From assembly GCF_036226445.1 (NCBI RefSeq), contig NZ_CP108474.1, positions 3,348,001 through 3,412,000 of the forward strand: DNA of 64,000 nt, given 5' to 3'. Shown here piece after piece: positions 1 through 64,000 of the stretch. Made by a program: the position numbers and the translations under genes. The stretch is from Streptomyces sp. NBC_01255. GTDB lineage: Bacteria; Actinomycetota; Actinomycetes; Streptomycetales; Streptomycetaceae. The notes under the pieces are model-generated. The model searched no databases. It was not told the origin of the DNA and saw nothing but the letters and a program-made list of their open reading frames with translations. Positions within the stretch are counted from its first letter, which is position 1. Every line of letters starts with the position of its first letter.

Positions 1-144
1 GACGCCTCAGGGTCCGACCCCGACGATTCCCAGGGTCCCGATCGCCCGGTAGACCGACGCTTCGTCCCCCCTCCCGGCGGCACCATGGAGTCATCGGGAG
101 CCCGACGGAGCGGCTCCCGGAAAACGACTCCGAAGGAGCCCACC

Positions 145-345
145 ATGGCCGCTCTCGTCCGCCCTCGTGAAGGACGCATGATCGGTGGAGTGTGCGCGGC
201 GCTGGCCCGGCGCTTCGGCACCTCCGCGACGACGATGCGCGTGATCTTCCTGGTCTCGTGTCTGCTGCCCGGCCCGCAGTTCCTCATCTACCTGGCGCTG
301 TGGGTGTTCCTGCCGCAGGAGAAGAGCGCGAGCACGGCCTGGTAG
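145..345 (+). CDS. PspC domain protein (small membrane protein)
   Basis: A 66-residue protein made almost entirely of one PspC domain. It contains the family signature GGVCAALARRFG, followed by a single hydrophobic segment (VIFLVSCLLPGPQFLIYLALWVFLP) that should place it in the membrane. PspC proteins sense or respond to membrane stress; stand-alone short versions are common in Streptomyces and their role is unknown. The ATG at 145 is preferred over the in-frame ATG at 85 because AAGGAG lies at 133-138 and the extra 20 residues look non-conserved. No sensor kinase partner is next to it. Confidence 0.85.
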   Translation: MAALVRPREGRMIGGVCAALARRFGTSATTMRVIFLVSCLLPGPQFLIYLALWVFLPQEKSASTAW

Positions 346-355
346 CGCACAGGCA

Positions 356-411
356 CACACGCCGAAGGGGCGCGTGCCCGGGATTCCGGGTGCGCGCCCC
401 TTCGGCGTGTG
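356..411. terminator. Bidirectional terminator hairpin
   Basis: A perfect 19-bp inverted repeat, 356-374 against 393-411, lies between the convergent PspC gene and the secreted-protein gene that ends at 421. It can serve both strands. There is no long T-run, as is usual in Streptomyces. Confidence 0.75.
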
Positions 412-420
412 CGGCTGCGG

Positions 421-801
421 TCAGCCGAGGGCGCCGCCGATCGGCAGGCCGCCGAGCAGGCCCACGACCGGGCCGAGCGGGGTGGCGCCGAGGCCGCCGG
501 CCGCCGCGTCGAGCGGGAGGTTCTGGGTGGCCTGGGTGACCTGGCCGGCGGCGCCCGGGAGCTGCTTCACGCCCTGGTCGACACCCTGGCCGAGGGCGCC
601 CTGGCCGGCACTGAGGGACTCGCCTGCGCCGTCAGGGAGCGTGGTGAGACCGTCACCCAACGGGACGGCCTGGGTCACCGTGCCCAGCACGTCGGCGCCG
701 ACCGGCAGGGACGGCGCTGCGGAGGCCGTGCCCGCGGCGGCGGCGGCGAAAGCGGCACCGAGAGCGGCGACACCGAGCTTCTTGGCGGCAGACTGCTTCA
801 T
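421..801 (-). CDS. Small secreted protein of unknown function
   Basis: A 126-residue protein. The N-terminus MKQSAAKKLGVAALGAAFAAA followed by TASAAP is a clear Sec signal peptide cleaved near residue 29. The mature part is Gly/Leu/Pro-rich (for example the GGLGATPLGPVVGLLGGLPIGG region) with no cysteines and no catalytic motif. The start is ATG at 801, with AAGGAAG just upstream. Similar small proteins recur in Streptomyces; I do not recognise a function. It could be a surface or spore-wall protein, but that is a guess. It is transcribed away from add with its own intergenic region. Confidence 0.75.
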   Translation of the reverse strand: MKQSAAKKLGVAALGAAFAAAAAGTASAAPSLPVGADVLGTVTQAVPLGDGLTTLPDGAGESLSAGQGALGQGVDQGVKQLPGAAGQVTQATQNLPLDAAAGGLGATPLGPVVGLLGGLPIGGALG

Positions 802-918
802 CTGAACATCTTCCTTGGGGAATCCGGGGGCTTCGGGGAAAGCCGGGAGGGGAAATCCTGGGAATGCAGAGCGGCTCTGCAACCTAACCAGTGGGCGACC
901 CCTCCGCAAACACCGGAA

Positions 919-949
919 AGCGACCGGGTGTCGCGCCGACCCGGTCGCT
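919..949. terminator. Terminator hairpin downstream of add
   Basis: An 11-bp inverted repeat, 919-929 against 939-949, lies just past the 3' end of add on the minus strand. The rest of the 802-974 gap holds the promoter side of the secreted-protein gene. Confidence 0.6.
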
Positions 950-974
950 CCGAACCCCTTCGACAGGGCGGCCC

Positions 975-2129
975 TCAGCCCTCCGTACGGGAAGCTTCGC
1001 TGGTCGCGGCGGTCTGCTGGAACAGCCATTCGGACTTGAGCTCGGCATATCCGGGCTTGATCACGTCGTTGATCATGGCCAGGCGTTCGTCGAAAGGAAT
1101 GAACGCTGATTTCATCGCATTGACGGTGAACCACTGCATGTCGTCGAGCGTGTATCCGAATGCGTCGATCAGCAGCTCGAATTCCCGGCTCATGCTCGTG
1201 CCGCTCATCAGCCGGTTGTCGGTGTTGACCGTGGCGCGGAAGTGCAGCTTGCGGAGCAGGCCGATGGGGTGTGCGGCGTACGAGTCGGCGGCTCCGGTCT
1301 GGAGGTTGGAGGTGGGGCACATCTCCAGGGGGATCCGCTTGTCGCGGACATAAGCGGCGAGCCGGCCGAGGCGGACCGAGCCGTCCTCCGCGACCTCGAT
1401 GTCGTCGATGATCCGGACGCCGTGCCCGAGCCGGTCGGCGCCGCACCACTGGAGCGCCTGCCAGATGGAGGGCAGCCCGAAGGCCTCGCCCGCGTGGATC
1501 GTGAAGTGGTTGTTCTCCCGCTTGAGGTACTCGAAGGCGTCGAGGTGGCGGGTGGGCGGGTAGCCGGCCTCGGCGCCCGCGATGTCGAAGCCGACGACGC
1601 CGGTGTCGCGGTAGCGGTTGGCGAGTTCGGCGATCTCCAGGGCGCGGGCGGCGTGCCGCATGGCGGTGAGCAGGGCGCCGACCCGGATGCGGTGGCCGTT
1701 GGCCCTGGCCTGCCGCTCACCCTCCCGGAAGCCCTCGTTGACGGCCTCCACGACCTCTTCGAGGGTGAGACCGGCCTCCAGGTGCTGTTCGGGGGCGTAG
1801 CGCACCTCCGCGTACACGACCCCGTCCTCGGCGAGGTCGACCGCGCACTCGGCGGCGACCCGGACCAGGGCGTCACGGGTCTGCATGACGGCGCAGGTGT
1901 GCGCGAAGGTCTCCAGGTACCGCTCCAGGGAGCCGGAGTCGGCGGCCTCGCGGAACCAGATGCCGAGCTTGTCGGGCTCGGTCTCGGGGAGCTGTTCGTA
2001 GCCCTGCTCGCGGGCGAGTTCGATGACCGTGCCGGGGCGCAGGCCGCCGTCGAGGTGGTCGTGGAGCAGCACCTTCGGGGCACGGCGGATCTGGTCCGCG
2101 GTGGGGACGTTGGGGGTCTGGCTCGTCAT
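975..2129 (-). CDS. add: Adenosine deaminase
   Basis: A 384-residue zinc hydrolase that deaminates adenosine and deoxyadenosine to inosine and deoxyinosine in the cytoplasm. The family motifs are visible: [12 protein letters not shown] (metal-binding HxH), [18 protein letters not shown], and [10 protein letters not shown] with NTDNR. The length is normal. The ATG at 2129 sits 6 nt after TAGAGT (2136-2141 on the minus strand), suggesting a leaderless mRNA. The palindrome CTACGCGCGTAG at 2146-2157 falls between -35 and -10, so the gene should share control with deoA, cdd and the nucleoside ABC transporter further along. It supplies the purine branch of nucleoside salvage. Confidence 0.95.
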
Positions 2130-2145
2130 TGCCGCACTCTAGCCC

Positions 2146-2157
2146 CTACGCGCGTAG
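2146..2157. promoter_or_regulatory. Nucleoside regulon operator upstream of add
   Basis: The perfect 12-bp palindrome CTACGCGCGTAG is centred 5' of the -10 hexamer TAGAGT (minus strand) of add. Matching copies precede deoA (10313-10324), the ABC transporter operon (14893-14904) and, degenerate, the BMP lipoprotein gene (16102-16113). The regulator is not encoded in this window. Confidence 0.75.
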
Positions 2158-2234
2158 AGCGCGCCTCGTGGCGCCGTATCCTCACCCGGATTTCTCGTGT
2201 GCGGGGCGACGGGGCCCCAACCTAGGCTGCCTCC

Positions 2235-3008
2235 ATGACTTCCCTGGCGATCGACTCCGAACTCCCGCGCGTCCACGGCTTCCTGTCCGCCTTCCGCCGC
2301 CGCCAGGCGGCCCGTACGGTCGACTTCCCCGGCGGTTTCGCGGTCTTCGACGAGGCGTACGCGCTGTCCCGGGGGAACAACCACCTGCTGGTCGAAGGGC
2401 CGGTCGATCCCGAGGCGCTGCCGGGGCTCGCGGACGAGCTCCAGGGCTCCCTGCCGTACCGCCTCGTGTACGTCCTCGACGAGGAGGTCGCCGCGGCCTG
2501 CCGGGAGCCGATGGAGCGGGCCGGGTTCCGGCACTCGACCTCTCTGCTCATGTGCCACAGCGGCCCCGTGCCCGTCCACGGCGGGGCGCGGGAGGTGGAC
2601 CTGGACGTGCTGCGGGAGCCCGCCCTCGCCTCCTGGAGCCGCTTCGCGCCGGACGCCTCGCCGGAGCAGGTCCGCGACCTGGTGGAGCGGCGGGCGGCCC
2701 GGCGGCGGGGCGCCGAGGTCGTGCGGTTCCTCGCCTCGTACTCCTCCGACGGCGAGGTGGCGGGATGGGTCGACCTCTACATGGACCCGGCGGCCGGGAT
2801 CGCGCAGATCGAGGACCTGGTCACGGCCGAGGCCCACCTCGGGCAGGGCCACGCCGGGGCCGTCCTGGACACGGCGCTCCGCATGGCCGCGGACGCGGGC
2901 TGCACCACCCGCTTCCTGTCCGCGCGCCCCACGGACTGGCCGCACCGCTGGTACGGCCGGAAGGGCTTCGAGGCCATCGGAAGCGCGACCCGCTTCGAAC
3001 GGGCTTAG
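2235..3008 (+). CDS. GNAT family N-acetyltransferase
   Basis: A 257-residue protein whose C-terminal third carries the acetyl-CoA-binding motif of the GNAT fold (VTAEAHLGQGHAGAVLDTA) and the closing element WYGRKGFEAIG. The N-terminal half is less conserved and may hold a second, degenerate GNAT-like lobe. The substrate is unknown. The ATG at 2235 follows TAGGCT (2223-2228) by 6 nt with no ribosome-binding site, so a leaderless transcript is likely. It diverges from add and shares the 105-nt spacer with it. Confidence 0.8.
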   Translation: MTSLAIDSELPRVHGFLSAFRRRQAARTVDFPGGFAVFDEAYALSRGNNHLLVEGPVDPEALPGLADELQGSLPYRLVYVLDEEVAAACREPMERAGFRHSTSLLMCHSGPVPVHGGAREVDLDVLREPALASWSRFAPDASPEQVRDLVERRAARRRGAEVVRFLASYSSDGEVAGWVDLYMDPAAGIAQIEDLVTAEAHLGQGHAGAVLDTALRMAADAGCTTRFLSARPTDWPHRWYGRKGFEAIGSATRFERA

Positions 3009-3096
3009 GGGCAGCGCCCGTTCGGTCCACCGACGATACGTAACGGTGACCGCGTGTACGGGTGGCGTACACCTCGGCTTCTGAGACTGTTCCACC

Positions 3097-3873
3097 ATGG
3101 CGCACTACGCACTCGTGGGGCCGTCCGAGGCCCGGAGACCCCGGCTCGGCCGTCCCGTTGGAGGTTCCCGGTCGGCGGCGGTGGGCGGCGTGGTGCTGCT
3201 CCTGCCCGACGGTGAGCCGATGTCGGGACGGCGCGCTTCGGCATGGGCGCACCTGGGGGTCCTGCCGCTCGGGCGGGCGCTCGTCAAGGACGGGCGGGCG
3301 GAGGGGCTCGTCGGGCACGTGGTGCGGTATCGGGGCCGCGGGTGGAACGGCACGGACGCGGAGCTCGCGGCGGACGCCTCGTGGGCGGTCGCGGAGGCGG
3401 TACGCCGGTACGGCGACGTCCCGGTCTGTCTCGTCGGGCACGGGATGGGGGCGCGGGCGGCGCTGCGGGCCGCCGGGCACGACGCGGTCGGCGCGGTCGT
3501 GGCGCTGGCACCGTGGCTGCCGGAGGACGACGTGGCGGCGGAACCGGAGCCGGTGCGGCAGCTGGTGGGGCGCCGCGTGCTGATCGTGCACGGCACGAAC
3601 GACGCCCGTACGGACCCCGAGCTGTCGTTCCGTTTCGCGGCGCGGGCGAAGAAGGCCAACCGCGACACCTGCCGCTTCGAGGTTCACTCGGACGGGCACG
3701 CGCTGCGCCAGTACGCGGCCGAGGTCCAGGCGCTCGCCGCGGACTTCGCCCTCGGCGCGCTCTTCGCCCGGCCGGTGGCCCGGCCCGTGACGGACGCGCT
3801 GGCCGCTCCCCCGCCGCTGGGTCTGCGGATGCCGCTCGCGGCGGGCTTCGGGAGCTCGTACCCGCGGCCTTAG
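3097..3873 (+). CDS. Alpha/beta-hydrolase fold protein, nucleophile elbow degenerate
   Basis: A 258-residue protein. VLLLPDGEP near the start, CLVGHGMGARAA in the middle, VLIVHGTNDARTDP and SDGHALR near the end match the strand, elbow, acid-loop and histidine elements of dienelactone-hydrolase-like proteins. The elbow reads G-H-G-M-G, so the usual central Ser or Cys nucleophile is Gly. The family fold therefore seems present but classic hydrolase chemistry is doubtful. His (SDGH) and Asp (TND) positions are retained. It overlaps the LysR gene by 4 nt tail to tail. Function unknown. Confidence 0.7.
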   Translation: MAHYALVGPSEARRPRLGRPVGGSRSAAVGGVVLLLPDGEPMSGRRASAWAHLGVLPLGRALVKDGRAEGLVGHVVRYRGRGWNGTDAELAADASWAVAEAVRRYGDVPVCLVGHGMGARAALRAAGHDAVGAVVALAPWLPEDDVAAEPEPVRQLVGRRVLIVHGTNDARTDPELSFRFAARAKKANRDTCRFEVHSDGHALRQYAAEVQALAADFALGALFARPVARPVTDALAAPPPLGLRMPLAAGFGSSYPRP

Positions 3874-4763
3874 GGGAGCAGGTTTCCGCGCCTGCTCAGG
3901 AGGAACTTCTTGAAGGCGGCGACCGGGGGCGTGTCCGGGTGGCCGTCGAGCCAGGCGACGCCGATCTCGCGGGCCGCGCGCGGCGCGGTGACGGTGAGTT
4001 CGACGACGCCGGGGCGCGGGACCGCGGGCGGCGGCAGCAGGGCGACGCCGAGGCCTGCGGCGACCAGGCCGCGGAGGGTCTCGGCCTCCTCGCCCTCGAA
4101 GGCGACGCGGGGCTTGAAGCCGGCCTCGGCGCACAGGTCGTCGGTGATGCGGCGGAGCCCGTATCCCGGTTCCAGGGTCACGAAGGTCTCGTCGGCGGCC
4201 TCGGCGAGGCGGACGCGGCGGCGGCCCGCGAGGCGGTGGTCGTCCGGGACGACGAGCCGCAGCCGCTGCTCGTCGAGGCGCCGGGCCACCAGGTCGGGGG
4301 CGTCCGGCACCGGTGAGGTGAGGCAGAGGTCGAGGTCGCCGGCCCTGAGCCGCTCGATCATGGCCTCGCCGTAGTTCTGGACGAGGGTGAAGCGGACGCG
4401 CGGGTGGTCGACGCGGAAGGCGCGGATGAGGGCGGGGACGGTCTCGGAGCCCATGGTGTGGAGGAAGCCGAAGGCGACGCGGCCCGCGGTGGGGTCGGCG
4501 TCGGCCCGTACGGTGTCGGCGGCCCGCTCGACCTCGGCGAGCGCCTTCTCGGCGGCGGTGAGGAAGCGGCGGCCGGCCGGGGTGAGGGAGACGGTGCGGC
4601 CGCGGCGGGCGAAGAGGGCGACGCCTAGGTCCTGTTCGAGCCGGACCATCGCCCGGGAGAGCGTGGACTGCGGTACGCCCATCTCGGCCGCGGCCCGGGT
4701 CACGTGCTCGTGCCGGGCGACGGCGGCGAAGTACGCGAGCCGCGGGGCGAGCAGCAGTCCCAT
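3870..4763 (-). CDS. LysR family transcriptional regulator
   Basis: A 297-residue LysR-type regulator with an N-terminal winged helix-turn-helix (LAYFAAVARHEHVTRAAAEM, then GVPQSTLSRAMVRLEQDLG) and a C-terminal effector-binding domain. ATG 4763 was chosen because GAAGAAG lies just upstream; in-frame ATGs at 4820 and 4856 lack a site. It is divergent from the MFS gene at 4883, the classic arrangement for a LysR protein controlling an efflux pump, so it probably regulates that gene and itself. The inducer is unknown. Confidence 0.9.
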   Translation of the reverse strand: MGLLLAPRLAYFAAVARHEHVTRAAAEMGVPQSTLSRAMVRLEQDLGVALFARRGRTVSLTPAGRRFLTAAEKALAEVERAADTVRADADPTAGRVAFGFLHTMGSETVPALIRAFRVDHPRVRFTLVQNYGEAMIERLRAGDLDLCLTSPVPDAPDLVARRLDEQRLRLVVPDDHRLAGRRRVRLAEAADETFVTLEPGYGLRRITDDLCAEAGFKPRVAFEGEEAETLRGLVAAGLGVALLPPPAVPRPGVVELTVTAPRAAREIGVAWLDGHPDTPPVAAFKKFLLSRRGNLLP

Positions 4764-4846
4764 GTCTTCTTCGTTACTGTTCGGTGACAGCCGATGCTGT
4801 GACCTGTACTCATGCACCATGGGAACGATTACAGCAGTTCCGTGCA

Positions 4847-4876
4847 TTGGACGCATGAAACGGATCGTCCTACGTT
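4847..4876 (+). promoter_or_regulatory. Promoter of the MFS gene
   Basis: TTGGAC (4847-4852) and TACGTT (4871-4876) are separated by 18 bp, and the ATG at 4883 follows 6 nt later, so the transcript is probably leaderless. This spacer also holds the LysR promoter on the other strand and presumably the LysR box. Confidence 0.55.
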
Positions 4877-4882
4877 CGTGAC

Positions 4883-6151
4883 ATGCCTCCCGCCAGTACC
4901 AAGGCGGCCGCCACCCACGCGGCCGCCGACACCCGCCTTTCCCCCGGAGCCCCCGGCTACCGCCGCACGAGCCTCGCGCTCTTCGCCGCCGGACTGGCCG
5001 CCTTCGCCCTCCTCTACTCCACGCAGGCCCTCCTCCCGGCCATCTCGGCCGAGTTCGGCGCCACCGCGTCCGCGGCCTCCTGGACGGTCTCCGCCGCGAC
5101 CGGCGCCCTCGCCCTGTGTGTCCTGCCGCTCAGCGCCCTCTCGGAGCGCTTCGGGCGGCGCGCGATGATGACCGCCTCCCTCTCGGTCGCCGTCGCCGTC
5201 TCGCTCCTCGTGCCGTTCGCCCCCAGCCTGGAGTCCCTGATCGCCCTCCGCGCCCTCCAGGGCGCCGCGCTCGCCGGGCTCCCGGCCTCCGCGATGGCGT
5301 ACCTCGCCGAGGAGGTCCGCCCCAAGGCGCTGATCGCGGCGATCGGCCTGTTCGTCGCGGGCAACTCGATCGGCGGCATGAGCGGCCGGATCGTGACCGG
5401 CTGGGTCGCGCAGATGTGGGGCTGGCGCGCGGGTCTGGCCGCCGTCGGACTGACCTCGCTGCTGTGCGTGATCGCCTTCCGGGCGCTGCTGCCGAAGGCG
5501 CGGCACTTCACGCCGGGCACGCTGAACCCGAGGGCGCTGGCGAGCGCCGTGCGGACGCATCTGTCCGACCCGCTGCTCGTCCGGCTGTACGTGATCGGCG
5601 CGCTGTTCATGACGGTCTTCGGCGCGGTGTACACCGTGATCGGCTACCGCCTGGTCGAGGCGCCGTTCTCGCTCCCGCAGGGCGTGATCGGCTCGATCTT
5701 CCTGGTCTACCTGGTCGGTACGGTCGCCTCGGCCGCCGCCGGGAAGCTCGTCGGACGGCTCGGCCGGCGCGGGGCGCTCTACCTGGCGGTCTCCACGACC
5801 GCCGCGGGCCTGCTGCTGTCGCTCGCCGACTCGCTCGCCGCGGTCCTGGCGGGCCTGGTCCTCATCACGGCCGGTTTCTTCGCGGGGCACGCGGTCGCGT
5901 CCTCCTCGGTGAGCCGTACGGCGAAGACGGGCCGGGCGCAGGCCTCGGCGCTCTACCAGTCCGCGTACTACCTGGGCAGCAGCGCGGGCGGCACGCTCGG
6001 CGCGATCGCCTTCCACGCCGGCGGCTGGGCGGGCACGGTCCTGATCGGCCTCGTCGCGGTCCTCGGCGTCGTCTCCGTGACCCTGTACGGCAGCCACAGC
6101 GCCCGGGTCGCGGCGCGGCGGCCGCGACTCGCTGCGGCTGCCTGCAACTGA
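4883..6151 (+). CDS. MFS transporter (YnfM-like efflux family)
   Basis: A 422-residue major facilitator with about 12 hydrophobic segments. The first-half signature LSERFGRRAMMTASL and the following RALQGAALAGLPASAMAYLAEE resemble the YnfM/CmlA-like drug-proton antiporters. A hydrophilic N-terminal tail of about 25 residues precedes the first helix. It is divergently paired with a LysR regulator, suggesting an inducible exporter; the substrate cannot be read from sequence. Confidence 0.88.
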   Translation: MPPASTKAAATHAAADTRLSPGAPGYRRTSLALFAAGLAAFALLYSTQALLPAISAEFGATASAASWTVSAATGALALCVLPLSALSERFGRRAMMTASLSVAVAVSLLVPFAPSLESLIALRALQGAALAGLPASAMAYLAEEVRPKALIAAIGLFVAGNSIGGMSGRIVTGWVAQMWGWRAGLAAVGLTSLLCVIAFRALLPKARHFTPGTLNPRALASAVRTHLSDPLLVRLYVIGALFMTVFGAVYTVIGYRLVEAPFSLPQGVIGSIFLVYLVGTVASAAAGKLVGRLGRRGALYLAVSTTAAGLLLSLADSLAAVLAGLVLITAGFFAGHAVASSSVSRTAKTGRAQASALYQSAYYLGSSAGGTLGAIAFHAGGWAGTVLIGLVAVLGVVSVTLYGSHSARVAARRPRLAAAACN

Positions 6152-6204
6152 CCGGCTCCCTCTGACGTCCTCGATGTCAGGGACTCTAGGGGGAGTTGAC
6201 GATC

Positions 6205-6912
6205 ATGAAGCGAACAGCGAGTCGTATAGGCAAGAGAGCGGGCATCGCGACCGGTCTCACGGCACTGGTCGTGCCGATGACGATCGCGCTCGGTACGGCC
6301 CCGGCGCAGGCGGCGTCCTGCAACGTGACGACGGGGCCGTACCAGAAGCAGGTGGAGAAGTTCCTGGGCCGGACGGTCGACGGTCGTCAGTCGCTCGCCG
6401 ACTGCAAGGCGATCCAGTCGTTCCAGGCGAAGCACGGCATCACCCCGACCGCGGGGTACGCGGGGACGATCACCTGGCGCACGATGAACACGATGCTCCA
6501 GCAGAAAGCAGCCGGGACCAACCCGAACAAGGACCGCAAGTGTCCGACCAACCGGGGCCGGATCGCCTGTGTCGACCTGACGCGGCAGCTGACCTGGATC
6601 CAGGACGGCTCGCGCCTCAAGTACGGGCCGGTGCCGGTGCGTACGGGCAAGGACGGCACGGAGACGCGTACGGGCTCCAAGAAGATCTACTGGCGGAACA
6701 TCAACCACTGGTCGACGATCTACCACGTCTCCATGCCGTACTCGCAGTTCTTCGACGGCGGCCAGGCCTTCCACTCGACGACCAAGTCCATGTGGAACCC
6801 GCCGGGTTCGGGCGGCTGCGTGAACATGCGGTCGGCCGACGCCAAGGCGTACTGGAACCTGCTCAGGAACGGCGACGACGTCTTCGTCTACGGGCGCAAG
6901 CCGGGAACCTGA
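6205..6912 (+). CDS. Secreted L,D-transpeptidase with peptidoglycan-binding domain
   Basis: A 235-residue exported enzyme. A signal peptide (residues 1-31, ending PAQAAS) is followed by a peptidoglycan-binding-like repeat (VEKFLGRTVDGRQSLADCKA) and a YkuD catalytic domain. The catalytic block reads HSTTKSMWNPPGSGGCVNMR, giving the His and the S/G-G-C-x-N cysteine nucleophile. Such enzymes form 3-3 cross-links in peptidoglycan. ATG 6205 is preferred over TTG 6196 because GGGGGAG is 9 nt upstream. A related lipoprotein form lies at 29582. Extra cysteines may form disulfides outside the cell. Confidence 0.9.
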   Translation: MKRTASRIGKRAGIATGLTALVVPMTIALGTAPAQAASCNVTTGPYQKQVEKFLGRTVDGRQSLADCKAIQSFQAKHGITPTAGYAGTITWRTMNTMLQQKAAGTNPNKDRKCPTNRGRIACVDLTRQLTWIQDGSRLKYGPVPVRTGKDGTETRTGSKKIYWRNINHWSTIYHVSMPYSQFFDGGQAFHSTTKSMWNPPGSGGCVNMRSADAKAYWNLLRNGDDVFVYGRKPGT

Positions 6913-6945
6913 CCGGCACTGTCAGTCGGCTGAGGTAGCTTCCCT

Positions 6946-6974
6946 CTCACCGGCACCGAACGGGTGCCGGTGAG
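6946..6974. terminator. Hairpin between L,D-transpeptidase and sigma factor genes
   Basis: A perfect 12-bp stem (6946-6957 with 6963-6974) and a 5-nt loop. It could terminate the L,D-transpeptidase gene or form a leader structure ahead of the sigma gene. It contains the in-frame GTG at 6964, which argues against that codon as the start. Confidence 0.5.
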
Positions 6975-6987
6975 GGGTGAGTGGGGT

Positions 6988-7968
6988 ATGGACCCGATGA
7001 GTGACGCCGCGACCGTGACGACCGAGGACCTCGACAAGTACCGCAGGGAGCTGACCGGTTACTGCTACCGGATGCTCGGATCCTCCTTCGAGGCGGAGGA
7101 CGCGGTACAGGACACGATGGTGCGGGCCTGGAAGGCCATCGACAGCTTCGAGGGCCGCTCCTCGCTGCGGTCCTGGCTGTACCGGATCGCGACCAACGTC
7201 TGCCTGGACGCGCTGAACGCGGGCAAGAAGCGGGCGCGGCCGATGGATCTGACCGCGCCGACGCCGGTCGCCCAGGCGCAGCTCGTCAAGCAGCCGGAGA
7301 TCACCTGGCTGGAGCCGGTGCCGGACGGGCGGGTCCTGCCGTCGGTCGCCGACCCGGCGGAGACGGCCGTGCACCGGGAGACGGTGCGGCTCGCCTTCGT
7401 CGCCGCCCTCCAGCACCTGCCGCCCAAGCAGCGGGCCGTGCTGATCCTGCGCGAGGTGCTCGCCTGGAAGGCGAGCGAGGTCGCGGAGCTCCTCGGGCTC
7501 TCCGTCGCCTCGGTGAACAGCGCCCTCCAGCGGGCCCGGGCGACCCTGGCCGAGCAGGCGCCGGCCGTCTCCGACCCGGCGAACCCGCTGGACGAGGAGC
7601 AGAAGGCGCTCCTGGAGCGGTACGTCGCCGCCTTCGAGGGCTACGACATGAAGGCGCTGACCGCACTCCTCCACGAGGACGCGACCATGTCGATGCCGCC
7701 GTACGACCTGTGGCTCCAGGGGCACGACGACATCGTCGGCTGGATGCTGGGCGTCGGCGAGGTCTGCTCCGGCTCGAAGCTGGTGCCGACCGTGGCGAAC
7801 GGCTCCCCGGCGTTCGCGCAGTACCACCCCGACCCGGCGGGCGGCTTCGCCCCGTGGGCGCTGATCGTCCTGGAGCTCCGCGAGGGCAAGGTCGCCGGGA
7901 TGGACTTCTTCCTCGACACCGAGCGCTGGTTCCCGCTCTTCGACCTGCCGGCGCGGCTAGACGCCTAA
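6988..7968 (+). CDS. ECF sigma factor with C-terminal SnoaL-like domain
   Basis: A 326-residue sigma-70 family protein. Region 2 (YCYRMLGSSFEAEDAVQDTM, then RAWLYRIATNVCLDAL-like sequence) and region 4 (LPPKQRAVLILREVLAWKA, then EVAELLGLSVASVNSALQRA) are clear. Residues from about 205 onward form an added NTF2/SnoaL-like domain (YVAAFEGYDMKALTALLHED), as in the long ECF groups (ECF41/ECF56-like, TIGR02960-like) in which this extension modulates activity in place of an anti-sigma factor. ATG 6988 has GGGGTGAGTGGGG upstream. No zinc anti-sigma gene is adjacent; the convergent STAS gene overlaps its tail by 12 nt. Confidence 0.88.
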   Translation: MDPMSDAATVTTEDLDKYRRELTGYCYRMLGSSFEAEDAVQDTMVRAWKAIDSFEGRSSLRSWLYRIATNVCLDALNAGKKRARPMDLTAPTPVAQAQLVKQPEITWLEPVPDGRVLPSVADPAETAVHRETVRLAFVAALQHLPPKQRAVLILREVLAWKASEVAELLGLSVASVNSALQRARATLAEQAPAVSDPANPLDEEQKALLERYVAAFEGYDMKALTALLHEDATMSMPPYDLWLQGHDDIVGWMLGVGEVCSGSKLVPTVANGSPAFAQYHPDPAGGFAPWALIVLELREGKVAGMDFFLDTERWFPLFDLPARLDA

Positions 7969-8232
7969 GGTCCCGTCGAGGCCGGTCAGCAGGAGCAGGG
8001 CCCGTAGCTCGGGGCCCGCTCCGTGGAAGCGGATGCGGTGGCCCCGGCGGCCGGCCGCGAGCTTCAGACGGGCGAGGGCGTCGACGGCCGCGAGGTCCGC
8101 GGGTGCGAGGGCGCCGACCTCGCAGACGACGTCACCGGGCGGGGCCGCGCCGAGTTCGGCGCAGAGGAGGGCCACCTCGTCCCCGGTGGGGCGGGCGGGC
8201 AGGGTCACGACGAGCGGCTGACTGATGTCCAC
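7957..8232 (-). CDS. STAS domain protein
   Basis: A 91-residue single-domain STAS/MlaB-like protein. The core CEVGALAPADLAAVDALARL, then AAGRRGHRIRFHGAG, matches anti-sigma-factor antagonist folds, but the usual phosphorylatable Ser/Thr of SpoIIAA (D-[ST]-x-G) is replaced by ADLAAVD. It is therefore probably not controlled by kinase phosphorylation. The GTG start is at 8232. The last 12 nt overlap the end of the sigma factor gene on the other strand; a functional link between the two is possible but unproven. Confidence 0.7.
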   Translation of the reverse strand: MDISQPLVVTLPARPTGDEVALLCAELGAAPPGDVVCEVGALAPADLAAVDALARLKLAAGRRGHRIRFHGAGPELRALLLLTGLDGTLGV

Positions 8233-8303
8233 ATGGCTTGTGACCGGTCCGGGACCCGGAACTCATCGGCGGGGGTCCCGTGCCTACCTCTACGCTGTCG
8301 ATC

Positions 8304-8960
8304 ATGACTCACGAACCTGTCGAACTGGTGATCTTCGACTGTGACGGTGTTCTGGTGGACAGCGAGCGGATCTACTGCCGTGTGGACCGGGAGGTGTTCG
8401 CCTCCCTCGGGGCGGAGTTCACCGAGGCGGAGGTGATCGAGCACTTCGTCGGTTCCTCCCACGAGATGCTCACGGCGATCGTGGAGGAGCGCAGGGGCCG
8501 CCCGCTGGAGCCCGGCTGGCAGACGCCCTTCAAGCAGCGGTACGACGACGTGCTGGACGCCGAACTGACGGCCGTGGAGGGCATCACGCACGTCCTGGAC
8601 ACCCTGCCCCTGCCGTACTGCCTCGCCTCCAACAGCAGCCACGCCGGCATCCGGAAGAACCTGGGCAGGACCGGGCTGCTCGACCGCTTCGAGGGCCGGA
8701 TGTTCAGCGCCCGCGACGTCGCCCGCGGCAAGCCCGCCCCGGACCTCTTCCTGCACGCGGCGGCCACGATGGGCGTCCCCCCGGAGCGCTGCGCGGTCGT
8801 CGAGGACAGCCCGTACGGCGTCCAGGCGGCCCGCGCGGCCGGCATGCGCGCCTTCGGCTACTGCGGCGGCCTGACGCGGGCGGACCGCCTGATGGGCCCG
8901 CGGACGGTGGTCTTCGACGACATGCGGGAGCTGCCAAAGCTGCTCGGGGAGCCGGTGTAG
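8304..8960 (+). CDS. HAD superfamily phosphatase (GpH/YcjU type)
   Basis: A 218-residue hydrolase with the HAD motifs in order: VIFDCDGVLVDSE (nucleophile Asp), SNSSHAGIRKN (motif II), GKPAPDLFLHAA (motif III Lys) and VVEDSPYGVQAARAAG (motif IV). It is typical of beta-phosphoglucomutase or sugar-phosphate phosphatase relatives; substrate unknown. TACGCT (8291-8296) lies 7 nt before the ATG at 8304 and no ribosome-binding site is present, so translation is probably leaderless. Confidence 0.88.
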   Translation: MTHEPVELVIFDCDGVLVDSERIYCRVDREVFASLGAEFTEAEVIEHFVGSSHEMLTAIVEERRGRPLEPGWQTPFKQRYDDVLDAELTAVEGITHVLDTLPLPYCLASNSSHAGIRKNLGRTGLLDRFEGRMFSARDVARGKPAPDLFLHAAATMGVPPERCAVVEDSPYGVQAARAAGMRAFGYCGGLTRADRLMGPRTVVFDDMRELPKLLGEPV

Positions 8961-8982
8961 GCGTACGCCTACACCGGCTCCC
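8947..8982. terminator. Bidirectional terminator, 36-bp perfect palindrome
   Basis: Positions 8947-8982 form an uninterrupted palindrome centred at 8964/8965. It includes the stop codon of the HAD gene and lies between that gene and convergent deoA. Confidence 0.75.
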
Positions 8983-9018
8983 TTCACGGGCCGGGCGTCA
9001 GGCTCCGGGCGTCAGGCG

Positions 9019-10296
9019 TCAGGAGATGCGGTCCAGGACGATCGGGTTCGCCGTGAAGTCGGTGCCCGTCGGGGCGATGTCCCAGGAGTCGTTCAGGGAC
9101 TTCAGGGCGTAGTCGAACTTCTCCGGGGTGTCGGTGTGGAGGGTCAGCAGGGGCTGGCCCGCCGTCACCGTGTCGCCCGGCTTCGCGTGCAGCTCGACGC
9201 CGGCGCCCGCCTGCACCGGGTCCTCCTTGCGGGCGCGGCCCGCGCCGAGGCGCCAGGCGGCGATGCCGATGTCGTACGCGTCGAGGCGGGTCAGGACGCC
9301 GGTCGACGGGGCCGTGACGACGTGCTGCTCGCGGGCGACGGGGAGGGTGGCGTCAGGGTCGCCGCCCTGGGCCGCGATCATCCGGCGCCAGACGTCCATC
9401 GCCGAGCCGTCGGCGAGGGCCTTCGCCGGGTCGGCGTCCTTGATGCCGGCCGCGTCGAGCATCTCGCGGGCGAGCGCGATCGTCAGCTCGACGACGTCCG
9501 ACGGGCCGCCGCCCGCGAGGACCTCGACGGACTCGCGGACCTCCAGGGCGTTGCCCGCGGTCAGGCCGAGCGGGGTCGACATGTCGGTGAGCAGCGCGAC
9601 CGTCTTCACGCCGCTGTCGGTGCCGAGCTGGACCATGGTGGAGGCCAGCTCGCGGGCGTCCTCGATGGTCTTCATGAAGGCGCCGGTGCCGACCTTGACG
9701 TCCAGGACGAGCGAGCCGGTGCCCTCGGCGATCTTCTTGGACATGATGGAGCTGGCGATCAGGGGGATCGCTTCGACCGTGCCCGTGACGTCGCGGAGCG
9801 CGTAGAGCTTCTTGTCGGCGGGGGCCAGGCCGTCGCCGGCCGCGCAGATGACGGCGCCGGTGGTGTCGAGGACGTGCAGCATCTCCTCGTTGGAGAGCAG
9901 CGCGCGCCAGCCCGGGATCGACTCCAGCTTGTCGAGCGTGCCGCCGGTGTGGCCGAGGCCGCGGCCGGAGAGCTGCGGGACGGCCGCGCCGCAGGCGGCG
10001 ACGAGCGGGGCGAGCGGGAGGGTGATCTTGTCGCCGACGCCGCCGGTGGAGTGCTTGTCGGAGGTCGGGCGGGAGAGCGCGTCGAAGTTCATGCGCTCGC
10101 CGCTGGCGATCATCGCGGCGGTCCAGCGGGCGATCTCCGCGCGGTTCATGCCGTTCAGCAGGATCGCCATGGCCAGGGCGGACATCTGCTCGTCGGCGAC
10201 GACGCCGCGGGTGTACGCGTCGATGACCCAGTCGATCTGCTCCGGGCTCAGCTCGCCCTTGTCCCGCTTCGTGCGGATGACGGAGATGACGTCCAT
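9019..10296 (-). CDS. deoA: Thymidine phosphorylase
   Basis: A 425-residue enzyme that splits thymidine or deoxyuridine with phosphate to the base and 2-deoxyribose 1-phosphate. The family signature SGRGLGHTGGTLDKLESIPG is intact, as are the KHSTGGVGDK phosphate-binding and AIPLIASSIMSKKIAEG segments. Length matches PyNP/DeoA. It follows cdd on the same strand after a hairpin, and its own operator (10313-10324) suggests a separate promoter within the nucleoside regulon. With cdd and add it completes nucleoside catabolism fed by the ABC importer. Confidence 0.95.
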   Translation of the reverse strand: MDVISVIRTKRDKGELSPEQIDWVIDAYTRGVVADEQMSALAMAILLNGMNRAEIARWTAAMIASGERMNFDALSRPTSDKHSTGGVGDKITLPLAPLVAACGAAVPQLSGRGLGHTGGTLDKLESIPGWRALLSNEEMLHVLDTTGAVICAAGDGLAPADKKLYALRDVTGTVEAIPLIASSIMSKKIAEGTGSLVLDVKVGTGAFMKTIEDARELASTMVQLGTDSGVKTVALLTDMSTPLGLTAGNALEVRESVEVLAGGGPSDVVELTIALAREMLDAAGIKDADPAKALADGSAMDVWRRMIAAQGGDPDATLPVAREQHVVTAPSTGVLTRLDAYDIGIAAWRLGAGRARKEDPVQAGAGVELHAKPGDTVTAGQPLLTLHTDTPEKFDYALKSLNDSWDIAPTGTDFTANPIVLDRIS

Positions 10297-10312
10297 GAGG
10301 TGGTGCCTCTTT

Positions 10313-10324
10313 CTACGCGCATAG
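10313..10324. promoter_or_regulatory. Nucleoside regulon operator upstream of deoA
   Basis: CTACGCGCATAG matches the add operator with one substitution (G to A at position 9) and lies 17 nt before the deoA start codon. Confidence 0.7.
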
Positions 10325-10337
10325 AGGGGGAAAGGGA

Positions 10338-10371
10338 GAGCGACCCTTCCATCGTGCCGGAAGGGCCGCTC
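10338..10371. terminator. Hairpin downstream of cdd
   Basis: A 13-bp stem with one A-C mismatch (10338-10350 with 10359-10371) lies between cdd and deoA on the minus strand. It probably ends or attenuates the transporter-cdd transcript before the deoA promoter. Confidence 0.55.
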
Positions 10372-10378
10372 CGAGGTG

Positions 10379-10783
10379 TTACTTGCGAAGGTGGTCCGGG
10401 CCGAACGCCTGCGGCAGCATCTCGGCCAGGGTCAGGAACCCGGCGGGCGTCTCCAGGACGAGGTCGGGGCCGCCGAACTCGAACAGGAGCTGCCGGCACC
10501 GGCCGCACGGGACGAGGGACTCGCCCCGGCCGTCCACGCACACGAAGTGCGTCAGCCGGCCGCCGCCGGTCGCCTGGAGCTGGGAGACGAGACCGCACTC
10601 GGCGCACAGGCCCAGGCCGAACGAGGCGTTCTCCACGTTGCAGCCGGAGACCGTCCGTCCGTCGTCCACGCGGGCCGCCGCGCCGACCGGGTAGCCCGAG
10701 TACGGGGCGTACGCGCGGGCCATGGCCTCGCGGGCCGTGACCCGCAAGGCCTCCCAGTCCGACGCCGGAAGCGGCGTCGTCAC
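10379..10783 (-). CDS. cdd: Cytidine deaminase
   Basis: A 134-residue zinc enzyme converting cytidine and deoxycytidine to uridine and deoxyuridine. The substrate motif GCNVENASFGLGLCAECG holds the first zinc Cys and catalytic Glu, and PCGRCRQLL supplies the other two zinc cysteines. The GTG start (10783) overlaps the TGA of the upstream permease as GTGA, so translation is coupled to the transporter. Its product uridine or deoxyuridine could be a substrate for the phosphorylase encoded next. Confidence 0.93.
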   Translation of the reverse strand: MTTPLPASDWEALRVTAREAMARAYAPYSGYPVGAAARVDDGRTVSGCNVENASFGLGLCAECGLVSQLQATGGGRLTHFVCVDGRGESLVPCGRCRQLLFEFGGPDLVLETPAGFLTLAEMLPQAFGPDHLRK

Positions 10784-12069
10784 TTGCCCTCGCCCTTGCG
10801 GTAGCGCATGCCGTCCGCCTTGGGCATCCGCAGGCGCTGCGCGGAGAGCGACAGGACCAGCAGGGTCACCACGTACGGGGTCGCGCTGACGAACTCGACC
10901 GGGACCGTCTCCGTACCGAGGTACCAGATGAGGACGCCGACGCCGATGACGATGCTGATCGAGGACGTGATCCAGCGCTTCTTGTACGCCTTCCAGGCCG
11001 CCAGGACGACGAGGATCGCGAAGAGCAGCAGGAGCAGCGCGTGCACGGACTCGCCGCCGCTGCGGAGCTGGAGCGCGTCGGCGAAGCCGAACAGGCCCGC
11101 GCCCATCGCGAGGCCGCCCGGCCGCCAGTTGCCGAAGATCATCGCCGCGAGGCCGATGTAGCCGCGGCCGCCGGTCTGGCCCTCGTTGTAGATGTGCGAG
11201 GTGACCAGGGAGAGGAAGGCGCCGCCGAGACCGGCCAGACCGCCCGAGACGACGACGGCGATGTACTTGTACTTGTACACGTTGACGCCGAGGGACTCGG
11301 CCGCGATCGGGTTCTCGCCGCAGGAGCGCAGCCGCAGACCGAACGAGGTCTTCCACAGCACGAAGAACGTGCCGATCACCAGCAGCACCGCGAGGATCGT
11401 CACCAGCGAGACGTTGGTGACCAGGCCGCCGAGGATGCCGGCGATGTCCGAGATCAGGAACCAGTGGTGTTTCTCGATGTCGGCGAGCCAGTCGGACAGG
11501 CCCGGCACGGTGATCGAGGTGATGTCATCGGCCGGCGGGGACTGCTTGGGGCTGCCGCCCTTGGCCGCCGCCTCGCCGGAGTTGAACCACAGCTTGGCGA
11601 AGTAGGTGGTGACACCGACGGCCAGGATGTTGATCGCGATGCCGGAGATGATGTGGTCGACGCCGAAGGTGACGGTCGCGACCGCGTGCAGCAGGCCGCC
11701 GAACATGCCGCCCAGGATGCCGGCGAGGATGCCGATCCAGGGGTCGGTCTGCCAGCCGGCCCAGGCACCGAAGAAGGTGCCGAGGATCATCATGCCTTCG
11801 AGGCCGATGTTGACCACGCCCGCGCGCTCGGCCCACAGACCGCCGAGACCGGCGAGGCCGATCGGCACGGCGAGCGAGAGCGCGGCGCTGATCTGGCCGG
11901 CCGAGGTGAGGTCCTGCGCCCCGGTGATGACCCGCACGGCCGACAGGGCCACGAGCCCGCCCGCGACGATCAGCAGGATCCAGGGGAGGGTGAGGCGGGT
12001 GCGGCCGCCCTTGCCGCCGGCCGCCTTGGGGGCCGCGGGCGGCGGGGTGGAAGTCGCCGTGGCGCTCAC
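10780..12069 (-). CDS. Nucleoside ABC transporter permease (second)
   Basis: A 429-residue inner-membrane permease of the branched-chain/BMP-type ABC family, with about 10 hydrophobic segments. The typical GLWAERAGVVNIGLEGMMIL motif and RLRSCGENPIAAESLGVNV cytoplasmic loop (coupling helix) are present. It is the partner of the permease at 12066-13178. GTG 12069 overlaps the preceding stop by 4 nt (GTGA). An Ala/Pro-rich tail precedes the first helix. Homologous systems import guanosine or other nucleosides. Confidence 0.92.
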   Translation of the reverse strand: MSATATSTPPPAAPKAAGGKGGRTRLTLPWILLIVAGGLVALSAVRVITGAQDLTSAGQISAALSLAVPIGLAGLGGLWAERAGVVNIGLEGMMILGTFFGAWAGWQTDPWIGILAGILGGMFGGLLHAVATVTFGVDHIISGIAINILAVGVTTYFAKLWFNSGEAAAKGGSPKQSPPADDITSITVPGLSDWLADIEKHHWFLISDIAGILGGLVTNVSLVTILAVLLVIGTFFVLWKTSFGLRLRSCGENPIAAESLGVNVYKYKYIAVVVSGGLAGLGGAFLSLVTSHIYNEGQTGGRGYIGLAAMIFGNWRPGGLAMGAGLFGFADALQLRSGGESVHALLLLLFAILVVLAAWKAYKKRWITSSISIVIGVGVLIWYLGTETVPVEFVSATPYVVTLLVLSLSAQRLRMPKADGMRYRKGEGK

Positions 12070-13178
12070 GCCGACACCTCCGTCGTGTCGTTGGAACGGG
12101 CCTGGGCCGCGAGCTTCTCGCCGACCTGTCGCTGCTGGCGCTTGAGGCCGTAGCGGCGGACGACCTCGTAGGCGATGACGACGCAGAGGACGATGACGCC
12201 CTGCATGACGCCGACGATCTCGCGGTCGTAGTTCTCGAACTCCAGCTGCTGGCCGCCGCGCTCCAGGAACGCCCAGAGGATCGCGGCGAGCGCGATGCCG
12301 ATCGGGTGGTTCCGGCCGAGCAGGGCGATGGCGATACCGGTGAAGCCGATGCCGACGGGGAAGTCGCCGCCGAATTCGTACGAGTCGTTGAGCAGCGTCG
12401 GCATACCGATCAGACCGGCCATGCCGCCGGAGATCAGCATGGACGTGACGACCATCTTCTTGACGTTGACACCGCTGGCCGACGCGGCCGTCTCGGACTG
12501 GCCGACGGTGCGCAGGTCGAAGCCGAAGCGGGTGCGGGAGAGCGTGAACCAGTACCCGATGCCCGCGATGACCGCGACGACGACGAAGCCGTAGATCGGG
12601 GTCGGCGTGGTCGGGAACTCGAAGAAGTGCGAGGACTCCGGCAGCGGGGTCGTCGCCACCTTCGTGCCGGCCGCGTCCAGGTGACCGAGGCGGCCGGGCT
12701 GGAGCAGGTAGCCGATGATCGCGGTCGCGATGAAGTTGAGCATGATCGTCGAGACGACCTCGCTGACACCGCGGGTGGTCTTGAGGAGACCCGCGACGCC
12801 CGCCCACATGGCGCCGACGATCATCGCGGTGACGATGATCAGCGGGATCTGGACGATGCCCGGCAGGGTCAGCGCGCCGCCGACGGCGGCGGCGAAGAAG
12901 GCGGCGAGACGGTACTGGCCGTCCACACCGATGTTGAACAGGTTCATGCGGAAGCCGATGGCCACCGCGATGCCCGCCAGGTAGTACGTCGTCGCCTTGT
13001 TGATGATGTAGACCTGGCTGTCGGACTTGACGCCGTAGTCGAACATGATCCCGAAGGCGCTGAACGGCTCCTTGCCGGTGGCCGCGAGCACCAGGGCGGT
13101 GATCAGGAAGGCGGCGACGATCGCGAGCAGCGGCGCCGCGATCGCCAGGAGCACCCGCTCCTTGTCGAACTTCTTCAT
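12066..13178 (-). CDS. Nucleoside ABC transporter permease (first)
   Basis: A 370-residue integral membrane protein with about 9 helices. It shows GIAVAIGFRMNLFNIGVDGQ and RTVGQSETAASASGVNVKKM, the latter being the loop that docks on the ATPase. It matches the YufP/NupP-type permease paired with YufQ/NupQ. The ATG at 13178 overlaps the ATPase stop as ATGA. The cytoplasmic C-terminus is basic. Confidence 0.92.
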   Translation of the reverse strand: MKKFDKERVLLAIAAPLLAIVAAFLITALVLAATGKEPFSAFGIMFDYGVKSDSQVYIINKATTYYLAGIAVAIGFRMNLFNIGVDGQYRLAAFFAAAVGGALTLPGIVQIPLIIVTAMIVGAMWAGVAGLLKTTRGVSEVVSTIMLNFIATAIIGYLLQPGRLGHLDAAGTKVATTPLPESSHFFEFPTTPTPIYGFVVVAVIAGIGYWFTLSRTRFGFDLRTVGQSETAASASGVNVKKMVVTSMLISGGMAGLIGMPTLLNDSYEFGGDFPVGIGFTGIAIALLGRNHPIGIALAAILWAFLERGGQQLEFENYDREIVGVMQGVIVLCVVIAYEVVRRYGLKRQQRQVGEKLAAQARSNDTTEVSA

Positions 13179-14923
13179 CGGGCCTCGTCCTCCGGGCCGT
13201 CGGTGCCCTCAGTGCCCGCAGGGCTCTCAGGGCTCTCAGGGCTCTCAGGGCTCTCATCGTGCTCAAGGTGACCGGCGGCGGCGCCGGTCATGGCCGAGCC
13301 CAGCTCCTCCGGAGTGATCGTCGCCGGGTCGGCGTCCGCCACGAGCCGCCCGCGGTACATCACGCGCAGGGTGTCGGAGAGGCCGATCAGCTCGTCGAGG
13401 TCGGCGGAGATCAGCAGGACCGCCAGGCCCTCACGGCGCGCCTCGCGGATCTGGTCCCAGATCTGCGCCTGCGCGCCGACGTCCACGCCCCGGGTGGGGT
13501 GCGCGGCGATCAGCAGTTTGGGGTCGTGGCTCATCTCGCGGCCGACGATCAGCTTCTGCTGGTTTCCGCCGGAGAGGGAGGCCGCGGTGACGTCGATGCC
13601 GGGGGTACGGACGTCGTACTCGCGGACGATCCGCTCGGTGTCCTTGCGGGCGGCCTTGAGGTCGAGGATGGCGCCCTTGGAGTTGGGCTTCTCGGTGACG
13701 TGCCCCAGGATGCGGTTCTCCCAGAGGGGGGCCTCCAGGAGCAGACCGTGCCGGTGGCGGTCCTCGGGGATGCAGCCGATGCCGTCCTCGCGACGCTTGC
13801 GCGTGGGGGCCTCGGAGATGTCCTGGCCGTCCAGGGTCACGACGCCGCCGTCGGCGTTGCGCATGCCCATGATCGTGTCGACGAGTTCCGACTGGCCGTT
13901 GCCCTCGACACCGGCGATGCCGAGGACCTCGCCCTTGTGGATGGTGAAGGTGATCCCGCCGAGGACCGCGCGGACCACGCCGTCGGGGTCGACCGCGCTC
14001 AGCGCCAGGTCCTGGACCGTCAGCATCGGCACGTCCGTGACCGTCGACTCGCGGGTCTCCGGCGAGGGCAGCTCGGCGCCGACCATCAGCTCCGCGAGCT
14101 GCTTGGTGGTGGTGTGCTTCGGGTCGGCGGTGCCGACCGTGGTGCCGCGCCGGATGACGGTGATCTCGTCGGCGACCGACAGGACCTCGCCCAGCTTGTG
14201 CGAGATGAAGATGACGGTCAGGCCCTCGGCCTTGAGCTCGCGCAGGTTGTCGAAGAGCGCGTCGACCTCCTGCGGGACGAGCACGGCGGTCGGCTCGTCG
14301 AGGATCAGGGTGCGGGCGCCGCGGTAGAGGACCTTGAGGATCTCGACGCGCTGACGGTCGGCCACACCGAGGTCCTCGACGAGGACGTCGGGGCGGACGC
14401 CGAGGCCGTACGCGTCGGAGATCTCCTTGATCTTGGCGCGGGCCTTGTCCCCGATGCCGTAGAGCTTCTCGGAACCGAGGACGACGTTCTCGAGGACGGT
14501 GAGGTTGTCCGCGAGCATGAAGTGCTGGTGGACCATGCCGACGCCGCGGACGATCGCATCGCCGGGGCTGTTGAACGTCACCTGCTCGCCGTCGACCGTG
14601 ATGGTGCCCTCGTCCGGCTTCTGCATGCCGTAGAGGATCTTCATCAGCGTCGACTTGCCCGCGCCGTTCTCGCCCACGAGGGCGTGGACGGTGCCGCGGC
14701 GCACGGTGATGTCGATGTCGTGATTGGCCACGACGCCGGGGAAACGCTTGGTGATGCCGCGGAGTTCTACGGCGTTCGGACTGCTGGTGCTGGAGGCTTT
14801 GATGACGCACTCTCCAAGGCAGGGAGCGTGAGGAGGACGAGGCGGGGACGCAGGCGCTGTCGGTGGCGAAAAATACCCTGTACGCCATGACGCTACGCGC
14901 GTAGCGTCAGGAAAATCGTTCAA
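13175..14923 (-). CDS. Nucleoside ABC transporter ATPase (double NBD)
   Basis: A fused two-NBD ATPase as in NupO/RbsA-type importers. The first Walker A is GENGAGKSTLMK and first signature is the degenerate VADRQRVEI, with LILDEPTAVL as Walker B. The second half has GVEGNGQSE in place of Walker A, LSGGNQQK as signature and HPTRGVD after the B strand. The given start is TTG 14923, the only standard start codon, but it lies upstream of the operator at 14888-14909. The conserved body begins near 14803, where GGAGAG sits 6 nt before an in-frame ATC; this may be the true start, giving 542 residues. The C-terminus is an acidic Glu-Ser-Pro repeat. Confidence 0.9.
   Translation of the reverse strand: MNDFPDATRVASWRTGYFSPPTAPASPPRPPHAPCLGECVIKASSTSSPNAVELRGITKRFPGVVANHDIDITVRRGTVHALVGENGAGKSTLMKILYGMQKPDEGTITVDGEQVTFNSPGDAIVRGVGMVHQHFMLADNLTVLENVVLGSEKLYGIGDKARAKIKEISDAYGLGVRPDVLVEDLGVADRQRVEILKVLYRGARTLILDEPTAVLVPQEVDALFDNLRELKAEGLTVIFISHKLGEVLSVADEITVIRRGTTVGTADPKHTTTKQLAELMVGAELPSPETRESTVTDVPMLTVQDLALSAVDPDGVVRAVLGGITFTIHKGEVLGIAGVEGNGQSELVDTIMGMRNADGGVVTLDGQDISEAPTRKRREDGIGCIPEDRHRHGLLLEAPLWENRILGHVTEKPNSKGAILDLKAARKDTERIVREYDVRTPGIDVTAASLSGGNQQKLIVGREMSHDPKLLIAAHPTRGVDVGAQAQIWDQIREARREGLAVLLISADLDELIGLSDTLRVMYRGRLVADADPATITPEELGSAMTGAAAGHLEHDESPESPESPESPAGTEGTDGPEDEAR
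13221..13256. repeat. Four 9-bp tandem repeats in the ATPase 3' end
   Basis: Four exact copies of GGGCTCTCA encode an ESP tripeptide repeat near the C-terminus of the ABC ATPase. Copy number is likely to vary between strains. Confidence 0.8.
14888..14909. promoter_or_regulatory. Nucleoside regulon operator of the ABC transporter operon
   Basis: A perfect 22-bp palindrome with the core CTACGCGCGTAG at 14893-14904, flanked by TGACG and CGTCA. It is the strongest of the four copies in the window. It lies about 85 nt before the conserved start of the ATPase. Confidence 0.78.
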
Positions 14924-14944
14924 CTGCCCGCGGACATACGTGTG

Positions 14945-14990
14945 AAGGGGGCCCGGAGTGTCGGCCGAAGCCGCTCTCCGGGCCCCCTTT
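14945..14990. terminator. Terminator of the BMP lipoprotein gene
   Basis: A 14-bp GC-rich stem (14945-14958 with 14976-14989) lies 3' of the BMP gene on the minus strand, followed on that strand by C- and A-rich sequence. It separates the abundant binding-protein transcript from the transporter operon. Confidence 0.7.
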
Positions 14991-15000
14991 CCGACGTGTG

Positions 15001-16041
15001 TCAGAGGGTCGTGGCGACCTTGATCTGACCGTCGACGATCTTCTTCTTGGCCGCGTCGATCTGGGCCTGGATGTCCGTGAGGTGGCCACCCGTGGTGGTG
15101 AGGGAGACACCGTCCTCGGCCAGCGAGTAGGTGTGCGTGCCGGTCATCGGCTTGCCGTCCTGGACGGACTTGACGAGCTCGAAGACGCCGGTGTCGACGT
15201 TCTTGACGACCGAGGTCATGATCGAGCCGGCGTACTTCGACAGGGCCGGGTCCTTCGCCTGGTCCGAGTCGACGCCGATCGCCCAGGTGCCGGGCTTCGC
15301 GGCGACGGCCTCGATGGCGCCGGCGCCGGAGCCGCCCGCGGCGGCGTAGATGACGTCGATGCCCTTGTCGAGCATGCCCTTGGCGGCGGCCTTGCCCTTG
15401 TCAGGCGCACCGAAGCCGGACATGTCCGTACCGGTGGACAGGTACTGGATCTGGACCGTGGCGTTCGGCTTGGTCTCCTTGACACCCTGCTGGAAACCGG
15501 CGGCGAACTTCTTGATCAGCGGGATGTCGACACCGCCGATGAAGCCGATCTTGCCGTCCTTGGACTTCAGGGCCGCGGCGACACCGGCGAGGTAGGAGCC
15601 CTGCTCCTCGGTGAAGACGATCGAGTCGACGTTCTTCGCCTCGGAGACCGAGTCGACCAGGCCGAAGGTGGTCTTCGGGTACTTGGCCGCGACCTTGTCG
15701 ATCGCGTCCTTGTAGGCGAAGCCGACACCGATGACCGGGTTGTAGCCGCCCTCGGCGAGGGAGGCGAGGCGCTGCTCGCGGTCGGCCGGGGTCTCACCGT
15801 TCTTCGCGGTGAGCTCCTTGGTCTCGACACCGAGGTCGGCCTTGGCCTTGTCGAGACCGCGCGCGGCGGAGTCGTTGAAGGAGTTGTCGCCACGACCACC
15901 CACGTCGTAGGCCATGCCGACCTTGATGTCGCCCGAGTCGGAGCCCGAGTCCCCGGTGGAGGACTCCCCGCAGGCGGTGGCAGTGAGAGCGAGAGCCGCA
16001 GTGACAGCACACGCGGCGGTGATCTTGGATACCCGGCGCAC
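15001..16041 (-). CDS. BMP family nucleoside-binding lipoprotein
   Basis: A 346-residue solute-binding protein. The lipobox LTATAC puts the lipid-anchored cysteine at residue 24, followed by a Ser/Asp/Gly-rich linker. The fold core shows VGMAYDVGGRGDNSFNDSAA, the standard opening of BMP/Med nucleoside receptors, and VIYAAAGGSGAGAIEA in the second lobe. It captures purine or pyrimidine nucleosides for the ABC transporter encoded next. The GTG start at 16041 has AAGGGACC-type sequence upstream. It has a separate promoter and a degenerate operator copy. Confidence 0.93.
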   Translation of the reverse strand: MRRVSKITAACAVTAALALTATACGESSTGDSGSDSGDIKVGMAYDVGGRGDNSFNDSAARGLDKAKADLGVETKELTAKNGETPADREQRLASLAEGGYNPVIGVGFAYKDAIDKVAAKYPKTTFGLVDSVSEAKNVDSIVFTEEQGSYLAGVAAALKSKDGKIGFIGGVDIPLIKKFAAGFQQGVKETKPNATVQIQYLSTGTDMSGFGAPDKGKAAAKGMLDKGIDVIYAAAGGSGAGAIEAVAAKPGTWAIGVDSDQAKDPALSKYAGSIMTSVVKNVDTGVFELVKSVQDGKPMTGTHTYSLAEDGVSLTTTGGHLTDIQAQIDAAKKKIVDGQIKVATTL

Positions 16042-16101
16042 GAGGAGGTCCCTTCAAGACTGACCGAAAGCGCCTCTTCCGGCGCTGGTTTCGGGCGATC
16101 G

Positions 16102-16113
16102 TAACGCGCGTAG
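16102..16113. promoter_or_regulatory. Degenerate nucleoside operator upstream of BMP gene
   Basis: TAACGCGCGTAG matches the operator in 10 of 12 positions. On the minus strand a possible TTTAAC/TACGAT promoter with a 16-bp spacer overlaps it. Confidence 0.55.
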
Positions 16114-16347
16114 ATGTCAGTTAAAGACCCGTTCATGAGTCGTTACCGGATCGACGCCCACGCGTCGTACCAGACGGTAGCGGCACGGGGACGATCCGAC
16201 ACGCGGCGCGAGCCCCATTACCTCGACCTGACGATCTTTTGCGATTTCCTTTGCACACGCTGAGTAGGGCTTGGTAACTCTCCTCTGACCATACGGGGAC
16301 GGCGGGGCTGACCACCCCATCGCCCAGAACAAACAGGGGGAAGTCCT
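16114..16347. other. Intergenic region before the secreted-protein trio
   Basis: No gene is seen in the 16042-16347 gap. It holds the BMP promoter at the left and, at the right, the leader of the first secreted-protein gene, with TTGGTA near 16271 as a possible -35 and GGGGGAAG just before ATG 16348. Confidence 0.4.
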
Positions 16348-16668
16348 ATGAAACGCTCCTTCGCCGCGTTCGGCATCACGGCGGCGCTGCTCGGCGGCTC
16401 CGCGGCCCTGGCGCCCACGGCCTCCGCCGGCACCATCGGCGACTGCAACACCTGGACGTCGAGCCGCGCGCCGTACACCGGTTCCGCGTACTGCAGCAAG
16501 ATCGCGTGGGGTGACGAGTTCCGGGTGAAGGTCACCTGTGTGGACCCGCGGGGCAGCCAGTGGACCGTGTACGGCCCGTGGAAGAACAACACCCAGACGT
16601 CGACGGCCAAGTGCTCGGACAACCCGAACGTCGGCGTCCTGCGTGTCGGTGTCTCCTTCAGCGCCTGA
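16348..16668 (+). CDS. Secreted four-cysteine protein, paralog 1
   Basis: A 106-residue protein: a signal peptide ending PTASA (residues 1-27), then about 79 mature residues with four cysteines. The pattern is C-x-T-W-x(4)-APYTGxAYC ... VTCVDPRGSQW-VYGPW ... KCSDNPNVG. The next two genes share it in the same order. GGGGGAAG is the ribosome-binding site. I do not recognise the family; two disulfides and a small beta fold are an inference from the pattern. It could be an extracellular inhibitor, toxin-like or cell-surface protein. Confidence 0.82.
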   Translation: MKRSFAAFGITAALLGGSAALAPTASAGTIGDCNTWTSSRAPYTGSAYCSKIAWGDEFRVKVTCVDPRGSQWTVYGPWKNNTQTSTAKCSDNPNVGVLRVGVSFSA

Positions 16669-16710
16669 CCGTCTCGTTCGGCGTCTGACCGTCTCGTTCG
16701 GCGTCTGACC
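16661..16710. repeat. 20-bp tandem repeat after paralog 1
   Basis: Two and a half copies of a 20-bp unit (containing CTGACCGTCTCGTTCGGCG) start inside the last codons of paralog 1 and include its stop. This looks like a slippage duplication. Confidence 0.75.
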
Positions 16711-16714
16711 GACC

Positions 16715-16741
16715 GGAGCGGGTCCTGACCCGGCCCGCTCC
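16715..16741. terminator. Hairpin between paralogs 1 and 2
   Basis: GGAGCGGG (16715-16722) pairs with CCCGCTCC (16734-16741), followed by a short CTTT. A weak terminator, or partial attenuation between the paralogs. Confidence 0.5.
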
Positions 16742-16775
16742 GCCTTTCACCAGCACAGAAGCCCTAGGGGGAACC

Positions 16776-17123
16776 ATGAAGAAGACCGTGATCGCCACGC
16801 TCGGCCTCGCGCTCGCGGCCGGCTCGCTGATCGCCGCGCCCGCCGCGTCCGCCGCGTCCGCCGCCCAGCTCGGCACGGCGAGCGTCGACTGCGAGACCTG
16901 GAAGTCGACCGGAGCGCCGTACACCGGTTACGCCAAGTGCACCGGCATGCTGCCCTATCCGCTCGAAGGCGCGAAGGTGAAGATCACCTGCGTCGACCCG
17001 CGGGGATCGCAGTGGGTCGTCTACGGCAAGGCCGTCGGCAACGGCAAGACGTCCAGCGCGAAGTGTTCCGACAACCCGAACGTCGGCATCTACAAGGTCG
17101 GCGTCGAGCGGGTGCGCCTGTGA
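16776..17123 (+). CDS. Secreted four-cysteine protein, paralog 2
   Basis: A 115-residue protein with a signal peptide (MKKTVIATLGLALAAGSLIA, cleaved after the ASA repeats near residue 31). The mature part repeats the trio pattern: CETWKSTGAPYTGYAKC, ITCVDPRGSQWVVYGKA and KCSDNPNVGIYKVGVE. It is closest to paralog 1 in the C-terminal half. CTAGGGGG lies before ATG 16776. Its TGA overlaps the GTG of paralog 3 (GTGA), so these two are translated together. Confidence 0.82.
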   Translation: MKKTVIATLGLALAAGSLIAAPAASAASAAQLGTASVDCETWKSTGAPYTGYAKCTGMLPYPLEGAKVKITCVDPRGSQWVVYGKAVGNGKTSSAKCSDNPNVGIYKVGVERVRL

Positions 17124-17449
17124 CGGCGGGCATGACCTGGAGGAACCGGGCGGCTCTCGCGTCCGCGGCTCTGGCCGTGGCCGCGGGTCTGGTCGGCGCG
17201 GCGCCCGCACCGGCGAGCGCGGCGGGCTGCACGGTGGGGAAGTCGGGAAGCGCTCCGTGGACCGGGTACGCGAAGTGCGACGTCTTCCAGGGGCGGCAGT
17301 ACCGGGTCTGGATCACCTGTCAGGGTCCGACCGGCGGGCCGTTCCAGCGCTACGGCATGTGGCAGCGCGACGGACGGATCTCCAGCCAGCGCTGCTCGGA
17401 CAGCCCCAACGTGGGCATCACGCAGGTCCGGGTGCAGTGGGGCAGGTGA
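17120..17449 (+). CDS. Secreted four-cysteine protein, paralog 3
   Basis: A 109-residue protein starting at GTG 17120 (or ATG 17132). A signal peptide ends PAPASAA. The mature chain shows C-x(8)-APWTGYAKC, ITCQGPTGGPFQRYGMW and RCSDSPNVGITQVRV, so all four cysteines and the final CSD-x-PNVG motif are kept, while the DPRGSQW segment has diverged. It is the most basic of the three. The 4-nt overlap with paralog 2 indicates coupled expression and perhaps matched amounts. Confidence 0.78.
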   Translation: MTAGMTWRNRAALASAALAVAAGLVGAAPAPASAAGCTVGKSGSAPWTGYAKCDVFQGRQYRVWITCQGPTGGPFQRYGMWQRDGRISSQRCSDSPNVGITQVRVQWGR

Positions 17450-17452
17450 TCT

Positions 17453-17484
17453 GAGCGGGAGGCCGCGCACGCGGCCTCCCGCTC
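17453..17484. terminator. Bidirectional terminator
   Basis: A perfect 14-bp stem with a 4-nt loop (17453-17466 with 17471-17484) lies between the secreted-protein trio and the convergent amidohydrolase gene. Confidence 0.75.
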
Positions 17485-17491
17485 TGCTCGA

Positions 17492-18706
17492 TCAGCCCCT
17501 GCGGTCGAGCAGCGCCGCGGCCGTGAAGAGTTCGACGGCCGTCTCGATGCAGCGTTCGTCCACGTCGAAGTCGCCCGCGTGCAGGTCGCGGACCCGGGTG
17601 TCGCCGGGGGTCCGGACGCCGAGGCGGGCCATGGCGCCGGGGACGTGCTCCAGATACCAGGAGAAGTCCTCGCCGCCGAGGCTCTGCTCGGTGTCCTCGA
17701 TCGCGTACGGTCCGCGGCGGGCGGTCATCGCGTCGGCGAGCAGCTCGGTGACGACCCCGTCGTTGACGACCGGGGGGACGCCCCGCACGTAGTTCACGGT
17801 GGACTTCGCGCGGTGCAGGGCCGCGATCTCGTCGATCGCCGCGTGGACCAGGTCGGGCGCCTCCCGCCAGGTCGGCAGGTCGAGGCAGCGGACGGTGCCG
17901 GAGAGCTCGGCGTGCTGCGGGATGACGTTGCAGGCGTGGCCGGCCTCGATGCGTCCCCAGGTGACCGAGAGGCCCGAGCGGGCGTCGACGCGGCGGGCGA
18001 GGACGGCGGGGACGTCGGTGGCGATCCGGGCGGCGGCGGTCACGAGGTCGGTGGTGAGGTGCGGGCGGGCGGTGTGGCCGCCCGGGCCGTCAAGGGTGAC
18101 TTCCAGCCGGTCGCAGGCCGAGGTGATGGGACCGGGGCGCAGCCCGATCTTCCCGGCGTCCACCCTGGGGTCGCAGTGGACGGCGATGATGCGGCCGACT
18201 CCGTCGAGCACGCCGGCCTCGACCGCGTCGGCGGCGCCGCCGGGCAGCACTTCCTCGGCGGGCTGGAAGAGGAGCCGTACGGCGTACGGGAGGAGGCCCT
18301 GCCGGTCGAGTTCGGCGAGGACGAGTCCGGCGCCCAGGACGGTGGTGGTGTGGACGTCGTGTCCGCAGGCGTGCGCGCGGTTGGCCACGGTGGAGCGGTA
18401 GGCGACGGTCTTCACGTCGGGGATGGGCAGCGCGTCGAGGTCGGCGCGGATCGCGAGCATGGGGCGGCGGCGGTCCGGGGTGCCGATGTCACAGATGAGC
18501 CCGGTGCCGCCCGGCAGGACCTTCGGCACGAGGCCGGCCGCCTCCAGGCGGGCCTTGAGCGCGGCGGTCGTACGGAACTCCTGGTTGCCCAGCTCGGGGT
18601 GCATGTGCAAGTCCCTGCGGAAGGCGATCAGTTCGGCGCGCAGGGGTGCGGACAGCGTTCCGGGCAGGGTGACGGAGCCTGGCTCACGGGACTTCAACTG
18701 GTTCAC
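17492..18706 (-). CDS. M20 family amidohydrolase
   Basis: A 404-residue metal-dependent hydrolase of the M20D/hippurate-hydrolase group. It has FRRDLHMHPELGNQE, ACGHDVHTTTVLG (metal His/Asp), LFQPAEEVLPGGA (catalytic Glu pair), GGHTARPH in the dimerisation domain and SLGGEDFSWYL near the end. Members cleave N-acyl or N-carbamoyl amino acids, or peptide conjugates such as IAA-amino acids; the substrate here is unknown. The GTG start at 18706 has only a weak AAAGG immediately before it, so the start is uncertain. Confidence 0.9.
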   Translation of the reverse strand: MNQLKSREPGSVTLPGTLSAPLRAELIAFRRDLHMHPELGNQEFRTTAALKARLEAAGLVPKVLPGGTGLICDIGTPDRRRPMLAIRADLDALPIPDVKTVAYRSTVANRAHACGHDVHTTTVLGAGLVLAELDRQGLLPYAVRLLFQPAEEVLPGGAADAVEAGVLDGVGRIIAVHCDPRVDAGKIGLRPGPITSACDRLEVTLDGPGGHTARPHLTTDLVTAAARIATDVPAVLARRVDARSGLSVTWGRIEAGHACNVIPQHAELSGTVRCLDLPTWREAPDLVHAAIDEIAALHRAKSTVNYVRGVPPVVNDGVVTELLADAMTARRGPYAIEDTEQSLGGEDFSWYLEHVPGAMARLGVRTPGDTRVRDLHAGDFDVDERCIETAVELFTAAALLDRRG

Positions 18707-18860
18707 CTTTTGAAGGGTAGGCCCCTCGCATGGTCAACTGCCCGTTGATCACGAAAAGTTCAGCCCGTTAGGGGAAAGAATCTCGGTTTGGCAGGCATGA
18801 AGGCCCTTCCGTATGGGTACGCTCAGCCGAATTCGGCCGGGTTGGACCGGGTTGGGCCTG

Positions 18861-20063
18861 TCAGGCCGTTCCGGTGGCTCCTGTGGCTCCTGTGACCCGT
18901 GCCGTGAGCCGGTCGACCTCGTGGGCCGCCGTGCCCGCCACTCCGGACAGGAAGCCCTGGGCGCGCGGGGACGCGGTCGCCCGCAGCCACTCGGGCGCGA
19001 CCTCGATGACGGCGACCTTCACGCCCGTACCGGCGAGGGCCAGTGGCAGGGTGTGGACGACCGTGGACGGGAAGCTGACGACGGTGCGGCCGATCGGGCC
19101 GCGGCGGGCGATCAGCTCCAGGGGCAGATCGGGCCGGACCACCTGGAGGCCCGTCTCGACCGCGATGCGGTGCAGCTTCTCGGCGCTCTCGCGGCGGTGC
19201 GCGAAGTAGCGGGTCGCGCCGTGGGCGCGGGCCAGTTCCGCGACCACGCGCGCGTAGTGGTCGGCGTCGACGACGCCTGTCTCGACCAGCGAGGTGCCGA
19301 CCAGGTCCGCGCCGCCGGTGAGCAGCGGCGGGCCGAAGCGGGTCCGTGTCCAGGCGTAGGAGTTCTCCGTGACCTCGACGCCGGGCGGCGCCTCGACGGG
19401 CAGCGACGTGAAGATCTCGACCGTACGGCCGCGGGCCGGGGCGAGCCGTCGCCGGGCCAGCGAGGTCACCGGGGCGAGGACCAGCTCGCGCGGGCCCAGG
19501 TTGCCCTTGCGGTGCCAGCGCACCAGGCGCTCGCCGCGGCCGAGCTGGGCGGCGAACTCCATCGTCGCGGTGCCGTCGTCGACCACCGTCAGGTGCCGGG
19601 GCGAGAAGAGCGACAGGAGCAGCTGTACGTAGCGGGAGAACGGGTCGCCGATGATGACCCGCTCCGCCCGGCGCAGCGGCGGGGCGAGCTGCCGCAGAGT
19701 GCGGACGAGCGCGCCCCGGCCGCCGCGGGCCTCCTGCCAGCGGACGGTGAGGCCCTCGTCGCGGGCCAGCTGGGCCATCCGGCGCAGCTGGCCCCGCGAC
19801 ATGGGGTCGGTCGGCGAGAGGACGACGACCGTGAGGGCGGGCGTTGCGGGCTCCGCCCCCGGGGTGGGAGCGGGTGCCGCCCCCGGGGTGGTGGCGTCCG
19901 TGGTGCGGGACGCCGCGGCTGACGTGCCGACGGGCTCGTCCGGAGCGGATGCTCCGGTTGCGGGTGCCGCGCCGGGCGCCCGGTCGGGCGCCTGCGTGTG
20001 CGCCCATTCCAGGACGTTGAGGAGCTGGACCGGGCTCTCGACGAACGCCAGCTGCCCGGTCAT
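18861..20063 (-). CDS. Polysialyltransferase-like glycosyltransferase
   Basis: A 400-residue protein with the look of the alpha-2,8-polysialyltransferase family (PF07388-like): TGQLAFVESPVQLLNVLEW at the start, TVVDDGTATMEF in the middle, YFAHRRESAEKLH (the HP-motif region) and VSFPSTVVHTLPLAL (the S-S/T motif region) near the end. Residues about 27-77 are an Ala/Pro/Thr-rich insertion that looks expanded and disordered. It is translated from an ATG overlapping the neuB stop (ATGA). It probably polymerises or caps a nonulosonic-acid wall polymer from CMP-activated sugar. Confidence 0.75.
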   Translation of the reverse strand: MTGQLAFVESPVQLLNVLEWAHTQAPDRAPGAAPATGASAPDEPVGTSAAASRTTDATTPGAAPAPTPGAEPATPALTVVVLSPTDPMSRGQLRRMAQLARDEGLTVRWQEARGGRGALVRTLRQLAPPLRRAERVIIGDPFSRYVQLLLSLFSPRHLTVVDDGTATMEFAAQLGRGERLVRWHRKGNLGPRELVLAPVTSLARRRLAPARGRTVEIFTSLPVEAPPGVEVTENSYAWTRTRFGPPLLTGGADLVGTSLVETGVVDADHYARVVAELARAHGATRYFAHRRESAEKLHRIAVETGLQVVRPDLPLELIARRGPIGRTVVSFPSTVVHTLPLALAGTGVKVAVIEVAPEWLRATASPRAQGFLSGVAGTAAHEVDRLTARVTGATGATGTA

Positions 20064-20953
20064 GCGGCGACGAGCCCCTGGACCCGGCGGAGCTTCTTCA
20101 TCGGGCCGAGCTCCGACTCGTAGACCTTCTTGACGCCGTCGCCGAGGGCGGTCTCGATGGTGCGGATGTCACGGACGAGGCGCTGGAGGCCCTGCGGCTC
20201 GACGGAGGCGGCCTGGTCGGAGCCCCACATGGCGCGGTCGAGGGTGATGTGGCGCTCGACGAAGGTGGCGCCGAGGGCGACGGCGGCGAGGGTGGTCTGC
20301 AGGCCGGTCTCGTGGCCGGAGTAGCCGATCGGGACGTTCGGGTACTCGTCCTTCAGCGTGTTGATCACGCGGAGGTTGAGCTCCTCGGCCTTGGCCGGGT
20401 ACGTCGAGGTGGCGTGGCAGAGCAGGATGTTGTCCGAGCCGAGGACCTCGACCGCGTGGCGGATCTGCTTCGGGGTGGACATGCCCGTGGAGAGGATGAC
20501 CGTACGGCCGGTGGCGCGCAGGGAGCGGAGGAGCTCGTCGTCCGTGAGGGAGGCCGAGGCGACCTTGTGGGCGGGGACGTCGAACTTCTCCAGGAAGGCG
20601 ACGGCCTCGGTGTCCCACGGGGAGGCGAACCAGTCGATGCCGCGCTTCTTGCAGTGCTCGTCGATGGCGCGGTACTCGTCCTCGCCGAACTCCACGCGGT
20701 GGCGGTAGTCGATGTACGTCATCCGGCCCCAGGGGGTGTCTCGCTCGATGTCCCACTGGTCGCGCGGGGTGCAGATCTCCGGGGTGCGCTTCTGGAACTT
20801 GACGGCGTCACAGCCGGCCTCGGCGGCTACGTCGATCAGGGCGATGGCGTTGTCGAGCTCGCCGTTGTGGTTGATGCCGATCTCGCCCGTGATGTAGACG
20901 GGCTGACCCGGGCCGGCGGTCTTCTCGCCGAAGGTGCGCAGACGAGTGCTCAT
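20060..20953 (-). CDS. neuB: NeuB-family nonulosonate synthase, lacking SAF domain
   Basis: A 297-residue PEP-dependent aldolase-like synthase. The TIM-barrel motifs of sialic acid/Kdn synthases are present: ITGEIGINHNGELDNA, AVKFQKRTPEICTP, ASPWDTEAVAFLE, ILSTGMST, LLCHATSTYP, IGYSGHETG and FVERHITLDR. It should condense PEP with a hexose or hexosamine (or its 6-phosphate) to a nine-carbon ulosonic acid. Family members usually have about 350 residues with a C-terminal SAF (antifreeze-like) domain; this one ends right after the barrel. AAGGA precedes ATG 20953. The adjacent fused phosphatase points to a 9-phosphate product such as Kdn-9-P. Confidence 0.88.
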   Translation of the reverse strand: MSTRLRTFGEKTAGPGQPVYITGEIGINHNGELDNAIALIDVAAEAGCDAVKFQKRTPEICTPRDQWDIERDTPWGRMTYIDYRHRVEFGEDEYRAIDEHCKKRGIDWFASPWDTEAVAFLEKFDVPAHKVASASLTDDELLRSLRATGRTVILSTGMSTPKQIRHAVEVLGSDNILLCHATSTYPAKAEELNLRVINTLKDEYPNVPIGYSGHETGLQTTLAAVALGATFVERHITLDRAMWGSDQAASVEPQGLQRLVRDIRTIETALGDGVKKVYESELGPMKKLRRVQGLVAA

Positions 20954-20964
20954 GGTGCTGTTCC

Positions 20965-22182
20965 TTACGAGTTGGGGATGCGGGGTGCGGGAGTGTCGAG
21001 CTCGGGTCCGAGGAGCCAGGCCGCGATCTCGCGGATCGCTCCGAAGCCGCCAGGGGTGGCGGTGACCGCGCGGGCCGCGGCCCGTACGGAGTCGTGGGCG
21101 CTGCTCACCGCGACGGGCCAGCCGACGAGGTGGAAGCAGGGCAGGTCGTTGACGTCGTTGCCGGCGTAGAGCACGCGCTGGGGGTCGATGCCCTCGGCGT
21201 CGCACCACTCCTTGAGGGCCCGGTCCTTGCGGTCGATGCCGTGCAGGACGGGGATCTTGAGCTTGCGGGCGCGGGCGGCGACGACGGCGTTCTGTTCGGT
21301 GGAGAGGATGAGGACGGGGAGTCCGGCGCGGCGCAGGGCCGCGATGCCGAGGCCGTCGCCGCGGTGCGCGGAGACGAACTCGCGTCCCTCGGCGTCGAGG
21401 TGGACCCGGTCGTCGGTCTGGGTGCCGTCGAAGTCGAGGACGACGGCGTCGACGTCGGCGAAGCCGGGGGTGGCGGGCTCGTCGAGGAGCGGCGCGAGGG
21501 CCTTGGCGCGGGCGAGGTCGTGCGGGTCGTCGATCTCCAGGACCCGGGCGGGGTCGGTGACGACGAGCGCGGTACGGCCGAAGAAGCGGTGCCCGTGGGT
21601 ACGGAAGCCGGTCGCGTCCATGGCGTAGACGGCGCCGGTCTCCAGGTACTCGGGCTCCCGGTCCTGGCGGCGGGGGCGGTGCGCCTTGTCGTGGTTGACG
21701 CCCTCGGCGCCGTCGTCGACCGTGTCGCGCCAGAGGAAGCCGTGGGACGGGGCGGCCGTGAAGGCCGTGTCGGCGGCGCCCGAGGTGACGCGCTCGACGG
21801 TCTCGGCGACCTCGGCGGAGGTGAGGAAGGGGCTCGTGCACTGGACGAGGAGGACGACGTCGGCCGCACGGCCGTGGGTGGCCTCGAAGGCGTCCATCGC
21901 GTGCAGGACGGCGGCCTCGCTGGTCGCGGTGTCGCCCGCGATCTCGGCGGGGCGGTGCACGGCCTCGGCTCCGGCGGAGCGGGCCGCCGCCGCGATGGCG
22001 GCGTCGTCGGTGGAGACCACGACATGGGTGACCGGGCGGGCGCCGAGGCAGGCGCGGACGGCGCGGGCCACGAGCGGGACACCGGCCACCGGGGCGAGGT
22101 TCTTGGCGGGGACGCCCTTCGAGCCGCCCCTCGCGGGGATCACGGCGAGCACGGTGGCGGTGTCCGTGGGGTACGTCGTCAT
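20965..22182 (-). CDS. neuA: CMP-nonulosonate cytidylyltransferase fused to HAD phosphatase
   Basis: A 405-residue two-domain protein. Residues 1-230 are a NeuA/KdsB-type cytidylyltransferase (VIPARGGSKGVPAKNLAPVA, VLLVQCTSPFLTS, LETGAVYAMD). Residues 240-405 are a KdsC-like HAD phosphatase (VVLDFDGTQTDDRVHLDAEG, ILSTEQN, YAGNDVNDLPC). It can therefore remove the 9-phosphate from the NeuB product and then activate the sugar as CMP-derivative. The ATG start overlaps the previous stop by 1 nt (TGATG). The order phosphatase after transferase matches known NeuA-KdsC fusions. Confidence 0.88.
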   Translation of the reverse strand: MTTYPTDTATVLAVIPARGGSKGVPAKNLAPVAGVPLVARAVRACLGARPVTHVVVSTDDAAIAAAARSAGAEAVHRPAEIAGDTATSEAAVLHAMDAFEATHGRAADVVLLVQCTSPFLTSAEVAETVERVTSGAADTAFTAAPSHGFLWRDTVDDGAEGVNHDKAHRPRRQDREPEYLETGAVYAMDATGFRTHGHRFFGRTALVVTDPARVLEIDDPHDLARAKALAPLLDEPATPGFADVDAVVLDFDGTQTDDRVHLDAEGREFVSAHRGDGLGIAALRRAGLPVLILSTEQNAVVAARARKLKIPVLHGIDRKDRALKEWCDAEGIDPQRVLYAGNDVNDLPCFHLVGWPVAVSSAHDSVRAAARAVTATPGGFGAIREIAAWLLGPELDTPAPRIPNS

Positions 22183-23471
22183 CAGAGTTCTCCCAGCCGG
22201 CGGATGACGGGGGCCACGCGCTGGACGCCGTGGCGGTACGCGCCCCGCGCCGCGTCCCGGACGATCCGGCGGAGGCCGCTCTCGCGGGGCTCCTGCGCGG
22301 TGACGTCCAGGCGGTGGCGGGCGAGGATCCCCGGCAGGTAGCCGGGGGCCGTCTCCGCTGTGTAGTAGGGGGTGATCGGGGGCAGCGCGGGGAGCGCCAG
22401 GAGTGCGGCGACCCGGTCGCGGGCCGCGTCGAAGGCCTCTTCGTACGGGCTGTCGGATGCCACGCCCTGCCGGGCGAGCCAGGTCTCGTCCGGGGTCGGG
22501 ACGAGTCCCTTGTCGAGCGCCTCGAAGGAGGCGAGCAGGCCGGAGCCGACGAAGTGGTGGTTGCCGAGCGGCTCGCGGACCCCGAGGTCGGTGAGGATCG
22601 CGGTGGGGATCCGGCGGTGGAGGGCTTCGAGCGCGGCCGTGGAGGAGACGGTGACCAGGAGGTCGGTGCGGTCGAGGACCTCGCCCATGTGTCCGTACAC
22701 GAGCCGGAAGTTGGCGGGCGGGTCGAGGTCGCGGACCAGCTTCTGGAAGGGGTACTCCTCCAGGTGCGTGGTGTGTTCGCCGGGCTTGGAGCGAAGCTTG
22801 AGGAGCACCTCGCGGCCCGGGTGGAGCCGTGCGTGCCGGATCAGCCGCTCCAGGACGTAGCTGCGCTCGGCCCGGCCGGCGGGCACGGACGGCTGCGCGG
22901 CGAAGACGAGGGTGTCGCGGCCGGCCTCGGGGGTGTGCGGGGCGCCGCCCAGGAAGGGCAGCGCGGCCTCGACGACCGAGTCGGAGCCGGCGCCCACGCC
23001 CTCGTACACGGCACGGAAACGCTCGGCGTCGTGCCGGGAGTTGGCGAGGACGACGTCGGCGCCGTGGCGCAGGAGGAGCCCGTCGGTGAGCTTCTCGTAG
23101 ACCACGCCGACATAGCCGGTGACGATCACCGGGCGCCGGTCCAGGGCCAGATCGGCCAGACCCTGGAGGACGGCCCGGACGGTGCCGCCGACGAGGGCGA
23201 GGACGATGACGTCGTATCCCTTTCCGCGTTCCGCCGCGTCCCGTACGGCACGGAGGAACTCCGCACCCGTCACCTCGCTCGGGGTGGTCGTGGACACCCC
23301 GGTCTCGGCGAGTTGGCGCGGGGTGGGAGTGGCCCGTCCGCGCAGGACGAATCCGGTGGGTTCGGCTGTCGCCGTGGTGATGCGGCGCGCCGTGAGGGCG
23401 CCCCATTTCCACCGGGTGTCGGAGTCGGCGAGTACGGCTACTCGTACTGCCTCGTTGGTACTTGCTGGCAC
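22182..23471 (-). CDS. DUF6716-like putative glycosyltransferase
   Basis: A 429-residue protein starting at GTG 23471. The N-terminal strand RVAVLADSDTRWKWGALTA and the later DLLVTVSSTAALEALHRRIP with TGYVGVVYEKLTDGL resemble GT-B transferases, particularly the DUF6716 proteins that accompany polymer clusters in Streptomyces. The first gene of the minus-strand polymer operon. TAGCGT lies 7 nt before the start codon, indicating leaderless translation. The acceptor is unknown; it may start the polymer or add a side sugar. Confidence 0.7.
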   Translation of the reverse strand: MPASTNEAVRVAVLADSDTRWKWGALTARRITTATAEPTGFVLRGRATPTPRQLAETGVSTTTPSEVTGAEFLRAVRDAAERGKGYDVIVLALVGGTVRAVLQGLADLALDRRPVIVTGYVGVVYEKLTDGLLLRHGADVVLANSRHDAERFRAVYEGVGAGSDSVVEAALPFLGGAPHTPEAGRDTLVFAAQPSVPAGRAERSYVLERLIRHARLHPGREVLLKLRSKPGEHTTHLEEYPFQKLVRDLDPPANFRLVYGHMGEVLDRTDLLVTVSSTAALEALHRRIPTAILTDLGVREPLGNHHFVGSGLLASFEALDKGLVPTPDETWLARQGVASDSPYEEAFDAARDRVAALLALPALPPITPYYTAETAPGYLPGILARHRLDVTAQEPRESGLRRIVRDAARGAYRHGVQRVAPVIRRLGEL

Positions 23472-23701
23472 GTCGAGGACGCTAGAAGGGCATTTCGCTT
23501 TCCGGCCCAACTGAGACACAACAACGGGTGAACAGCGCCTCTCCGACGTGTTAAACAGGTCGGATTCCGGCCGCAATCGGACCGGGCAGGGGCCGGATTT
23601 CCCTGCAGGTAAAGGCGGTTAATCGGCCCGCCGCTTGGTGTTCACCAAATATCCCCCCACCGGTCGGGGGGAGTGCCGGGTCGGCACCTAGCGTCGGCCA
23701 C
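23472..23701. promoter_or_regulatory. Divergent promoter region of the nonulosonate cluster
   Basis: The spacer between the two polymer operons. Each strand carries CTAGCGTC followed by 6 nt and GTG: 23688-23695 for the plus gene and 23478-23485 (complement) for the minus gene. Two inverted repeats lie near the plus promoter: TTGGTG/CACCAA at about 23635-23648 and CCCCCC/GGGGGG flanking ACCGGT at about 23653-23671. They may be operator sites. Confidence 0.6.
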
Positions 23702-24778
23702 GTGGTCAAGCTCTCCGTGGTCGTGCCGTTCTTCAACGTGCAGACATATGCCCCCGACACCCTCACAAGCCTGCGTGCCAACGCCCGCGAGGACTTCGAG
23801 TTCCTCCTTGTCGACGACTGCTCGTCCGACGGGACTCCCGAACTCCTCGACCGGGCCGTACGCGACGTCCCGGGTGCCGTCCTGCTCAGGCACGCACGCA
23901 ACGAAGGACTGGCCACCGCCCGCAACACGGGCCTCGACGCGGCCCGCGGCGAGTACGTCACCTTCCTCGACGGGGACGACTGGCTCTCCCCCGGCTACTA
24001 CGGGCGGCTCGTCGCCGCCATGGACGAGCTGGGCTGCGACTTCCTGCGCACCGGCCACGTCTCCGTCTCGGGCCGCAGCCGCAAGGTCCGCGGGGTGCCG
24101 GTCCCGCGCCGCGGCGAGGTACTGAACCCGCGCGACGCGATACTGCCGGCCCACCGGACGACCTCCGTCGACTACCCGTACGCGTGGGCCGGGATCTACC
24201 ACCGGCGACTCCTGGAGCGCGGGCTCCTCCACTTCCCGCACGGCCTGCGGACGGCCGAGGACCGGCCCTGGATCTGGAAGCTGCACCGCGAGGCGGAATC
24301 GTTCGCGGCGATCGGGGAACTCGGCGTCTTCTACCGCCGCGGGGTCGCGACCTCGCTCACCCAGATCGGCGACGTCCGGCAATTGGATTTCATCCGCGCA
24401 TTCGACCAGGTGATCGAGGAAACGGCGAAGGACCGGGACGCGGACCTTCTTCTCCCCAAAGCCGTCCGCACCTATTGCGCACTGATTTCCCATCACATCG
24501 GCGGGATCGGACGATTCGAACCCGAGGTGGCGCGCCTGTTGAAGGCGATGAGCGCGGGCGCGCTGCGCCGGATGCCGCAGGGGGTCCTCGACGAGGCCCT
24601 GACGTCGATGGGCGGGGACCGCGCGACGATGCTCCGCAAGCTGCGGAGGCAGCGCCCGGCACCGCCACCGGCGGCACCGGATCCGACACCCGTGGCGGTG
24701 TCCGTGACCACGGCGGAGACGGTGTCGGCACCGGTCTCCGCCACCGCCGCGACCCGTTCCCCGGAGGTGGCGGCATGA
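23702..24778 (+). CDS. GT2 family glycosyltransferase
   Basis: A 358-residue GT-A enzyme. SVVVPFFNVQTY, FLLVDDCSSDGT (UDP-binding Asp), RNEGLATARNTGLDAA and VTFLDGDDWLSP (the DxD metal motif) are in order within the first 120 residues. The C-terminal about 40 residues are Pro/Ala/Thr-rich and probably disordered. It starts at GTG 23702, 7 nt after TAGCGT. It heads the plus-strand half of the polymer cluster and overlaps the next gene by 4 nt (ATGA). Confidence 0.9.
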   Translation: MVKLSVVVPFFNVQTYAPDTLTSLRANAREDFEFLLVDDCSSDGTPELLDRAVRDVPGAVLLRHARNEGLATARNTGLDAARGEYVTFLDGDDWLSPGYYGRLVAAMDELGCDFLRTGHVSVSGRSRKVRGVPVPRRGEVLNPRDAILPAHRTTSVDYPYAWAGIYHRRLLERGLLHFPHGLRTAEDRPWIWKLHREAESFAAIGELGVFYRRGVATSLTQIGDVRQLDFIRAFDQVIEETAKDRDADLLLPKAVRTYCALISHHIGGIGRFEPEVARLLKAMSAGALRRMPQGVLDEALTSMGGDRATMLRKLRRQRPAPPPAAPDPTPVAVSVTTAETVSAPVSATAATRSPEVAA

Positions 24779-26121
24779 GCGCCCGACGCACCACTCAGAT
24801 CTTCTGTGCCTCCACCCTCTACGGGGCGGCGACCCTGGCCGCCGCGCTGGACAGCGGCTGCTTCGGCCGCGCCGACCGCCGGATCCTGCTCGTCACCAAC
24901 AACGCCGCCGTACCGGAGACCACGCCCGCCCTCGACGAGGCCGAGGGCTTCGAGCGGCTGCGCGGCCGCTTCGACTCCGTCCTGTCCTGGAACGAGACGA
25001 TCTCCCCGCTCCACCCCGCCGGCTGGACGCCACGGGGACAGGACATGCCGATGCTCCAGCGCTATCTGCGGCGGCTCTGGGACCTCGGCGACGACCGCGT
25101 CGAGCTCGCCCTGGAATCCCTCCAGGTGACCCCCGCCCTCGCCATCGCCCACCTGCTGCCCGACGCGCCGATCACGGTGTACGCCGACGGGCTGATGAGC
25201 TACGGGCCGACCCGCAACAAGATCGACCCGCTGATCGGCGGGCGGGTGCGCGCACTGCTCCACCTGGACCTCGTCTCCGGGCTCGAACCGCTGCTGCTCG
25301 CGGAGTTCGGGGCGGTCCCGGAGGCCGTACCCGTGGAGGCCTTCACGAAGGTCGTCGAGGAGCTGGCCGGGCCGGTCGCGGCGACGCCCGAGGAGGGCCC
25401 CGCGCTCCTCCTCGGCCAGTACCTGGCCGCCCTGAAGCTGCTCACCGCCGCCGAAGAGGAAGAGCTGCACCTGCGGATGGTCCGCGGGGCGGTCGCCCGG
25501 GGCCACCGCAAGCTCGTCTTCAAGCCGCACCCGACGGCCCCGGACACCTGGACGCGGACGCTGGTGGACGAGGCGGCGCGGCTCGGTGCCGAACTGACCG
25601 TCGAGGACCGGCCCGTACTCGCCGAGGTGCTCTACCGCGAGCTGCGGCCCGCGCTCGTGGTCGGCTGCTTCTCCACGGCGCTGCTCACGGCGCACTCCTT
25701 CTACGGACTGCCGGTCGCCCGGGTCGGCACGGACACGCTCCTGGAGCGGCTCACCCCGTTCCCGAACAGCAACCGGATCCCGCTCACCGTGGTGGACGCG
25801 GTCGTCCCGCCCCTGGAGGAGGGCGGCCTGGACGAGCCGGCCGGTCCGGCCCTGGACGTGGTGGAGCTGAACGACCTCGTCGCCGCGGTCGGCTTCGCGA
25901 TGCAGCCGAAGATACGGGCCGACCTGCGGGACGCGGCGGCGCGGCACCTGTCGGGCCCGCACGCCGAGCGCACCCGGCACCACTTCACCCGCCGGCGCCT
26001 GACCGTCCTGAACCTGCCGGGCGGCATCCCGCTCCCCCGGCATCCGCAGGTCCGCCGCCTGGCGCGCCGCGCGCTGCGGCTCCGCAAGGAGCTGCGGAAG
26101 CGCGGCGCCGCCCGGAAGTAG
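24775..26121 (+). CDS. Polysialyltransferase-like protein (second)
   Basis: A 448-residue protein of the same broad alpha-2,8-polysialyltransferase type as the gene at 18861. IFCASTLYGAATLAAAL opens the protein, VYADGLMSYGPTRN matches the D/E-D-G region, KLVFKPHPTAP is a clear HP motif, and VVGCFSTALLTAHSFYG is the S-S/T motif. These residues form the CMP-sugar site in bacterial polysialyltransferases. It is coupled to the GT2 gene by ATGA. Having two such enzymes suggests a polymer with more than one linkage or a separate capping step. Confidence 0.8.
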   Translation: MSARRTTQIFCASTLYGAATLAAALDSGCFGRADRRILLVTNNAAVPETTPALDEAEGFERLRGRFDSVLSWNETISPLHPAGWTPRGQDMPMLQRYLRRLWDLGDDRVELALESLQVTPALAIAHLLPDAPITVYADGLMSYGPTRNKIDPLIGGRVRALLHLDLVSGLEPLLLAEFGAVPEAVPVEAFTKVVEELAGPVAATPEEGPALLLGQYLAALKLLTAAEEEELHLRMVRGAVARGHRKLVFKPHPTAPDTWTRTLVDEAARLGAELTVEDRPVLAEVLYRELRPALVVGCFSTALLTAHSFYGLPVARVGTDTLLERLTPFPNSNRIPLTVVDAVVPPLEEGGLDEPAGPALDVVELNDLVAAVGFAMQPKIRADLRDAAARHLSGPHAERTRHHFTRRRLTVLNLPGGIPLPRHPQVRRLARRALRLRKELRKRGAARK

Positions 26122-26134
26122 GCGGCCGACAAGA

Positions 26135-26183
26135 GGAGGGGCCCGGGAACCCGTGCGGGGGTCCCGGGCCCCTCCCCTTTTTC
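26135..26183 (+). terminator. Intrinsic terminator of the GT2 operon
   Basis: A 14-bp stem (26135-26148 with 26162-26175) followed by CCTTTTT. One of the few in this window with a true T-run. Confidence 0.8.
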
Positions 26184-26186
26184 ACC

Positions 26187-27008
26187 TCAGGCGCGGACGA
26201 TCGACTCCTGGATCTCCGTCACCCACCGCGAACGGTCCTCCGGGCACTCCAGGTACAGCTCACGCGCGTAGTGCTCGGACGCGTAGCCGTTGCTGTCCAT
26301 CCAGCGGGCCAGGGTCTGCACGGTCGGCAGGATGTCGTCCATCGAGCCCCGGTGGACGATGGTCGCGGCCTGCTCGATGCCGGGCAGGACGTGCACCAGG
26401 ACGCCCTCCACGGCCGTCCCCTCGGGGACCGTCATACCGGCGTGCACGAGGACCGAGCCGTCCCCCTTGCCCGCGTCCTCGTAGTACGCGATCCCCGGAC
26501 CGAAGCCGGTGACGCCCGCGGCTTCGAGACGGTCGCACAGCTCGCCGTACAGCGGCCCGATGGCCGGGCCGATGTCGTGCGGGCCGAAGCTCGCGGCGAC
26601 CGTGCTCAGTTCGGCGATCCGCACGGCGGGGATCTTCTTGACGACGACGTCCTGGGTGGACATGCGTCCCTCCGTTTCGATGGCTCGGAGCCGCGCACCG
26701 ACCTGGGTGAGCCGGGCCCGCGCCGCCTCCAGGGCCGCTTCCAGCTCGGCCTGGCGCAGACGCAGCATGCCCCGCAGCTCGTCCGCGTCGATCTGCTCGT
26801 CGAGGATCGCCCCCACCTGTTCGAGGGTGAAGCCGAGGTCCTTGAGCGCGATGACGCGATTGAGCCGGGCGAGCTGCTCCCCGGTGTAGAAGCGGTAGCC
26901 CGTGTGCGGGTCGACCCGGGCCGGGCGCAGCAGTCCGATGGCGTCGTAGTGACGCAGCATGCGGACCGACACCCGCCCGTGCCGGGCGAAGTCTCCGATG
27001 ATGAACAT
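26187..27008 (-). CDS. MerR family regulator with GyrI-like effector domain
   Basis: A 273-residue regulator. The N-terminal MerR winged helix is clear (IGDFARHGRVSVRMLRHYDA, then DPHTGYRFYTGEQLARLNRV), followed by a dimerisation coiled coil (residues 75-115). A GyrI-like multidrug-binding domain follows, with VVVKKIPAVRIAELS at its start. It resembles BltR/BmrR-like regulators that sense hydrophobic compounds. AGGAG lies before ATG 27008, and a MerR-type promoter with an internal palindrome sits just upstream, consistent with autoregulation. Confidence 0.9.
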   Translation of the reverse strand: MFIIGDFARHGRVSVRMLRHYDAIGLLRPARVDPHTGYRFYTGEQLARLNRVIALKDLGFTLEQVGAILDEQIDADELRGMLRLRQAELEAALEAARARLTQVGARLRAIETEGRMSTQDVVVKKIPAVRIAELSTVAASFGPHDIGPAIGPLYGELCDRLEAAGVTGFGPGIAYYEDAGKGDGSVLVHAGMTVPEGTAVEGVLVHVLPGIEQAATIVHRGSMDDILPTVQTLARWMDSNGYASEHYARELYLECPEDRSRWVTEIQESIVRA

Positions 27009-27027
27009 GACGACTCCTACGGAACGG

Positions 27028-27049
27028 CCTCACACCGTGTCAGGGTCAA
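27028..27049 (-). promoter_or_regulatory. MerR-type operator/promoter
   Basis: On the minus strand TTGACC (27049-27044) is followed at once by the palindrome CCTGACACGGTGTGAGG (27044-27028). A dyad between -35 and -10 with a long 19-20 bp spacer is the standard MerR arrangement; the -10 itself is weak (TTCCGT). Confidence 0.6.
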
Positions 27050-27069
27050 CCGGACGACACGGCCCAGGG

Positions 27070-27723
27070 TCAGGCGGCGCTGCTGAGGGAGAGCTTCGCG
27101 GCGAAGCCGAGGAAGAGCGCGCCCGCCGCCGAGGTCGCCCCGGCGGAGAGCCGGCGACGGCTGCGGAACGCGGCCGCGAGCCGGGTCCCGCCGAATATCA
27201 GCATCGTGAGGTAGAGGAAGCTGCCGATCTGGAGCAGCGTGCCGAGCACCAGGAAGGACAGGGCCGGGTAGGCGTATCCGGGATCGACGAACTGCACGAA
27301 GAACGAGATCAGGAAGAGGATCGCCTTCGGGTTGAACAGGCTGATGACCAGCGCACGGCGGTACGGACGCTCGACCGGCCCGGCCGACGGCTGCTCCGCG
27401 TCGTCCGCCGCGTCGCCCCGGCCGCGCCACATCGCCCAGGCGGCCCGCAGCATCCCGTACGCCATCCAGACCAGGTAGCCCGCGCCCGCGTACTTGACGA
27501 TGGTGAAGAGGAGCGGGGTGGTCTGGAGGAGCGAGGCCGCGCCGAGCGCGGCCAGTGTCATCAGGACCGCGTCCCCGGTGAACACTCCGGCGGCGGCCTT
27601 GTACGCGGTCCGCGTGCCCTTGCGGGCGGCGACGGAGAGCACGTACAGCGAGTTCGGCCCCGGCAGAAGGATGATGAGGACGAGCCCCACGAGATAGGTC
27701 GGCAGATCGGTGACACCCAACAT
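27070..27723 (-). CDS. leuE: LysE family exporter, LeuE-like
   Basis: A 217-residue membrane protein with about 6 helices. YLVGLVLIILLPGPNSLYVL is the LysE/RhtB signature, and the arrangement GVFTGDAVLMTLAALGAASL and LFTIVKYAGAGYLVWMAYGM is close to E. coli LeuE (212 residues), which exports leucine and related amino acids. ATG 27723 is preferred over the longer in-frame start at 27753, which would lie inside a hairpin. It is upstream of the MerR gene on the same strand with a 61-nt gap. Confidence 0.85.
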   Translation of the reverse strand: MLGVTDLPTYLVGLVLIILLPGPNSLYVLSVAARKGTRTAYKAAAGVFTGDAVLMTLAALGAASLLQTTPLLFTIVKYAGAGYLVWMAYGMLRAAWAMWRGRGDAADDAEQPSAGPVERPYRRALVISLFNPKAILFLISFFVQFVDPGYAYPALSFLVLGTLLQIGSFLYLTMLIFGGTRLAAAFRSRRRLSAGATSAAGALFLGFAAKLSLSSAA

Positions 27724-27725
27724 AG

Positions 27726-27759
27726 AGCGGAGTGTCGCACACGAGTACGACACTCCGCT
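27726..27759. terminator. Hairpin between mutase and leuE genes
   Basis: A perfect 12-bp stem (27726-27737 with 27748-27759) with a 10-nt loop. It probably terminates the mutase gene; because it ends 2 nt before the leuE start it could also be an operator. Confidence 0.55.
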
Positions 27760-27790
27760 GTGACCTGCGTCTACGTGTCCTGGACGGAGG

Positions 27791-29371
<1,581 letters not shown>

Positions 29372-29581
29372 GTGTTGTGCCTTCCCGATAGACCTGCTGC
29401 TCAGCGGTACCGACCCTCGCGACGGACTGTAGCGGCGGGCGTGCGGCCGGTGGAGGGCAGCACGCTGGGACCTTCCTCACAGCTTGCGCGCGCTCCCTTC
29501 CGTTCCTTCGTACGCGCGTGCGCAACCGCACGCGCGCGGGAAGCATCCCTACGTACACACGACTCGGCCCGGGGGGCAACG

Positions 29582-30502
29582 ATGAAGCGGACCACGTCCG
29601 TCATACGCAGAGCGGTACTGGCGGCGGCAGCGGTGGCACTGGCCGCCGGCTGTACGGCCCAGGCGGCCGATCCGGCAGGCGGCGGCGCGAGCCCGTCGTC
29701 GACGGCGCCGAAGGCGACGACGTCCGCCGCTCCCAGCGCGACGGCGTCCCCGACCGACGGCCCCACCGCCACACCGACCGACGGCCCCACCGTCACACCG
29801 ACCGTCTCGCCGACGACGGACGACAAGCCGCCGTCCCCCTCCGCCACTGCCGGCACCGGGGCGCCGACGCCCGACGCCCTCATGAAGGACGGCGACGAGA
29901 GCGAGCAGGTCCGCGAGCTCCAGGCCCGGCTCCGGCAGCTCGGCCACTTCGACCGGGCCCCCACCGGTTTCTACGGGACGATGACGGCGGCGTCGGTCAC
30001 GGCGTTCCAGAAGAAGCAGGGGCTGCCGCGGACGGGCTCGGTCGACGCGACGACCTGGGAGCGGCTGCTCTCGGCCAGCCGGAAGCCGACCGCCGACGAG
30101 CTGAAGCCGTCGACGACGAACAAGCTGGACACCCCGGACGCGCGCTGCATGACCGGCCGGGTGCTGTGCATCAGCAAGGAGAGCCGGACCCTGGCCTGGA
30201 TGATCGACGGCCGGGTCGTCTCGTCCATGGACGTCCGCTTCGGCTCGGAGAACACCCCGACCCGCGAGGGCACGTTCAGCGTGGGCTGGAAGGCCCGCAA
30301 GTGGACGTCGACGATCTACCACACGCCCATGCCGTACGCGATGTTCTTCAGCGGCGGCCAGGCGGTGCACTACTCGGCGGACTTCGCGGCCCGCGGCTAC
30401 AACGGGGCCTCGCACGGCTGCGTCAACGTCCGGGACCGGGCGAAGCTCTCGGCGCTCTTCGACCAGGTGAAGGTCGGCGACAAGGTCGTCGTCCACTGGT
30501 AG
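29582..30502 (+). CDS. L,D-transpeptidase lipoprotein with peptidoglycan-binding domain
   Basis: A 306-residue lipoprotein: lipobox LAAGC at residue 24, a Thr/Ser/Pro-rich linker (to about residue 98) with repeats of the TDGPT type, a peptidoglycan-binding_1 domain (LQARLRQLGHFDRAPTGFYG) and a YkuD domain. The catalytic block is HYSADFAARGYNGASHGCVN, with His and Cys as expected. It shares the STIYHxxMPYxxFFxGGQAxH stretch with the secreted enzyme at 6205, so the two are paralogs with different anchoring. GGGGGG lies before ATG 29582. Confidence 0.9.
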   Translation: MKRTTSVIRRAVLAAAAVALAAGCTAQAADPAGGGASPSSTAPKATTSAAPSATASPTDGPTATPTDGPTVTPTVSPTTDDKPPSPSATAGTGAPTPDALMKDGDESEQVRELQARLRQLGHFDRAPTGFYGTMTAASVTAFQKKQGLPRTGSVDATTWERLLSASRKPTADELKPSTTNKLDTPDARCMTGRVLCISKESRTLAWMIDGRVVSSMDVRFGSENTPTREGTFSVGWKARKWTSTIYHTPMPYAMFFSGGQAVHYSADFAARGYNGASHGCVNVRDRAKLSALFDQVKVGDKVVVHW

Positions 30503-30522
30503 CGGCGGGGAGAGGGAGAAGG

Positions 30523-30561
30523 GGCGCGGGTGGGACCGGGGGAACGTGCCCCACCCGCGCC
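30523..30561. terminator. Terminator after L,D-transpeptidase gene
   Basis: A perfect 12-bp stem (30523-30534 with 30550-30561) between the plus-strand L,D-transpeptidase gene and the convergent membrane-protein gene. Confidence 0.7.
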
Positions 30562-30629
30562 GGGTGCGCGGAGCCGTAGGTACGGGGGGAACCCCGGCTC
30601 GTCGCGCGGCCGATGACCAGTCGGCTCAC

Positions 30630-31751
30630 TCAGTACTGCGCCGACGGCCCGGAAAGTGTCACACCTGCTGCGGGAAACGTCCCGCGGAGGCTCTTGTCGG
30701 CGTCCTCGGAGCCGCGGTTCCGGCGCTCGGCGCCGTCGTTCCGGCCGTCGCTCCCGCTGTCGTTCCCGCTGTCCTTCTTGCCGTCGCGCGTCCCGTCGGC
30801 CTTCCCGTCGGACGTGTCGTCGTCCTTGCTGCCGTCCTTGCTGCCGTCGTCCGCCTTGCCGTCCTCCCGGGGATCGGCGGACGCGCCCGTGCCGCCGGAG
30901 CCGAGGAGCCGGTCGCAGTAACGGCTGAGGGTCTCGCCGCCGCGCAGGGTCCCCGTCAGCTTCCGGCGGTCGGCGGCGTCGAGCCTGCCGGACCGGTAGT
31001 CCCGGCAGGCCTTGAGGGCCTTCTCGCGCACGGTCGACCCGCCGGTGCCCGTGTCCCCGCCCGGGCGGGACGTCGTCCGGCCGGGTTCCGGGGTGTGCCG
31101 GGTGGCGGGCGGTGCGGTGAGCGAAGGGGACGTGGACGAGGAGGGCGAGCCGGGGGAGGTCGAGACCCCGGGCGAGGGCGACGAGCCGGGCGAGTGCTCG
31201 ACGTCGTCCGGTCCAGCCGAGGGCACCTCGGGGTCCTTCCGTACGCCGTGCGAGCCCGTCACGACGGGCTCCGGGCTCTCCGCCGCCGTGACGGTGGCCG
31301 CGGGCTCGGGGGTCATCAGCGGCAGCACGCCCGTGCCGGCGGCGACGGCGACTCCGCCGACCGTGACGGCGGCGACCGCGGCGGCCAGCCCGTACCGCAC
31401 GGAACGCCCCCAGCGGCGGCGCGTGGCCGCGGGGACGGGGGCGAGCCGCACATGGCCCAGTTCGGCGTGGTCGGCGGCACGGCCGGCACCGACCGGGGTC
31501 GCTGTCCTGGCGAGGGCGGCGCGTTCGGCCGTGGCCCGGCGGAAGGCGGCAAGCGCCGCGGCCTCGCCGGGCAGCTCGGCGTGGCCGGCCCGGTCGGCCT
31601 GGGCGGTGGACGGCGTACGGGCCGAGTCGAGGGCCTCCGCGAGACGTCGGGCCTCGGGGCGCGCGGGGTCGTCGAGGGCGTCGACCGGCTCACCCCGGAG
31701 CAGCCGCTCCGCGGCCTCCTGGTCGAGCCACTGGTAGCGCTCGTCGGCCAT
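30630..31751 (-). CDS. Membrane protein coupled to ECF sigma factor
   Basis: A 373-residue protein with a cytoplasmic N-terminal domain (residues 1-118), one transmembrane segment (about 119-140, YGLAAAVAAVTVGGVAVAAG) and a long extracellular part. The outer part has a Pro/Ser/Thr-rich linker, a compact Cys-containing core (ALKACRDYRSGRLDAADRRK and SRYCDRLLG) and a low-complexity Asp/Lys/Gly/Ser tail. No zinc-binding anti-sigma motif (HxxxCxxC) is present, but topology and the 1-nt overlap with the sigma gene (TGATG) suggest an anti-sigma or sensor role. Function unproven. Confidence 0.75.
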   Translation of the reverse strand: MADERYQWLDQEAAERLLRGEPVDALDDPARPEARRLAEALDSARTPSTAQADRAGHAELPGEAAALAAFRRATAERAALARTATPVGAGRAADHAELGHVRLAPVPAATRRRWGRSVRYGLAAAVAAVTVGGVAVAAGTGVLPLMTPEPAATVTAAESPEPVVTGSHGVRKDPEVPSAGPDDVEHSPGSSPSPGVSTSPGSPSSSTSPSLTAPPATRHTPEPGRTTSRPGGDTGTGGSTVREKALKACRDYRSGRLDAADRRKLTGTLRGGETLSRYCDRLLGSGGTGASADPREDGKADDGSKDGSKDDDTSDGKADGTRDGKKDSGNDSGSDGRNDGAERRNRGSEDADKSLRGTFPAAGVTLSGPSAQY

Positions 31752-32479
31752 CACATGTCCTTCTGCGTACGCGGACGTGAATGCGTCACACCGCCGGAGC
31801 CCGTGGCTCCCGGCCCGCGCCCGCGTTGCGGAGGGACACCGTCCAGCGGAACGACGTCTCCACCGGCCCCGTCCGCCCCGAGGAGTTCGGCGAGCCTCTT
31901 GAGCCCCCGGTGCGCGGCGGTCCGTACGGCGCCGGGGCGCTTCCCGAGGGTGTCGGCGGCGGTCTTGGCGTCCAGGCCGACGACGACGCGCAGGACGACG
32001 GCCTCTGCCTGGTCCTGCGGGAGTTGGGCGATCAGGTGCATGGTACGGCCGGTGGCCAGGGCTTCCAGCGCCTCGTCCGCGGTGTCGGAGTCGGCGGGCC
32101 TGTCGGTGAGTTCGGTGTCGTCGGCTCCCACGGCGGGCCGCCGGCCGCGCATCCGTATGTGGTCGAGCGCGCGGTTGCGGGCGATCCGGGCCGCCCAGCC
32201 GCGGAAGCGGTCCGCGTCTCCGCTGAAGCGGTCGAGGTCGCGCGCGATCTGGAGCCAGGACTCCGAGGCGACGTCCTCGGCGTCGCCGTCGCCGACCAGT
32301 GTGCGTATGTAGCCGACCAGCCGAGGATGCACGGCGCGATAAACAGTACGGAAGGCGTTCTCGTCCCCGTCCTGCGCAGCGAGCACCGCGGCGGTCAGCT
32401 CCGCGTCGTCCCCCAGCACTCCCCAAACCCTGTTCGTCGGTCGCGTCGTCGCGCCATCGCGGCTGGTCACCACCGCCAC
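31751..32479 (-). CDS. ECF sigma factor
   Basis: A 242-residue sigma-70 family protein. Region 2: YRAVHPRLVGYIRTLVGDGD, then AEDVASESWLQIARDL and FRGWAARIARNRALDHIRMR. Region 4: LPQDQAEAVVLRVVVGLDAK, then TAADTLGKRPGAVRTAAHRG. The C-terminal about 40 residues are Gly/Pro-rich. GTG 32479 is the longest start; GTG codons at 32473 and 32470 are alternatives. It forms an operon with the membrane protein downstream, a common layout for cell-envelope-responsive sigma factors. Confidence 0.88.
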   Translation of the reverse strand: MAVVTSRDGATTRPTNRVWGVLGDDAELTAAVLAAQDGDENAFRTVYRAVHPRLVGYIRTLVGDGDAEDVASESWLQIARDLDRFSGDADRFRGWAARIARNRALDHIRMRGRRPAVGADDTELTDRPADSDTADEALEALATGRTMHLIAQLPQDQAEAVVLRVVVGLDAKTAADTLGKRPGAVRTAAHRGLKRLAELLGADGAGGDVVPLDGVPPQRGRGPGATGSGGVTHSRPRTQKDM

Positions 32480-32780
32480 GCTGCCTCGCGCATGTGCACG
32501 CTACGTCGTACGCCCGCGCCGCGTCCACGCGATCCGGGGTCTTTGTACAACTTGCAACCTTCGAAAACGGTGCCGTGCTGCACGTGCGGGTGCACGTGTG
32601 CCGGTGTGACAGAAAGCGCAGCACCGGCGCTGTATGGAGTACGGAGCCGTGCTGCGGCTCCGTGGATGACGACCGGGGCCTCTCCTGTGGGGGGTGGCGG
32701 CCCCGGTCGTCTCCCTTTTCCGCCTCTCCCCCAGCATCCAGACCACCCGTACCGGGCTGGGCACACTGCACCCTCTTCAC
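32480..32780. other. Intergenic region, no gene
   Basis: About 300 nt between divergent genes. It contains an inverted repeat ACGGAGCCG/CGGCTCCGT near 32650-32674 and Cys/His-rich chance frames with poor codon pattern. The sigma factor promoter should lie at the left end. Nothing else is supported. Confidence 0.5.
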
Positions 32781-32822
32781 TGTCAACCGACAGTTGACAC
32801 TCCATGGGTGTCAACCTAGGGT
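32781..32822 (+). promoter_or_regulatory. Promoter and operator of the Clp-N gene
   Basis: TTGACA (32794-32799), a 17-bp spacer and TAGGGT (32817-32822) give a near-consensus promoter, with ATG 6 nt after the -10, so the mRNA is leaderless. TGTCAAC (32781-32787) and GTTGACA (32793-32799) form a 7-5-7 inverted repeat over the -35, and a third TGTCAAC (32809-32815) fills the spacer: a likely repressor site. Confidence 0.75.
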
Positions 32823-32828
32823 TGCCTC

Positions 32829-33557
32829 ATGACGAATCCAGTCGTTCCGAAGGTCCCCGTCCGTCTCGACGAGCTCATCGAAGCGATCAAGAAGGTCCAT
32901 CCCGACGCCCTGGAGCAGCTCTCCGGCGCGGTCATCGCGGCCGACCACCTCGGCGATGTCGCCGACCACCTCATCGGCCACTTCGTGGACCAGGCCCGGC
33001 GCTCCGGCGCCTCCTGGACCGACATCGGCCGCAGCATGGGCGTCACCCGCCAGGCGGCCCAGAAGCGGTTCGTCCCCAAGGATCCGGACGCGGAGAAGAC
33101 GGACGCGAACGCGGGGTTCAACCGCTTCACCCCCCGCGCCCGGAACGTGGTGATGGCCTCCCAGAACGAGGCCACGGCCGTCGGCAACGGCGAGATCACC
33201 ACCGCCCACCTGGCGCTCGGCCTGCTCGCCGAGCCCGAGGGGCTCGCGGCGTTCTGGATCCAGACGAAGGGCGTGACCCTCGACCAGGTCCGCGAGGCCG
33301 CCACCGCGACCCTGCCGCCGGCCGTCGACGAGCCGCCCACCCTCGTCCCGTACGACGCGGCGGCGAAGAAGGTCCTGGAGCTGACGTTCCGCGAGGCCCT
33401 GCGCCTCGGCCACAACTACGTCGGCACCGAGCACATCCTGCTGGCGCTCCTGGAGCACGAGGACGGCACGGGCGTACTGACCGGCCTCGGCCTCGACAAG
33501 GCCACGGCGGAACGGGAGATCGCCGAGTCGATCGCCTCGGTGTCGATCCAGGAGTAG
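32829..33557 (+). CDS. Clp N-terminal domain protein without ATPase
   Basis: A 242-residue protein. Residues 1-80 contain a helix-turn-helix-like segment (SWTDIGRSMGVTRQAAQKRF); residues 95-242 hold two Clp-N (double Clp repeat) motifs, FTPRARNVVMASQNEATAVG with HLALGLLAEPEGLAAFW, and FREALRLGHNYVGTEHILLA. There is no AAA+ module, so it is not a Clp unfoldase. The domain binds substrates or peptides in ClpA/ClpC, so this may be a DNA-binding sensor, an adaptor, or an antibiotic-binding protein. The operator over its promoter may be its own target. Confidence 0.85.
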   Translation: MTNPVVPKVPVRLDELIEAIKKVHPDALEQLSGAVIAADHLGDVADHLIGHFVDQARRSGASWTDIGRSMGVTRQAAQKRFVPKDPDAEKTDANAGFNRFTPRARNVVMASQNEATAVGNGEITTAHLALGLLAEPEGLAAFWIQTKGVTLDQVREAATATLPPAVDEPPTLVPYDAAAKKVLELTFREALRLGHNYVGTEHILLALLEHEDGTGVLTGLGLDKATAEREIAESIASVSIQE

Positions 33558-33564
33558 GAGCGGA

Positions 33565-34125
33565 TCAGGCGGTGCGGGCCCGGCGGGAGACGACCGCGCG
33601 CAGCACCCGGCCGCCCTCGACGGAGAGCTCACGGGCCCGGCGCAGTCCGGTCGGGCCGTGGGCGGCCGATTCGAGGACGGCCTGCTGGCGGCGGAGCTCC
33701 CCGGCGAGCAGCGGGCCCGCGCCGTCCGCGTCCCCGGCCCGGCAGCGCTCGACGAGCCCGTCGGGCACACCTGCGGCGTCGAACCCGCCGTGCAGGGCGA
33801 GGGCGGTGACGGAGCAGGCACCGGCCCAGGTACGGAGGGCCTCGACCGTCCACGCGGGCGGGGCGGTCGCCAGCATGGCGCGTACGTCCTCGGCGCCGTC
33901 CGTACGGGCCGCGTCCAACCCGACGAGGGCCTTGGCGGTGGCCTCGCCCCACGCAGCCCCGTCGCCGCGCGCGACGGCCGCCCACACGGGCCGCAGGGCG
34001 TCGCCCCCGTCGGAGGCGAGCAGCGGCAGACAGCGGTCGAGACAGGCGAGACCGGCCGCGGCCAGTCCTCGCTCGTCGGCCCCGTCGATCAGTTCCAGCA
34101 GGCTCCGGCCCGTCGCTGACGTCAT
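33565..34125 (-). CDS. Hypothetical cytoplasmic protein
   Basis: A 186-residue Ala/Gly/Leu-rich protein, predicted mostly helical, with no signal peptide, transmembrane segment or recognisable motif. It contains the segment WTVEALRTWAGACSVTALAL. Convergent with the Clp-N gene at a 7-nt gap. The coding pattern (G/C third positions) supports a real gene. I do not recognise its family. Confidence 0.6.
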   Translation of the reverse strand: MTSATGRSLLELIDGADERGLAAAGLACLDRCLPLLASDGGDALRPVWAAVARGDGAAWGEATAKALVGLDAARTDGAEDVRAMLATAPPAWTVEALRTWAGACSVTALALHGGFDAAGVPDGLVERCRAGDADGAGPLLAGELRRQQAVLESAAHGPTGLRRARELSVEGGRVLRAVVSRRARTA

Positions 34126-34152
34126 GGACGCCTCCTCGCCACCCGATGCGGA

Positions 34153-34173
34153 CGCAGTACTTCCCCTACTGCG
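34153..34173. promoter_or_regulatory. Inverted repeat upstream of the hypothetical gene
   Basis: CGCAGTA (34153-34159) and TACTGCG (34167-34173) form a 7-7-7 dyad 28 nt before the start at 34125; a possible operator. Confidence 0.35.
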
Positions 34174-34269
34174 CCGAGGGGCGGTTTTTCGTCACTGCGC
34201 GGCCGGAATCATGCCAGTGCCGCGCCGCGCTGCATAGGGCCGGGACAGTGCTCCGCCAGCGGATCCGGC

Positions 34270-35904
34270 TCAGCGCACCCTTGCCGCGAGTGCCCTGAAC
34301 TGGTCCCAGGTGAGGGTCGGTTTCGTCGGGTCCCAGACCTTCTGGGCGAGTGCCGTCAGGGGCAGCCGGATGCCGTCCGCCACCTGGGCCTGGGTCTGCG
34401 CGCCCGAGAGGTCGCACCAGACGGCGAACCGGGCGCCGAGGATCTGGGGGTCGTAGCGGGCCGGGACCGGCGTCGTGCCGCGGAGCACCAGCGGGGTCCA
34501 CTGCTCGTAGATGCGGCGGCCGGTGGGGTAGGTGAATTCGTTCGGCTCGCCGAGGACGTAGTAGAGGTACTCGTCGTTGAGGTTCACGACGTCGCGGCCC
34601 TCGCTCAGGTACTCGGCCGGCGGCCGGGCCCCGATCTCCTTGCCGGTCCAGTACTCGACCTCGATGCCCTTGTCGGCGTTGACGACACCGCCCCGGAAGA
34701 AACCGTCGTTCCAGGCCTTCGCCACCTTGCCCGTGTCGCGCACCACCGCCGCGCGGTCGTTCAGCCAGCCTTCCGCCAGGTCCTGGACGCGCGCCTGGGG
34801 GCCGTACTTCTGGCGGGCCGCCGTGGCCAGCTGCGGATAGGAGGCCTCGGGCGAGCGGACGGTCAGCGCCTGGTACTCGTCGGCGCCGACATGGAACCAG
34901 CCACCGGGGAAGAGGGCGGCGTACTCGCGCAGCAGCTCGTCCACGAGCCGCGCCGAGGCCGGCTTGGAGATGTCGATCGCACCCTGGCGCGGGACCCCCT
35001 GGACGTTGAGCAGTCGCAGGTCGGGGTAGGCGCGCAGGACGGCACCGAGGTGTCCGGGCGAGTCGATCTCGGGCACGACGGTGATGTGCAGGCTCTGCGC
35101 GAGGGCGAGGATCCGGCGCACCTCGGCCTTGGTGAGGTGCTGGGCCGAGACGATCTCGGGGTGGGTGTCCGAGGCGATCCGGAAGCCCTGGTCGTCGGAG
35201 AAGTGCAGACCGAACTGGTTGAGCTTGAGGTCGGCCATCTCCCGGAGCCGGGCCTCGATCCACTCCGCGGTGAAGAACTTGCGGGCGATGTCGAGGTTCA
35301 GTCCGCGCTGGGGCTTCGCGGGCGCGTCGGTGACGGTGCCCTCGGGCATCGCGCCGGTGGCCTTGACCGACTGCTTGAGCGTCCGGGTGCCGTAGAAGAC
35401 CCCGGCCTCGTCGGGCCCGGTGATCCGCACCCGGCCGTCGCGGACCGCGAGGGTGTACGACTCGGCGGCGCCCGTCCCGCCCAGGGCCAGCTCGACGTCG
35501 CCGGGTCCGGCGGCGACGGCGCCGCGGTACGGGACGCCGAGCTCCCCGGCGAGCAGCTTGCCCTCGTCGGCGAGGCCCGCGCTGTTCGCGCCGAGGACGA
35601 TCCCGGCCGTGGGCGCGGGCTTCCAGCCGGGGCCGCGGGCGGCCTCGTGGTCGCGGACGGCGGGGATGGTGCGGGGCTCGGTGGAGAGGGGGTACGTCCG
35701 GGTCGGCGTCGGGGTGGGCGTCGGCGTCGGGGAGGGCGGCGCGCTGGTGGGCGCGGCGCTCGTGGCCGTACCGCCGGAGGGCGACGAAGGGGACGGCGCC
35801 CCGGACGGAGAGCCGTTCGAACAGGCCGCCACGGTGGCCAGTGCCACCGCGGTCGCCATCAGTGCGGGGCCCCGGCGGGGCACCCGTATGGAGTACCGCA
35901 TCAT
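34270..35904 (-). CDS. GH20 beta-N-acetylhexosaminidase lipoprotein
   Basis: A 544-residue exported enzyme. The lipobox TVAAC puts the lipidated Cys at residue 28, followed by a Ser/Pro/Thr linker. The GH20 barrel shows RGLNLDIARKFFTAEWIEA, LHFSDDQGFRIASDTHPEI, VVPEIDSPGHLGAVL and WFHVGADEYQ, the last carrying the catalytic Asp-Glu pair near residue 338. It removes terminal GlcNAc or GalNAc from chitobiose, muropeptides or glycans. The ATG at 35904 has GGGAGGA 7 nt upstream. No DasR-type site is visible in its upstream region. Confidence 0.92.
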   Translation of the reverse strand: MMRYSIRVPRRGPALMATAVALATVAACSNGSPSGAPSPSSPSGGTATSAAPTSAPPSPTPTPTPTPTRTYPLSTEPRTIPAVRDHEAARGPGWKPAPTAGIVLGANSAGLADEGKLLAGELGVPYRGAVAAGPGDVELALGGTGAAESYTLAVRDGRVRITGPDEAGVFYGTRTLKQSVKATGAMPEGTVTDAPAKPQRGLNLDIARKFFTAEWIEARLREMADLKLNQFGLHFSDDQGFRIASDTHPEIVSAQHLTKAEVRRILALAQSLHITVVPEIDSPGHLGAVLRAYPDLRLLNVQGVPRQGAIDISKPASARLVDELLREYAALFPGGWFHVGADEYQALTVRSPEASYPQLATAARQKYGPQARVQDLAEGWLNDRAAVVRDTGKVAKAWNDGFFRGGVVNADKGIEVEYWTGKEIGARPPAEYLSEGRDVVNLNDEYLYYVLGEPNEFTYPTGRRIYEQWTPLVLRGTTPVPARYDPQILGARFAVWCDLSGAQTQAQVADGIRLPLTALAQKVWDPTKPTLTWDQFRALAARVR

Positions 35905-36086
35905 TCGGAATCCTCCCGTACGGAAGGCGGTCCGGCCAATCGGGGGAACGGAACCGGATCGTCCATCACATGTTCCGAAACTCTCCCTTCCGGGTGAAAT
36001 TCGCGCATCCGTCGGACACTTCCCTCGTCCCGTCGATAACGTTGAGTCACGTCCACCCCACCCGTCCCGGAGTACCGGAGCCCACG

Positions 36087-36704
36087 CTGACCAGCGACAC
36101 CCACGCCCCCTGCCGGACACCGGGCTCCACGGACACGCCTGCCATACCCGCGCAGAACAAGGGCCCCGCCGCTCAGCCGTCCACTCCGCCGTCCACTCGG
36201 CCGTCCCCCCACCCCTCGCCCCACGGGCTCACGCGCTTCAACGCCGCCTCGGCCGCCGAGGCGGAGACCCTGCTCCTCTCCTGCTGCCACAGCCCCCGGT
36301 GGGCCGAACGGGTGACCGCGCACCGCCCGTACCCGACGGTCGACGCGCTGCTCGCGGCCGCCGACGAGGCCGGCTACGACCTGTCCCGCGCCGATCTCGA
36401 CGAGGCACTGGCCGCCGAGTCCTCCGCCCCGCCGCACCCCGACGCCCCGCCGGCGGCGCGGACCGCGCTGCGGGCCGCCCACGCCGCGTACGAGAGCAGC
36501 TTCGGACACGCGTTCGTGATCAGCCTCGAAAATGTGCGGCCCGGAGAGCGTCTCGACCAGGTATTGGCAGGCATTCGGTCACGTCTCGGCAACGAACCAG
36601 AGGAAGAGCGCGTGATCGCCGCCGACGAACTGAGGCGGCTCGCCCGCGCCCGGCTTGCCTTCCGCTTGTCCGAGGGCCTCACACCCCGACACTCCGAAGC
36701 GTGA
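36087..36704 (+). CDS. uraD: OHCU decarboxylase (UraD-like)
   Basis: The conserved body (from LTRFNAASAAEAETLLLSCC to LAFRLSEG) matches 2-oxo-4-hydroxy-4-carboxy-5-ureidoimidazoline decarboxylase of the uric acid pathway, including SPRWAERVTAHRPY and FGHAFVI. It would convert OHCU to (S)-allantoin. The start is unclear: no ATG or GTG lies near the body. CTG 36087 has GGAG 6 nt upstream and gives 205 residues; ATG 35970 is the nearest ATG but adds a run of unlikely residues. No other uricolytic gene is adjacent. Confidence 0.75.
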   Translation: MTSDTHAPCRTPGSTDTPAIPAQNKGPAAQPSTPPSTRPSPHPSPHGLTRFNAASAAEAETLLLSCCHSPRWAERVTAHRPYPTVDALLAAADEAGYDLSRADLDEALAAESSAPPHPDAPPAARTALRAAHAAYESSFGHAFVISLENVRPGERLDQVLAGIRSRLGNEPEEERVIAADELRRLARARLAFRLSEGLTPRHSEA

Positions 36705-36896
36705 TTCCGACCGGAACAGGGCGATTTCGGCTTGTGGGATAGCCCGTCCGTGCCTGTTTGATCACACCGATGGACCCCGCGCGAGCGAACCGACAAGTCG
36801 TCGCTACGATGACCGGGGCCGGTGGACCGTACCCGGCCGGGTCAGACCGACAGAGAAGCCGGCCGACCCTGATCCCCGCTCCCGGAGGGTTTTTCC

Positions 36897-37277
36897 GTGC
36901 CGGCTGGAACGCTGTACCGCGGCCGGGAAGGAATGTGGAGCTGGGTGGCTCATCGAGTCACCGGCGTCCTCATCTTCTTCTTCCTGTTCGTACACGTGCT
37001 GGACACCGCTCTCGTCCGCGTCTCTCCCGAGGCGTACGACGAGGTCGTCGCGACCTACAAGACGCCGATCGTCGCTCTTCTGGAGTACGGCCTCGTCGCC
37101 GCCATCCTCTTCCACGCGCTGAACGGTCTCCGTGTCATCGCCGTGGACTTCTGGTCCAAGGGCCCGCGCTACCAGAAGCAGATGCTCTGGACCGTCGTGG
37201 GCATCTGGGTCGTGCTGATGGCGGGCTCGCTGTACCCCGTCCTCGGCCACGCCGCACGTGAACTGTTCGGGAGCTGA
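36897..37277 (+). CDS. sdhC: Succinate dehydrogenase cytochrome b556 subunit
   Basis: A 126-residue membrane anchor with three helices. MWSWVAHRVTGVLIFFFLFV contains the Arg/His region of the SdhC family, and HVLDTALV follows. GGAGG lies 8 nt before GTG 36897. It heads the sdhCDAB operon; TACGAT near 36805-36810 may be its -10. With SdhD it binds heme b and quinone in complex II. Confidence 0.93.
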   Translation: MPAGTLYRGREGMWSWVAHRVTGVLIFFFLFVHVLDTALVRVSPEAYDEVVATYKTPIVALLEYGLVAAILFHALNGLRVIAVDFWSKGPRYQKQMLWTVVGIWVVLMAGSLYPVLGHAARELFGS

Positions 37278-37285
37278 CGCCAGAT

Positions 37286-37765
37286 ATGTCTGCTGACACC
37301 ACCTCCTCCGCCGCCATCGGCCCCGTCGAGGGCGCCGTGTACGACGTGGACAACCCCGCGCCGTACATCGAGGCCCCGCGCAAGCGCACCGGCAAGACGC
37401 CGAAGGCGACCCGCGGCAACTTCGAGATGGCCGCGTGGCTCTTCATGCGCCTCTCCGGCGTGGTCCTCGTCGTCCTGGTCCTCGGCCACCTGCTGATCCA
37501 GCTCTTCCTCGACGGCGGCGTCTCCAAGATCGGCTTCGCCTTCGTGGCCGGCCGCTGGGCGTCCCCGTTCTGGCAGGTCTGGGACCTGCTGATGCTCTGG
37601 CTCGCCATGCTGCACGGCGCCAACGGCCTCCGTACGGTCATCAACGACTACGCGGAGCGGGCCAACACGCGCCTGTGGCTCAAGGGCCTGCTGTACACCG
37701 CCACGGTGTTCACCATCCTTCTGGGCACGCTGGTGATCTTCACCTTCGACCCGAACATCCGCTAG
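37286..37765 (+). CDS. sdhD: Succinate dehydrogenase hydrophobic anchor subunit
   Basis: A 159-residue three-helix anchor with a 45-residue hydrophilic N-terminal extension, common in actinomycete SdhD. The segments RLSGVVLVVLVLGHLLIQLF and MLHGANGLRTVINDYAERAN carry the heme and quinone-site residues. It lies 8 nt after sdhC. Confidence 0.93.
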   Translation: MSADTTSSAAIGPVEGAVYDVDNPAPYIEAPRKRTGKTPKATRGNFEMAAWLFMRLSGVVLVVLVLGHLLIQLFLDGGVSKIGFAFVAGRWASPFWQVWDLLMLWLAMLHGANGLRTVINDYAERANTRLWLKGLLYTATVFTILLGTLVIFTFDPNIR

Positions 37766-37790
37766 GCACGGGGCTGAGGTAATCCACGTC

Positions 37791-39545
37791 ATGAAGATCC
37801 ACAAGTACGACACCGTCATCGTCGGCGCCGGTGGCGCGGGCATGCGCGCCGCCATCGAGTCGACGAAGCGCAGCCGCACCGCCGTCCTGACGAAGCTGTA
37901 CCCCACCCGCTCCCACACGGGCGCCGCGCAGGGCGGCATGGCCGCCGCGCTCGCCAACGTGGAGGAGGACAACTGGGAGTGGCACACCTTCGACACGGTC
38001 AAGGGCGGTGACTACCTGGTCGACCAGGACGCCGCCGAGATCCTGGCGAAGGAGGCCATCGACGCCGTCCTCGACCTGGAGAAGATGGGCCTGCCGTTCA
38101 ACCGGACCCCGAACGGCACCATCGACCAGCGCCGCTTCGGCGGTCACTCCCGCAACCACGGCGAGGCCCCGGTCCGCCGGTCCTGCTACGCCGCGGACCG
38201 CACCGGCCACATGATCCTCCAGACGCTGTACCAGAACTGCGTCAAGGAGGGTGTGGAGTTCTTCAACGAGTTCTACGTCCTGGACCAGCTCATCGTCGAG
38301 GTCGACGGTGTGAAGCACTCCGCGGGCGTCGTCGCGTACGAGCTGGCCACCGGCGAGATCCACATCTTCCAGGCCAAGGCCGTGATCTACGCGTCCGGCG
38401 GCACCGGCAAGTTCTTCAAGGTGACCTCCAACGCCCACACCCTGACCGGTGACGGCCAGGCCGCGTGCTACCGCCGTGGTCTGCCCCTGGAGGACATGGA
38501 GTTCTTCCAGTTCCACCCGACGGGCATCTGGCGCATGGGCATCCTGCTGACGGAGGGCGCCCGCGGTGAAGGCGGCATCCTCCGCAACAAGGACGGCGAG
38601 CGCTTCATGGAGAAGTACGCGCCGGTCATGAAGGACCTCGCGTCCCGTGACGTCGTCTCCCGCTCCATCTACACGGAGATCCGCGAGGGCCGCGGCTGCG
38701 GTCCCGAGGGCGACCACGTCTACCTGGACCTGACGCACCTTCCGCCGGAGCAGCTCGACGCCAAGCTCCCGGACATCACCGAGTTCGCCCGTACGTACCT
38801 CGGCATCGAGCCGTACACGGACCCGATCCCGATCCAGCCCACCGCGCACTACGCCATGGGCGGCATCCCGACCAACGTCGAGGGTGAGGTCCTCTCGGAC
38901 AACACCACCGTCGTCCCGGGTCTGTACGCGGCCGGCGAGGTCGCCTGCGTGTCGGTGCACGGCGCCAACCGCCTCGGCACCAACTCGCTGCTCGACATCA
39001 ACGTCTTCGGCAAGCGCTCCGGCATCGCCGCCGCCGAGTACTCCGCCAAGCACGACTACGTCGAGCTGCCGGAGAACCCGGAGTCCCTCGTCGTCGCGAC
39101 GATCGAGAAGCTGCGCGACTCCACGGGTCACGAGCGCGTGGCGGACATCCGCCGCGAGCTGCAGGAGACCATGGACGCCAACGTCATGGTGTTCCGCACC
39201 GAGCAGACGATCAAGACGGCCGTCGAGAAGATCGCCGAGCTGCGCGAGCGCTACGAGAACGTGTCCATCCAGGACAAGGGCAAGCGCTTCAACACGGACC
39301 TCCTTGAGGCCATCGAGCTGGGCAACCTGCTCGAACTGGCCGAGGTCATGGCCGTCTCGGCCCTCGCGCGCAAGGAGTCCCGCGGCGGTCACTACCGCGA
39401 GGACTACCCGAACCGCGACGACGTCAACTTCATGCGCCACACCATGGCGTACCGCGAGGTCGGCGACGACGGCTCCGAGACCGTCCGTCTCGACTACAAG
39501 CCGGTCGTCCAGACCCGCTACCAGCCGATGGAGCGTAAGTACTGA
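37791..39545 (+). CDS. sdhA: Succinate dehydrogenase flavoprotein subunit
   Basis: A 584-residue flavoprotein that oxidises succinate to fumarate. It has the dinucleotide motif VIVGAGGAGMRAAIE, the FAD-linking His in SHTGAAQGGMAA, the substrate-site HGEAPVRRSCYAADRTGH, and HGANRLGTNSLLDINVFG. Length is normal. It lies 25 nt after sdhD and overlaps sdhB by 1 nt (TGATG). Confidence 0.97.
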   Translation: MKIHKYDTVIVGAGGAGMRAAIESTKRSRTAVLTKLYPTRSHTGAAQGGMAAALANVEEDNWEWHTFDTVKGGDYLVDQDAAEILAKEAIDAVLDLEKMGLPFNRTPNGTIDQRRFGGHSRNHGEAPVRRSCYAADRTGHMILQTLYQNCVKEGVEFFNEFYVLDQLIVEVDGVKHSAGVVAYELATGEIHIFQAKAVIYASGGTGKFFKVTSNAHTLTGDGQAACYRRGLPLEDMEFFQFHPTGIWRMGILLTEGARGEGGILRNKDGERFMEKYAPVMKDLASRDVVSRSIYTEIREGRGCGPEGDHVYLDLTHLPPEQLDAKLPDITEFARTYLGIEPYTDPIPIQPTAHYAMGGIPTNVEGEVLSDNTTVVPGLYAAGEVACVSVHGANRLGTNSLLDINVFGKRSGIAAAEYSAKHDYVELPENPESLVVATIEKLRDSTGHERVADIRRELQETMDANVMVFRTEQTIKTAVEKIAELRERYENVSIQDKGKRFNTDLLEAIELGNLLELAEVMAVSALARKESRGGHYREDYPNRDDVNFMRHTMAYREVGDDGSETVRLDYKPVVQTRYQPMERKY

Positions 39546-40303
39546 TGGCTACCCCCGTACTGGACAAGGTCGAGGCGGAGTCCGCCGCCTCCCCGTACAT
39601 CACGGTCACGATGCGGATCCGCCGCTTCAACCCCGAGATCTCGGACGCCTCGGTCTGGGAAGACTTCCAGATCGAGATCGACCCGAAGGAGCGTGTCCTC
39701 GACGCCCTCCACAAGATCAAGTGGGACGTCGACGGCACGCTGACCTTCCGCAGGTCGTGCGCGCACGGCATCTGCGGCTCGGACGCGATGCGGATCAACG
39801 GCAAGAACAGGCTCGCCTGCAAGACGCTGATCAAGGACCTCAACCCCGAGAAGCCGATCACGGTCGAGGCCATCAAGGGCCTGACGGTGCTGAAGGACCT
39901 TGTCGTCGACATGGAGCCCTTCTTCCAGGCGTACCGGGACGTCATGCCGTTCCTGGTCACCAAGGGCAACGAGCCGACGCGCGAGCGCCTGCAGTCCGCC
40001 GAGGACCGCGAGCGCTTCGACGACACCACCAAGTGCATCCTGTGCGCCGCGTGCACGTCGTCCTGCCCGGTCTTCTGGAACGACGGCCAGTACTTCGGTC
40101 CGGCCGCGATCGTCAACGCGCACCGCTTCATCTTCGACTCGCGTGACGAGGCGGGCGAGCAGCGCCTGGAGATCCTGAACGACAAGGACGGCGTGTGGCG
40201 TTGCCGCACGACCTTCAACTGCACCGACGCGTGCCCCCGTGGCATCGAGGTCACGAAGGCGATCCAGGAAGTCAAGCGCGCGCTGATCACGCGTCGTTTC
40301 TGA
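39545..40303 (+). CDS. sdhB: Succinate dehydrogenase iron-sulfur subunit
   Basis: A 252-residue electron carrier with three Fe-S sites: RSCAHGICGSDAMRINGKN...C for 2Fe-2S, CILCAACTSSCPVFW for 4Fe-4S and CRTTFNCTDACPRGIEV for 3Fe-4S. It passes electrons from FAD to quinone. It is the last gene of the operon, followed by a strong terminator. Confidence 0.97.
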   Translation: MATPVLDKVEAESAASPYITVTMRIRRFNPEISDASVWEDFQIEIDPKERVLDALHKIKWDVDGTLTFRRSCAHGICGSDAMRINGKNRLACKTLIKDLNPEKPITVEAIKGLTVLKDLVVDMEPFFQAYRDVMPFLVTKGNEPTRERLQSAEDRERFDDTTKCILCAACTSSCPVFWNDGQYFGPAAIVNAHRFIFDSRDEAGEQRLEILNDKDGVWRCRTTFNCTDACPRGIEVTKAIQEVKRALITRRF

Positions 40304-40323
40304 CGTCTCGTTCGGCTGTAAAC

Positions 40324-40361
40324 GCCCGCTTCTGTACGCTGCGCGTGCAGGAGCGGGCTTT
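40324..40361 (+). terminator. Terminator of sdhCDAB
   Basis: A 16-bp stem with two G-U pairs (40324-40339 with 40343-40358), 3-nt loop, then TTTG. It lies 21 nt after the sdhB stop. Confidence 0.8.
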
Positions 40362-40394
40362 GTCGTTGCGGAGTGTCGTGGAAAGCGGGGACTG

Positions 40395-40925
40395 ATGAGC
40401 GAGCCGAATCCTTACGCGGACGGGGAGTACCGGTGGGGTCCTGGCGAGGGTTCCGGGACTCCCGCGTACGGGTATCCGCAGGACGCTACGCCGTGGGCGG
40501 GACCGGGGCCGTACCAGGCGCCGGCCTACCAGCCGACGCTGCCGGGCGGGGTGGCCATGCCGCCGCCGTACCCGACGGGCGGGGTGCCGTCGTTCGCCAT
40601 CGGGGACATCAGCGTGGTCGGTGACCAGATCCTCACCCCGGCCGGGCCGATGCCGCTGAAGGGCGCGGTGTGGAACGCGATGGACCTGTCGCGTCACGAG
40701 GAGAAGATCTCGACGGTCGGCATCGTGCTGGCCTGTCTCTTCGTCGCGGCCTGCGGCCTGGGGCTGCTGTTCCTGCTGATCAAGGAGAAGGTGACGACGG
40801 GCTTCGTCCAGATCACCGTGAACAGCGGGGGCAAGCACCACTCCACGATGATCCCGGCGATGCACCCGGACACCATCCACTGGGCGATGGCGCAGATCAA
40901 CTACGCGCGCTTGCTGAGCGTCTGA
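40395..40925 (+). CDS. Pro-rich single-pass membrane protein
   Basis: A 176-residue protein. Residues 1-65 are Pro/Tyr/Gly-rich (PYADGEYRWGPGEG, PPPYPTGG), residues about 110-132 form one transmembrane helix (VGIVLACLFVAACGLGLLFL), and a short C-terminal domain follows. The middle part AIGDISVVGDQILTPAGPMP is repeated in other Streptomyces proteins of unknown role. GCGGGGA lies before ATG 40395. Confidence 0.72.
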   Translation: MSEPNPYADGEYRWGPGEGSGTPAYGYPQDATPWAGPGPYQAPAYQPTLPGGVAMPPPYPTGGVPSFAIGDISVVGDQILTPAGPMPLKGAVWNAMDLSRHEEKISTVGIVLACLFVAACGLGLLFLLIKEKVTTGFVQITVNSGGKHHSTMIPAMHPDTIHWAMAQINYARLLSV

Positions 40926-40944
40926 CCCTGCTCCGGCGGGACGG

Positions 40945-41496
40945 TCAGTCCCAGTGGCGGACGTGCTCCGCGCTCTCCGCCTCGACCATGATGCGGCGCA
41001 GCAGGTCGTTGAGTTGATTCCGCTCCTCGGCGGAGAGGACGCCGAGGAGGCGGTACTCCTCGTGCCCGAGGACGTCCATGGCGCCGAGCCAGGTCTGATG
41101 GCCGGCGTCGGTGAGCTCGACGACGACCCGGCGCCGGTCGGTCGTGGACTGTGTACGGCGGACGAATCCGCGCTTCTCCAGGGCTTCGAGGCGGCCCGAG
41201 ACGGAGGCGGGGGCGAGGTCGAGGTCCTGGGCCAGTTCGGAGGGGGCGGCGCTGCCGCCGCGGCCCGCGAGCTTGTGGAGGGTGTCGAACTCGTATCGCT
41301 CCAGGTCGAAGTCGGCGAGTGACTGCTCCCTGACCCGGCGGAAGTGGACGGAGAGCTTCTTCATCCGGGTGACGGCGCCCTCGACGACGGGGTCGAGGCC
41401 GGGCAGGACGGGCTGCCAGCGGGCGACGTGGTCGTCCGTCCAGTCGCGGGGCTGACCGGATTCACCTGGGGTACGCGGTTCCTCGGGGAGCGCCAT
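40945..41496 (-). CDS. MarR family transcriptional regulator
   Basis: A 183-residue winged-helix protein. FDTLHKLAGRGGSAAPSELA, then DLDLAPASVSGRLEALEKRG and the wing VRRTQSTTDRRRVVVELTDA, are typical MarR elements. TACGAT (41503-41508, minus strand) lies 6 nt before the ATG at 41496, so it is leaderless. It is divergent from an MFS exporter with overlapping dyads in the spacer, indicating joint control. Confidence 0.9.
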   Translation of the reverse strand: MALPEEPRTPGESGQPRDWTDDHVARWQPVLPGLDPVVEGAVTRMKKLSVHFRRVREQSLADFDLERYEFDTLHKLAGRGGSAAPSELAQDLDLAPASVSGRLEALEKRGFVRRTQSTTDRRRVVVELTDAGHQTWLGAMDVLGHEEYRLLGVLSAEERNQLNDLLRRIMVEAESAEHVRHWD

Positions 41497-41502
41497 GAAG
41501 TG

Positions 41503-41576
41503 ATCGTACGTCGGCGGACGGGCCTCTTCTCAAGAGAAGTATTTCGTTGACGAATTATTCGATACCGAAATACTCT
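41503..41576. promoter_or_regulatory. Divergent MarR/MFS promoters and dyads
   Basis: For the MFS gene: TTGACG (41548-41553), 17 bp, TACTCT (41571-41576), then 7 nt to ATG. For marR: TACGAT (41508-41503). Dyads: TATTTCG (41540-41546) with CGAAATA (41566-41572), and TTCG-TTGA-CGAA at 41543-41554. The spacer is unusually AT-rich for this genome. Confidence 0.65.
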
Positions 41577-41583
41577 GCGGTCC

Positions 41584-42807
41584 ATGCCTGCCGCTCCCGT
41601 GCGCGCCGCCGCGCCCGCCGCCGTCCCCCACCCCCTGCGCACCCGCTCCTTCCGCCTCCTCTTCACCGGCCGCGCCCTCTCCCTCCTGGGTGACGCGGCG
41701 ATCCCCGCCGCCCTCGCCCTCGCCGTCCTGGAGGCCACCGGCTCCACGTCGGCGCTCGCCCTCGTCCTCGGCTGCGCGATGGTCCCCCGGCTGCTCCTGC
41801 TACCCCTGGGCGGCGTCGTCGGCGACCGCTTCGACGCCCGCACGGTCGCGCTCGTCACCGACCTCGTGCGCTGCGCCACACAGCTCCTGGTCGGCATCCA
41901 GCTGCTCGGCGGCGCCCCGAGCCTCGCCGTCCTCGCGGTCGCCGAGGCGCTCGGCGGCGCCGCCGGGGCCTTCGCGATGCCGACCGGTTCACCGCTGGTG
42001 AAGGGAACCGTCGCGCCCGAGGCGCTGCACCGCGCCAACGCGGCGATGAGCGTCGCCCGGAGCGCCAGCCGCCTCGGCGGACCGGCGCTCGCGGGCACTC
42101 TCGTCCTGACCGTGGGGCCCGGCTGGGCGTTCGTCCTGGACGCGGCCACCTTCGCCGTCAGCGCCCTGCTCCTGACGGCCGTACGGGTGGAAAGGGTGCC
42201 GATCCCGCGCCGCTCGCTCCGCGCCGACCTGGCGGAGGGCTGGCAGGAGGTCCGCTCCCGGGACTGGTACTGGACCAGCCTGATCGGCCACAGCGCCTGG
42301 AACGGCGCCGCGGCCGTCCTGATGACCCTCGGCCCCGCCGTCGCCGTGCAACGGCTCGGCGGCGACGCCACCTGGGTCGTCCTGCTCCAGGTCGGCGCCG
42401 TCGGCTTCCTCCTCGGGGCACTGCTCGCCGACCGGGCCCGCCCCAAGCGCCCGGTCCTGACGGCGAACCTCGGGCTCGCCACGTACGCCCTGCCGCTGAT
42501 CCTGCTCGCCGTGGCCGCGCCCGCGCCGCTGACGATCGCGGCCTACGGGCTCGCGCAGGCGGGGCTCGGCTTCCTCTCCCCCGTCTGGGACACCGCCGTC
42601 CAGCGGGCGATACCCGACCACGCGCTCGCCCGCGTCACCTCGTACGACTGGCTGCTCTCGCTGGCCGCGATGCCGCTCGGCTACGCCCTGGCCCCGCTCG
42701 CCGCCGCGGCCTGGGGGCCGGAGGTGCCGCTGCTCGCCGCCGCGGTGGTGGTGGGCGGCTGCTGCCTCGGCACGGCGCTCGTCCCGGGGGTACGGCGCTT
42801 CCGCTGA
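41584..42807 (+). CDS. MFS transporter (MarR-controlled)
   Basis: A 407-residue major facilitator with about 12 helices. RSFRLLFTGRALSLLGDAAI and GGVVGDRFDARTVALVTDLV match the MdfA/EmrD-unrelated macrolide-efflux (MefA-like) group. Leaderless start at ATG 41584. The adjacent divergent MarR suggests an inducible drug efflux pump; substrate unknown. The stop codon lies in the first unit of a tandem repeat. Confidence 0.88.
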   Translation: MPAAPVRAAAPAAVPHPLRTRSFRLLFTGRALSLLGDAAIPAALALAVLEATGSTSALALVLGCAMVPRLLLLPLGGVVGDRFDARTVALVTDLVRCATQLLVGIQLLGGAPSLAVLAVAEALGGAAGAFAMPTGSPLVKGTVAPEALHRANAAMSVARSASRLGGPALAGTLVLTVGPGWAFVLDAATFAVSALLLTAVRVERVPIPRRSLRADLAEGWQEVRSRDWYWTSLIGHSAWNGAAAVLMTLGPAVAVQRLGGDATWVVLLQVGAVGFLLGALLADRARPKRPVLTANLGLATYALPLILLAVAAPAPLTIAAYGLAQAGLGFLSPVWDTAVQRAIPDHALARVTSYDWLLSLAAMPLGYALAPLAAAAWGPEVPLLAAAVVVGGCCLGTALVPGVRRFR

Positions 42808-42878
42808 GGCTCAGACCCCTGCCTGAGGCTCAGACCCCCGCCTGAGGCTAGACCCCCGCCTGAGGCTCAGACCCCCGC
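42804..42878. repeat. 19-bp tandem repeat bridging two convergent stop codons
   Basis: Four copies of CTGAGGCTCAGACCCCYGC: 42804-42822, 42823-42841, 42842-42859 (18 bp, one C missing) and 42860-42878. The first holds the MFS stop and the last holds the stop of the alpha/beta hydrolase on the other strand. Confidence 0.85.
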
Positions 42879-43628
42879 CAGGAAGGCGGTGAGCAGCCGG
42901 GCGGTCTCGTCCGGTCGCTCCAGGGCCGGGAGGTGTCCGGCCCAGTCGAGGTCGACCCGGCGGGCGGCGGGCAGGAGGCCGGCCAGGTCGTCGGCGACGG
43001 CCCGGAAGTCGGGCACGTCGTGGGCGCCGCTGGCGACGAGCGCGGGGACCTCGATGCGGGCGAGCTCCTCCCGGGTGACCTCGAGGTCGACCGGGCGGAA
43101 CTCCGCGGGGGCGGCGAGCTGGACGTCGAAGGCGCGCCGCTGCATCTCCCGTACGAGGGCGCGGGCGGTCTCGTCGGCCTCGGGGCCGAGCCAGGTGTCG
43201 ACGTTGAGCTCGACGGCGGCGTCGAGGTCGCCGGCCTCCAGGAGCGCGTCCTCGCGGCCGCCCCACGCCCGCAGCTCCTCGCTCGGCACCATGCAGGGGC
43301 TGCCGGAGCCGAGCAGGGCGAGCGCGGTGACGCGGCGGGGGTGACGGGCGGCGAACTCCAGGGCGACGACGCCGCCGAAGGAGGAGCCGACGAGGGCGGC
43401 GCGGTCGGCGCCGAGGTGGTCGAGGAGGTCGCGGACGTCCTCCGCGTGGGTGTGCGGGGCGTCGACGGGGGTGTCGCCGAAGCCGCGGAGGTCGCAGCGG
43501 ACGACACGGTGGCCCGCATCGGCGAGCGCGTGGAACTGTCCGTCCCACATCCGGCGGTCGCAGACCCCGGAGTGCAGCAGGACAACGGTCGAGGGGCCTT
43601 GGCCGGCCAGGTCATGAGAGAGCGTCAC
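42867..43628 (-). CDS. Alpha/beta hydrolase
   Basis: A 253-residue protein of the 3-oxoadipate enol-lactonase/haloperoxidase-like group. VVLLHSGVCDRRMWDGQ is the oxyanion-hole strand, LVGSSFGGVVALEFAARHP gives the G-x-S-x-G nucleophile, VASGAHDVPDF the acid and WAGHLPALERPDE the His. The triad is complete, in contrast to the protein at 3097. Substrate unknown. Its stop lies in the tandem repeat at 42804-42878. Confidence 0.88.
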   Translation of the reverse strand: MTLSHDLAGQGPSTVVLLHSGVCDRRMWDGQFHALADAGHRVVRCDLRGFGDTPVDAPHTHAEDVRDLLDHLGADRAALVGSSFGGVVALEFAARHPRRVTALALLGSGSPCMVPSEELRAWGGREDALLEAGDLDAAVELNVDTWLGPEADETARALVREMQRRAFDVQLAAPAEFRPVDLEVTREELARIEVPALVASGAHDVPDFRAVADDLAGLLPAARRVDLDWAGHLPALERPDETARLLTAFLAGV

Positions 43629-43681
43629 CCGCTGACCTTAGAGGAGGGCGGAGCCTGGCGGCCATTGATTTGAGCATGCGA

Positions 43682-43740
43682 CTTGAACACGTTCAAGAGG
43701 AGGTCTACAGTCATGCCCAACAGCTTTTGAACGCGTTCAA
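43682..43740. promoter_or_regulatory. Twin TetR-type operators and promoter
   Basis: CTTGAACACGTTCAAG (43682-43697) and TTGAACGCGTTCAA (43727-43740) are near-identical palindromes, 44 bp apart. The first overlaps a TTGAAC/TACAGT promoter with a 17-bp spacer (43683-43688, 43706-43711). The likely ligand is the TetR protein encoded at 44613. Confidence 0.75.
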
Positions 43741-43753
43741 GGGAGGGTGGGGC

Positions 43754-44188
43754 ATGGACCTCACTGTCGTCGCGTATGTCGTCTACCTGCTGATCAGCGT
43801 GGCACTGACCATCTGGGTCGCCCGCACGCTCAGCCGTAACGGAAGGATCTTCCTCGCCGACGTCCTGCACGGGAACGAGAAGCTCGCGGAGGCCGTCAAC
43901 CACCTCCTCGTGGTCGGCTTCTACCTCGTCAACTTCGGCTTCGTCGCCCTCCACCTGAGCCAGGACGAGGCCGTCCTCGACGCCCGCTCGCTCTTCGAGG
44001 CCCTCTCCGTCAAGCTCGGGGTCGTCCTGCTCGTCCTCGGCGTGATGCACCTGGGCAACGTGTACGTGCTCAACAAGATCCGCCGCCGGGGCGTGATGGA
44101 GCGCGAGCAGGTCCCGCCGGTCGGCCCGCAGGGCTGGACCGCGTCCCCCAAGGGCGGTCCCTGGGCCCCGCCCGCGCCGCAGGCCTGA
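43754..44188 (+). CDS. Small integral membrane protein
   Basis: A 144-residue protein with three hydrophobic helices (LTVVAYVVYLLISVALTIWV, LLVVGFYLVNFGFVAL, LGVVLLVLGVMHLGNVYVL) and a Pro-rich C-terminal tail. GGGAGG lies 7 nt before ATG 43754. It is the first gene after the twin operators and is followed after 3 nt by a DCC-family thiol protein, so a redox or electron-transfer membrane function is possible. Family not recognised. Confidence 0.78.
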   Translation: MDLTVVAYVVYLLISVALTIWVARTLSRNGRIFLADVLHGNEKLAEAVNHLLVVGFYLVNFGFVALHLSQDEAVLDARSLFEALSVKLGVVLLVLGVMHLGNVYVLNKIRRRGVMEREQVPPVGPQGWTASPKGGPWAPPAPQA

Positions 44189-44191
44189 ACC

Positions 44192-44602
44192 GTGCGGACC
44201 CCCGTCGGACGCCTGACCGTGCTGTACGACGCCGACTGCCCGCTCTGCGTCCACCTGAGGCACTGGCTGCTGCGGCAGCGGCAGCTCGTGCCGCTGGACC
44301 TGGTCCCGGCCGGCTCCCAGGAGGCCGGGCGCCGCTTCCCGGAACTCGACCACTCCGCCACCCTGCGGGAGATCACGGTGGTCGGGGACCGGGGGCAGGT
44401 CTACCGGGAGACGAACACCTGGATCGTCTGCCTCTGGGCGCTCGCCGACCACCGGGCCAAGGCCCACTGGCTGGCCACCCCGGCCGGGCAGCCCTTCGCC
44501 CGGGTGACCGTCCTGGCCGCCGCGAAGTGGCGCGAGGCCCTCAAGGGGCCCGCCTGCGAGGACGAGGGCGGGCGCTGCGAGGCACCCGGCCGGCCCGACT
44601 AG
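44192..44602 (+). CDS. DCC family thiol-disulfide oxidoreductase
   Basis: A 136-residue protein. LTVLYDADCPLCVHLRHWL carries the D-x-x-C-x-x-C motif that defines the DCC family. These proteins resemble thioredoxin folds and are thought to act in redox processes; partners are unknown. It probably forms one transcript with the upstream membrane protein and may read through to the tetR gene, which also has its own -10. Confidence 0.85.
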   Translation: MRTPVGRLTVLYDADCPLCVHLRHWLLRQRQLVPLDLVPAGSQEAGRRFPELDHSATLREITVVGDRGQVYRETNTWIVCLWALADHRAKAHWLATPAGQPFARVTVLAAAKWREALKGPACEDEGGRCEAPGRPD

Positions 44603-44612
44603 GCTCGGCACC

Positions 44613-45401
44613 GTGAAGGAAGAGCAGAAGGCCGACGAGCAGCGGGCCGAAGTCGACAAGGCCGAAGGCAAGAAGGCCCCGAAGAGCGAGCAGACCCGCA
44701 CGCTCATCCTCGAAACCGCGCTCCGGCTGTTCAAGGAGCGCGGTTACGACAAGACGACGATGCGGGCCATCGCCCAGGAGGCCGGGGTCTCCGTCGGCAA
44801 CGCGTACTACTACTTCTCGTCCAAGGAGCACCTCGTCCAGGGCTTCTACGACCGGATCGCCCAGGAGCACCAGGCCGCGGTCGAGTCCATCCTGAACGGC
44901 CCCGAGAAGGACCTGACGGCCCGGATCCGGGGCGTCTACCTCGGCTGGCTCGACATCGCCGAGCCGTACCACGAGTTCGCCGCGCAGTTCTTCAAGAACG
45001 CCGCCGACCCGGACAGCCCGCTCAGCCCGTTCTCACCGGAGTCGGAGGGCCCGCGCGAGGCGGCGATCGAGGTCCACCGGCGGGTCATCCGCGGCGCTTC
45101 GGTGAAGGTCGACCCGGAACTCGCCGAGGCGCTCCCGCAGTTGCTGTGGCTCCAGCAGATGGGCCTCGTGCTGTTCTGGGTGTACGACCGCTCGGAGGGC
45201 GCCGCGAACAGCCGGCGGCTCGTCGAGCGGCTCGCGCCGGTCACGGCCCGCGCGATCTCGCTCTCCCGGTTCCGGATCCTCCGGCCGCTCGTCAAGGAGA
45301 CGCACGAGCTGCTCTCCGACTTCATGCCGACGGCGGCGGGGATGGCGGCCTCGGGAAGGCCCAAGCGGGCCACCCCGAAGCCGCCGGCCGGGGACAGCTA
45401 G
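44613..45401 (+). CDS. TetR family transcriptional regulator
   Basis: A 262-residue repressor. LILETALRLFKERGYDKTTM, then AIAQEAGVSVGNAYYYFSSK, is a standard TetR helix-turn-helix. The N-terminal 20 residues are Lys/Glu-rich. TAGGCT (44600-44605) lies 7 nt before GTG 44613, so it can also be made from a leaderless mRNA. The palindromes at 43682-43740 are its probable sites. The last 4 nt overlap the convergent binding-protein gene. Confidence 0.9.
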   Translation: MKEEQKADEQRAEVDKAEGKKAPKSEQTRTLILETALRLFKERGYDKTTMRAIAQEAGVSVGNAYYYFSSKEHLVQGFYDRIAQEHQAAVESILNGPEKDLTARIRGVYLGWLDIAEPYHEFAAQFFKNAADPDSPLSPFSPESEGPREAAIEVHRRVIRGASVKVDPELAEALPQLLWLQQMGLVLFWVYDRSEGAANSRRLVERLAPVTARAISLSRFRILRPLVKETHELLSDFMPTAAGMAASGRPKRATPKPPAGDS

Positions 45402-46951
45402 ATCCAGTCGAGCTCCCAGAGGCGCCAGATGCCGGTGCCGTCAGTGAGGTACTGGGAGCCGCCCACCGCCTCCGTGGCGAGGACGTAGTCCTTCTTCTGC
45501 CACAGCGGGACGAGCGGGACGTCGTCGGCGACCTCGGTCTGGATCGCCCGGAAGTCCCCGGTCGCCCGGGAGCGGTCGCTGAACTGCTGCGTCGAGACGA
45601 CCAGGGAGTCGATCCGCTTGCTGGAGAAGCCGTTGTGCAGGGTGTTCGCCGTGCCGACGAGGGGCGCGGTGAAGCTGTCGGAGTCGGGGAAGTCGGGCAG
45701 CCAGCCGACGGTGTACGCGTCGTAGGCGCCGCGCGCGTACGCCTTCTGGAAGCCCTTCCAGTCAGCCTCGACGACCTTGACCTTGAAGAGGCCGGTCGCC
45801 TCCAGCTGCCGCTTGATCTCCGCGGTCTCGGCGGCGTAGGTGGCGTCCGCGCGGAAGCCGAAGGTGAACTTCACCGGCGTCTCCACCCCGGCTTCCTTCA
45901 GGAGCTTCTTCGCCTTCTTCGCGCTCGGCGCGGGGTTGGCGTCGTAGAACGCCGTGCTGTGCCCCACGAAGCCCTGCGGGATGAGCGAGTACAGCGGCTC
46001 GACGGTGCCCTTGTAGGCGCCGGTGGTGATCTCCGGGCGGTCGATGACGGCGGCGACGGCCTGGCGCACGGCCTTGTCCGCCAGCGGCGAGCCGGGCCGG
46101 ACGTTGAAGTTGAGGTTGCGGATCTCCGCGCTCTCGGCCTCGGTGAGCCGGGTCCCGCCCTCGGTCTCCAGGGTCGCGAGGAATTCCGGCGGCAGCTGCC
46201 GGTGCGTGACGTCGACCTGCTGCGACTTCCACGCGCCGGCGAGGTCCTCGGACGTGCCGAAGTACTTCACGAGGACCGGGCCGCCGGCCTTCGTGATGGC
46301 GCCCTTGTACGCGGGGTTGGGCTCCAGGCGCGCGGACTCGCCCGGCTTGTACTCCTTGAGGACGTACGGGCCGGAGCCGTCGACGGCCAGGCCGGTGCGC
46401 AGCGCGTCGGCCGGGTACTGGTCCTTGTCGACGATCGAGCCGGCGCCGGTGGCCAGCTTCAGCGGGAAGGTGGCGTCCCGGCCGCTGAGGTTGAAGGTGA
46501 CGTCGCGGCCGTCGGCCACGACGTTCTTCAGCGTCGGGAAGAGCGGCTGCGGACCGACGTCCGTCTTGATGCGCAGCATCCGCTCGAAGGAGTACTCGAC
46601 GTCCTCGGCCGTCATCTTGCGCCCGTTGGCGAAGGTGAGGTCGTCGCGGAGCGTGCACCGGTACGTGGTGAGCTTGGCCCCCACGAACTTGCAGCTCTCG
46701 GCGGCGTCCGGCACGGGAGTCGTGAATCCCGGCTTGAACGTCAGCAGCGACTGGAAGACGTTGCTGTACATGGCCCACGAACCGGCGTCATAGGCGCCGG
46801 CCGGGTCGAGTGAAGTGACTTCGTCGGTCGTGCCGACGCTGATCGGATCCGACCGGAGTCCGTCGGAGGGCAGGAGTTGCCAGCCCCCGACCCCGGCCGC
46901 CACCAGTACTCCACAAGTGATGAGGATCCGCAGACGGACCGTCGACCGCAT
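45398..46951 (-). CDS. ABC transporter substrate-binding protein (family 5), N-terminally anchored
   Basis: A 517-residue extracellular receptor of the OppA/DppA type. VTSLDPAGAYDAGSWAMYSN, LTFANGRKMTAEDVEYSFER and LPQGFVGHS-like text are the standard family pattern. The N-terminal hydrophobic stretch (TCGVLVAAGVGGWQLL) has no valid lipobox: the only nearby Cys is in LITC before the hydrophobic core. It is probably membrane-anchored by an uncleaved helix, or secreted. No permease or ATPase genes adjoin it, so it is an orphan. Peptide or another ligand cannot be told. Confidence 0.85.
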   Translation of the reverse strand: MRSTVRLRILITCGVLVAAGVGGWQLLPSDGLRSDPISVGTTDEVTSLDPAGAYDAGSWAMYSNVFQSLLTFKPGFTTPVPDAAESCKFVGAKLTTYRCTLRDDLTFANGRKMTAEDVEYSFERMLRIKTDVGPQPLFPTLKNVVADGRDVTFNLSGRDATFPLKLATGAGSIVDKDQYPADALRTGLAVDGSGPYVLKEYKPGESARLEPNPAYKGAITKAGGPVLVKYFGTSEDLAGAWKSQQVDVTHRQLPPEFLATLETEGGTRLTEAESAEIRNLNFNVRPGSPLADKAVRQAVAAVIDRPEITTGAYKGTVEPLYSLIPQGFVGHSTAFYDANPAPSAKKAKKLLKEAGVETPVKFTFGFRADATYAAETAEIKRQLEATGLFKVKVVEADWKGFQKAYARGAYDAYTVGWLPDFPDSDSFTAPLVGTANTLHNGFSSKRIDSLVVSTQQFSDRSRATGDFRAIQTEVADDVPLVPLWQKKDYVLATEAVGGSQYLTDGTGIWRLWELDWI

Positions 46952-47118
46952 TGCCGTGTTTCCTTTTTTCGTACCACCCCAGGCACGACGCCCCCCGAAA
47001 ACGCCGCATTACCGTCAGCCAATCACACGACTTTCACAAGTGGAAGGAAAAACTTTCACACAGCAGGTATATGTCCGGAATATGAGACTTTAAGCCGATG
47101 AGCAGCACGTATCGCTCT

Positions 47119-47145
47119 CGGAGCAGGGAGTGACCCCCTGCTCCG
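47119..47145. terminator. Hairpin downstream of metallophosphoesterase gene
   Basis: A 10-bp stem (47119-47128 with 47136-47145). The rest of the gap to 46952 is relatively AT-rich and holds the binding-protein promoter on the minus strand. Confidence 0.6.
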
Positions 47146-47153
47146 CCGCCCGA

Positions 47154-48401
47154 TTACGCCTGCTTCGAGGCGAGTTCGACGAGGGTGATGTCGGAGGGCG
47201 CCCCGACCCGGACCGGGGGTCCCCAGGCGCCCGCGCCCCGCGAGACGTACAGCTGGGTGTCGCCGTACCGTTCGAGCCCCGCGACGGTCGGGTTGGCGAA
47301 CTCGGCGAGGTAGTTGCCCGGCCATAGCTGACCGCCGTGGGTGTGACCGGAGAGCTGGAGGTCCACACCGTGGCGTACGGCGTCGTGGATGACGACCGGC
47401 TGGTGCGCGAGGAGCACGGCGGCGCGGGCCCGGTCGCGGTCGCCGAGGGCGCGGCCGAAGTCGGGACCCTGGCCCTCGCTCTCCCCCGCGATGTCGTCGA
47501 CGCCGGCGAGGTCGAAGCCGGCCGCGATCTCCACGCGCTCGTTGCGCAGCGGGCGCAGGCCGAGCTCGCGTACGTGGTCGACCCAGGCGTCGGCGCCCGA
47601 GAAGTACTCGTGGTTGCCCGTCACGAAGAAGGAGCCGTGGCGGGCGCGGAGCCGGGCGAGCGGCTCGGCGGCGGACCCGAGGTTCTCGACGGTGCCGTCG
47701 ACGAGGTCGCCGACGATCGCGATCAGATCGGGCTGGGTGGAGTTGATCGCGTCCACGATCCGCTGACTGTGGGCCCGGCCCAGGATCGGCCCGAGGTGGA
47801 TGTCGGACACGACGGCGATCCGGTAGCCGTGCGCGGCGCGCGGCACCTTGGCGAGCGGGACGGTGACGCGCTTGATCCGGGGCCCGCGCAGCACACCGTA
47901 CGTGCCGTACCCGACGGTCCCGAGAGCGACGGCAGCGGCGGAGCCACCGACGACACGCGAGACGAAGAGCCGCCGGGAGGGGGCGGCTGCCGGGGGCTCA
48001 GGGGCCTCCACGGCAGGCGCGGCGGTTTCGGGAACGGACACGGGCACGGGCACGGGTGCCGCCTGGTGCACCTCAGCCGTGGCGCGGCGGTCGAGCCACC
48101 GGCGCAGGACGGGCCGCACGGCCTCGCCGACCACGAGGGCCAGGGTCACGTACAGCAGCAGGGCGAGCCACAGGAACCCCGGCCAGGCGACGACCTGCTG
48201 GAACCAGAAGGGCGCACCGGCCCGCGCGGAGGTCAACGCCGCGAGCGAGAGCAACGGCAGCACGACGACGGCCACCGTACCGACCCGCCGAGCCGTCCCC
48301 CCGGCCACCGTCACATCGCGCACGAGGCGCCGCCACACGTACCAGTGAACCCCGCCGAGCACGGCGAGGACCACGACCAGAACCAGCAGAAACACGAGCA
48401 C
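47154..48401 (-). CDS. Membrane metallophosphoesterase
   Basis: A 415-residue protein. The N-terminal part has three to four helices, with a twin-Arg-like RRLFVSRVVGGSAAA around the last, followed by an external calcineurin-like phosphoesterase domain with IAVVSDIHLGPILGRAHS, VGDLVDGT, VTGNHEYFSG, LLAHQP and LSGHTHGGQLWP. These are the five metal-binding blocks of the YkuE/YaeI group, which act on lipid or nucleotide phosphates. GTG 48401 was chosen because GAGGGGG is upstream and the first helix follows directly. Confidence 0.88.
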   Translation of the reverse strand: MLVFLLVLVVVLAVLGGVHWYVWRRLVRDVTVAGGTARRVGTVAVVVLPLLSLAALTSARAGAPFWFQQVVAWPGFLWLALLLYVTLALVVGEAVRPVLRRWLDRRATAEVHQAAPVPVPVSVPETAAPAVEAPEPPAAAPSRRLFVSRVVGGSAAAVALGTVGYGTYGVLRGPRIKRVTVPLAKVPRAAHGYRIAVVSDIHLGPILGRAHSQRIVDAINSTQPDLIAIVGDLVDGTVENLGSAAEPLARLRARHGSFFVTGNHEYFSGADAWVDHVRELGLRPLRNERVEIAAGFDLAGVDDIAGESEGQGPDFGRALGDRDRARAAVLLAHQPVVIHDAVRHGVDLQLSGHTHGGQLWPGNYLAEFANPTVAGLERYGDTQLYVSRGAGAWGPPVRVGAPSDITLVELASKQA

Positions 48402-48429
48402 GCCCCGAACCCCCTCTTTCTCTTCCCGA

Positions 48430-48684
48430 CTAGGAGCTGTGACCGGTGTCGCGACGCGCGGCACGCACTCCACGCAACCCGAGCACACCGATCACCGTCC
48501 CCAAGACAAAGGACGTGACGGCGAGCAGCAGGTGAACCCAGAAATAGGCCGTCGGGTCACCCGCGTCGTCGAAGGCGAGGCCGCTCCCGTCGTTCCACAG
48601 GTTTTTGACGAAGGTGACCCAGATGAACCAGCTCCACACCCCGAACGCGAGCAGGAACCAGGAGACGCGACGGCTGAGCTTCAT
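48430..48684 (-). CDS. SCO4848-like small membrane protein
   Basis: An 84-residue two-helix membrane protein (WFLLAFGVWSWFIWVTFV and FWVHLLLAVTSFVLGTVIGV) with a central acidic loop. It resembles what is called the SCO4848 family of actinomycete membrane proteins, named from memory. It lies 28 nt before the phosphoesterase gene on the same strand, so they are likely co-transcribed. Function unknown. Confidence 0.75.
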   Translation of the reverse strand: MKLSRRVSWFLLAFGVWSWFIWVTFVKNLWNDGSGLAFDDAGDPTAYFWVHLLLAVTSFVLGTVIGVLGLRGVRAARRDTGHSS

Positions 48685-48793
48685 GGCCCCAGTATCACCG
48701 TCCGCCTCCCCGGCCCCGCGTCCGGGTGGACGAGCGTGGACGAACCGCCAGGCGGGGTTCGGATCCCTGTTCCGTACCTGTACGTTCTCGACC

Positions 48794-50110
48794 GTGTCTG
48801 CTTCGAAGAAGACCGCTTGGGCGGTCGCCGCTGCCGTACTCCTGCCGTTCGTCATCGCCGCACCCGCGGCCCACGCGGACGAAGGGAAGGACGCGAAGGA
48901 CAAGCAGCCCAAACCGCCCGCCACCATGTCCGCGGTCGGCGGCGCGCTGCTCGGCAAGCCCGGTACCCAGGTCCGGCTGGGGGCCGGTGCCCCCGTGCTG
49001 CCGAAGGATCTGTCCGCCCGGTCCTGGATCGTCGCGGACGCGGAGAGCGGCGAGGTCCTCGCCGCGCACAACGCGCACTGGCGGCTCGCTCCGGCGTCCA
49101 CGCTGAAGATGCTCTTCGCGGACACCGTGCTGCCGAAGCTCGGCAAGACGCAGAACCATCTGGTCACCAACCAGGACCTGGCCGGGCTCGGCTCCGGGTC
49201 CAGCCTGGTGGGCGTCAAGGAGAAGCAGACCTACAGCGTCCGCGACCTGTGGCTCGGGGTCTTCCTCCGCTCCGGCAACGACGCCGTCCACGTCCTGTCG
49301 GCCATGAACGGCGGCATCCCGAAGACCGTGAAGGACATGAACGCCCGCGCGGCCGAGCTCCAGGCGCTCGACACGTACGTGGTCTCCCCGGACGGTTACG
49401 ACGCCCCGCGCCAGGTCTCGTCCGCGTACGACCTGACACTCATCGCCCGCAGCGGCATGCAGAACGAGGACTTCCGCGAGTACGCCGCCACGCCCCGCGC
49501 CGCCTTCCCCGGCGAGCTGAAGCCGGGCAAGAAGCGCGAGACATTCGAGATCCAGAACACCAACCGGCTGCTGACCGGTGACTTCGGCGTCGCCCCGTAC
49601 CAGGGGATCGCGGGGGTGAAGAACGGCAACACCACCCATGCCGGATCCACCTTCACGGGCGTCGCGGAGCGGGGTGGGAAGGTGCTGCTCGTCACCGTGA
49701 TGAACCCGTCGTCGAAGGAGCAGCACGCGGTCTACAAGGAGACCGCCCGGCTGCTCGACTGGGGCTTCGCCGCGGCCGGGAAGGTGACCCCGGTGGGCGA
49801 GCTGGTGCCGCCCACGTCGGCCCGTACGGGCACGGGGTCGGGAACGGGGCCGGATTCCGGGTCGGGCACCGGGAGTTCGGACGGCGGCACGGCGCCCGCG
49901 CCCGGGAAGAACGCTCCGGACGCGTCGGCGAGCGCCGCCGCCTCCTCGGAGAAGTCCGGCGGCGTCGGGATCGCGCTGAGCGTGGCGGGCGGGGCGCTCG
50001 TCCTGCTCGCCGGCGCCGTGTTCCTCGTCAACCGGCGCTGGCCGCCGGCCGGTTCGGGGTCGCGGCGTCGTCGCTCGCGGGCTCCGCTGGATCCGGACGT
50101 GAACCCGTAG
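48794..50110 (+). CDS. dacC: D-alanyl-D-alanine carboxypeptidase
   Basis: A 438-residue penicillin-binding protein of peptidase family S11. A signal peptide ends PAAHA, followed by the catalytic STLK (in APASTLKML), SGN (FLRSGNDAV) and K-N-G (GVKNGNTT, in place of KTG) boxes. A Gly/Ser/Pro-rich linker and a C-terminal transmembrane helix (GGALVLLAGAVFLVNRRW) anchor it. It trims the D-Ala of pentapeptides in the wall. TACGTT (48781-48786) lies 7 nt before GTG 48794, so it is leaderless. Its last 83 nt overlap the convergent YihY gene. Confidence 0.9.
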   Translation: MSASKKTAWAVAAAVLLPFVIAAPAAHADEGKDAKDKQPKPPATMSAVGGALLGKPGTQVRLGAGAPVLPKDLSARSWIVADAESGEVLAAHNAHWRLAPASTLKMLFADTVLPKLGKTQNHLVTNQDLAGLGSGSSLVGVKEKQTYSVRDLWLGVFLRSGNDAVHVLSAMNGGIPKTVKDMNARAAELQALDTYVVSPDGYDAPRQVSSAYDLTLIARSGMQNEDFREYAATPRAAFPGELKPGKKRETFEIQNTNRLLTGDFGVAPYQGIAGVKNGNTTHAGSTFTGVAERGGKVLLVTVMNPSSKEQHAVYKETARLLDWGFAAAGKVTPVGELVPPTSARTGTGSGTGPDSGSGTGSSDGGTAPAPGKNAPDASASAAASSEKSGGVGIALSVAGGALVLLAGAVFLVNRRWPPAGSGSRRRRSRAPLDPDVNP

Positions 50111-50945
50111 CCGTCCAGGCCGAGGAGAACAGCAGCAGTTTCGCGGTGAAGTTGATCCACAGCATCAGGGCGATCGGTGTGCCGAACGCCCCGTACATCG
50201 ACTTCCCCGCGACCCCCTTCATGTAGCCGCCGAGCAGCAGCTTGAGCAGCTCGAAGCCGACGGCGCCGATGAGCGCCGCCACCACGAGCCGGCGGCGGGG
50301 CGGGTGGACGCCGGGCAGCAGCGTCAGGACGTAGAGCAGCATCAGGAAGTCGGCGGCGACGGCGACGAGGACGGCGGCCGCCTGGAGCAGGTAGCCGCCC
50401 GCCCCGTCGCCGGAGATGCCGACCCGGTCGGCGCTCCAGCCGACGGCGGTGGAGCCGAGCCAGGACGCGGCGAGCGAGCAGACCGCGACGCCGCCGAGGC
50501 CGAGGAGCACGAGCGCGTCCTTGCCCTTGCGCACGACGGGGTTGCCCTCCTCGGTGTCGTCGAGCCCCCACACGACCCGCAGGCACTCCCTCATGGAGCC
50601 GATCCAGCTGATGCCGGTGACGAGCAGGAGGGCGCCGGCGATGAGTCCGACGGTGCCGGCGTTGGCGACGAGGCCGTCGATGTCGAGCTGGTCGGAGATG
50701 CCGGGTACCTGGTCGGAGATCTTCTCCTCGATCTTGTCGAGCTGTTCCGTGGAGAGCAGCGCGGCGCCGATCGCGGCGGCGACCGTGATCAGCGGGAAGA
50801 GCGCGAGGAAGGAGAGGAAGGTGATCGCGGCGGCGAGCCGGCTCCAGTGGACCTCGTCGAGGGTCTCGTACGAGCGCCAGGCGTGGGTCCGCATGAGGCG
50901 GGTGGCCACGGGGCCGATGACGGGGAGCTTGGTCAGCCAGTCCAT
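50028..50945 (-). CDS. YihY/BrkB family membrane protein
   Basis: A 305-residue protein with about 6 helices. AAAITFLSFLALFPLITVAA and GPLLLVTGISWIGSMRECLR-like text are typical of the YihY/virulence factor BrkB family, once called RNase BN. ATG 50945 is chosen (MDWLTKLPVIGPVATRL); a longer frame lacks support. Its 3' 83 nt run antisense to the end of dacC. The C-terminal tail is Pro/Ala-rich and may be a product of that overlap. Confidence 0.85.
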   Translation of the reverse strand: MDWLTKLPVIGPVATRLMRTHAWRSYETLDEVHWSRLAAAITFLSFLALFPLITVAAAIGAALLSTEQLDKIEEKISDQVPGISDQLDIDGLVANAGTVGLIAGALLLVTGISWIGSMRECLRVVWGLDDTEEGNPVVRKGKDALVLLGLGGVAVCSLAASWLGSTAVGWSADRVGISGDGAGGYLLQAAAVLVAVAADFLMLLYVLTLLPGVHPPRRRLVVAALIGAVGFELLKLLLGGYMKGVAGKSMYGAFGTPIALMLWINFTAKLLLFSSAWTATGSRPDPAEPASDDAATPNRPAASAG

Positions 50946-51125
50946 GTCGTACGCGTACCCCTTGATCCGTTGGTCCAGAGATGGCCGGAGTACGAGAATC
51001 CCCCGGCGGAGCGCGCGGGACGGTGAACGACATCCCGGAGGCAATGGCGGCATAAGCGACAGACACGGCTATACGGTCACCCTGATGGCTGTCGAGACCC
51101 ACCGCCCTCTGAGGAGTACCCCACC

Positions 51126-51887
51126 ATGAAGGACGCCTTCGGCACCCCGCAGTCCCTGCTCGTCCTCGGCGGCACCTCCACGATCGGGCTCGCGACCGCG
51201 CGCCGGATGATCGCCCGCGGCGTCCGTACGGTGTGGCTGGCCGGGCGGCCCTCCCCCGTGCTCACCGCGGCCGCGGACTCGCTCCGCGCGCTCGGCACGG
51301 ACGTGCGCACCGTCCCCTTCGACGCGCTCGACACCGAGTCGCACGAGGAGCGGCTCGGCAAGATCTTCACGGAGGGGCCCATCGACGTGGTGCTGCTCGC
51401 CTTCGGGGTCCTCGGCGACCAGGCGCACGACGAGGCCGACCCCGTCGCCGCCGTGCGGGTCGCGCAGACCAACTACACGGGCGCCGTCTCGGCCGGTCTG
51501 GTGTGCGCGGGCGCGCTCCAGGCGCAGGGGCACGGCTCGCTGGTGGTGCTCTCCTCGGTGGCGGGCGAGCGGGCCCGGCGCGGTGACTTCATCTACGGCT
51601 CGTCGAAGGCGGGGCTCGACGTCTTCGCCCAGGGCCTCGGGGACGCGCTGTACGGCACGGGCGTGCACGTCATGGTCGTCCGGCCCGGGTCCGCGCGGTC
51701 GACGGCGGCGGCAGGGCGCGCGAGGACGCGGGCCCGGCTCTCTGCGACCCCCGAGGCGGTCGCTACCGCGATCGAGCTGGGGCTGCGGCGCCGCTCGGAG
51801 ACGGTGTGGGTGCCGGGGACGCTGCGGATGGTGATGGCGGCGGTACGGCACGTGCCGAGGCCGCTCTTCCGCCTCCTGCCCGTGTGA
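51126..51887 (+). CDS. SDR family oxidoreductase, DprE2-like
   Basis: A 253-residue short-chain dehydrogenase: cofactor motif LVLGGTSTIGLATARRM, VVLLAFGVLGD, SSVAGERARRGDF and the active site YGSSKAGLD. The opening DAFGTPQSLLVLGGTSTIG closely resembles DprE2, the NADH-dependent reductase that makes decaprenylphosphoryl-arabinose in mycobacteria. No DprE1-like flavoenzyme is adjacent, so the substrate here is uncertain. GAGGAG lies 9 nt before ATG 51126. Confidence 0.85.
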   Translation: MKDAFGTPQSLLVLGGTSTIGLATARRMIARGVRTVWLAGRPSPVLTAAADSLRALGTDVRTVPFDALDTESHEERLGKIFTEGPIDVVLLAFGVLGDQAHDEADPVAAVRVAQTNYTGAVSAGLVCAGALQAQGHGSLVVLSSVAGERARRGDFIYGSSKAGLDVFAQGLGDALYGTGVHVMVVRPGSARSTAAAGRARTRARLSATPEAVATAIELGLRRRSETVWVPGTLRMVMAAVRHVPRPLFRLLPV

Positions 51888-51900
51888 GGAGGGGGAGGGC

Positions 51901-52497
51901 TCAGCCGGCGGGGGTGACGGTCGGCGTGTCGACCGGGCTGCCGCCCTGGGTCGGGACGGCCGAGATCGGCCGGCCGCTGCCGAACTCGTAGTCGTACAGC
52001 TTCCGCCACACGCCGTCCGGGCCCTGCTCGTACAGCGCGAACGAGCGGCACGTCCAGGCCGCCTCGTATCCGGCGAGCTCCTCGAACGCCCGGTCCATCC
52101 CCTCCTCGGAGATGGCGTGCGCCACGGTGACGTGCGGGTGGTACGGGAACTGGAGCTCGCGCGCGAGCGGCCCCGCCTCGTCCCGGATCTGGTGCTGGAG
52201 CCGGTTGCAGAGGGGGACGCCGTCCTCGAGCTTCACGAAGACGACCGGGGACAGCGGGCGGAACGTCCCGGTGCCCTTCAGACGGACGGGGAACGGCTCG
52301 TACTCGGCGGCGACCCCGGCGAGGTGCGCCTCGATCTCCGGGAGCCGCTCCTCCGCGACCTCGGTCGGCGGGACGAGGGTGACGTGCGTGGGGATGCCGT
52401 GCGCGGCGGGATCCCCGAAGCCAGCGCGCCGCTCCTGGAGCAGGCTGCCGTAGGGCTCCGGGACCGCGATCGAAACGCCGAGCGTTACGGTCCCCAC
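51901..52497 (-). CDS. 2'-5' RNA ligase family protein
   Basis: A 198-residue protein of the 2H phosphoesterase superfamily. Its two H-x-T/S-x motifs are HVTLVPP (about residue 38) and HVTVAH (about residue 122), the catalytic pair. The family hydrolyses or joins cyclic phosphate ends of RNA. GGAGGAG lies 6 nt before GTG 52497. It is the downstream partner of no obvious gene and follows trpS on the same strand by about 95 nt, so co-transcription is possible. Confidence 0.88.
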   Translation of the reverse strand: MGTVTLGVSIAVPEPYGSLLQERRAGFGDPAAHGIPTHVTLVPPTEVAEERLPEIEAHLAGVAAEYEPFPVRLKGTGTFRPLSPVVFVKLEDGVPLCNRLQHQIRDEAGPLARELQFPYHPHVTVAHAISEEGMDRAFEELAGYEAAWTCRSFALYEQGPDGVWRKLYDYEFGSGRPISAVPTQGGSPVDTPTVTPAG

Positions 52498-52592
52498 GTC
52501 GTTCTCCTCCGTCGTCCGTCGAATGGTGTGCGGCGGGTGGTGCAGCCGCCAGTGTGCGTCCTGCACCACCCTCGTGGCCAGGGTCCTAGGAC

Positions 52593-53656
<1,064 letters not shown>

Positions 53657-53662
53657 AAAGGT

Positions 53663-54274
53663 GTGAGGACGCGGGAGGGGACCCGGGAGGGGGGCCTGGT
53701 CGACGACGAGGCCGTGGTGATCGCACGGGTGCGCGCCGGAGAGCCGGAGGCGTACGCGGAGCTGGTCCGCGCGCATACGGCGGTGGCGCTGAGGGCGGCC
53801 GTGGCGTGCGGCGCGGGCCCGGAGGCCGAGGACGTGGTGCAGCAGGCGTTCTTCAAGGCGTACCGGTCGCTGGGGCGGTTCAAGGAGGGCGCGGCGTTCC
53901 GGCCGTGGCTGCTGCGGATCGTCGTCAATGAGACCAGGAACACAGTGCGCTCGGCGGGTCGGCAGCGGGCCGTCGCGGGCCGGGAGGCGGACCTGCTCGG
54001 GGGCGAGCCGCGGATACCGGAGTCGGCGGATCCGGCGGTCGCCGCGGAGGAGCGGGAGCGGAGCCGGCGGCTCCTCGACGCCCTGGACGGTCTCGCCGAG
54101 GACCACCGGCAGGTGGTGATCCACCGCTATCTGCTCGAGCTGGACGAGGCGGAGACGGCCGAGGCGCTGGGCTGGCCGAGGGGGACGGTGAAGTCCCGGC
54201 TGAGCCGGGCGCTGAAGAAGCTGGGACTGGTGCTGGAGGGACTCGTGCGGGAGGGAGGTGAGGAGCGTGGCTGA
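53663..54274 (+). CDS. ECF sigma factor
   Basis: A 203-residue sigma-70 family protein. Region 2: ARVRAGEPEAYAELVRAHTA, then EAEDVVQQAFFKAYRSLGRF and FRPWLLRIVVNETRNTVRSA. Region 4: GLAEDHRQVVIHRYLLELDE, then AETAEALGWPRGTVKSRLSR. GTG 53663 fits a leaderless transcript from the adjacent promoter; CTG 53696 with GGGAGG 5 nt upstream is an alternative. It overlaps the membrane-protein gene downstream, a standard sigma/anti-sigma layout. Confidence 0.88.
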   Translation: MRTREGTREGGLVDDEAVVIARVRAGEPEAYAELVRAHTAVALRAAVACGAGPEAEDVVQQAFFKAYRSLGRFKEGAAFRPWLLRIVVNETRNTVRSAGRQRAVAGREADLLGGEPRIPESADPAVAAEERERSRRLLDALDGLAEDHRQVVIHRYLLELDEAETAEALGWPRGTVKSRLSRALKKLGLVLEGLVREGGEERG

Positions 54275-55118
54275 GGAGCGGTTGCCGGAGGGCCGTACGC
54301 CGGACGAGCGGCTTCCGGAGGAGTTGCGGGCGCTGGGGCGGCGGCTGCGGGTGCCCGACGTGGACGGTGAGTCCATGGCGGAGCGGGTGCTCGCGCAGCT
54401 CCTCGCCGAGCACGCGCCGACGCCCGTGCCGGAGCCTCTGCCTGTGTGGCGCCGGTGGTGGGCATCGGTGCGGGGATGGGCGCGCGGGCGGTGGCGGGCG
54501 CTGGTGGCCGGTCTGACGGGGGTGCTGATCGTGCTGGTGCTCACCCCGCCCGTGCGGGCGGCGGTCGCGGACTGGTTCGGCTTCGGCGGGGTCACCGTGC
54601 GGTACTCCGACGATCCCGCCGGCCGGACCGCGGTGCCGGGCGGGGCGGTGCCGGGCGGGGCGGTGCCGGGGTGCGCCGACCCGGTGACGTTGGCGGAGGC
54701 CGGGCGCAGGGCGGGCTTCGAGCCGCTGATACCGGGTGCCCTGGGCCCGCCGGACGCGGTCGCGGTGACGGGGTCGGCCGAGCGGGGCCGGGCGGTGATC
54801 AGCCTGTGCTGGCGGGACGGGGAGCGGACGGTCCGGCTGGACGAGTTCCCGGCCCGGCTGGACATCGGCTTCGCCAAGGAGGTGACGACGCGGCCGGAGT
54901 GGGTGGATCTCCCGGACGGCGCGCAGGGCTACTGGTTCGGGGCGCCGCACCTGCTGACGGTCCCGATGACGGACGGGACCGGTCAGGTCTGGAGACATGA
55001 GGTCCGTACAGCGGGTCCCACGCTCCTCTGGACGCGGAGCGGAGGCGCGCTCACCTTCCGGCTGGAGGGCATACCGGACGCGGAGGAGGCGCGCGGGGTG
55101 GCGGAGTCGGCGGGCTGA
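54267..55118 (+). CDS. Single-pass membrane protein, putative anti-sigma factor
   Basis: A 283-residue protein: cytoplasmic residues 1-75 (DERLPEELRALGRRLRVPDV), a transmembrane helix at about 78-98 (LVAGLTGVLIVLVLTPPVRA) and an external domain with WFGFGGVTVRYSD and YWFGAPHLLTVPMT. No zinc-finger ZAS motif is present, but topology and overlap with the sigma gene indicate a regulator. GTG 54267 was chosen because GAGGGAGG is 8 nt upstream; GTG 54258 is possible. The VPGGA repeat comes from a 15-bp tandem duplication. Confidence 0.72.
   Translation: MAEERLPEGRTPDERLPEELRALGRRLRVPDVDGESMAERVLAQLLAEHAPTPVPEPLPVWRRWWASVRGWARGRWRALVAGLTGVLIVLVLTPPVRAAVADWFGFGGVTVRYSDDPAGRTAVPGGAVPGGAVPGCADPVTLAEAGRRAGFEPLIPGALGPPDAVAVTGSAERGRAVISLCWRDGERTVRLDEFPARLDIGFAKEVTTRPEWVDLPDGAQGYWFGAPHLLTVPMTDGTGQVWRHEVRTAGPTLLWTRSGGALTFRLEGIPDAEEARGVAESAG
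54631..54670. repeat. 15-bp tandem repeat in the membrane-protein gene
   Basis: Two full copies of CGGTGCCGGGCGGGG and a partial third encode VPGGAVPGGAVPG. In frame, so only loop length changes. Confidence 0.8.
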
Positions 55119-55253
55119 GGGTGACCGCCCGGCGTGCGGCTTCCGGAGCGGTGGGCGCGCCGTAGCCGAGGTTTCCGCTTCCGGCGCGCGAGCGACGATA
55201 AGAAGGGGAGCCACACCCCTGAGCTCCCGGGCCGCAGGACGAACGGAGACCCC

Positions 55254-56459
55254 GTGTCGAGGACGCAAGACGCGATCGCTTCCGCGGAGGCGCACAGCGC
55301 TCACAACTACCACCCCCTTCCGGTCGTCGTCGCCTCGGCGGACGGCGCCTGGCTGACCGATATCGAGGGGCATCGCTATCTCGACATGCTCGCCGGCTAC
55401 TCGGCGCTCAACTTCGGGCACGGCAACCGGCGGCTGATCGATGCCGCGAAGGCGCAGCTGGAGAGGGTGACGCTGACGTCGCGCGCCTTCCACCACGACC
55501 GCTTCGCCGAGTTCTGCACGCAGCTCGCGGCGTTGTGCGGCAAGGAGGCGGTGCTGCCGATGAACACGGGCGCGGAGGCGGTCGAGACGGCCGTGAAGAC
55601 CGCCCGGAAGTGGGGGTACGAGGTGAAGGGCGTGCCGGACGGGCACGCGAAGATCGTGGTCGCGGGGAACAACTTCCACGGCCGGACGACGACGATCGTC
55701 AGCTTCTCCACGGACCACGAGGCGCGGGACCACTTCGGCCCGTACACGCCGGGGTTCGAGATCGTCCCGTACGGGGACCTGACGGCCCTGGAGGCGGCGG
55801 TCACCGAGAACACGGTGGCGGTGCTGCTGGAACCGATCCAGGGCGAGGCGGGGGTGCTGGTGCCGCCGGCCGGCTATCTGCCGGGCGTGCGGGAGCTGAC
55901 GCGCCGGCGGAACGTGCTGTTCATGGCGGACGAGATCCAGACGGGTCTGGGCCGGACGGGGAAGACGTTCGCGTGCGAGCACGAGGGCGTGGTGCCTGAC
56001 GTGTACATCCTGGGGAAGGCGCTGGGCGGCGGTGTCGTGCCGGTGTCGGCGGTGGTCGCCGACCGGTCGGTGCTGGGCGTGTTCCGGCCGGGCGAGCACG
56101 GGTCGACCTTCGGCGGGAATCCGCTGGCCTGCGCGGTGGCGCTCGAGGTGATCGCGATGCTGCGGACGGGCGAGTTCCAGGAGCGGGCGACGGAGCTGGG
56201 CGAGCACCTCCACGCCGAGCTGGGGCTGCTCGTGGGCGGCGGGGCGGTGGAGGCGGTGCGCGGGCGCGGTCTGTGGGCGGGGGTGGACATCGCGCCGTCG
56301 CACGGCACGGGCCGGGAGATCTCGGAGAAGCTGATGGAGCGGGGGGTCCTGGTGAAGGACACGCACGGGTCGACGATCCGGATCGCGCCGCCCCTGGTCA
56401 TCTCGAAGGAGGATCTGGACTGGGGTCTTGAGCAGTTGAGAGGGGTGCTGTCGGACTGA
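55254..56459 (+). CDS. rocD: Ornithine aminotransferase
   Basis: A 401-residue class III PLP enzyme converting ornithine and 2-oxoglutarate to glutamate semialdehyde and glutamate. LNFGHGNRRLIDAAKAQLER, PMNTGAEAVETAVKTARKWG, NNFHGRTTTIVSFS, LLEPIQGEAGV, FMADEIQTGLGRTG and the PLP-lysine segment YILGKALGGGVVPVSAV are all ornithine-aminotransferase features. GGAG lies before GTG 55254. It serves arginine/ornithine catabolism towards proline and glutamate. Confidence 0.93.
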   Translation: MSRTQDAIASAEAHSAHNYHPLPVVVASADGAWLTDIEGHRYLDMLAGYSALNFGHGNRRLIDAAKAQLERVTLTSRAFHHDRFAEFCTQLAALCGKEAVLPMNTGAEAVETAVKTARKWGYEVKGVPDGHAKIVVAGNNFHGRTTTIVSFSTDHEARDHFGPYTPGFEIVPYGDLTALEAAVTENTVAVLLEPIQGEAGVLVPPAGYLPGVRELTRRRNVLFMADEIQTGLGRTGKTFACEHEGVVPDVYILGKALGGGVVPVSAVVADRSVLGVFRPGEHGSTFGGNPLACAVALEVIAMLRTGEFQERATELGEHLHAELGLLVGGGAVEAVRGRGLWAGVDIAPSHGTGREISEKLMERGVLVKDTHGSTIRIAPPLVISKEDLDWGLEQLRGVLSD

Positions 56460-56468
56460 CGGGTCCGT

Positions 56469-56522
56469 CCCGCCGCGGGCCCGGCCGTCGCGCCCGCGGC
56501 GGGCCGTCTCGCCCGCGGCGGG
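56469..56522. terminator. Terminator region after rocD with repeated arms
   Basis: CCCGCCGCGGGC (56469-56480) can pair with either of two GCCCGCGGCGGG copies (56492-56503, 56511-56522), giving two alternative stems of 12 bp. The second arm copy looks like a local duplication. Confidence 0.6.
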
Positions 56523-56551
56523 CACGGGGTTCTCGCGGGCAACGCGGGCCA

Positions 56552-56581
56552 TTGACACGACAGTTGGTCTAGGCCAATGAT
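56552..56581 (+). promoter_or_regulatory. Promoter with DasR-like site, polysaccharide deacetylase gene
   Basis: TTGACA (56552-56557), 18 bp, AATGAT (56576-56581), then 6 nt to the ATG. The near-palindrome TTGGTCTAGGCCAA (56564-56577) fills the spacer and differs by one base from TGGTCTAGACCA, the core of the DasR box (dre). A GlcNAc-responsive repressor could block this promoter directly. Confidence 0.65.
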
Positions 56582-56587
56582 GCCGCC

Positions 56588-57283
56588 ATGCCGAGACTCC
56601 GTCTGCGTCACGCCGTGCGTGCCGCGCTCGCCGCCCTCGTCCCCCTCGCGCTCCTCGGCGCGTCCACGGGACCCGCCCACTCCGCCCCGAGGGCGGCCTG
56701 GCCCGAGCCCGTCCCGGTGGTCTCGCACGTCGACACCACCGACCCGGTCGTCTTCATCACCATCGACGACGGCTGGTACCACGACCCCGCGGCGGCGAAG
56801 CTGCTGCTCGACCGCCGGGTGCCCGCCTCGCTCTTCCTGCTGCCGGGCGCCTACTCGTACGACTCCGGCTACTTCCACACCCTGCTGAACCAGGGCCGCT
56901 CCCGCGTCGAGAACCACACCGTCAACCACCCCGACCTGACCACGCTCGACGCCGCCGGACAGAAGGCGGAGGTCTGCGGGGCCCGCGATCAGCACCTCGC
57001 CCGGTTCGGCGACGGCCCGCGGCTGCTGCGTCCGCCCTACGGCACGTACGACGCGACCACCCGGACCACCGCGCGCGCCTGCGGGGCGAAGGCCGTGGTG
57101 ACGTGGACGTACGACCTCACCACCTGGGGCCAGTGGACCCCGCCGACACCGACCCTCAAGGCCGGCGACATCATCCTGCTCCACTTCAACGAGACCCTGG
57201 AGCAGGACCTGAAGCGGGCCCTGGACCTGGCCGAGGCGGCCGGCCTCAAGCCCGCGCCGCTGAGGGAGTACGTCGCGGACTAG
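56588..57283 (+). CDS. Secreted polysaccharide deacetylase
   Basis: A 231-residue enzyme with a signal peptide ending AHSAP, then a NodB domain: VFITIDDGWYHDPAA (catalytic Asp pair), ENHTVNHPDL (metal HxxxH) and RPPYGTYD, and DIILLHF near the end. It removes N-acetyl groups from chitin or peptidoglycan chains. Leaderless start at ATG 56588. The DasR-like site in the promoter suggests chitin or GlcNAc as substrate or signal. Confidence 0.9.
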   Translation: MPRLRLRHAVRAALAALVPLALLGASTGPAHSAPRAAWPEPVPVVSHVDTTDPVVFITIDDGWYHDPAAAKLLLDRRVPASLFLLPGAYSYDSGYFHTLLNQGRSRVENHTVNHPDLTTLDAAGQKAEVCGARDQHLARFGDGPRLLRPPYGTYDATTRTTARACGAKAVVTWTYDLTTWGQWTPPTPTLKAGDIILLHFNETLEQDLKRALDLAEAAGLKPAPLREYVAD

Positions 57284-57319
57284 GGCCTGTCCGACCCTGA
57301 TCCGCCGGACAGGCCCTAG
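57280..57319. terminator. Bidirectional terminator
   Basis: A perfect 14-bp stem (57280-57293 with 57306-57319) includes the deacetylase stop codon and faces the convergent ATP-grasp gene. Confidence 0.75.
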
Positions 57320-57326
57320 CCGGGTC

Positions 57327-58511
57327 CTAGAGGATCACGTGCGGGAGGAAGCGGGCGTACTCGTCGGTGACGAGGCCCGCCGACTCCCGGATCCCGAGCC
57401 CCGCCGCCTCGTTCTCGACGACCCACGCGCCGAGCACCACCTTGTTGCCGTCGAAGTCGGCCAGCGGGGCCAGCTCCTGGTAGCAGCAGGCCTCCCCGTC
57501 CCGTACGAAGGGCTCCGTCCCGGCCTCGTGCAGGGTGACGCCCGCGCCTTCGCGGCCGAGCAGCGGCTTGGCGACCCACCCCGTGGTCGAGGCGAGCTCG
57601 CGCGGACCGTCGAGGTAGGCGGGGAGCAGGTTCGGGTGACCCGGATTCAGCTCCCACAGGATCGCGAGCAGCGCCTTGTTGGAGAGGAGCATCTTCCAGG
57701 CCGGTTCGATCCAGCAGGTGGTGCCGGTCCCGCCGCCGTTGTCGAGGGTGTCGAGGACGTGCTTCCCGAAGCGGTCGGTGGTCAGCCACTCCCAGGGGTA
57801 GAGCTTGAAGCAGCTGCGGATGAAGCGGAGCCGGTCGTCGACGAAGCGGCGCGAGAGCCGGTCCCAGCCGATCCGCTCGACGGACAGCGCCTCCGTGTCG
57901 AGTCCGGCCTGCTGGGCGGTCTCGCGCAGGTACGCGACCGTCATCAGGTCCTCGCCGAGCTCGTCGCCGTCCGAGTGGACGAAGTGGACGGGGCCCGGCG
58001 GCAGCAGGTGCGCCTGGCGCTTCCAGGCGTCGACGAGCCGCTCGTGGAGGGAGTTCCACTGGTCGGCGCCGGGGAACCGCTCCTCCATCCAGAACCACTG
58101 CGGGCTGGCGGCCTCCACCAGCGAGGTGGGGGTGTCGGCGTTGTACTCCAGCATCTTGGCCGGGCCCGTGCCGTCGTAGCGCAGGTCGAACCGCCCATAG
58201 AGGGAGGGGAGTTCGTCGCGGCGCCGCCAGGACTCGGCGACCAGGGAGGCGAGCTTCGGGTCGGTGATCCCGAGCTCGGCGAACCGGTCCCGCTCGACGA
58301 TGTGCGCGGCGGCCGCCAGGCACATCGCGTGCAGCTCCTCGACGACCTCCTCCAGGGCCTCGACCTCGGGCAGCGTGAAGGAGTAGTACGCGCTCTCGTC
58401 CCAGTAGGGACGCAGCGAACCGTCCGGGTAGCGGGTCAGGGGGTAGACGACCCCCTGCTCCTCCACGATCGCCTGCCAGCCGGGCCGGGGCTCGATGGTG
58501 TGCCGCTTCAT
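57327..58511 (-). CDS. Glutathionylspermidine synthase-like ATP-grasp protein (YgiC-like)
   Basis: A 394-residue protein of the GSP-synthase C-terminal family. The segments FDLRYDGTGPAKMLEYNADT, WFWMEERFPGADQWNSLHER, WIEPAWKMLLSNKALLAILW and VAKPLLGREGAGVTLHEAGT are family blocks, the last two lining the ATP-grasp site. Streptomyces uses mycothiol and not glutathionylspermidine, so the amide-forming substrate is unknown. It is 14 nt after a small lipoprotein gene, echoing the E. coli ygiB-ygiC pair. Confidence 0.88.
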   Translation of the reverse strand: MKRHTIEPRPGWQAIVEEQGVVYPLTRYPDGSLRPYWDESAYYSFTLPEVEALEEVVEELHAMCLAAAAHIVERDRFAELGITDPKLASLVAESWRRRDELPSLYGRFDLRYDGTGPAKMLEYNADTPTSLVEAASPQWFWMEERFPGADQWNSLHERLVDAWKRQAHLLPPGPVHFVHSDGDELGEDLMTVAYLRETAQQAGLDTEALSVERIGWDRLSRRFVDDRLRFIRSCFKLYPWEWLTTDRFGKHVLDTLDNGGGTGTTCWIEPAWKMLLSNKALLAILWELNPGHPNLLPAYLDGPRELASTTGWVAKPLLGREGAGVTLHEAGTEPFVRDGEACCYQELAPLADFDGNKVVLGAWVVENEAAGLGIRESAGLVTDEYARFLPHVIL

Positions 58512-58525
58512 GTGCCGGGCCCTCC

Positions 58526-58828
58526 TCAGCCGCCGCCGGAGCCCGAGCAGCCGAAACCGCCGGTGTCGACGGCCGCCTTGCTGAAGCTGCCGCCGCTCAC
58601 CTTGCCGCTCCGGACGGAACCGCCGTAGTAGTACGAGCCCCGGGTCGTGGTGCCGTTGCTGTCGTCGTCGTCATCGCCGCCACCGCTCTCGCACCGGTAG
58701 CTGGGCAGCTCCTCGCGGGTCAGCGGGTCCACACACCGCTGGTCCGGCTCCGAGCCGCACGCGGTGATCGTCGCCGCGAGCACACCCATCCCACCGAGCA
58801 CCACCGTGCTCGACCTCAGCCTCCGCAT
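58526..58828 (-). CDS. Small Gly/Ser-rich lipoprotein next to YgiC-like gene
   Basis: A 100-residue protein with lipobox TITAC (Cys24), a short Cys-containing region (RCVDPLTREELPSYRCES), a poly-Asp stretch and a Gly/Ser/Tyr-rich tail ending GGFGCSGSGGG. GGGAGGG lies before ATG 58828. It lies directly before the YgiC-like gene on the same strand, so the two are probably co-transcribed, as with YgiB (DUF1190 lipoprotein) in enterobacteria; whether it is homologous is not clear. Confidence 0.75.
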   Translation of the reverse strand: MRRLRSSTVVLGGMGVLAATITACGSEPDQRCVDPLTREELPSYRCESGGGDDDDDSNGTTTRGSYYYGGSVRSGKVSGGSFSKAAVDTGGFGCSGSGGG

Positions 58829-58907
58829 GTCCCTGGCCCTCCCCTTCGCAGTCGCGACCGCACAGTGTAGGCCGGTCAATTCCAGCCGCAGCACCTAGAG
58901 TCATTTC

Positions 58908-59849
58908 GTGCTACTCGGGATGATTTGTGCGCTCGCCTCGTCCGTCTGCTTCGGCGCGGCCTCGGTTCTCCAGGCGATGGCGGCCCGCGCCGTGACGCCG
59001 GGGACCGGCGGCGGAGTCGACATCGCGCTGATGGGGCGGGCGCTGCGGCAGTGGCGGTACCTCGCCGGCCTCAGCGCGGACGGCCTCGGTTTCGCCCTGC
59101 AGATCGTGGCGCTGCGGACCCTGCCCATCTACGTGGTCGGCGCCGCCCTCGCCGCGAGCCTGGCGGTCACGGCGGTCATCGCCTCCCGGGTGCTGCGGGC
59201 GCGGCTCAGCCGGGTGGAGTGGACCGCGGTGGGCGTGGTCTGCGCGGGGCTCGCGCTGCTGGGCCTCGCCTCCGGGAAGGAAGGCCACCAGGACGGCCCC
59301 GAGTGGCTGCCCTGGGCGCTGCTCGCGAGCGCCTTCGGGGTGCTGCTGCTCGGCGTCGCGGGCGGGCGGCTGCCGGCGAAGCCCCGCGCCCTCGTCCTCG
59401 GCCTCGGGGCGGGCTTCGGCTTCGGGGTGGTCGAGGTGGCGGTCCGGCTGATCGACGGCATCGACTTCGCCGATCCGGTCTGGTACGCGCTCCTGGTGGG
59501 CGGCGGGGCCGCGTTCGTGCTGCTGACCTCGGCACTCCAGCGCGGGTCGGTGACCACGGCGACGGCGGGCGCGGTGCTCGGCGAGACGATCGGCCCCGCG
59601 ATCATCGGGGTGGTCTGGCTCGGCGACACCACCCGGGAGGGCCTCGGCTGGCTCGCAATCACCGGCTTCGCGATCGCGGTGGCGGGCTCCCTGACCCTGG
59701 CCCGCTTCGGCGAACCACCGGAGGTGGACGCTAACGGACGGACAATGGAGGTGGGGGCGAGAGCGAGAGCGGGTTCCCACCAGGGCACCGGCCCTGGCAC
59801 CGACCCCGGCACTGGCCCCGGCCCCGGCTCCGGGCAGGACTCCGCTTAG
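58908..59849 (+). CDS. EamA/DMT-like membrane transporter
   Basis: A 313-residue protein with 9-10 helices. It lacks a clear signature but matches the DMT superfamily in helix spacing (LGMICALASSVCFGAASVLQ, VVGAALAASLAVTAVIASRV, GAVLGETIGPAIIGVVWLGD). A Gly/Pro/Thr repeat tail follows the last helix. TAGAGT (58896-58901) lies 6 nt before GTG 58908, so it is leaderless. The substrate is unknown. Confidence 0.78.
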   Translation: MLLGMICALASSVCFGAASVLQAMAARAVTPGTGGGVDIALMGRALRQWRYLAGLSADGLGFALQIVALRTLPIYVVGAALAASLAVTAVIASRVLRARLSRVEWTAVGVVCAGLALLGLASGKEGHQDGPEWLPWALLASAFGVLLLGVAGGRLPAKPRALVLGLGAGFGFGVVEVAVRLIDGIDFADPVWYALLVGGGAAFVLLTSALQRGSVTTATAGAVLGETIGPAIIGVVWLGDTTREGLGWLAITGFAIAVAGSLTLARFGEPPEVDANGRTMEVGARARAGSHQGTGPGTDPGTGPGPGSGQDSA

Positions 59850-59866
59850 GTACCCCCGGGCACCTT

Positions 59867-61345
59867 CTACGCGCCCCCTGACGCCTGGGGCAGCACCCGG
59901 CACAGGGCCTGGAGTGCGCCCTGCCAGCCGCTGTCCGGGGGCGTGGCGTAGCCGACGACCAGACCGTCCAGGGCCGGCGCCACGCCCGGCCGGCGGAACT
60001 GGTTCACCCCCTGCACCGCGAGACCGTGCCAGGCGGCGGCTCGCAGGACGTCCTGCTCGGTGCCGGGCGGCAGGGCGAGGACCGCGTGGAGGCCGGCCGC
60101 GATCCCGCTGACCCGGGTCGGCGGCGAGTGCGCGGCCACCGCCTCCACCAGCTGGTCCCGGCGCCGCCGGTACCGCAGCCGCATGGCCCGTACGTGCCGG
60201 TCGTACGCCCCCGAGCCGAGGAACTCGGCGAACGCCAGCTGGTCCGGCGCGCTCGACGCCCAGTCCACGGCCCCCTTCGCGGCGACCACCTCGCCCACCA
60301 GCCCCTCCGGCACCACCATCCACGCCAGCCGCAGCCCGGGCGCCAGGGACTTGCTCGCGGTCCCCAGGTAGACGACCCGCTCGGGATCCAGGCCCTGGAG
60401 CGCGCCCACCGGCTGCCGGTCGTAGCGGAACTCGCCGTCGTAGTCGTCCTCCAGGACGAAGCCTCCCGAGGTGCGCGCCCAGTCGACGACGGCCGCCCTC
60501 CGGTCCGGCGGCAGGGCGCCGCCCAGCGGGAACTGGTGCGCCGCCGTCAGGAGGACGCCCCCGGCGCCCGCCAGCTCCTCGACGTGCGTGCCGCGTTCGT
60601 CGAAGGGCAGGACCGGGGTCCCGAGTCCGGCCCGGACGAGGAGGTCGGCGTGGACGCCGAGCCCGTACGACTCGACCGCCACGTCCCGCACCCCCCGGCC
60701 GCGCAGCACCTCGCCCATCAGCATCAGCCCGTGCACGAACCCCGCGCAGATCACGATCCGTTCGGGCCGGGCGTGCACGCCCCGCGCGCGGGCGAGGTAC
60801 TCGGCGAGCGCGGTGCGCAGTTCGATCCGGCCGCGCGGGTCGCCGTAGCCGAAGGCCTCGTTCGGGGCGGCGGTCAGCGCCCGTCGGTACGCCTTGAGCC
60901 AGTCGGCGCGCGGGAAGGAGGCGAGGTCGGGGGTGCCGGCCTTGAGGTTGTGCGCCGGGGCGCCGAGCCGGGACCGTACCGCCGCCGCAGACGCCGCAGA
61001 CGCGGCAGACGCGGCAGACGCGGCAGACGCGGCAGACGCGGCAAGCGTGGCAGGGGCAGGGGGCGCCGGCCTGCGGGGCGCGGTCCGGCGGGCGACGCGC
61101 GTGCCCGAGCCCTGCCGGGCGGTCAGCCAGCCCTCGGCGACCAGCTCGGCGTAGGCGTCGGCGACGGTGTTGCGGGCCATGCCCAGGTCGGCGGCGAGCG
61201 ACCGGGAGGACGGCAGCCGGGTGCCGGCCTCCAGGCGCCCGCTGCGGACCGCCTCCCGGAGCGCGTCCATGAGTCCGGCGCGCAGCTGCGGACCGCGCAG
61301 TTCCAGATGGAGGTCGGCGCCAAAAGTGGCCCACTCGTTTGCCAT
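59867..61345 (-). CDS. MocR family regulator (GntR-aminotransferase fusion)
   Basis: A 492-residue regulator: N-terminal GntR winged helix (SGRLEAGTRLPSSRSLAADL, then GMARNTVADAYAELVAEGWL) and a C-terminal class I aminotransferase-like domain with the PLP lysine in TASKSLAPGLRLAW. An unusually long Ala/Ser linker (LAASAASAASAAS..., residues about 99-123) joins them. It diverges from the AhpD-like gene at 61393, which it probably controls in response to an amino acid or a PLP-related compound. Confidence 0.9.
   Translation of the reverse strand: MANEWATFGADLHLELRGPQLRAGLMDALREAVRSGRLEAGTRLPSSRSLAADLGMARNTVADAYAELVAEGWLTARQGSGTRVARRTAPRRPAPPAPATLAASAASAASAASAASAASAAAVRSRLGAPAHNLKAGTPDLASFPRADWLKAYRRALTAAPNEAFGYGDPRGRIELRTALAEYLARARGVHARPERIVICAGFVHGLMLMGEVLRGRGVRDVAVESYGLGVHADLLVRAGLGTPVLPFDERGTHVEELAGAGGVLLTAAHQFPLGGALPPDRRAAVVDWARTSGGFVLEDDYDGEFRYDRQPVGALQGLDPERVVYLGTASKSLAPGLRLAWMVVPEGLVGEVVAAKGAVDWASSAPDQLAFAEFLGSGAYDRHVRAMRLRYRRRRDQLVEAVAAHSPPTRVSGIAAGLHAVLALPPGTEQDVLRAAAWHGLAVQGVNQFRRPGVAPALDGLVVGYATPPDSGWQGALQALCRVLPQASGGA
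60987..61049. repeat. 9-bp tandem repeat in the MocR linker
   Basis: Seven units of GCAGACGCG (the first and last imperfect) encode the Ser-Ala-Ala linker of the MocR protein. Linker length should vary between strains without breaking the frame. Confidence 0.85.
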
Positions 61346-61392
61346 GGAAATGGACCATACTCCTGCGCCATCCCGCTCGTACGGTGAGAAGC

Positions 61393-61902
61393 ATGACGAC
61401 CACCACGACGACGACGCACCAGACGACCCCGTACGCGCACGAGCACGAGCCCCGCCTCGCCCTGGCCGAGCGGGTCCCCGAGTTCTACCGGGCGATGATC
61501 CGGCTGGAGACGGCGGCCGCGAAGGACGTCGACCCGACCCTCTACCACCTGATCAAGATCCGCGCCTCGCAGGTCAACCACTGCGCTTTCTGCCTCGACA
61601 TGCACACCAAGGACGCGCTGGCGGAGGGCGAGACCGTCGAGCGGATCGTGCAGCTCTCCGCCTGGGAGGAGTCCCGGCACTTCTACACCGAGCGGGAGCT
61701 CGCGGCCCTCGCCCTGACCGAGGCCGTCACCGTCCTCACCGACGGCTTCGTCCCCGACGAGGTGTACGCGCAGGCCGCCGCGCACTTCGACGAGACCGAG
61801 CTCGCCCGGGTCATCGCCGCGATCGTCACGATCAACGCCTGGAACCGGATCGGCGTGACGACCAGGCTGACGCCCGGCCACTACACCCCCCGCAGCGCGT
61901 GA
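61393..61902 (+). CDS. Carboxymuconolactone decarboxylase/AhpD-like protein
   Basis: A 169-residue all-helical protein with the peroxidase-type motif NHCAFCLDMHTKDAL (CxxC-x3-H) found in AhpD-like members. A Thr-rich stretch follows ATG 61393. These proteins reduce peroxides or act as small redox enzymes. It is translationally coupled to the PEP-mutase-like gene (GTGA) and divergently paired with the MocR regulator. Confidence 0.9.
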   Translation: MTTTTTTTHQTTPYAHEHEPRLALAERVPEFYRAMIRLETAAAKDVDPTLYHLIKIRASQVNHCAFCLDMHTKDALAEGETVERIVQLSAWEESRHFYTERELAALALTEAVTVLTDGFVPDEVYAQAAAHFDETELARVIAAIVTINAWNRIGVTTRLTPGHYTPRSA

Positions 61903-62660
61903 GCCGGGGGCCGGAGGCCGACCTCCTGCGCGCCCTGCACGGGGGCCGGGCGGCCGGCGATCCGCTGGTGCTGCCCGGCCCGTGGGACGCCGTGAGCGCC
62001 CGCGCCTTCGAGGAGGCCGGTTTCCCGGCGCTCGCGACGCCGAGCGCCGGGATCGCCGCCGCCCTCGGGTACGAGGACGGGGAGACGCCGGCGGCGGAGA
62101 TGTTCGCCGCCGTGGCGCGGATCGCCCGCGCCGTCTCCGTACCCGTCACCGCCGACCTGGAGGGCGGTTACGGGCTGCCGGTGGCCGAACTGGTGGAACG
62201 CGTACGGGAGTCCGGCGCGGTCGGGGTGAACCTGGAGGACAGCGACCGGGTCGGCGGACTCAAGGACCCGGAGGCCCATGCCGCGTGGCTGGCGGAGGTC
62301 CGGGCGGCCGCGGGCCCCGGGCTCTTCGTCAACGCGCGCGTGGACGTGTACATCCGGGAGGCGGCCGACGGGGTGGCGGTGCGGGACGCCGCGGTGTCCC
62401 GCGCCCGGCTCTACGCCGAGGCGGGCGCGGACTGCGTCTACCCGATCGCGGCCCCGCCCGCCGACCTCCCGGCCCTGCGCGCCGCGCTCGGCGGCCTCCC
62501 CCTCAACGCCCTGTCCGTCCCGGGCGGCCTGTCCTTCGCCGAGCTCGGCCTGCTCGGCGCGACCCGCGTCACGTTCGGCGACGGCCTGCTCCTGCGCGCC
62601 ACGGCCGACCTCACGGCCCTGGCGGCGAGGCTCCGGAGCGGTGCCGTGCCCACGGGCTGA
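61899..62660 (+). CDS. Isocitrate lyase/PEP mutase family protein
   Basis: A 253-residue TIM-barrel enzyme. LPGPWDAVSARAFEEAGFPA, ADLEGGYG, VGVNLEDSD and FVNARVDVYI match the PEP mutase/2-methylisocitrate lyase superfamily; the catalytic KKCGH loop of isocitrate lyase is absent, as in the small oxaloacetate decarboxylase-like and PEP phosphonomutase-like proteins. GTG 61899 overlaps the AhpD-like stop. The reaction is unknown. Confidence 0.88.
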   Translation: MSRGPEADLLRALHGGRAAGDPLVLPGPWDAVSARAFEEAGFPALATPSAGIAAALGYEDGETPAAEMFAAVARIARAVSVPVTADLEGGYGLPVAELVERVRESGAVGVNLEDSDRVGGLKDPEAHAAWLAEVRAAAGPGLFVNARVDVYIREAADGVAVRDAAVSRARLYAEAGADCVYPIAAPPADLPALRAALGGLPLNALSVPGGLSFAELGLLGATRVTFGDGLLLRATADLTALAARLRSGAVPTG

Positions 62661-62695
62661 GCACGGCACAGTCCGTGGGAGCGGCGCCGTCGCCG

Positions 62696-63661
62696 TCAGT
62701 ACGCGCCCGGGCGGAAGAACTCCAGGGCCGCGCGCAGGACCTCGCGCTGCTTGGGCCAGTCGGTCTCCGGGCCCGCGGCGAGGATGGCGTAGTGGTTGCC
62801 GTCCGGCGCCGTGAACGCGCGGTCGACGACCTGGCGGCGGCCGCCCTCGCGGTCGTACGCGTACACCAGCTCGGCGGAGTCGGCCGGGGCGTCCGGTTCG
62901 CCGGTGACCCGGTCGAGACTGATCTCCACATAGCCCGGCTTGTTGGCCTTGCCGTCGTCGGAGGCGCCGCGCAGGGCCTCGTACGGCGTCATGCCGGGCT
63001 CGGTGATGACGAAGACCTGGAGGAGGCTCTTCCCGTCCGGCGCGTTGTAGAAGACGCCCTCCGTGTCGGACTCGGTGCGGTGCCAGCCCTCGGGGACGGC
63101 GATCGTGAAGCCCTTGCGGTCCTTCTGCACCTTGTAGGTGGGCGGGGGGACGTCGTCGGTGGGAGAGGTGGCGGCGGAGTCGGAGGGCGTGGGCGAGTCC
63201 GACGGGGAGTCGGTCTCGTACGGGGTCTCCGTGTCCGTCGGGTCGTCCGAGGACGACGACTCCGGCGGGGCCGAGACCGAGACCGAGACCGCCGGGCCGC
63301 CCGCCCCCGGGGCGTTCCCGTCCTCGCCCTTGCCCCAGAGCAGCCACGTGCCCACCGAACCCGCCGCCAGGACGGCGACGGCCACCCCCGCCGCGACCGC
63401 GCCGCGCGTACGCGGGCGCCCGGCCGGGCCCGGTGCGGTGGAGTGCTGCCACTCCCCCGTCTCCGGTACGTACTCCGGGGCGTACGAGGGCGGGGGAGGC
63501 GGCGGGGGCACGACGGGACCGGCAACGGGAGCAGGGCCGGCAACGGGACCGGGAGCAGGACCGGGAGCGGGACCGGGAGCGGGTGTCGGCGCCGGGCCGG
63601 GAGCCGGACCGCCCCCGACCGGCTCCCAGCTCTGCGTCTCGTCGTTCCAGCGGGCGCTCAT
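62696..63661 (-). CDS. Pro-rich single-pass membrane protein
   Basis: A 321-residue protein. Residues 1-85 are Pro/Gly/Ala-rich (repeats of PAPGPAP type) starting from MSARWNDETQSWEP; a transmembrane helix follows at about 88-108 (GAVAAGVAVAVLAAGSVGTW), then a Ser/Thr/Asp-rich linker and a C-terminal globular domain (FTIAVPEGWHRTESDTEGVF ... PKQREVLRAALEFF). It resembles the external part of some Streptomyces Ser/Thr-kinase-like proteins but has no kinase. GGAGG lies before ATG 63661. Confidence 0.8.
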   Translation of the reverse strand: MSARWNDETQSWEPVGGGPAPGPAPTPAPGPAPGPAPGPVAGPAPVAGPVVPPPPPPPSYAPEYVPETGEWQHSTAPGPAGRPRTRGAVAAGVAVAVLAAGSVGTWLLWGKGEDGNAPGAGGPAVSVSVSAPPESSSSDDPTDTETPYETDSPSDSPTPSDSAATSPTDDVPPPTYKVQKDRKGFTIAVPEGWHRTESDTEGVFYNAPDGKSLLQVFVITEPGMTPYEALRGASDDGKANKPGYVEISLDRVTGEPDAPADSAELVYAYDREGGRRQVVDRAFTAPDGNHYAILAAGPETDWPKQREVLRAALEFFRPGAY

Positions 63662-63662
63662 C

Positions 63663-64000
63663 TCACCCTCCGAGCAGGGCGCCGACGGCCTGCCCGACGG
63701 CCACGCCCGAGGCGAGGATCCCGCTCACCGCGCCCGCGTCCACGAGCGCCTGACGCAGCCGGGTCAGGCGGCCCGTACCGGCGCGCCCCGTGCCCTCGAT
63801 CTCGTCCTCGGCGTCGGAGAGTTCCTCGTCCAGGGCGGCCGTCTGCTCGGAGGCGACGACCCCGCCGAGGTCGGCCCGGAGCCTGCGGATGGCCTGGAGG
63901 AGCTCCTCCTGCTGCGGATCGCGGGCCGGCTGCGCTCCGTTCACCGTGCTGGTGACGGTGTTGTTGTCGCCGATGGTGACGTTCCCACCGGTGTTGGTGA
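63663..64000 (-). CDS. Hypothetical protein, 5' end beyond the window
   Basis: The reading frame stays open from the stop at 63663 through 64000, so the true start lies beyond the window. The visible part begins NTGGNVTIGDNNTVTSTVNG, then a charged helical region (EELLQAIRRLRADLGGVVAS, coiled coil likely) and a hydrophobic Gly/Ala-rich C-terminus (GILASGVAVGQAVGALLGG). GTG 63944 is an internal candidate only. It is separated by 1 nt from the next gene, so the two are co-expressed. Function unknown. Confidence 0.65.
   Translation of the reverse strand, partial: TNTGGNVTIGDNNTVTSTVNGAQPARDPQQEELLQAIRRLRADLGGVVASEQTAALDEELSDAEDEIEGTGRAGTGRLTRLRQALVDAGAVSGILASGVAVGQAVGALLGG

Follow-up and report, generated by a model that had tools for sequence, protein, structure and literature searches.

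Does the 12-letter palindrome CTACGCGCGTAG, which recurs next to nucleoside genes in a Streptomyces chromosome, mark a common regulon, and which protein would read it? In the 64,000-nucleotide stretch of Streptomyces sp. NBC_01255 analyzed here (the window), four sites lie upstream of such genes, two of them exact, one with one change and one with two, and their positions and change counts are those given by a first-pass annotation of the same DNA. A fifth match (26260-26271, two changes) sits within a MerR-like gene. With up to 2 mismatches allowed, the window holds 5 matches against 4.88 expected, which is no excess over chance; the evidence for the motif comes from the whole genome.

Table 1. 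Putative operator sites and neighboring genes in the window (coordinates count from its first letter)
Feature	Position	Strand	Remarks
add, adenosine deaminase	975-2129	-	NCBIfam NF006847, 644 bits against a cut-off of 412
Putative operator, exact CTACGCGCGTAG	2146-2157	none	center ~22 bp before the add ATG; 4 bp before -10-like TAGAGT
GNAT-like gene	from 2235	+	divergent region shared with add, containing the add site
LysR-type regulator	3870-4763	-	PF00126/PF03466; conserved neighbor of add
deoA, thymidine phosphorylase	9019-10296	-	NF004490, 644 bits against a cut-off of 269
Putative operator variant, one change, CTATGCGCGTAG on the deoA strand	10313-10324	none	between cdd and deoA
cdd-like cytidine deaminase	10379-10783	-	named by reading; start approximate
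ABC permease 2	10780-12069	-	NCBIfam matches under cut-off
ABC permease 1	12066-13178	-	PF02653
ABC ATPase of nucleoside transporter	13175-14806	-	named by reading; start approximate
Putative operator, exact	14893-14904	none	between the BMP gene and the ABC operon; inside a 22-bp palindrome, 14888-14909
BMP/PnrA-type lipoprotein	15001-16041	-	PF02608, 210 bits
Putative operator variant, two changes, CTACGCGCGTTA on the BMP strand	16102-16113	none	right edge is the start of -10-like TACGAT

Four exact copies of CTACGCGCGTAG are present in the 8.57-Mb genome, where 0.36 to 0.48 are expected, and a control scan with the reversed pattern found none in the same sequence. All four fall inside 43.5 kb and precede punA (purine nucleoside phosphorylase), deoC, add, and the nucleoside ABC operon; the punA and deoC sites lie upstream of the window, outside it. 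The genome scan had been named in the first-pass annotation as the check on a nucleoside regulon, and the nucleoside link holds in it, with 4 of 4 exact copies at nucleoside genes, and across the family as well. The four units counted in that annotation were too few, since punA and deoC bring the core to six units or more.

The palindrome is confirmed to be real and to be conserved in Streptomyces and close relatives. Exact sites number 192 in 61 genomes of the family, compared with 29 for the reversed pattern. In 20 family genomes of our choice, 60 of 65 exact copies stand at the starts of punA, add, deoC, the ABC ATPase gene, a second add gene (add2), or a secreted hydrolase gene, and the other 5 lie away from those gene starts. 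Conservation was also counted locus by locus in 80 named relatives, with denominators that vary from gene to gene. A site precedes add in 57 of the 58 testable relatives, and the BMP gene carries a single invariant variant, CTACGCGCGTTA, in 65/65. The ABC ATPase site is exact in 46 of 76 relatives, has one change in a further 21, and is absent in 9; the 22-bp palindrome noted around it at first reading is perfect in this strain, while none of 48 relatives has the 22-bp form. At deoA, a site with up to 2 mismatches is present in 33 of 80 relatives and absent in 47. At the same threshold, control upstream regions were free of sites: lysR (0/67), MFS (0/66), ECF (0/56), cdd (0/79), permease 1 (0/78), permease 2 (0/76), amidohydrolase (0/67), LD (0/20), HAD (0/6), and chaplin-like (0/6) genes. 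The GNAT gene has a site in 5 of 6 cases because it shares its divergent region with add. Beyond the family, the exact motif occurs in 10 of 265 genomes from other families of the class and in 3 of 13 from other families of the order. The order-level outliers comprise one site at an unrelated gene and two within guaB coding sequence; at class level, one genome (G131) has three sites, none at nucleoside genes, and for six of the other nine genomes a comparison of one site with 16 reference proteins gave no match.

At the add, BMP, and deoC loci and at most of the punA loci, the sites abut or overlap -10-like boxes, assigned by the -10 consensus only. A TANNNT box follows the add site by 4 bp in 54 of 57 relatives, a -10-like box overlaps the BMP site in 65/65, and ATATGCT comes directly after the site in all seven deoC loci examined. 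The ABC site is not followed by a clear TANNNT box. The add2 site falls on codons 3 to 7, and rare codons are used there (chance ~4e-5 for one gene). Both an operator common to several nucleoside units and an operator at the core promoter are expected of a nucleoside-catabolism regulon with a single repressor; the former is found here, and the latter at the loci named above, with the ABC site as the exception. The location at -10 boxes makes a repressor likely, and the site-to-box spacing differs between genes, so that occlusion fits better than activation.

On these grounds of sequence and position, we consider it highly probable that CTACGCGCGTAG serves as operator for a single, Streptomycetaceae-specific trans-acting repressor, which would govern a nucleoside-catabolism regulon and be released by a metabolite. 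We infer that the protein is dimeric, that it represses and does not activate, and that an inducer exists. Without inducer, the putative repressor would sit over the core promoters of punA, of deoC with two aldehyde dehydrogenase genes, of add, and of the BMP-ABC-cdd-deoA transporter operon, and in some genomes also of a second add, a secreted hydrolase, purN, or purSQL. Release would then come from a metabolite that forms as nucleosides enter the cell, be it a nucleoside, a base, or a (deoxy)ribose phosphate.

How far such a regulon might extend is a matter of weaker matches. One-mismatch sites number 17 in this genome and 16 for the reversed pattern; as this is no numerical excess, the wider targets of this genome are no more than candidates. 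Six of these 17 sites are found at genes with a role in nucleic-acid or purine metabolism, namely, deoA, a nucleotidase, a 2',3'-cyclic-phosphodiesterase/nucleotidase-type enzyme, a GmrSD_C secreted protein, a xanthine/uracil-type permease, and purS. The nucleotidase site is closer to a divergent mshD-like gene (88 versus 246 bp) and the permease site to a small divergent gene (37 versus 108 bp), and two of the one-mismatch sites overlap predicted 5' ends. The remaining 11, without clear link to nucleosides, are in coding sequence (dnaA-, MerR-, AraC-like, and other genes), upstream of rpoB, a protease gene, a GH25-type gene, or a carbon-nitrogen hydrolase gene of unclear function, or have no predicted target. 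Among all these targets, relatives back only deoA, purS (exact site in genome G060, L071), and a nucleotidase (exact site in G264, L058). The weaker matches suggest that the set may widen to nucleotidases, nucleases, a purine permease, and purSQL. The predicted structure of the secreted hydrolase family is poor (mean pLDDT of 60.2, with the first 138 residues mostly <50), and solved structures match only its Ig and carbohydrate-binding parts. It is a tentative thought, which we hold to be somewhat less probable than its opposite, that the palindrome marks a switch by which Streptomycetaceae control nucleic-acid scavenging globally, under a type of regulator not yet linked to nucleosides. Such a switch would couple secreted RNase, DNase, and nucleotidases, the uptake of bases and nucleosides, nucleoside breakdown, and part of de novo purine synthesis (purSQL, purN), and it might be tied to recycling the nucleic acids of dying mycelium.

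A role at another level than that of an operator (RNA hairpin, chromosome organization, or DNA modification) would suit a perfect palindrome that is clustered in 43.5 kb here. However, the add site lies upstream of a leaderless-looking start and hence outside the transcript, and the palindrome also occurs at add2, purN, and secX genes that are on separate contigs or distant from the cluster, which makes such a role very improbable. As for the binding protein, no site precedes a recognized transcription factor gene among the listed exact sites whose neighbors were read, and three candidates were examined with support for none. The DeoR-type protein encoded ~2.4 kb from the punA site (L016:4114-5073) has DeoRC and HTH_DeoR domains, has an orthologue of 84 to 100% identity in 31/31 genomes of the genus, and is encoded near punA in genome G015 as well. 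Yet it is disfavored and unlikely to be the binder, since its gene has no site with up to 2 mismatches in 30/30 upstream regions (260 bp) and six genomes with orthologues of 67 to 70% identity have no exact motif. Orthologues in another family (f15) share an identical stretch at the recognition helix as we placed it, and yet their divergent intergenic region holds GATC blocks instead (three loci, by eye). The only SorC-family (PF04198) regulator of the genome (L374:1327-2316), a relative of Bacillus subtilis DeoR, is a more doubtful binder. Its best NCBIfam match is Bacillus DeoR, it is akin to solved DeoR and SorC structures, and its best 120 listed homologues are 88 to 100% identical, all those with a species name being Streptomyces. 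Against it stand a score of 134.7 bits, where the DeoR equivalog model has a cut-off of 420, the different operator of B. subtilis DeoR (ATTGAACAAAATTTCAAT), and a Thr, in an alignment with 8r7y, at the position of a B. subtilis DeoR lysine, K141, which we take to be the one that binds deoxyribose 5-phosphate. Its gene, set among rpe, RNase, barstar, and guaB1 genes, is not beside a target operon bearing the operator, and its upstream region has no site even at 3 mismatches.

The first-pass annotation stated that no regulator is encoded in the window. This is not established: the window contains the LysR gene (by Pfam) and MerR-, TetR-, and GntR/MocR-like genes (by reading). That LysR protein, adjoining add as PunR, itself of the LysR type, adjoins its transporter gene in E. 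coli, is encoded no more than 6 kb from add in 57 of 58 relatives and divergently from an MFS gene. We nonetheless disfavor it as very unlikely, because the lysR and MFS promoter regions lack the motif (control counts above) and the sites abut -10 boxes, which usual LysR activation sites do not. The genome has 27 members of the LacI family. Eight, in 7 regions, were inspected and rejected: their near-sites carry 2 to 3 mismatches; one with three mismatches lies directly before a LacI gene (L181:1755), and the others do not look regulatory. Of the other 19, one was viewed, a short LacI gene (L179) with AACGCGCGTT in its upstream region. WhiB7 occurs widely among actinobacteria, in contrast to the motif, which is confined to Streptomycetaceae; that WblC (WhiB7) acts via the site is accordingly extremely improbable. 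In PMC7157823, WblC is reported to bind and repress the S. coelicolor promoter of SCO4914, named deoxyribose-phosphate aldolase (deoC; PMC3293853), but the activation motif is GAAAWY, and the WblC-repressed promoters are described there as having no distinctive feature and forming no functional group. At deoC, WblC more probably provides an additional input.

According to PMC7244524, SCO4901 (adenosine deaminase) and putative nucleases together reach a higher abundance in S. coelicolor than in S. lividans, which was interpreted there as recycling after lysis. We found no description of the operator in the literature searched and no Streptomyces nucleoside regulon described in the open-licence literature. 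The analysis yields an exact candidate operator and a core target list across a family of antibiotic producers; the palindrome is a ready bait for a regulator search, and nucleic-acid reuse in Streptomyces thereby becomes directly testable.

E. coli and Bacillus provide the classic nucleoside regulons. In E. coli, CytR and DeoR each serve dispersed nucleoside catabolic and transport units as one factor, a layout resembling that seen here, where the factor is putative; their operators differ from the palindrome, and CytR partners with CRP. E. coli PunR-punC likewise links a regulator gene to a purine nucleoside transporter (PMC8376909), while the palindrome is missing from the Streptomyces LysR-MFS region. 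NupR of B. thuringiensis (GntR/HutC) is also a regulator of nucleoside transport, in another organism (PMC9430930). In the B. subtilis dra-nupC-pdp system (PMC11229326), the SorC-family repressor DeoR controls deoxyribose-phosphate aldolase, nucleoside uptake, and a pyrimidine phosphorylase from an operator that overlaps the promoter. There, ATTGAACAAAATTTCAAT and a direct repeat serve one operon, whereas in the Streptomyces system many dispersed units carry a GC-rich palindrome of 12 bp, with a putative binder.

The 12-bp palindrome CTACGCGCGTAG is supported by its genomic distribution as a real, though still putative, operator of a nucleoside regulon. The first-pass annotation had placed it before add, deoA, the ABC transporter operon, and the BMP lipoprotein gene; all four copies were confirmed, and the proposed regulon was enlarged by exact copies at punA (purine nucleoside phosphorylase) and at deoC (deoxyribose-phosphate aldolase). 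Two aldehyde dehydrogenase genes, assigned by reading, follow deoC. The 8.57-Mb host genome contains four exact copies, all at nucleoside genes (see the table), versus 0 for the reversed pattern and 0.36 to 0.48 expected from tri- and dinucleotide models built on the window. The window occupies C1:3348001-3412000, and the number of matches within it is by itself unremarkable (5 with at most two mismatches versus 4.88 expected). Elsewhere in the window, genes assigned by reading only as polysialyltransferase-like, NeuB-like, and CMP-sialate-synthetase-like stand in a row, which suggests a nonulosonic acid cluster.

Positions of the sites, candidate regulators, and associated loci
Feature	Location
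Exact site 5′ of add	window 2146-2157
Exact site 5′ of the ABC operon	window 14893-14904
Exact site 5′ of punA	28.6 kb before the window
Exact site 5′ of deoC	10.6 kb before the window
LysR gene	window 3870-4763
Sialate-type genes	window 18861-23297
DeoR-type gene	L016:4114-5073
SorC-type gene	L374:1327-2316
SorC locus	L374:1327-3754
GATC-block intergenic regions	L108:6440-6740, L109:6545-6910, L110:5490-5850
secX with putative operator	L145:2550-4304, L148:754-2484, L150:699-2417, L033, L046; loci of genomes G054, G255
add2 with operator in first codons	L056, L070, L123, L168, L170, L171, L172; also genomes G255, G329, G372

The exact palindrome was found in 60 of 61 Streptomycetaceae genomes, host included (192 copies in total versus 29 of the reversed pattern), and the sole exception, G010, carries CTACGCGAGTAG at the same position 5′ of deoC. 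In a class-wide sample, all 31 Streptomyces genomes (host included) have two to six exact copies each, versus just 10 of 265 genomes from other families; among other families of the same order it occurs in 3 of 13 genomes, with one match at an unrelated gene and two within the guaB coding sequence. When each exact site was inspected in 20 hand-picked family genomes, 60 of 65 fell between -30 and +300 bp relative to a target-gene start, namely add (20, one per genome), punA (17), deoC (9), the ABC ATPase gene (8), the secreted hydrolase gene secX (3), and the second adenosine deaminase gene add2 (3), while 5 lay elsewhere. A site at purN is present in seven loci of two genera. In the f43 relatives of the same order (L344, L345, L348), this operator is absent upstream of deoC, and a different inverted repeat, GTAGA...TCTAC, lies at the deoC start.

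Conservation was scored gene by gene as the best match from -150 to +12 of the start in the best 80 of 594 loci from a deoA scan, mostly Streptomyces but including Kitasatospora, Actinacidiphila, Streptantibioticus, Wenjunlia, and Yinghuangia. The site is exact at add in 57 of 58 of these loci and at the ABC ATPase gene in 46 of 76, with a further 21 differing by one change. BMP has one identical variant, CTACGCGCGTTA, in 65/65, and deoA has a site with at most two changes in 33/80 (47 lack it), so both weaker sites of the first-pass annotation are real, the former invariant here and the latter limited to a subset. The annotation had also described a 22-bp palindrome at the ABC site; it is present in the host, but the extension is conserved in 0 of 48 relatives; the unit is the 12-mer. 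With the same loci and up to two changes, no site was found at lysR (0/67), MFS (0/66), ECF sigma (0/56), amidohydrolase (0/67), permease 1 (0/78), permease 2 (0/76), cdd (0/79), LD (0/20), HAD (0/6), or chaplin-like (0/6) genes. The add site is shared by the divergently oriented GNAT gene in 5/6.

Sites are placed variously relative to promoter elements. At add, a TANNNT box begins 4 bp after the site in 54/57 and the site center lies 22 bp 5′ of the ATG in 46/57; with the ATG so close to site and box, the mRNA should be leaderless. ATATGCT directly follows the site in all seven deoC loci compared, and a TACCCT/TACGCT-like box follows by ~10 to 13 bp in most of 26 punA loci (by eye). At BMP the site's right edge overlaps a TANNNT box in 65/65, which would explain why the right half departs from the palindrome; no TANNNT box stands out 3′ of the ABC site. 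The site spans codons 3 to 7 of add2 (seven loci read; three more genomes), using codons rare in host reference genes (GCT, 1.8% of Ala; GTA, 1.3% of Val); for a single gene, the chance of the four codons is ~4e-5, the loci being related and not independent. Such varied spacing around the -10 region and the start would be consistent with a repressor that, when bound to the site, obstructs RNA polymerase.

Wider members of the regulon are leads. One-mismatch sites in the host genome show no excess (17 more versus 16 for the reversed pattern), and 6 of the 17 are at relevant genes: deoA, a nucleotidase gene and a xanthine/uracil-type permease gene (each with a divergent gene nearer), a 2′,3′-cyclic-phosphodiesterase/nucleotidase-type gene, a gene for a GmrSD_C-domain secreted protein, and purS of purSQL. 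The left ten bases gave 24 matches (both strands summed, every exact palindrome counted twice) versus 11 for the reversed pattern. Nine places are new, seven without clear link and two near nuclease-type genes, lying 17 bp 5′ of a gene for a secreted guanyl-type RNase (PF00545) and 45 bp 5′ of an ExeM/NucH-like nuclease gene whose model score is below cut-off. The secX gene carries the putative operator in seven genomes of three genera. Its product, named "hydrolase" by some sources, has Ig and carbohydrate-binding-like parts and an N-domain that matches no Pfam family over cut-off; 5866 homologues were found at E <= 1e-10 among 7992 candidates scored, and the predicted structure is a poor model.

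None of three candidate binders is supported. The DeoR-type protein encoded ~2.4 kb from the punA site has orthologues at 84 to 100% identity in 31/31 Streptomyces genomes, but the motif is absent from 30/30 upstream regions of its gene, and orthologues of another family have the same presumed recognition helix with GATC blocks alongside, in genomes lacking the motif. In that actinobacterial family the gene and a sugar-type ABC operon are divergently arranged, and the conserved GATC blocks between them may be the operator of this DeoR group. The LysR gene is a conserved neighbor of add (57/58), yet its own promoter region has no site. The host's single SorC-family regulator, presumably SCO1463 in Streptomyces coelicolor, is akin to Bacillus subtilis DeoR, and its gene has an rpe-like gene on one side and, on the other, an RNase (PF00545)-barstar pair, after which comes a guaB1/GMP-reductase-type gene; however, it has no near-site, and Thr occupies the effector lysine position. 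B. subtilis DeoR itself recognizes a different operator, according to PMC11229326. The host genome has 27 LacI-family genes, a few of which were inspected. Nothing relevant to SCO1463 was found in open-licence literature.

The S. coelicolor aldolase, phosphorylase, adenosine deaminase, and DeoR-type genes are SCO4914, SCO4917, SCO4901, and SCO4920. The SCO4914 promoter is reportedly WblC-bound and WblC-repressed, without a common motif (PMC7157823). Action of WblC through the palindrome is very improbable. The same aldolase is reduced in an argR mutant (PMC3293853), and a PNP homologue is encoded by SCO4917 (PMC2714318). S. coelicolor has more of SCO4901, together with putative nucleases, than S. 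lividans does (PMC7244524). DeoR-family SCO4920 is the center of an inferred network (PMC3224704) and is tabulated among regulators in a carbon-catabolite study (PMC4848846). The motif or its ten-base core appears in eight open-licence papers, two of which contain the full 12-mer. The exact dodecamer, the same 12-mer as at the add and ABC sites, has been crystallized as A-form DNA (PDB 5MVK), and those two papers treat it as a model oligonucleotide with no link to a regulator (PMC8063756, PMC8510090). No description of this operator was found in open-licence literature on Streptomyces nucleoside regulation, although subscription work may exist. Nucleoside regulons are already known as a kind, and the putative CTACGCGCGTAG regulon adds a new one.
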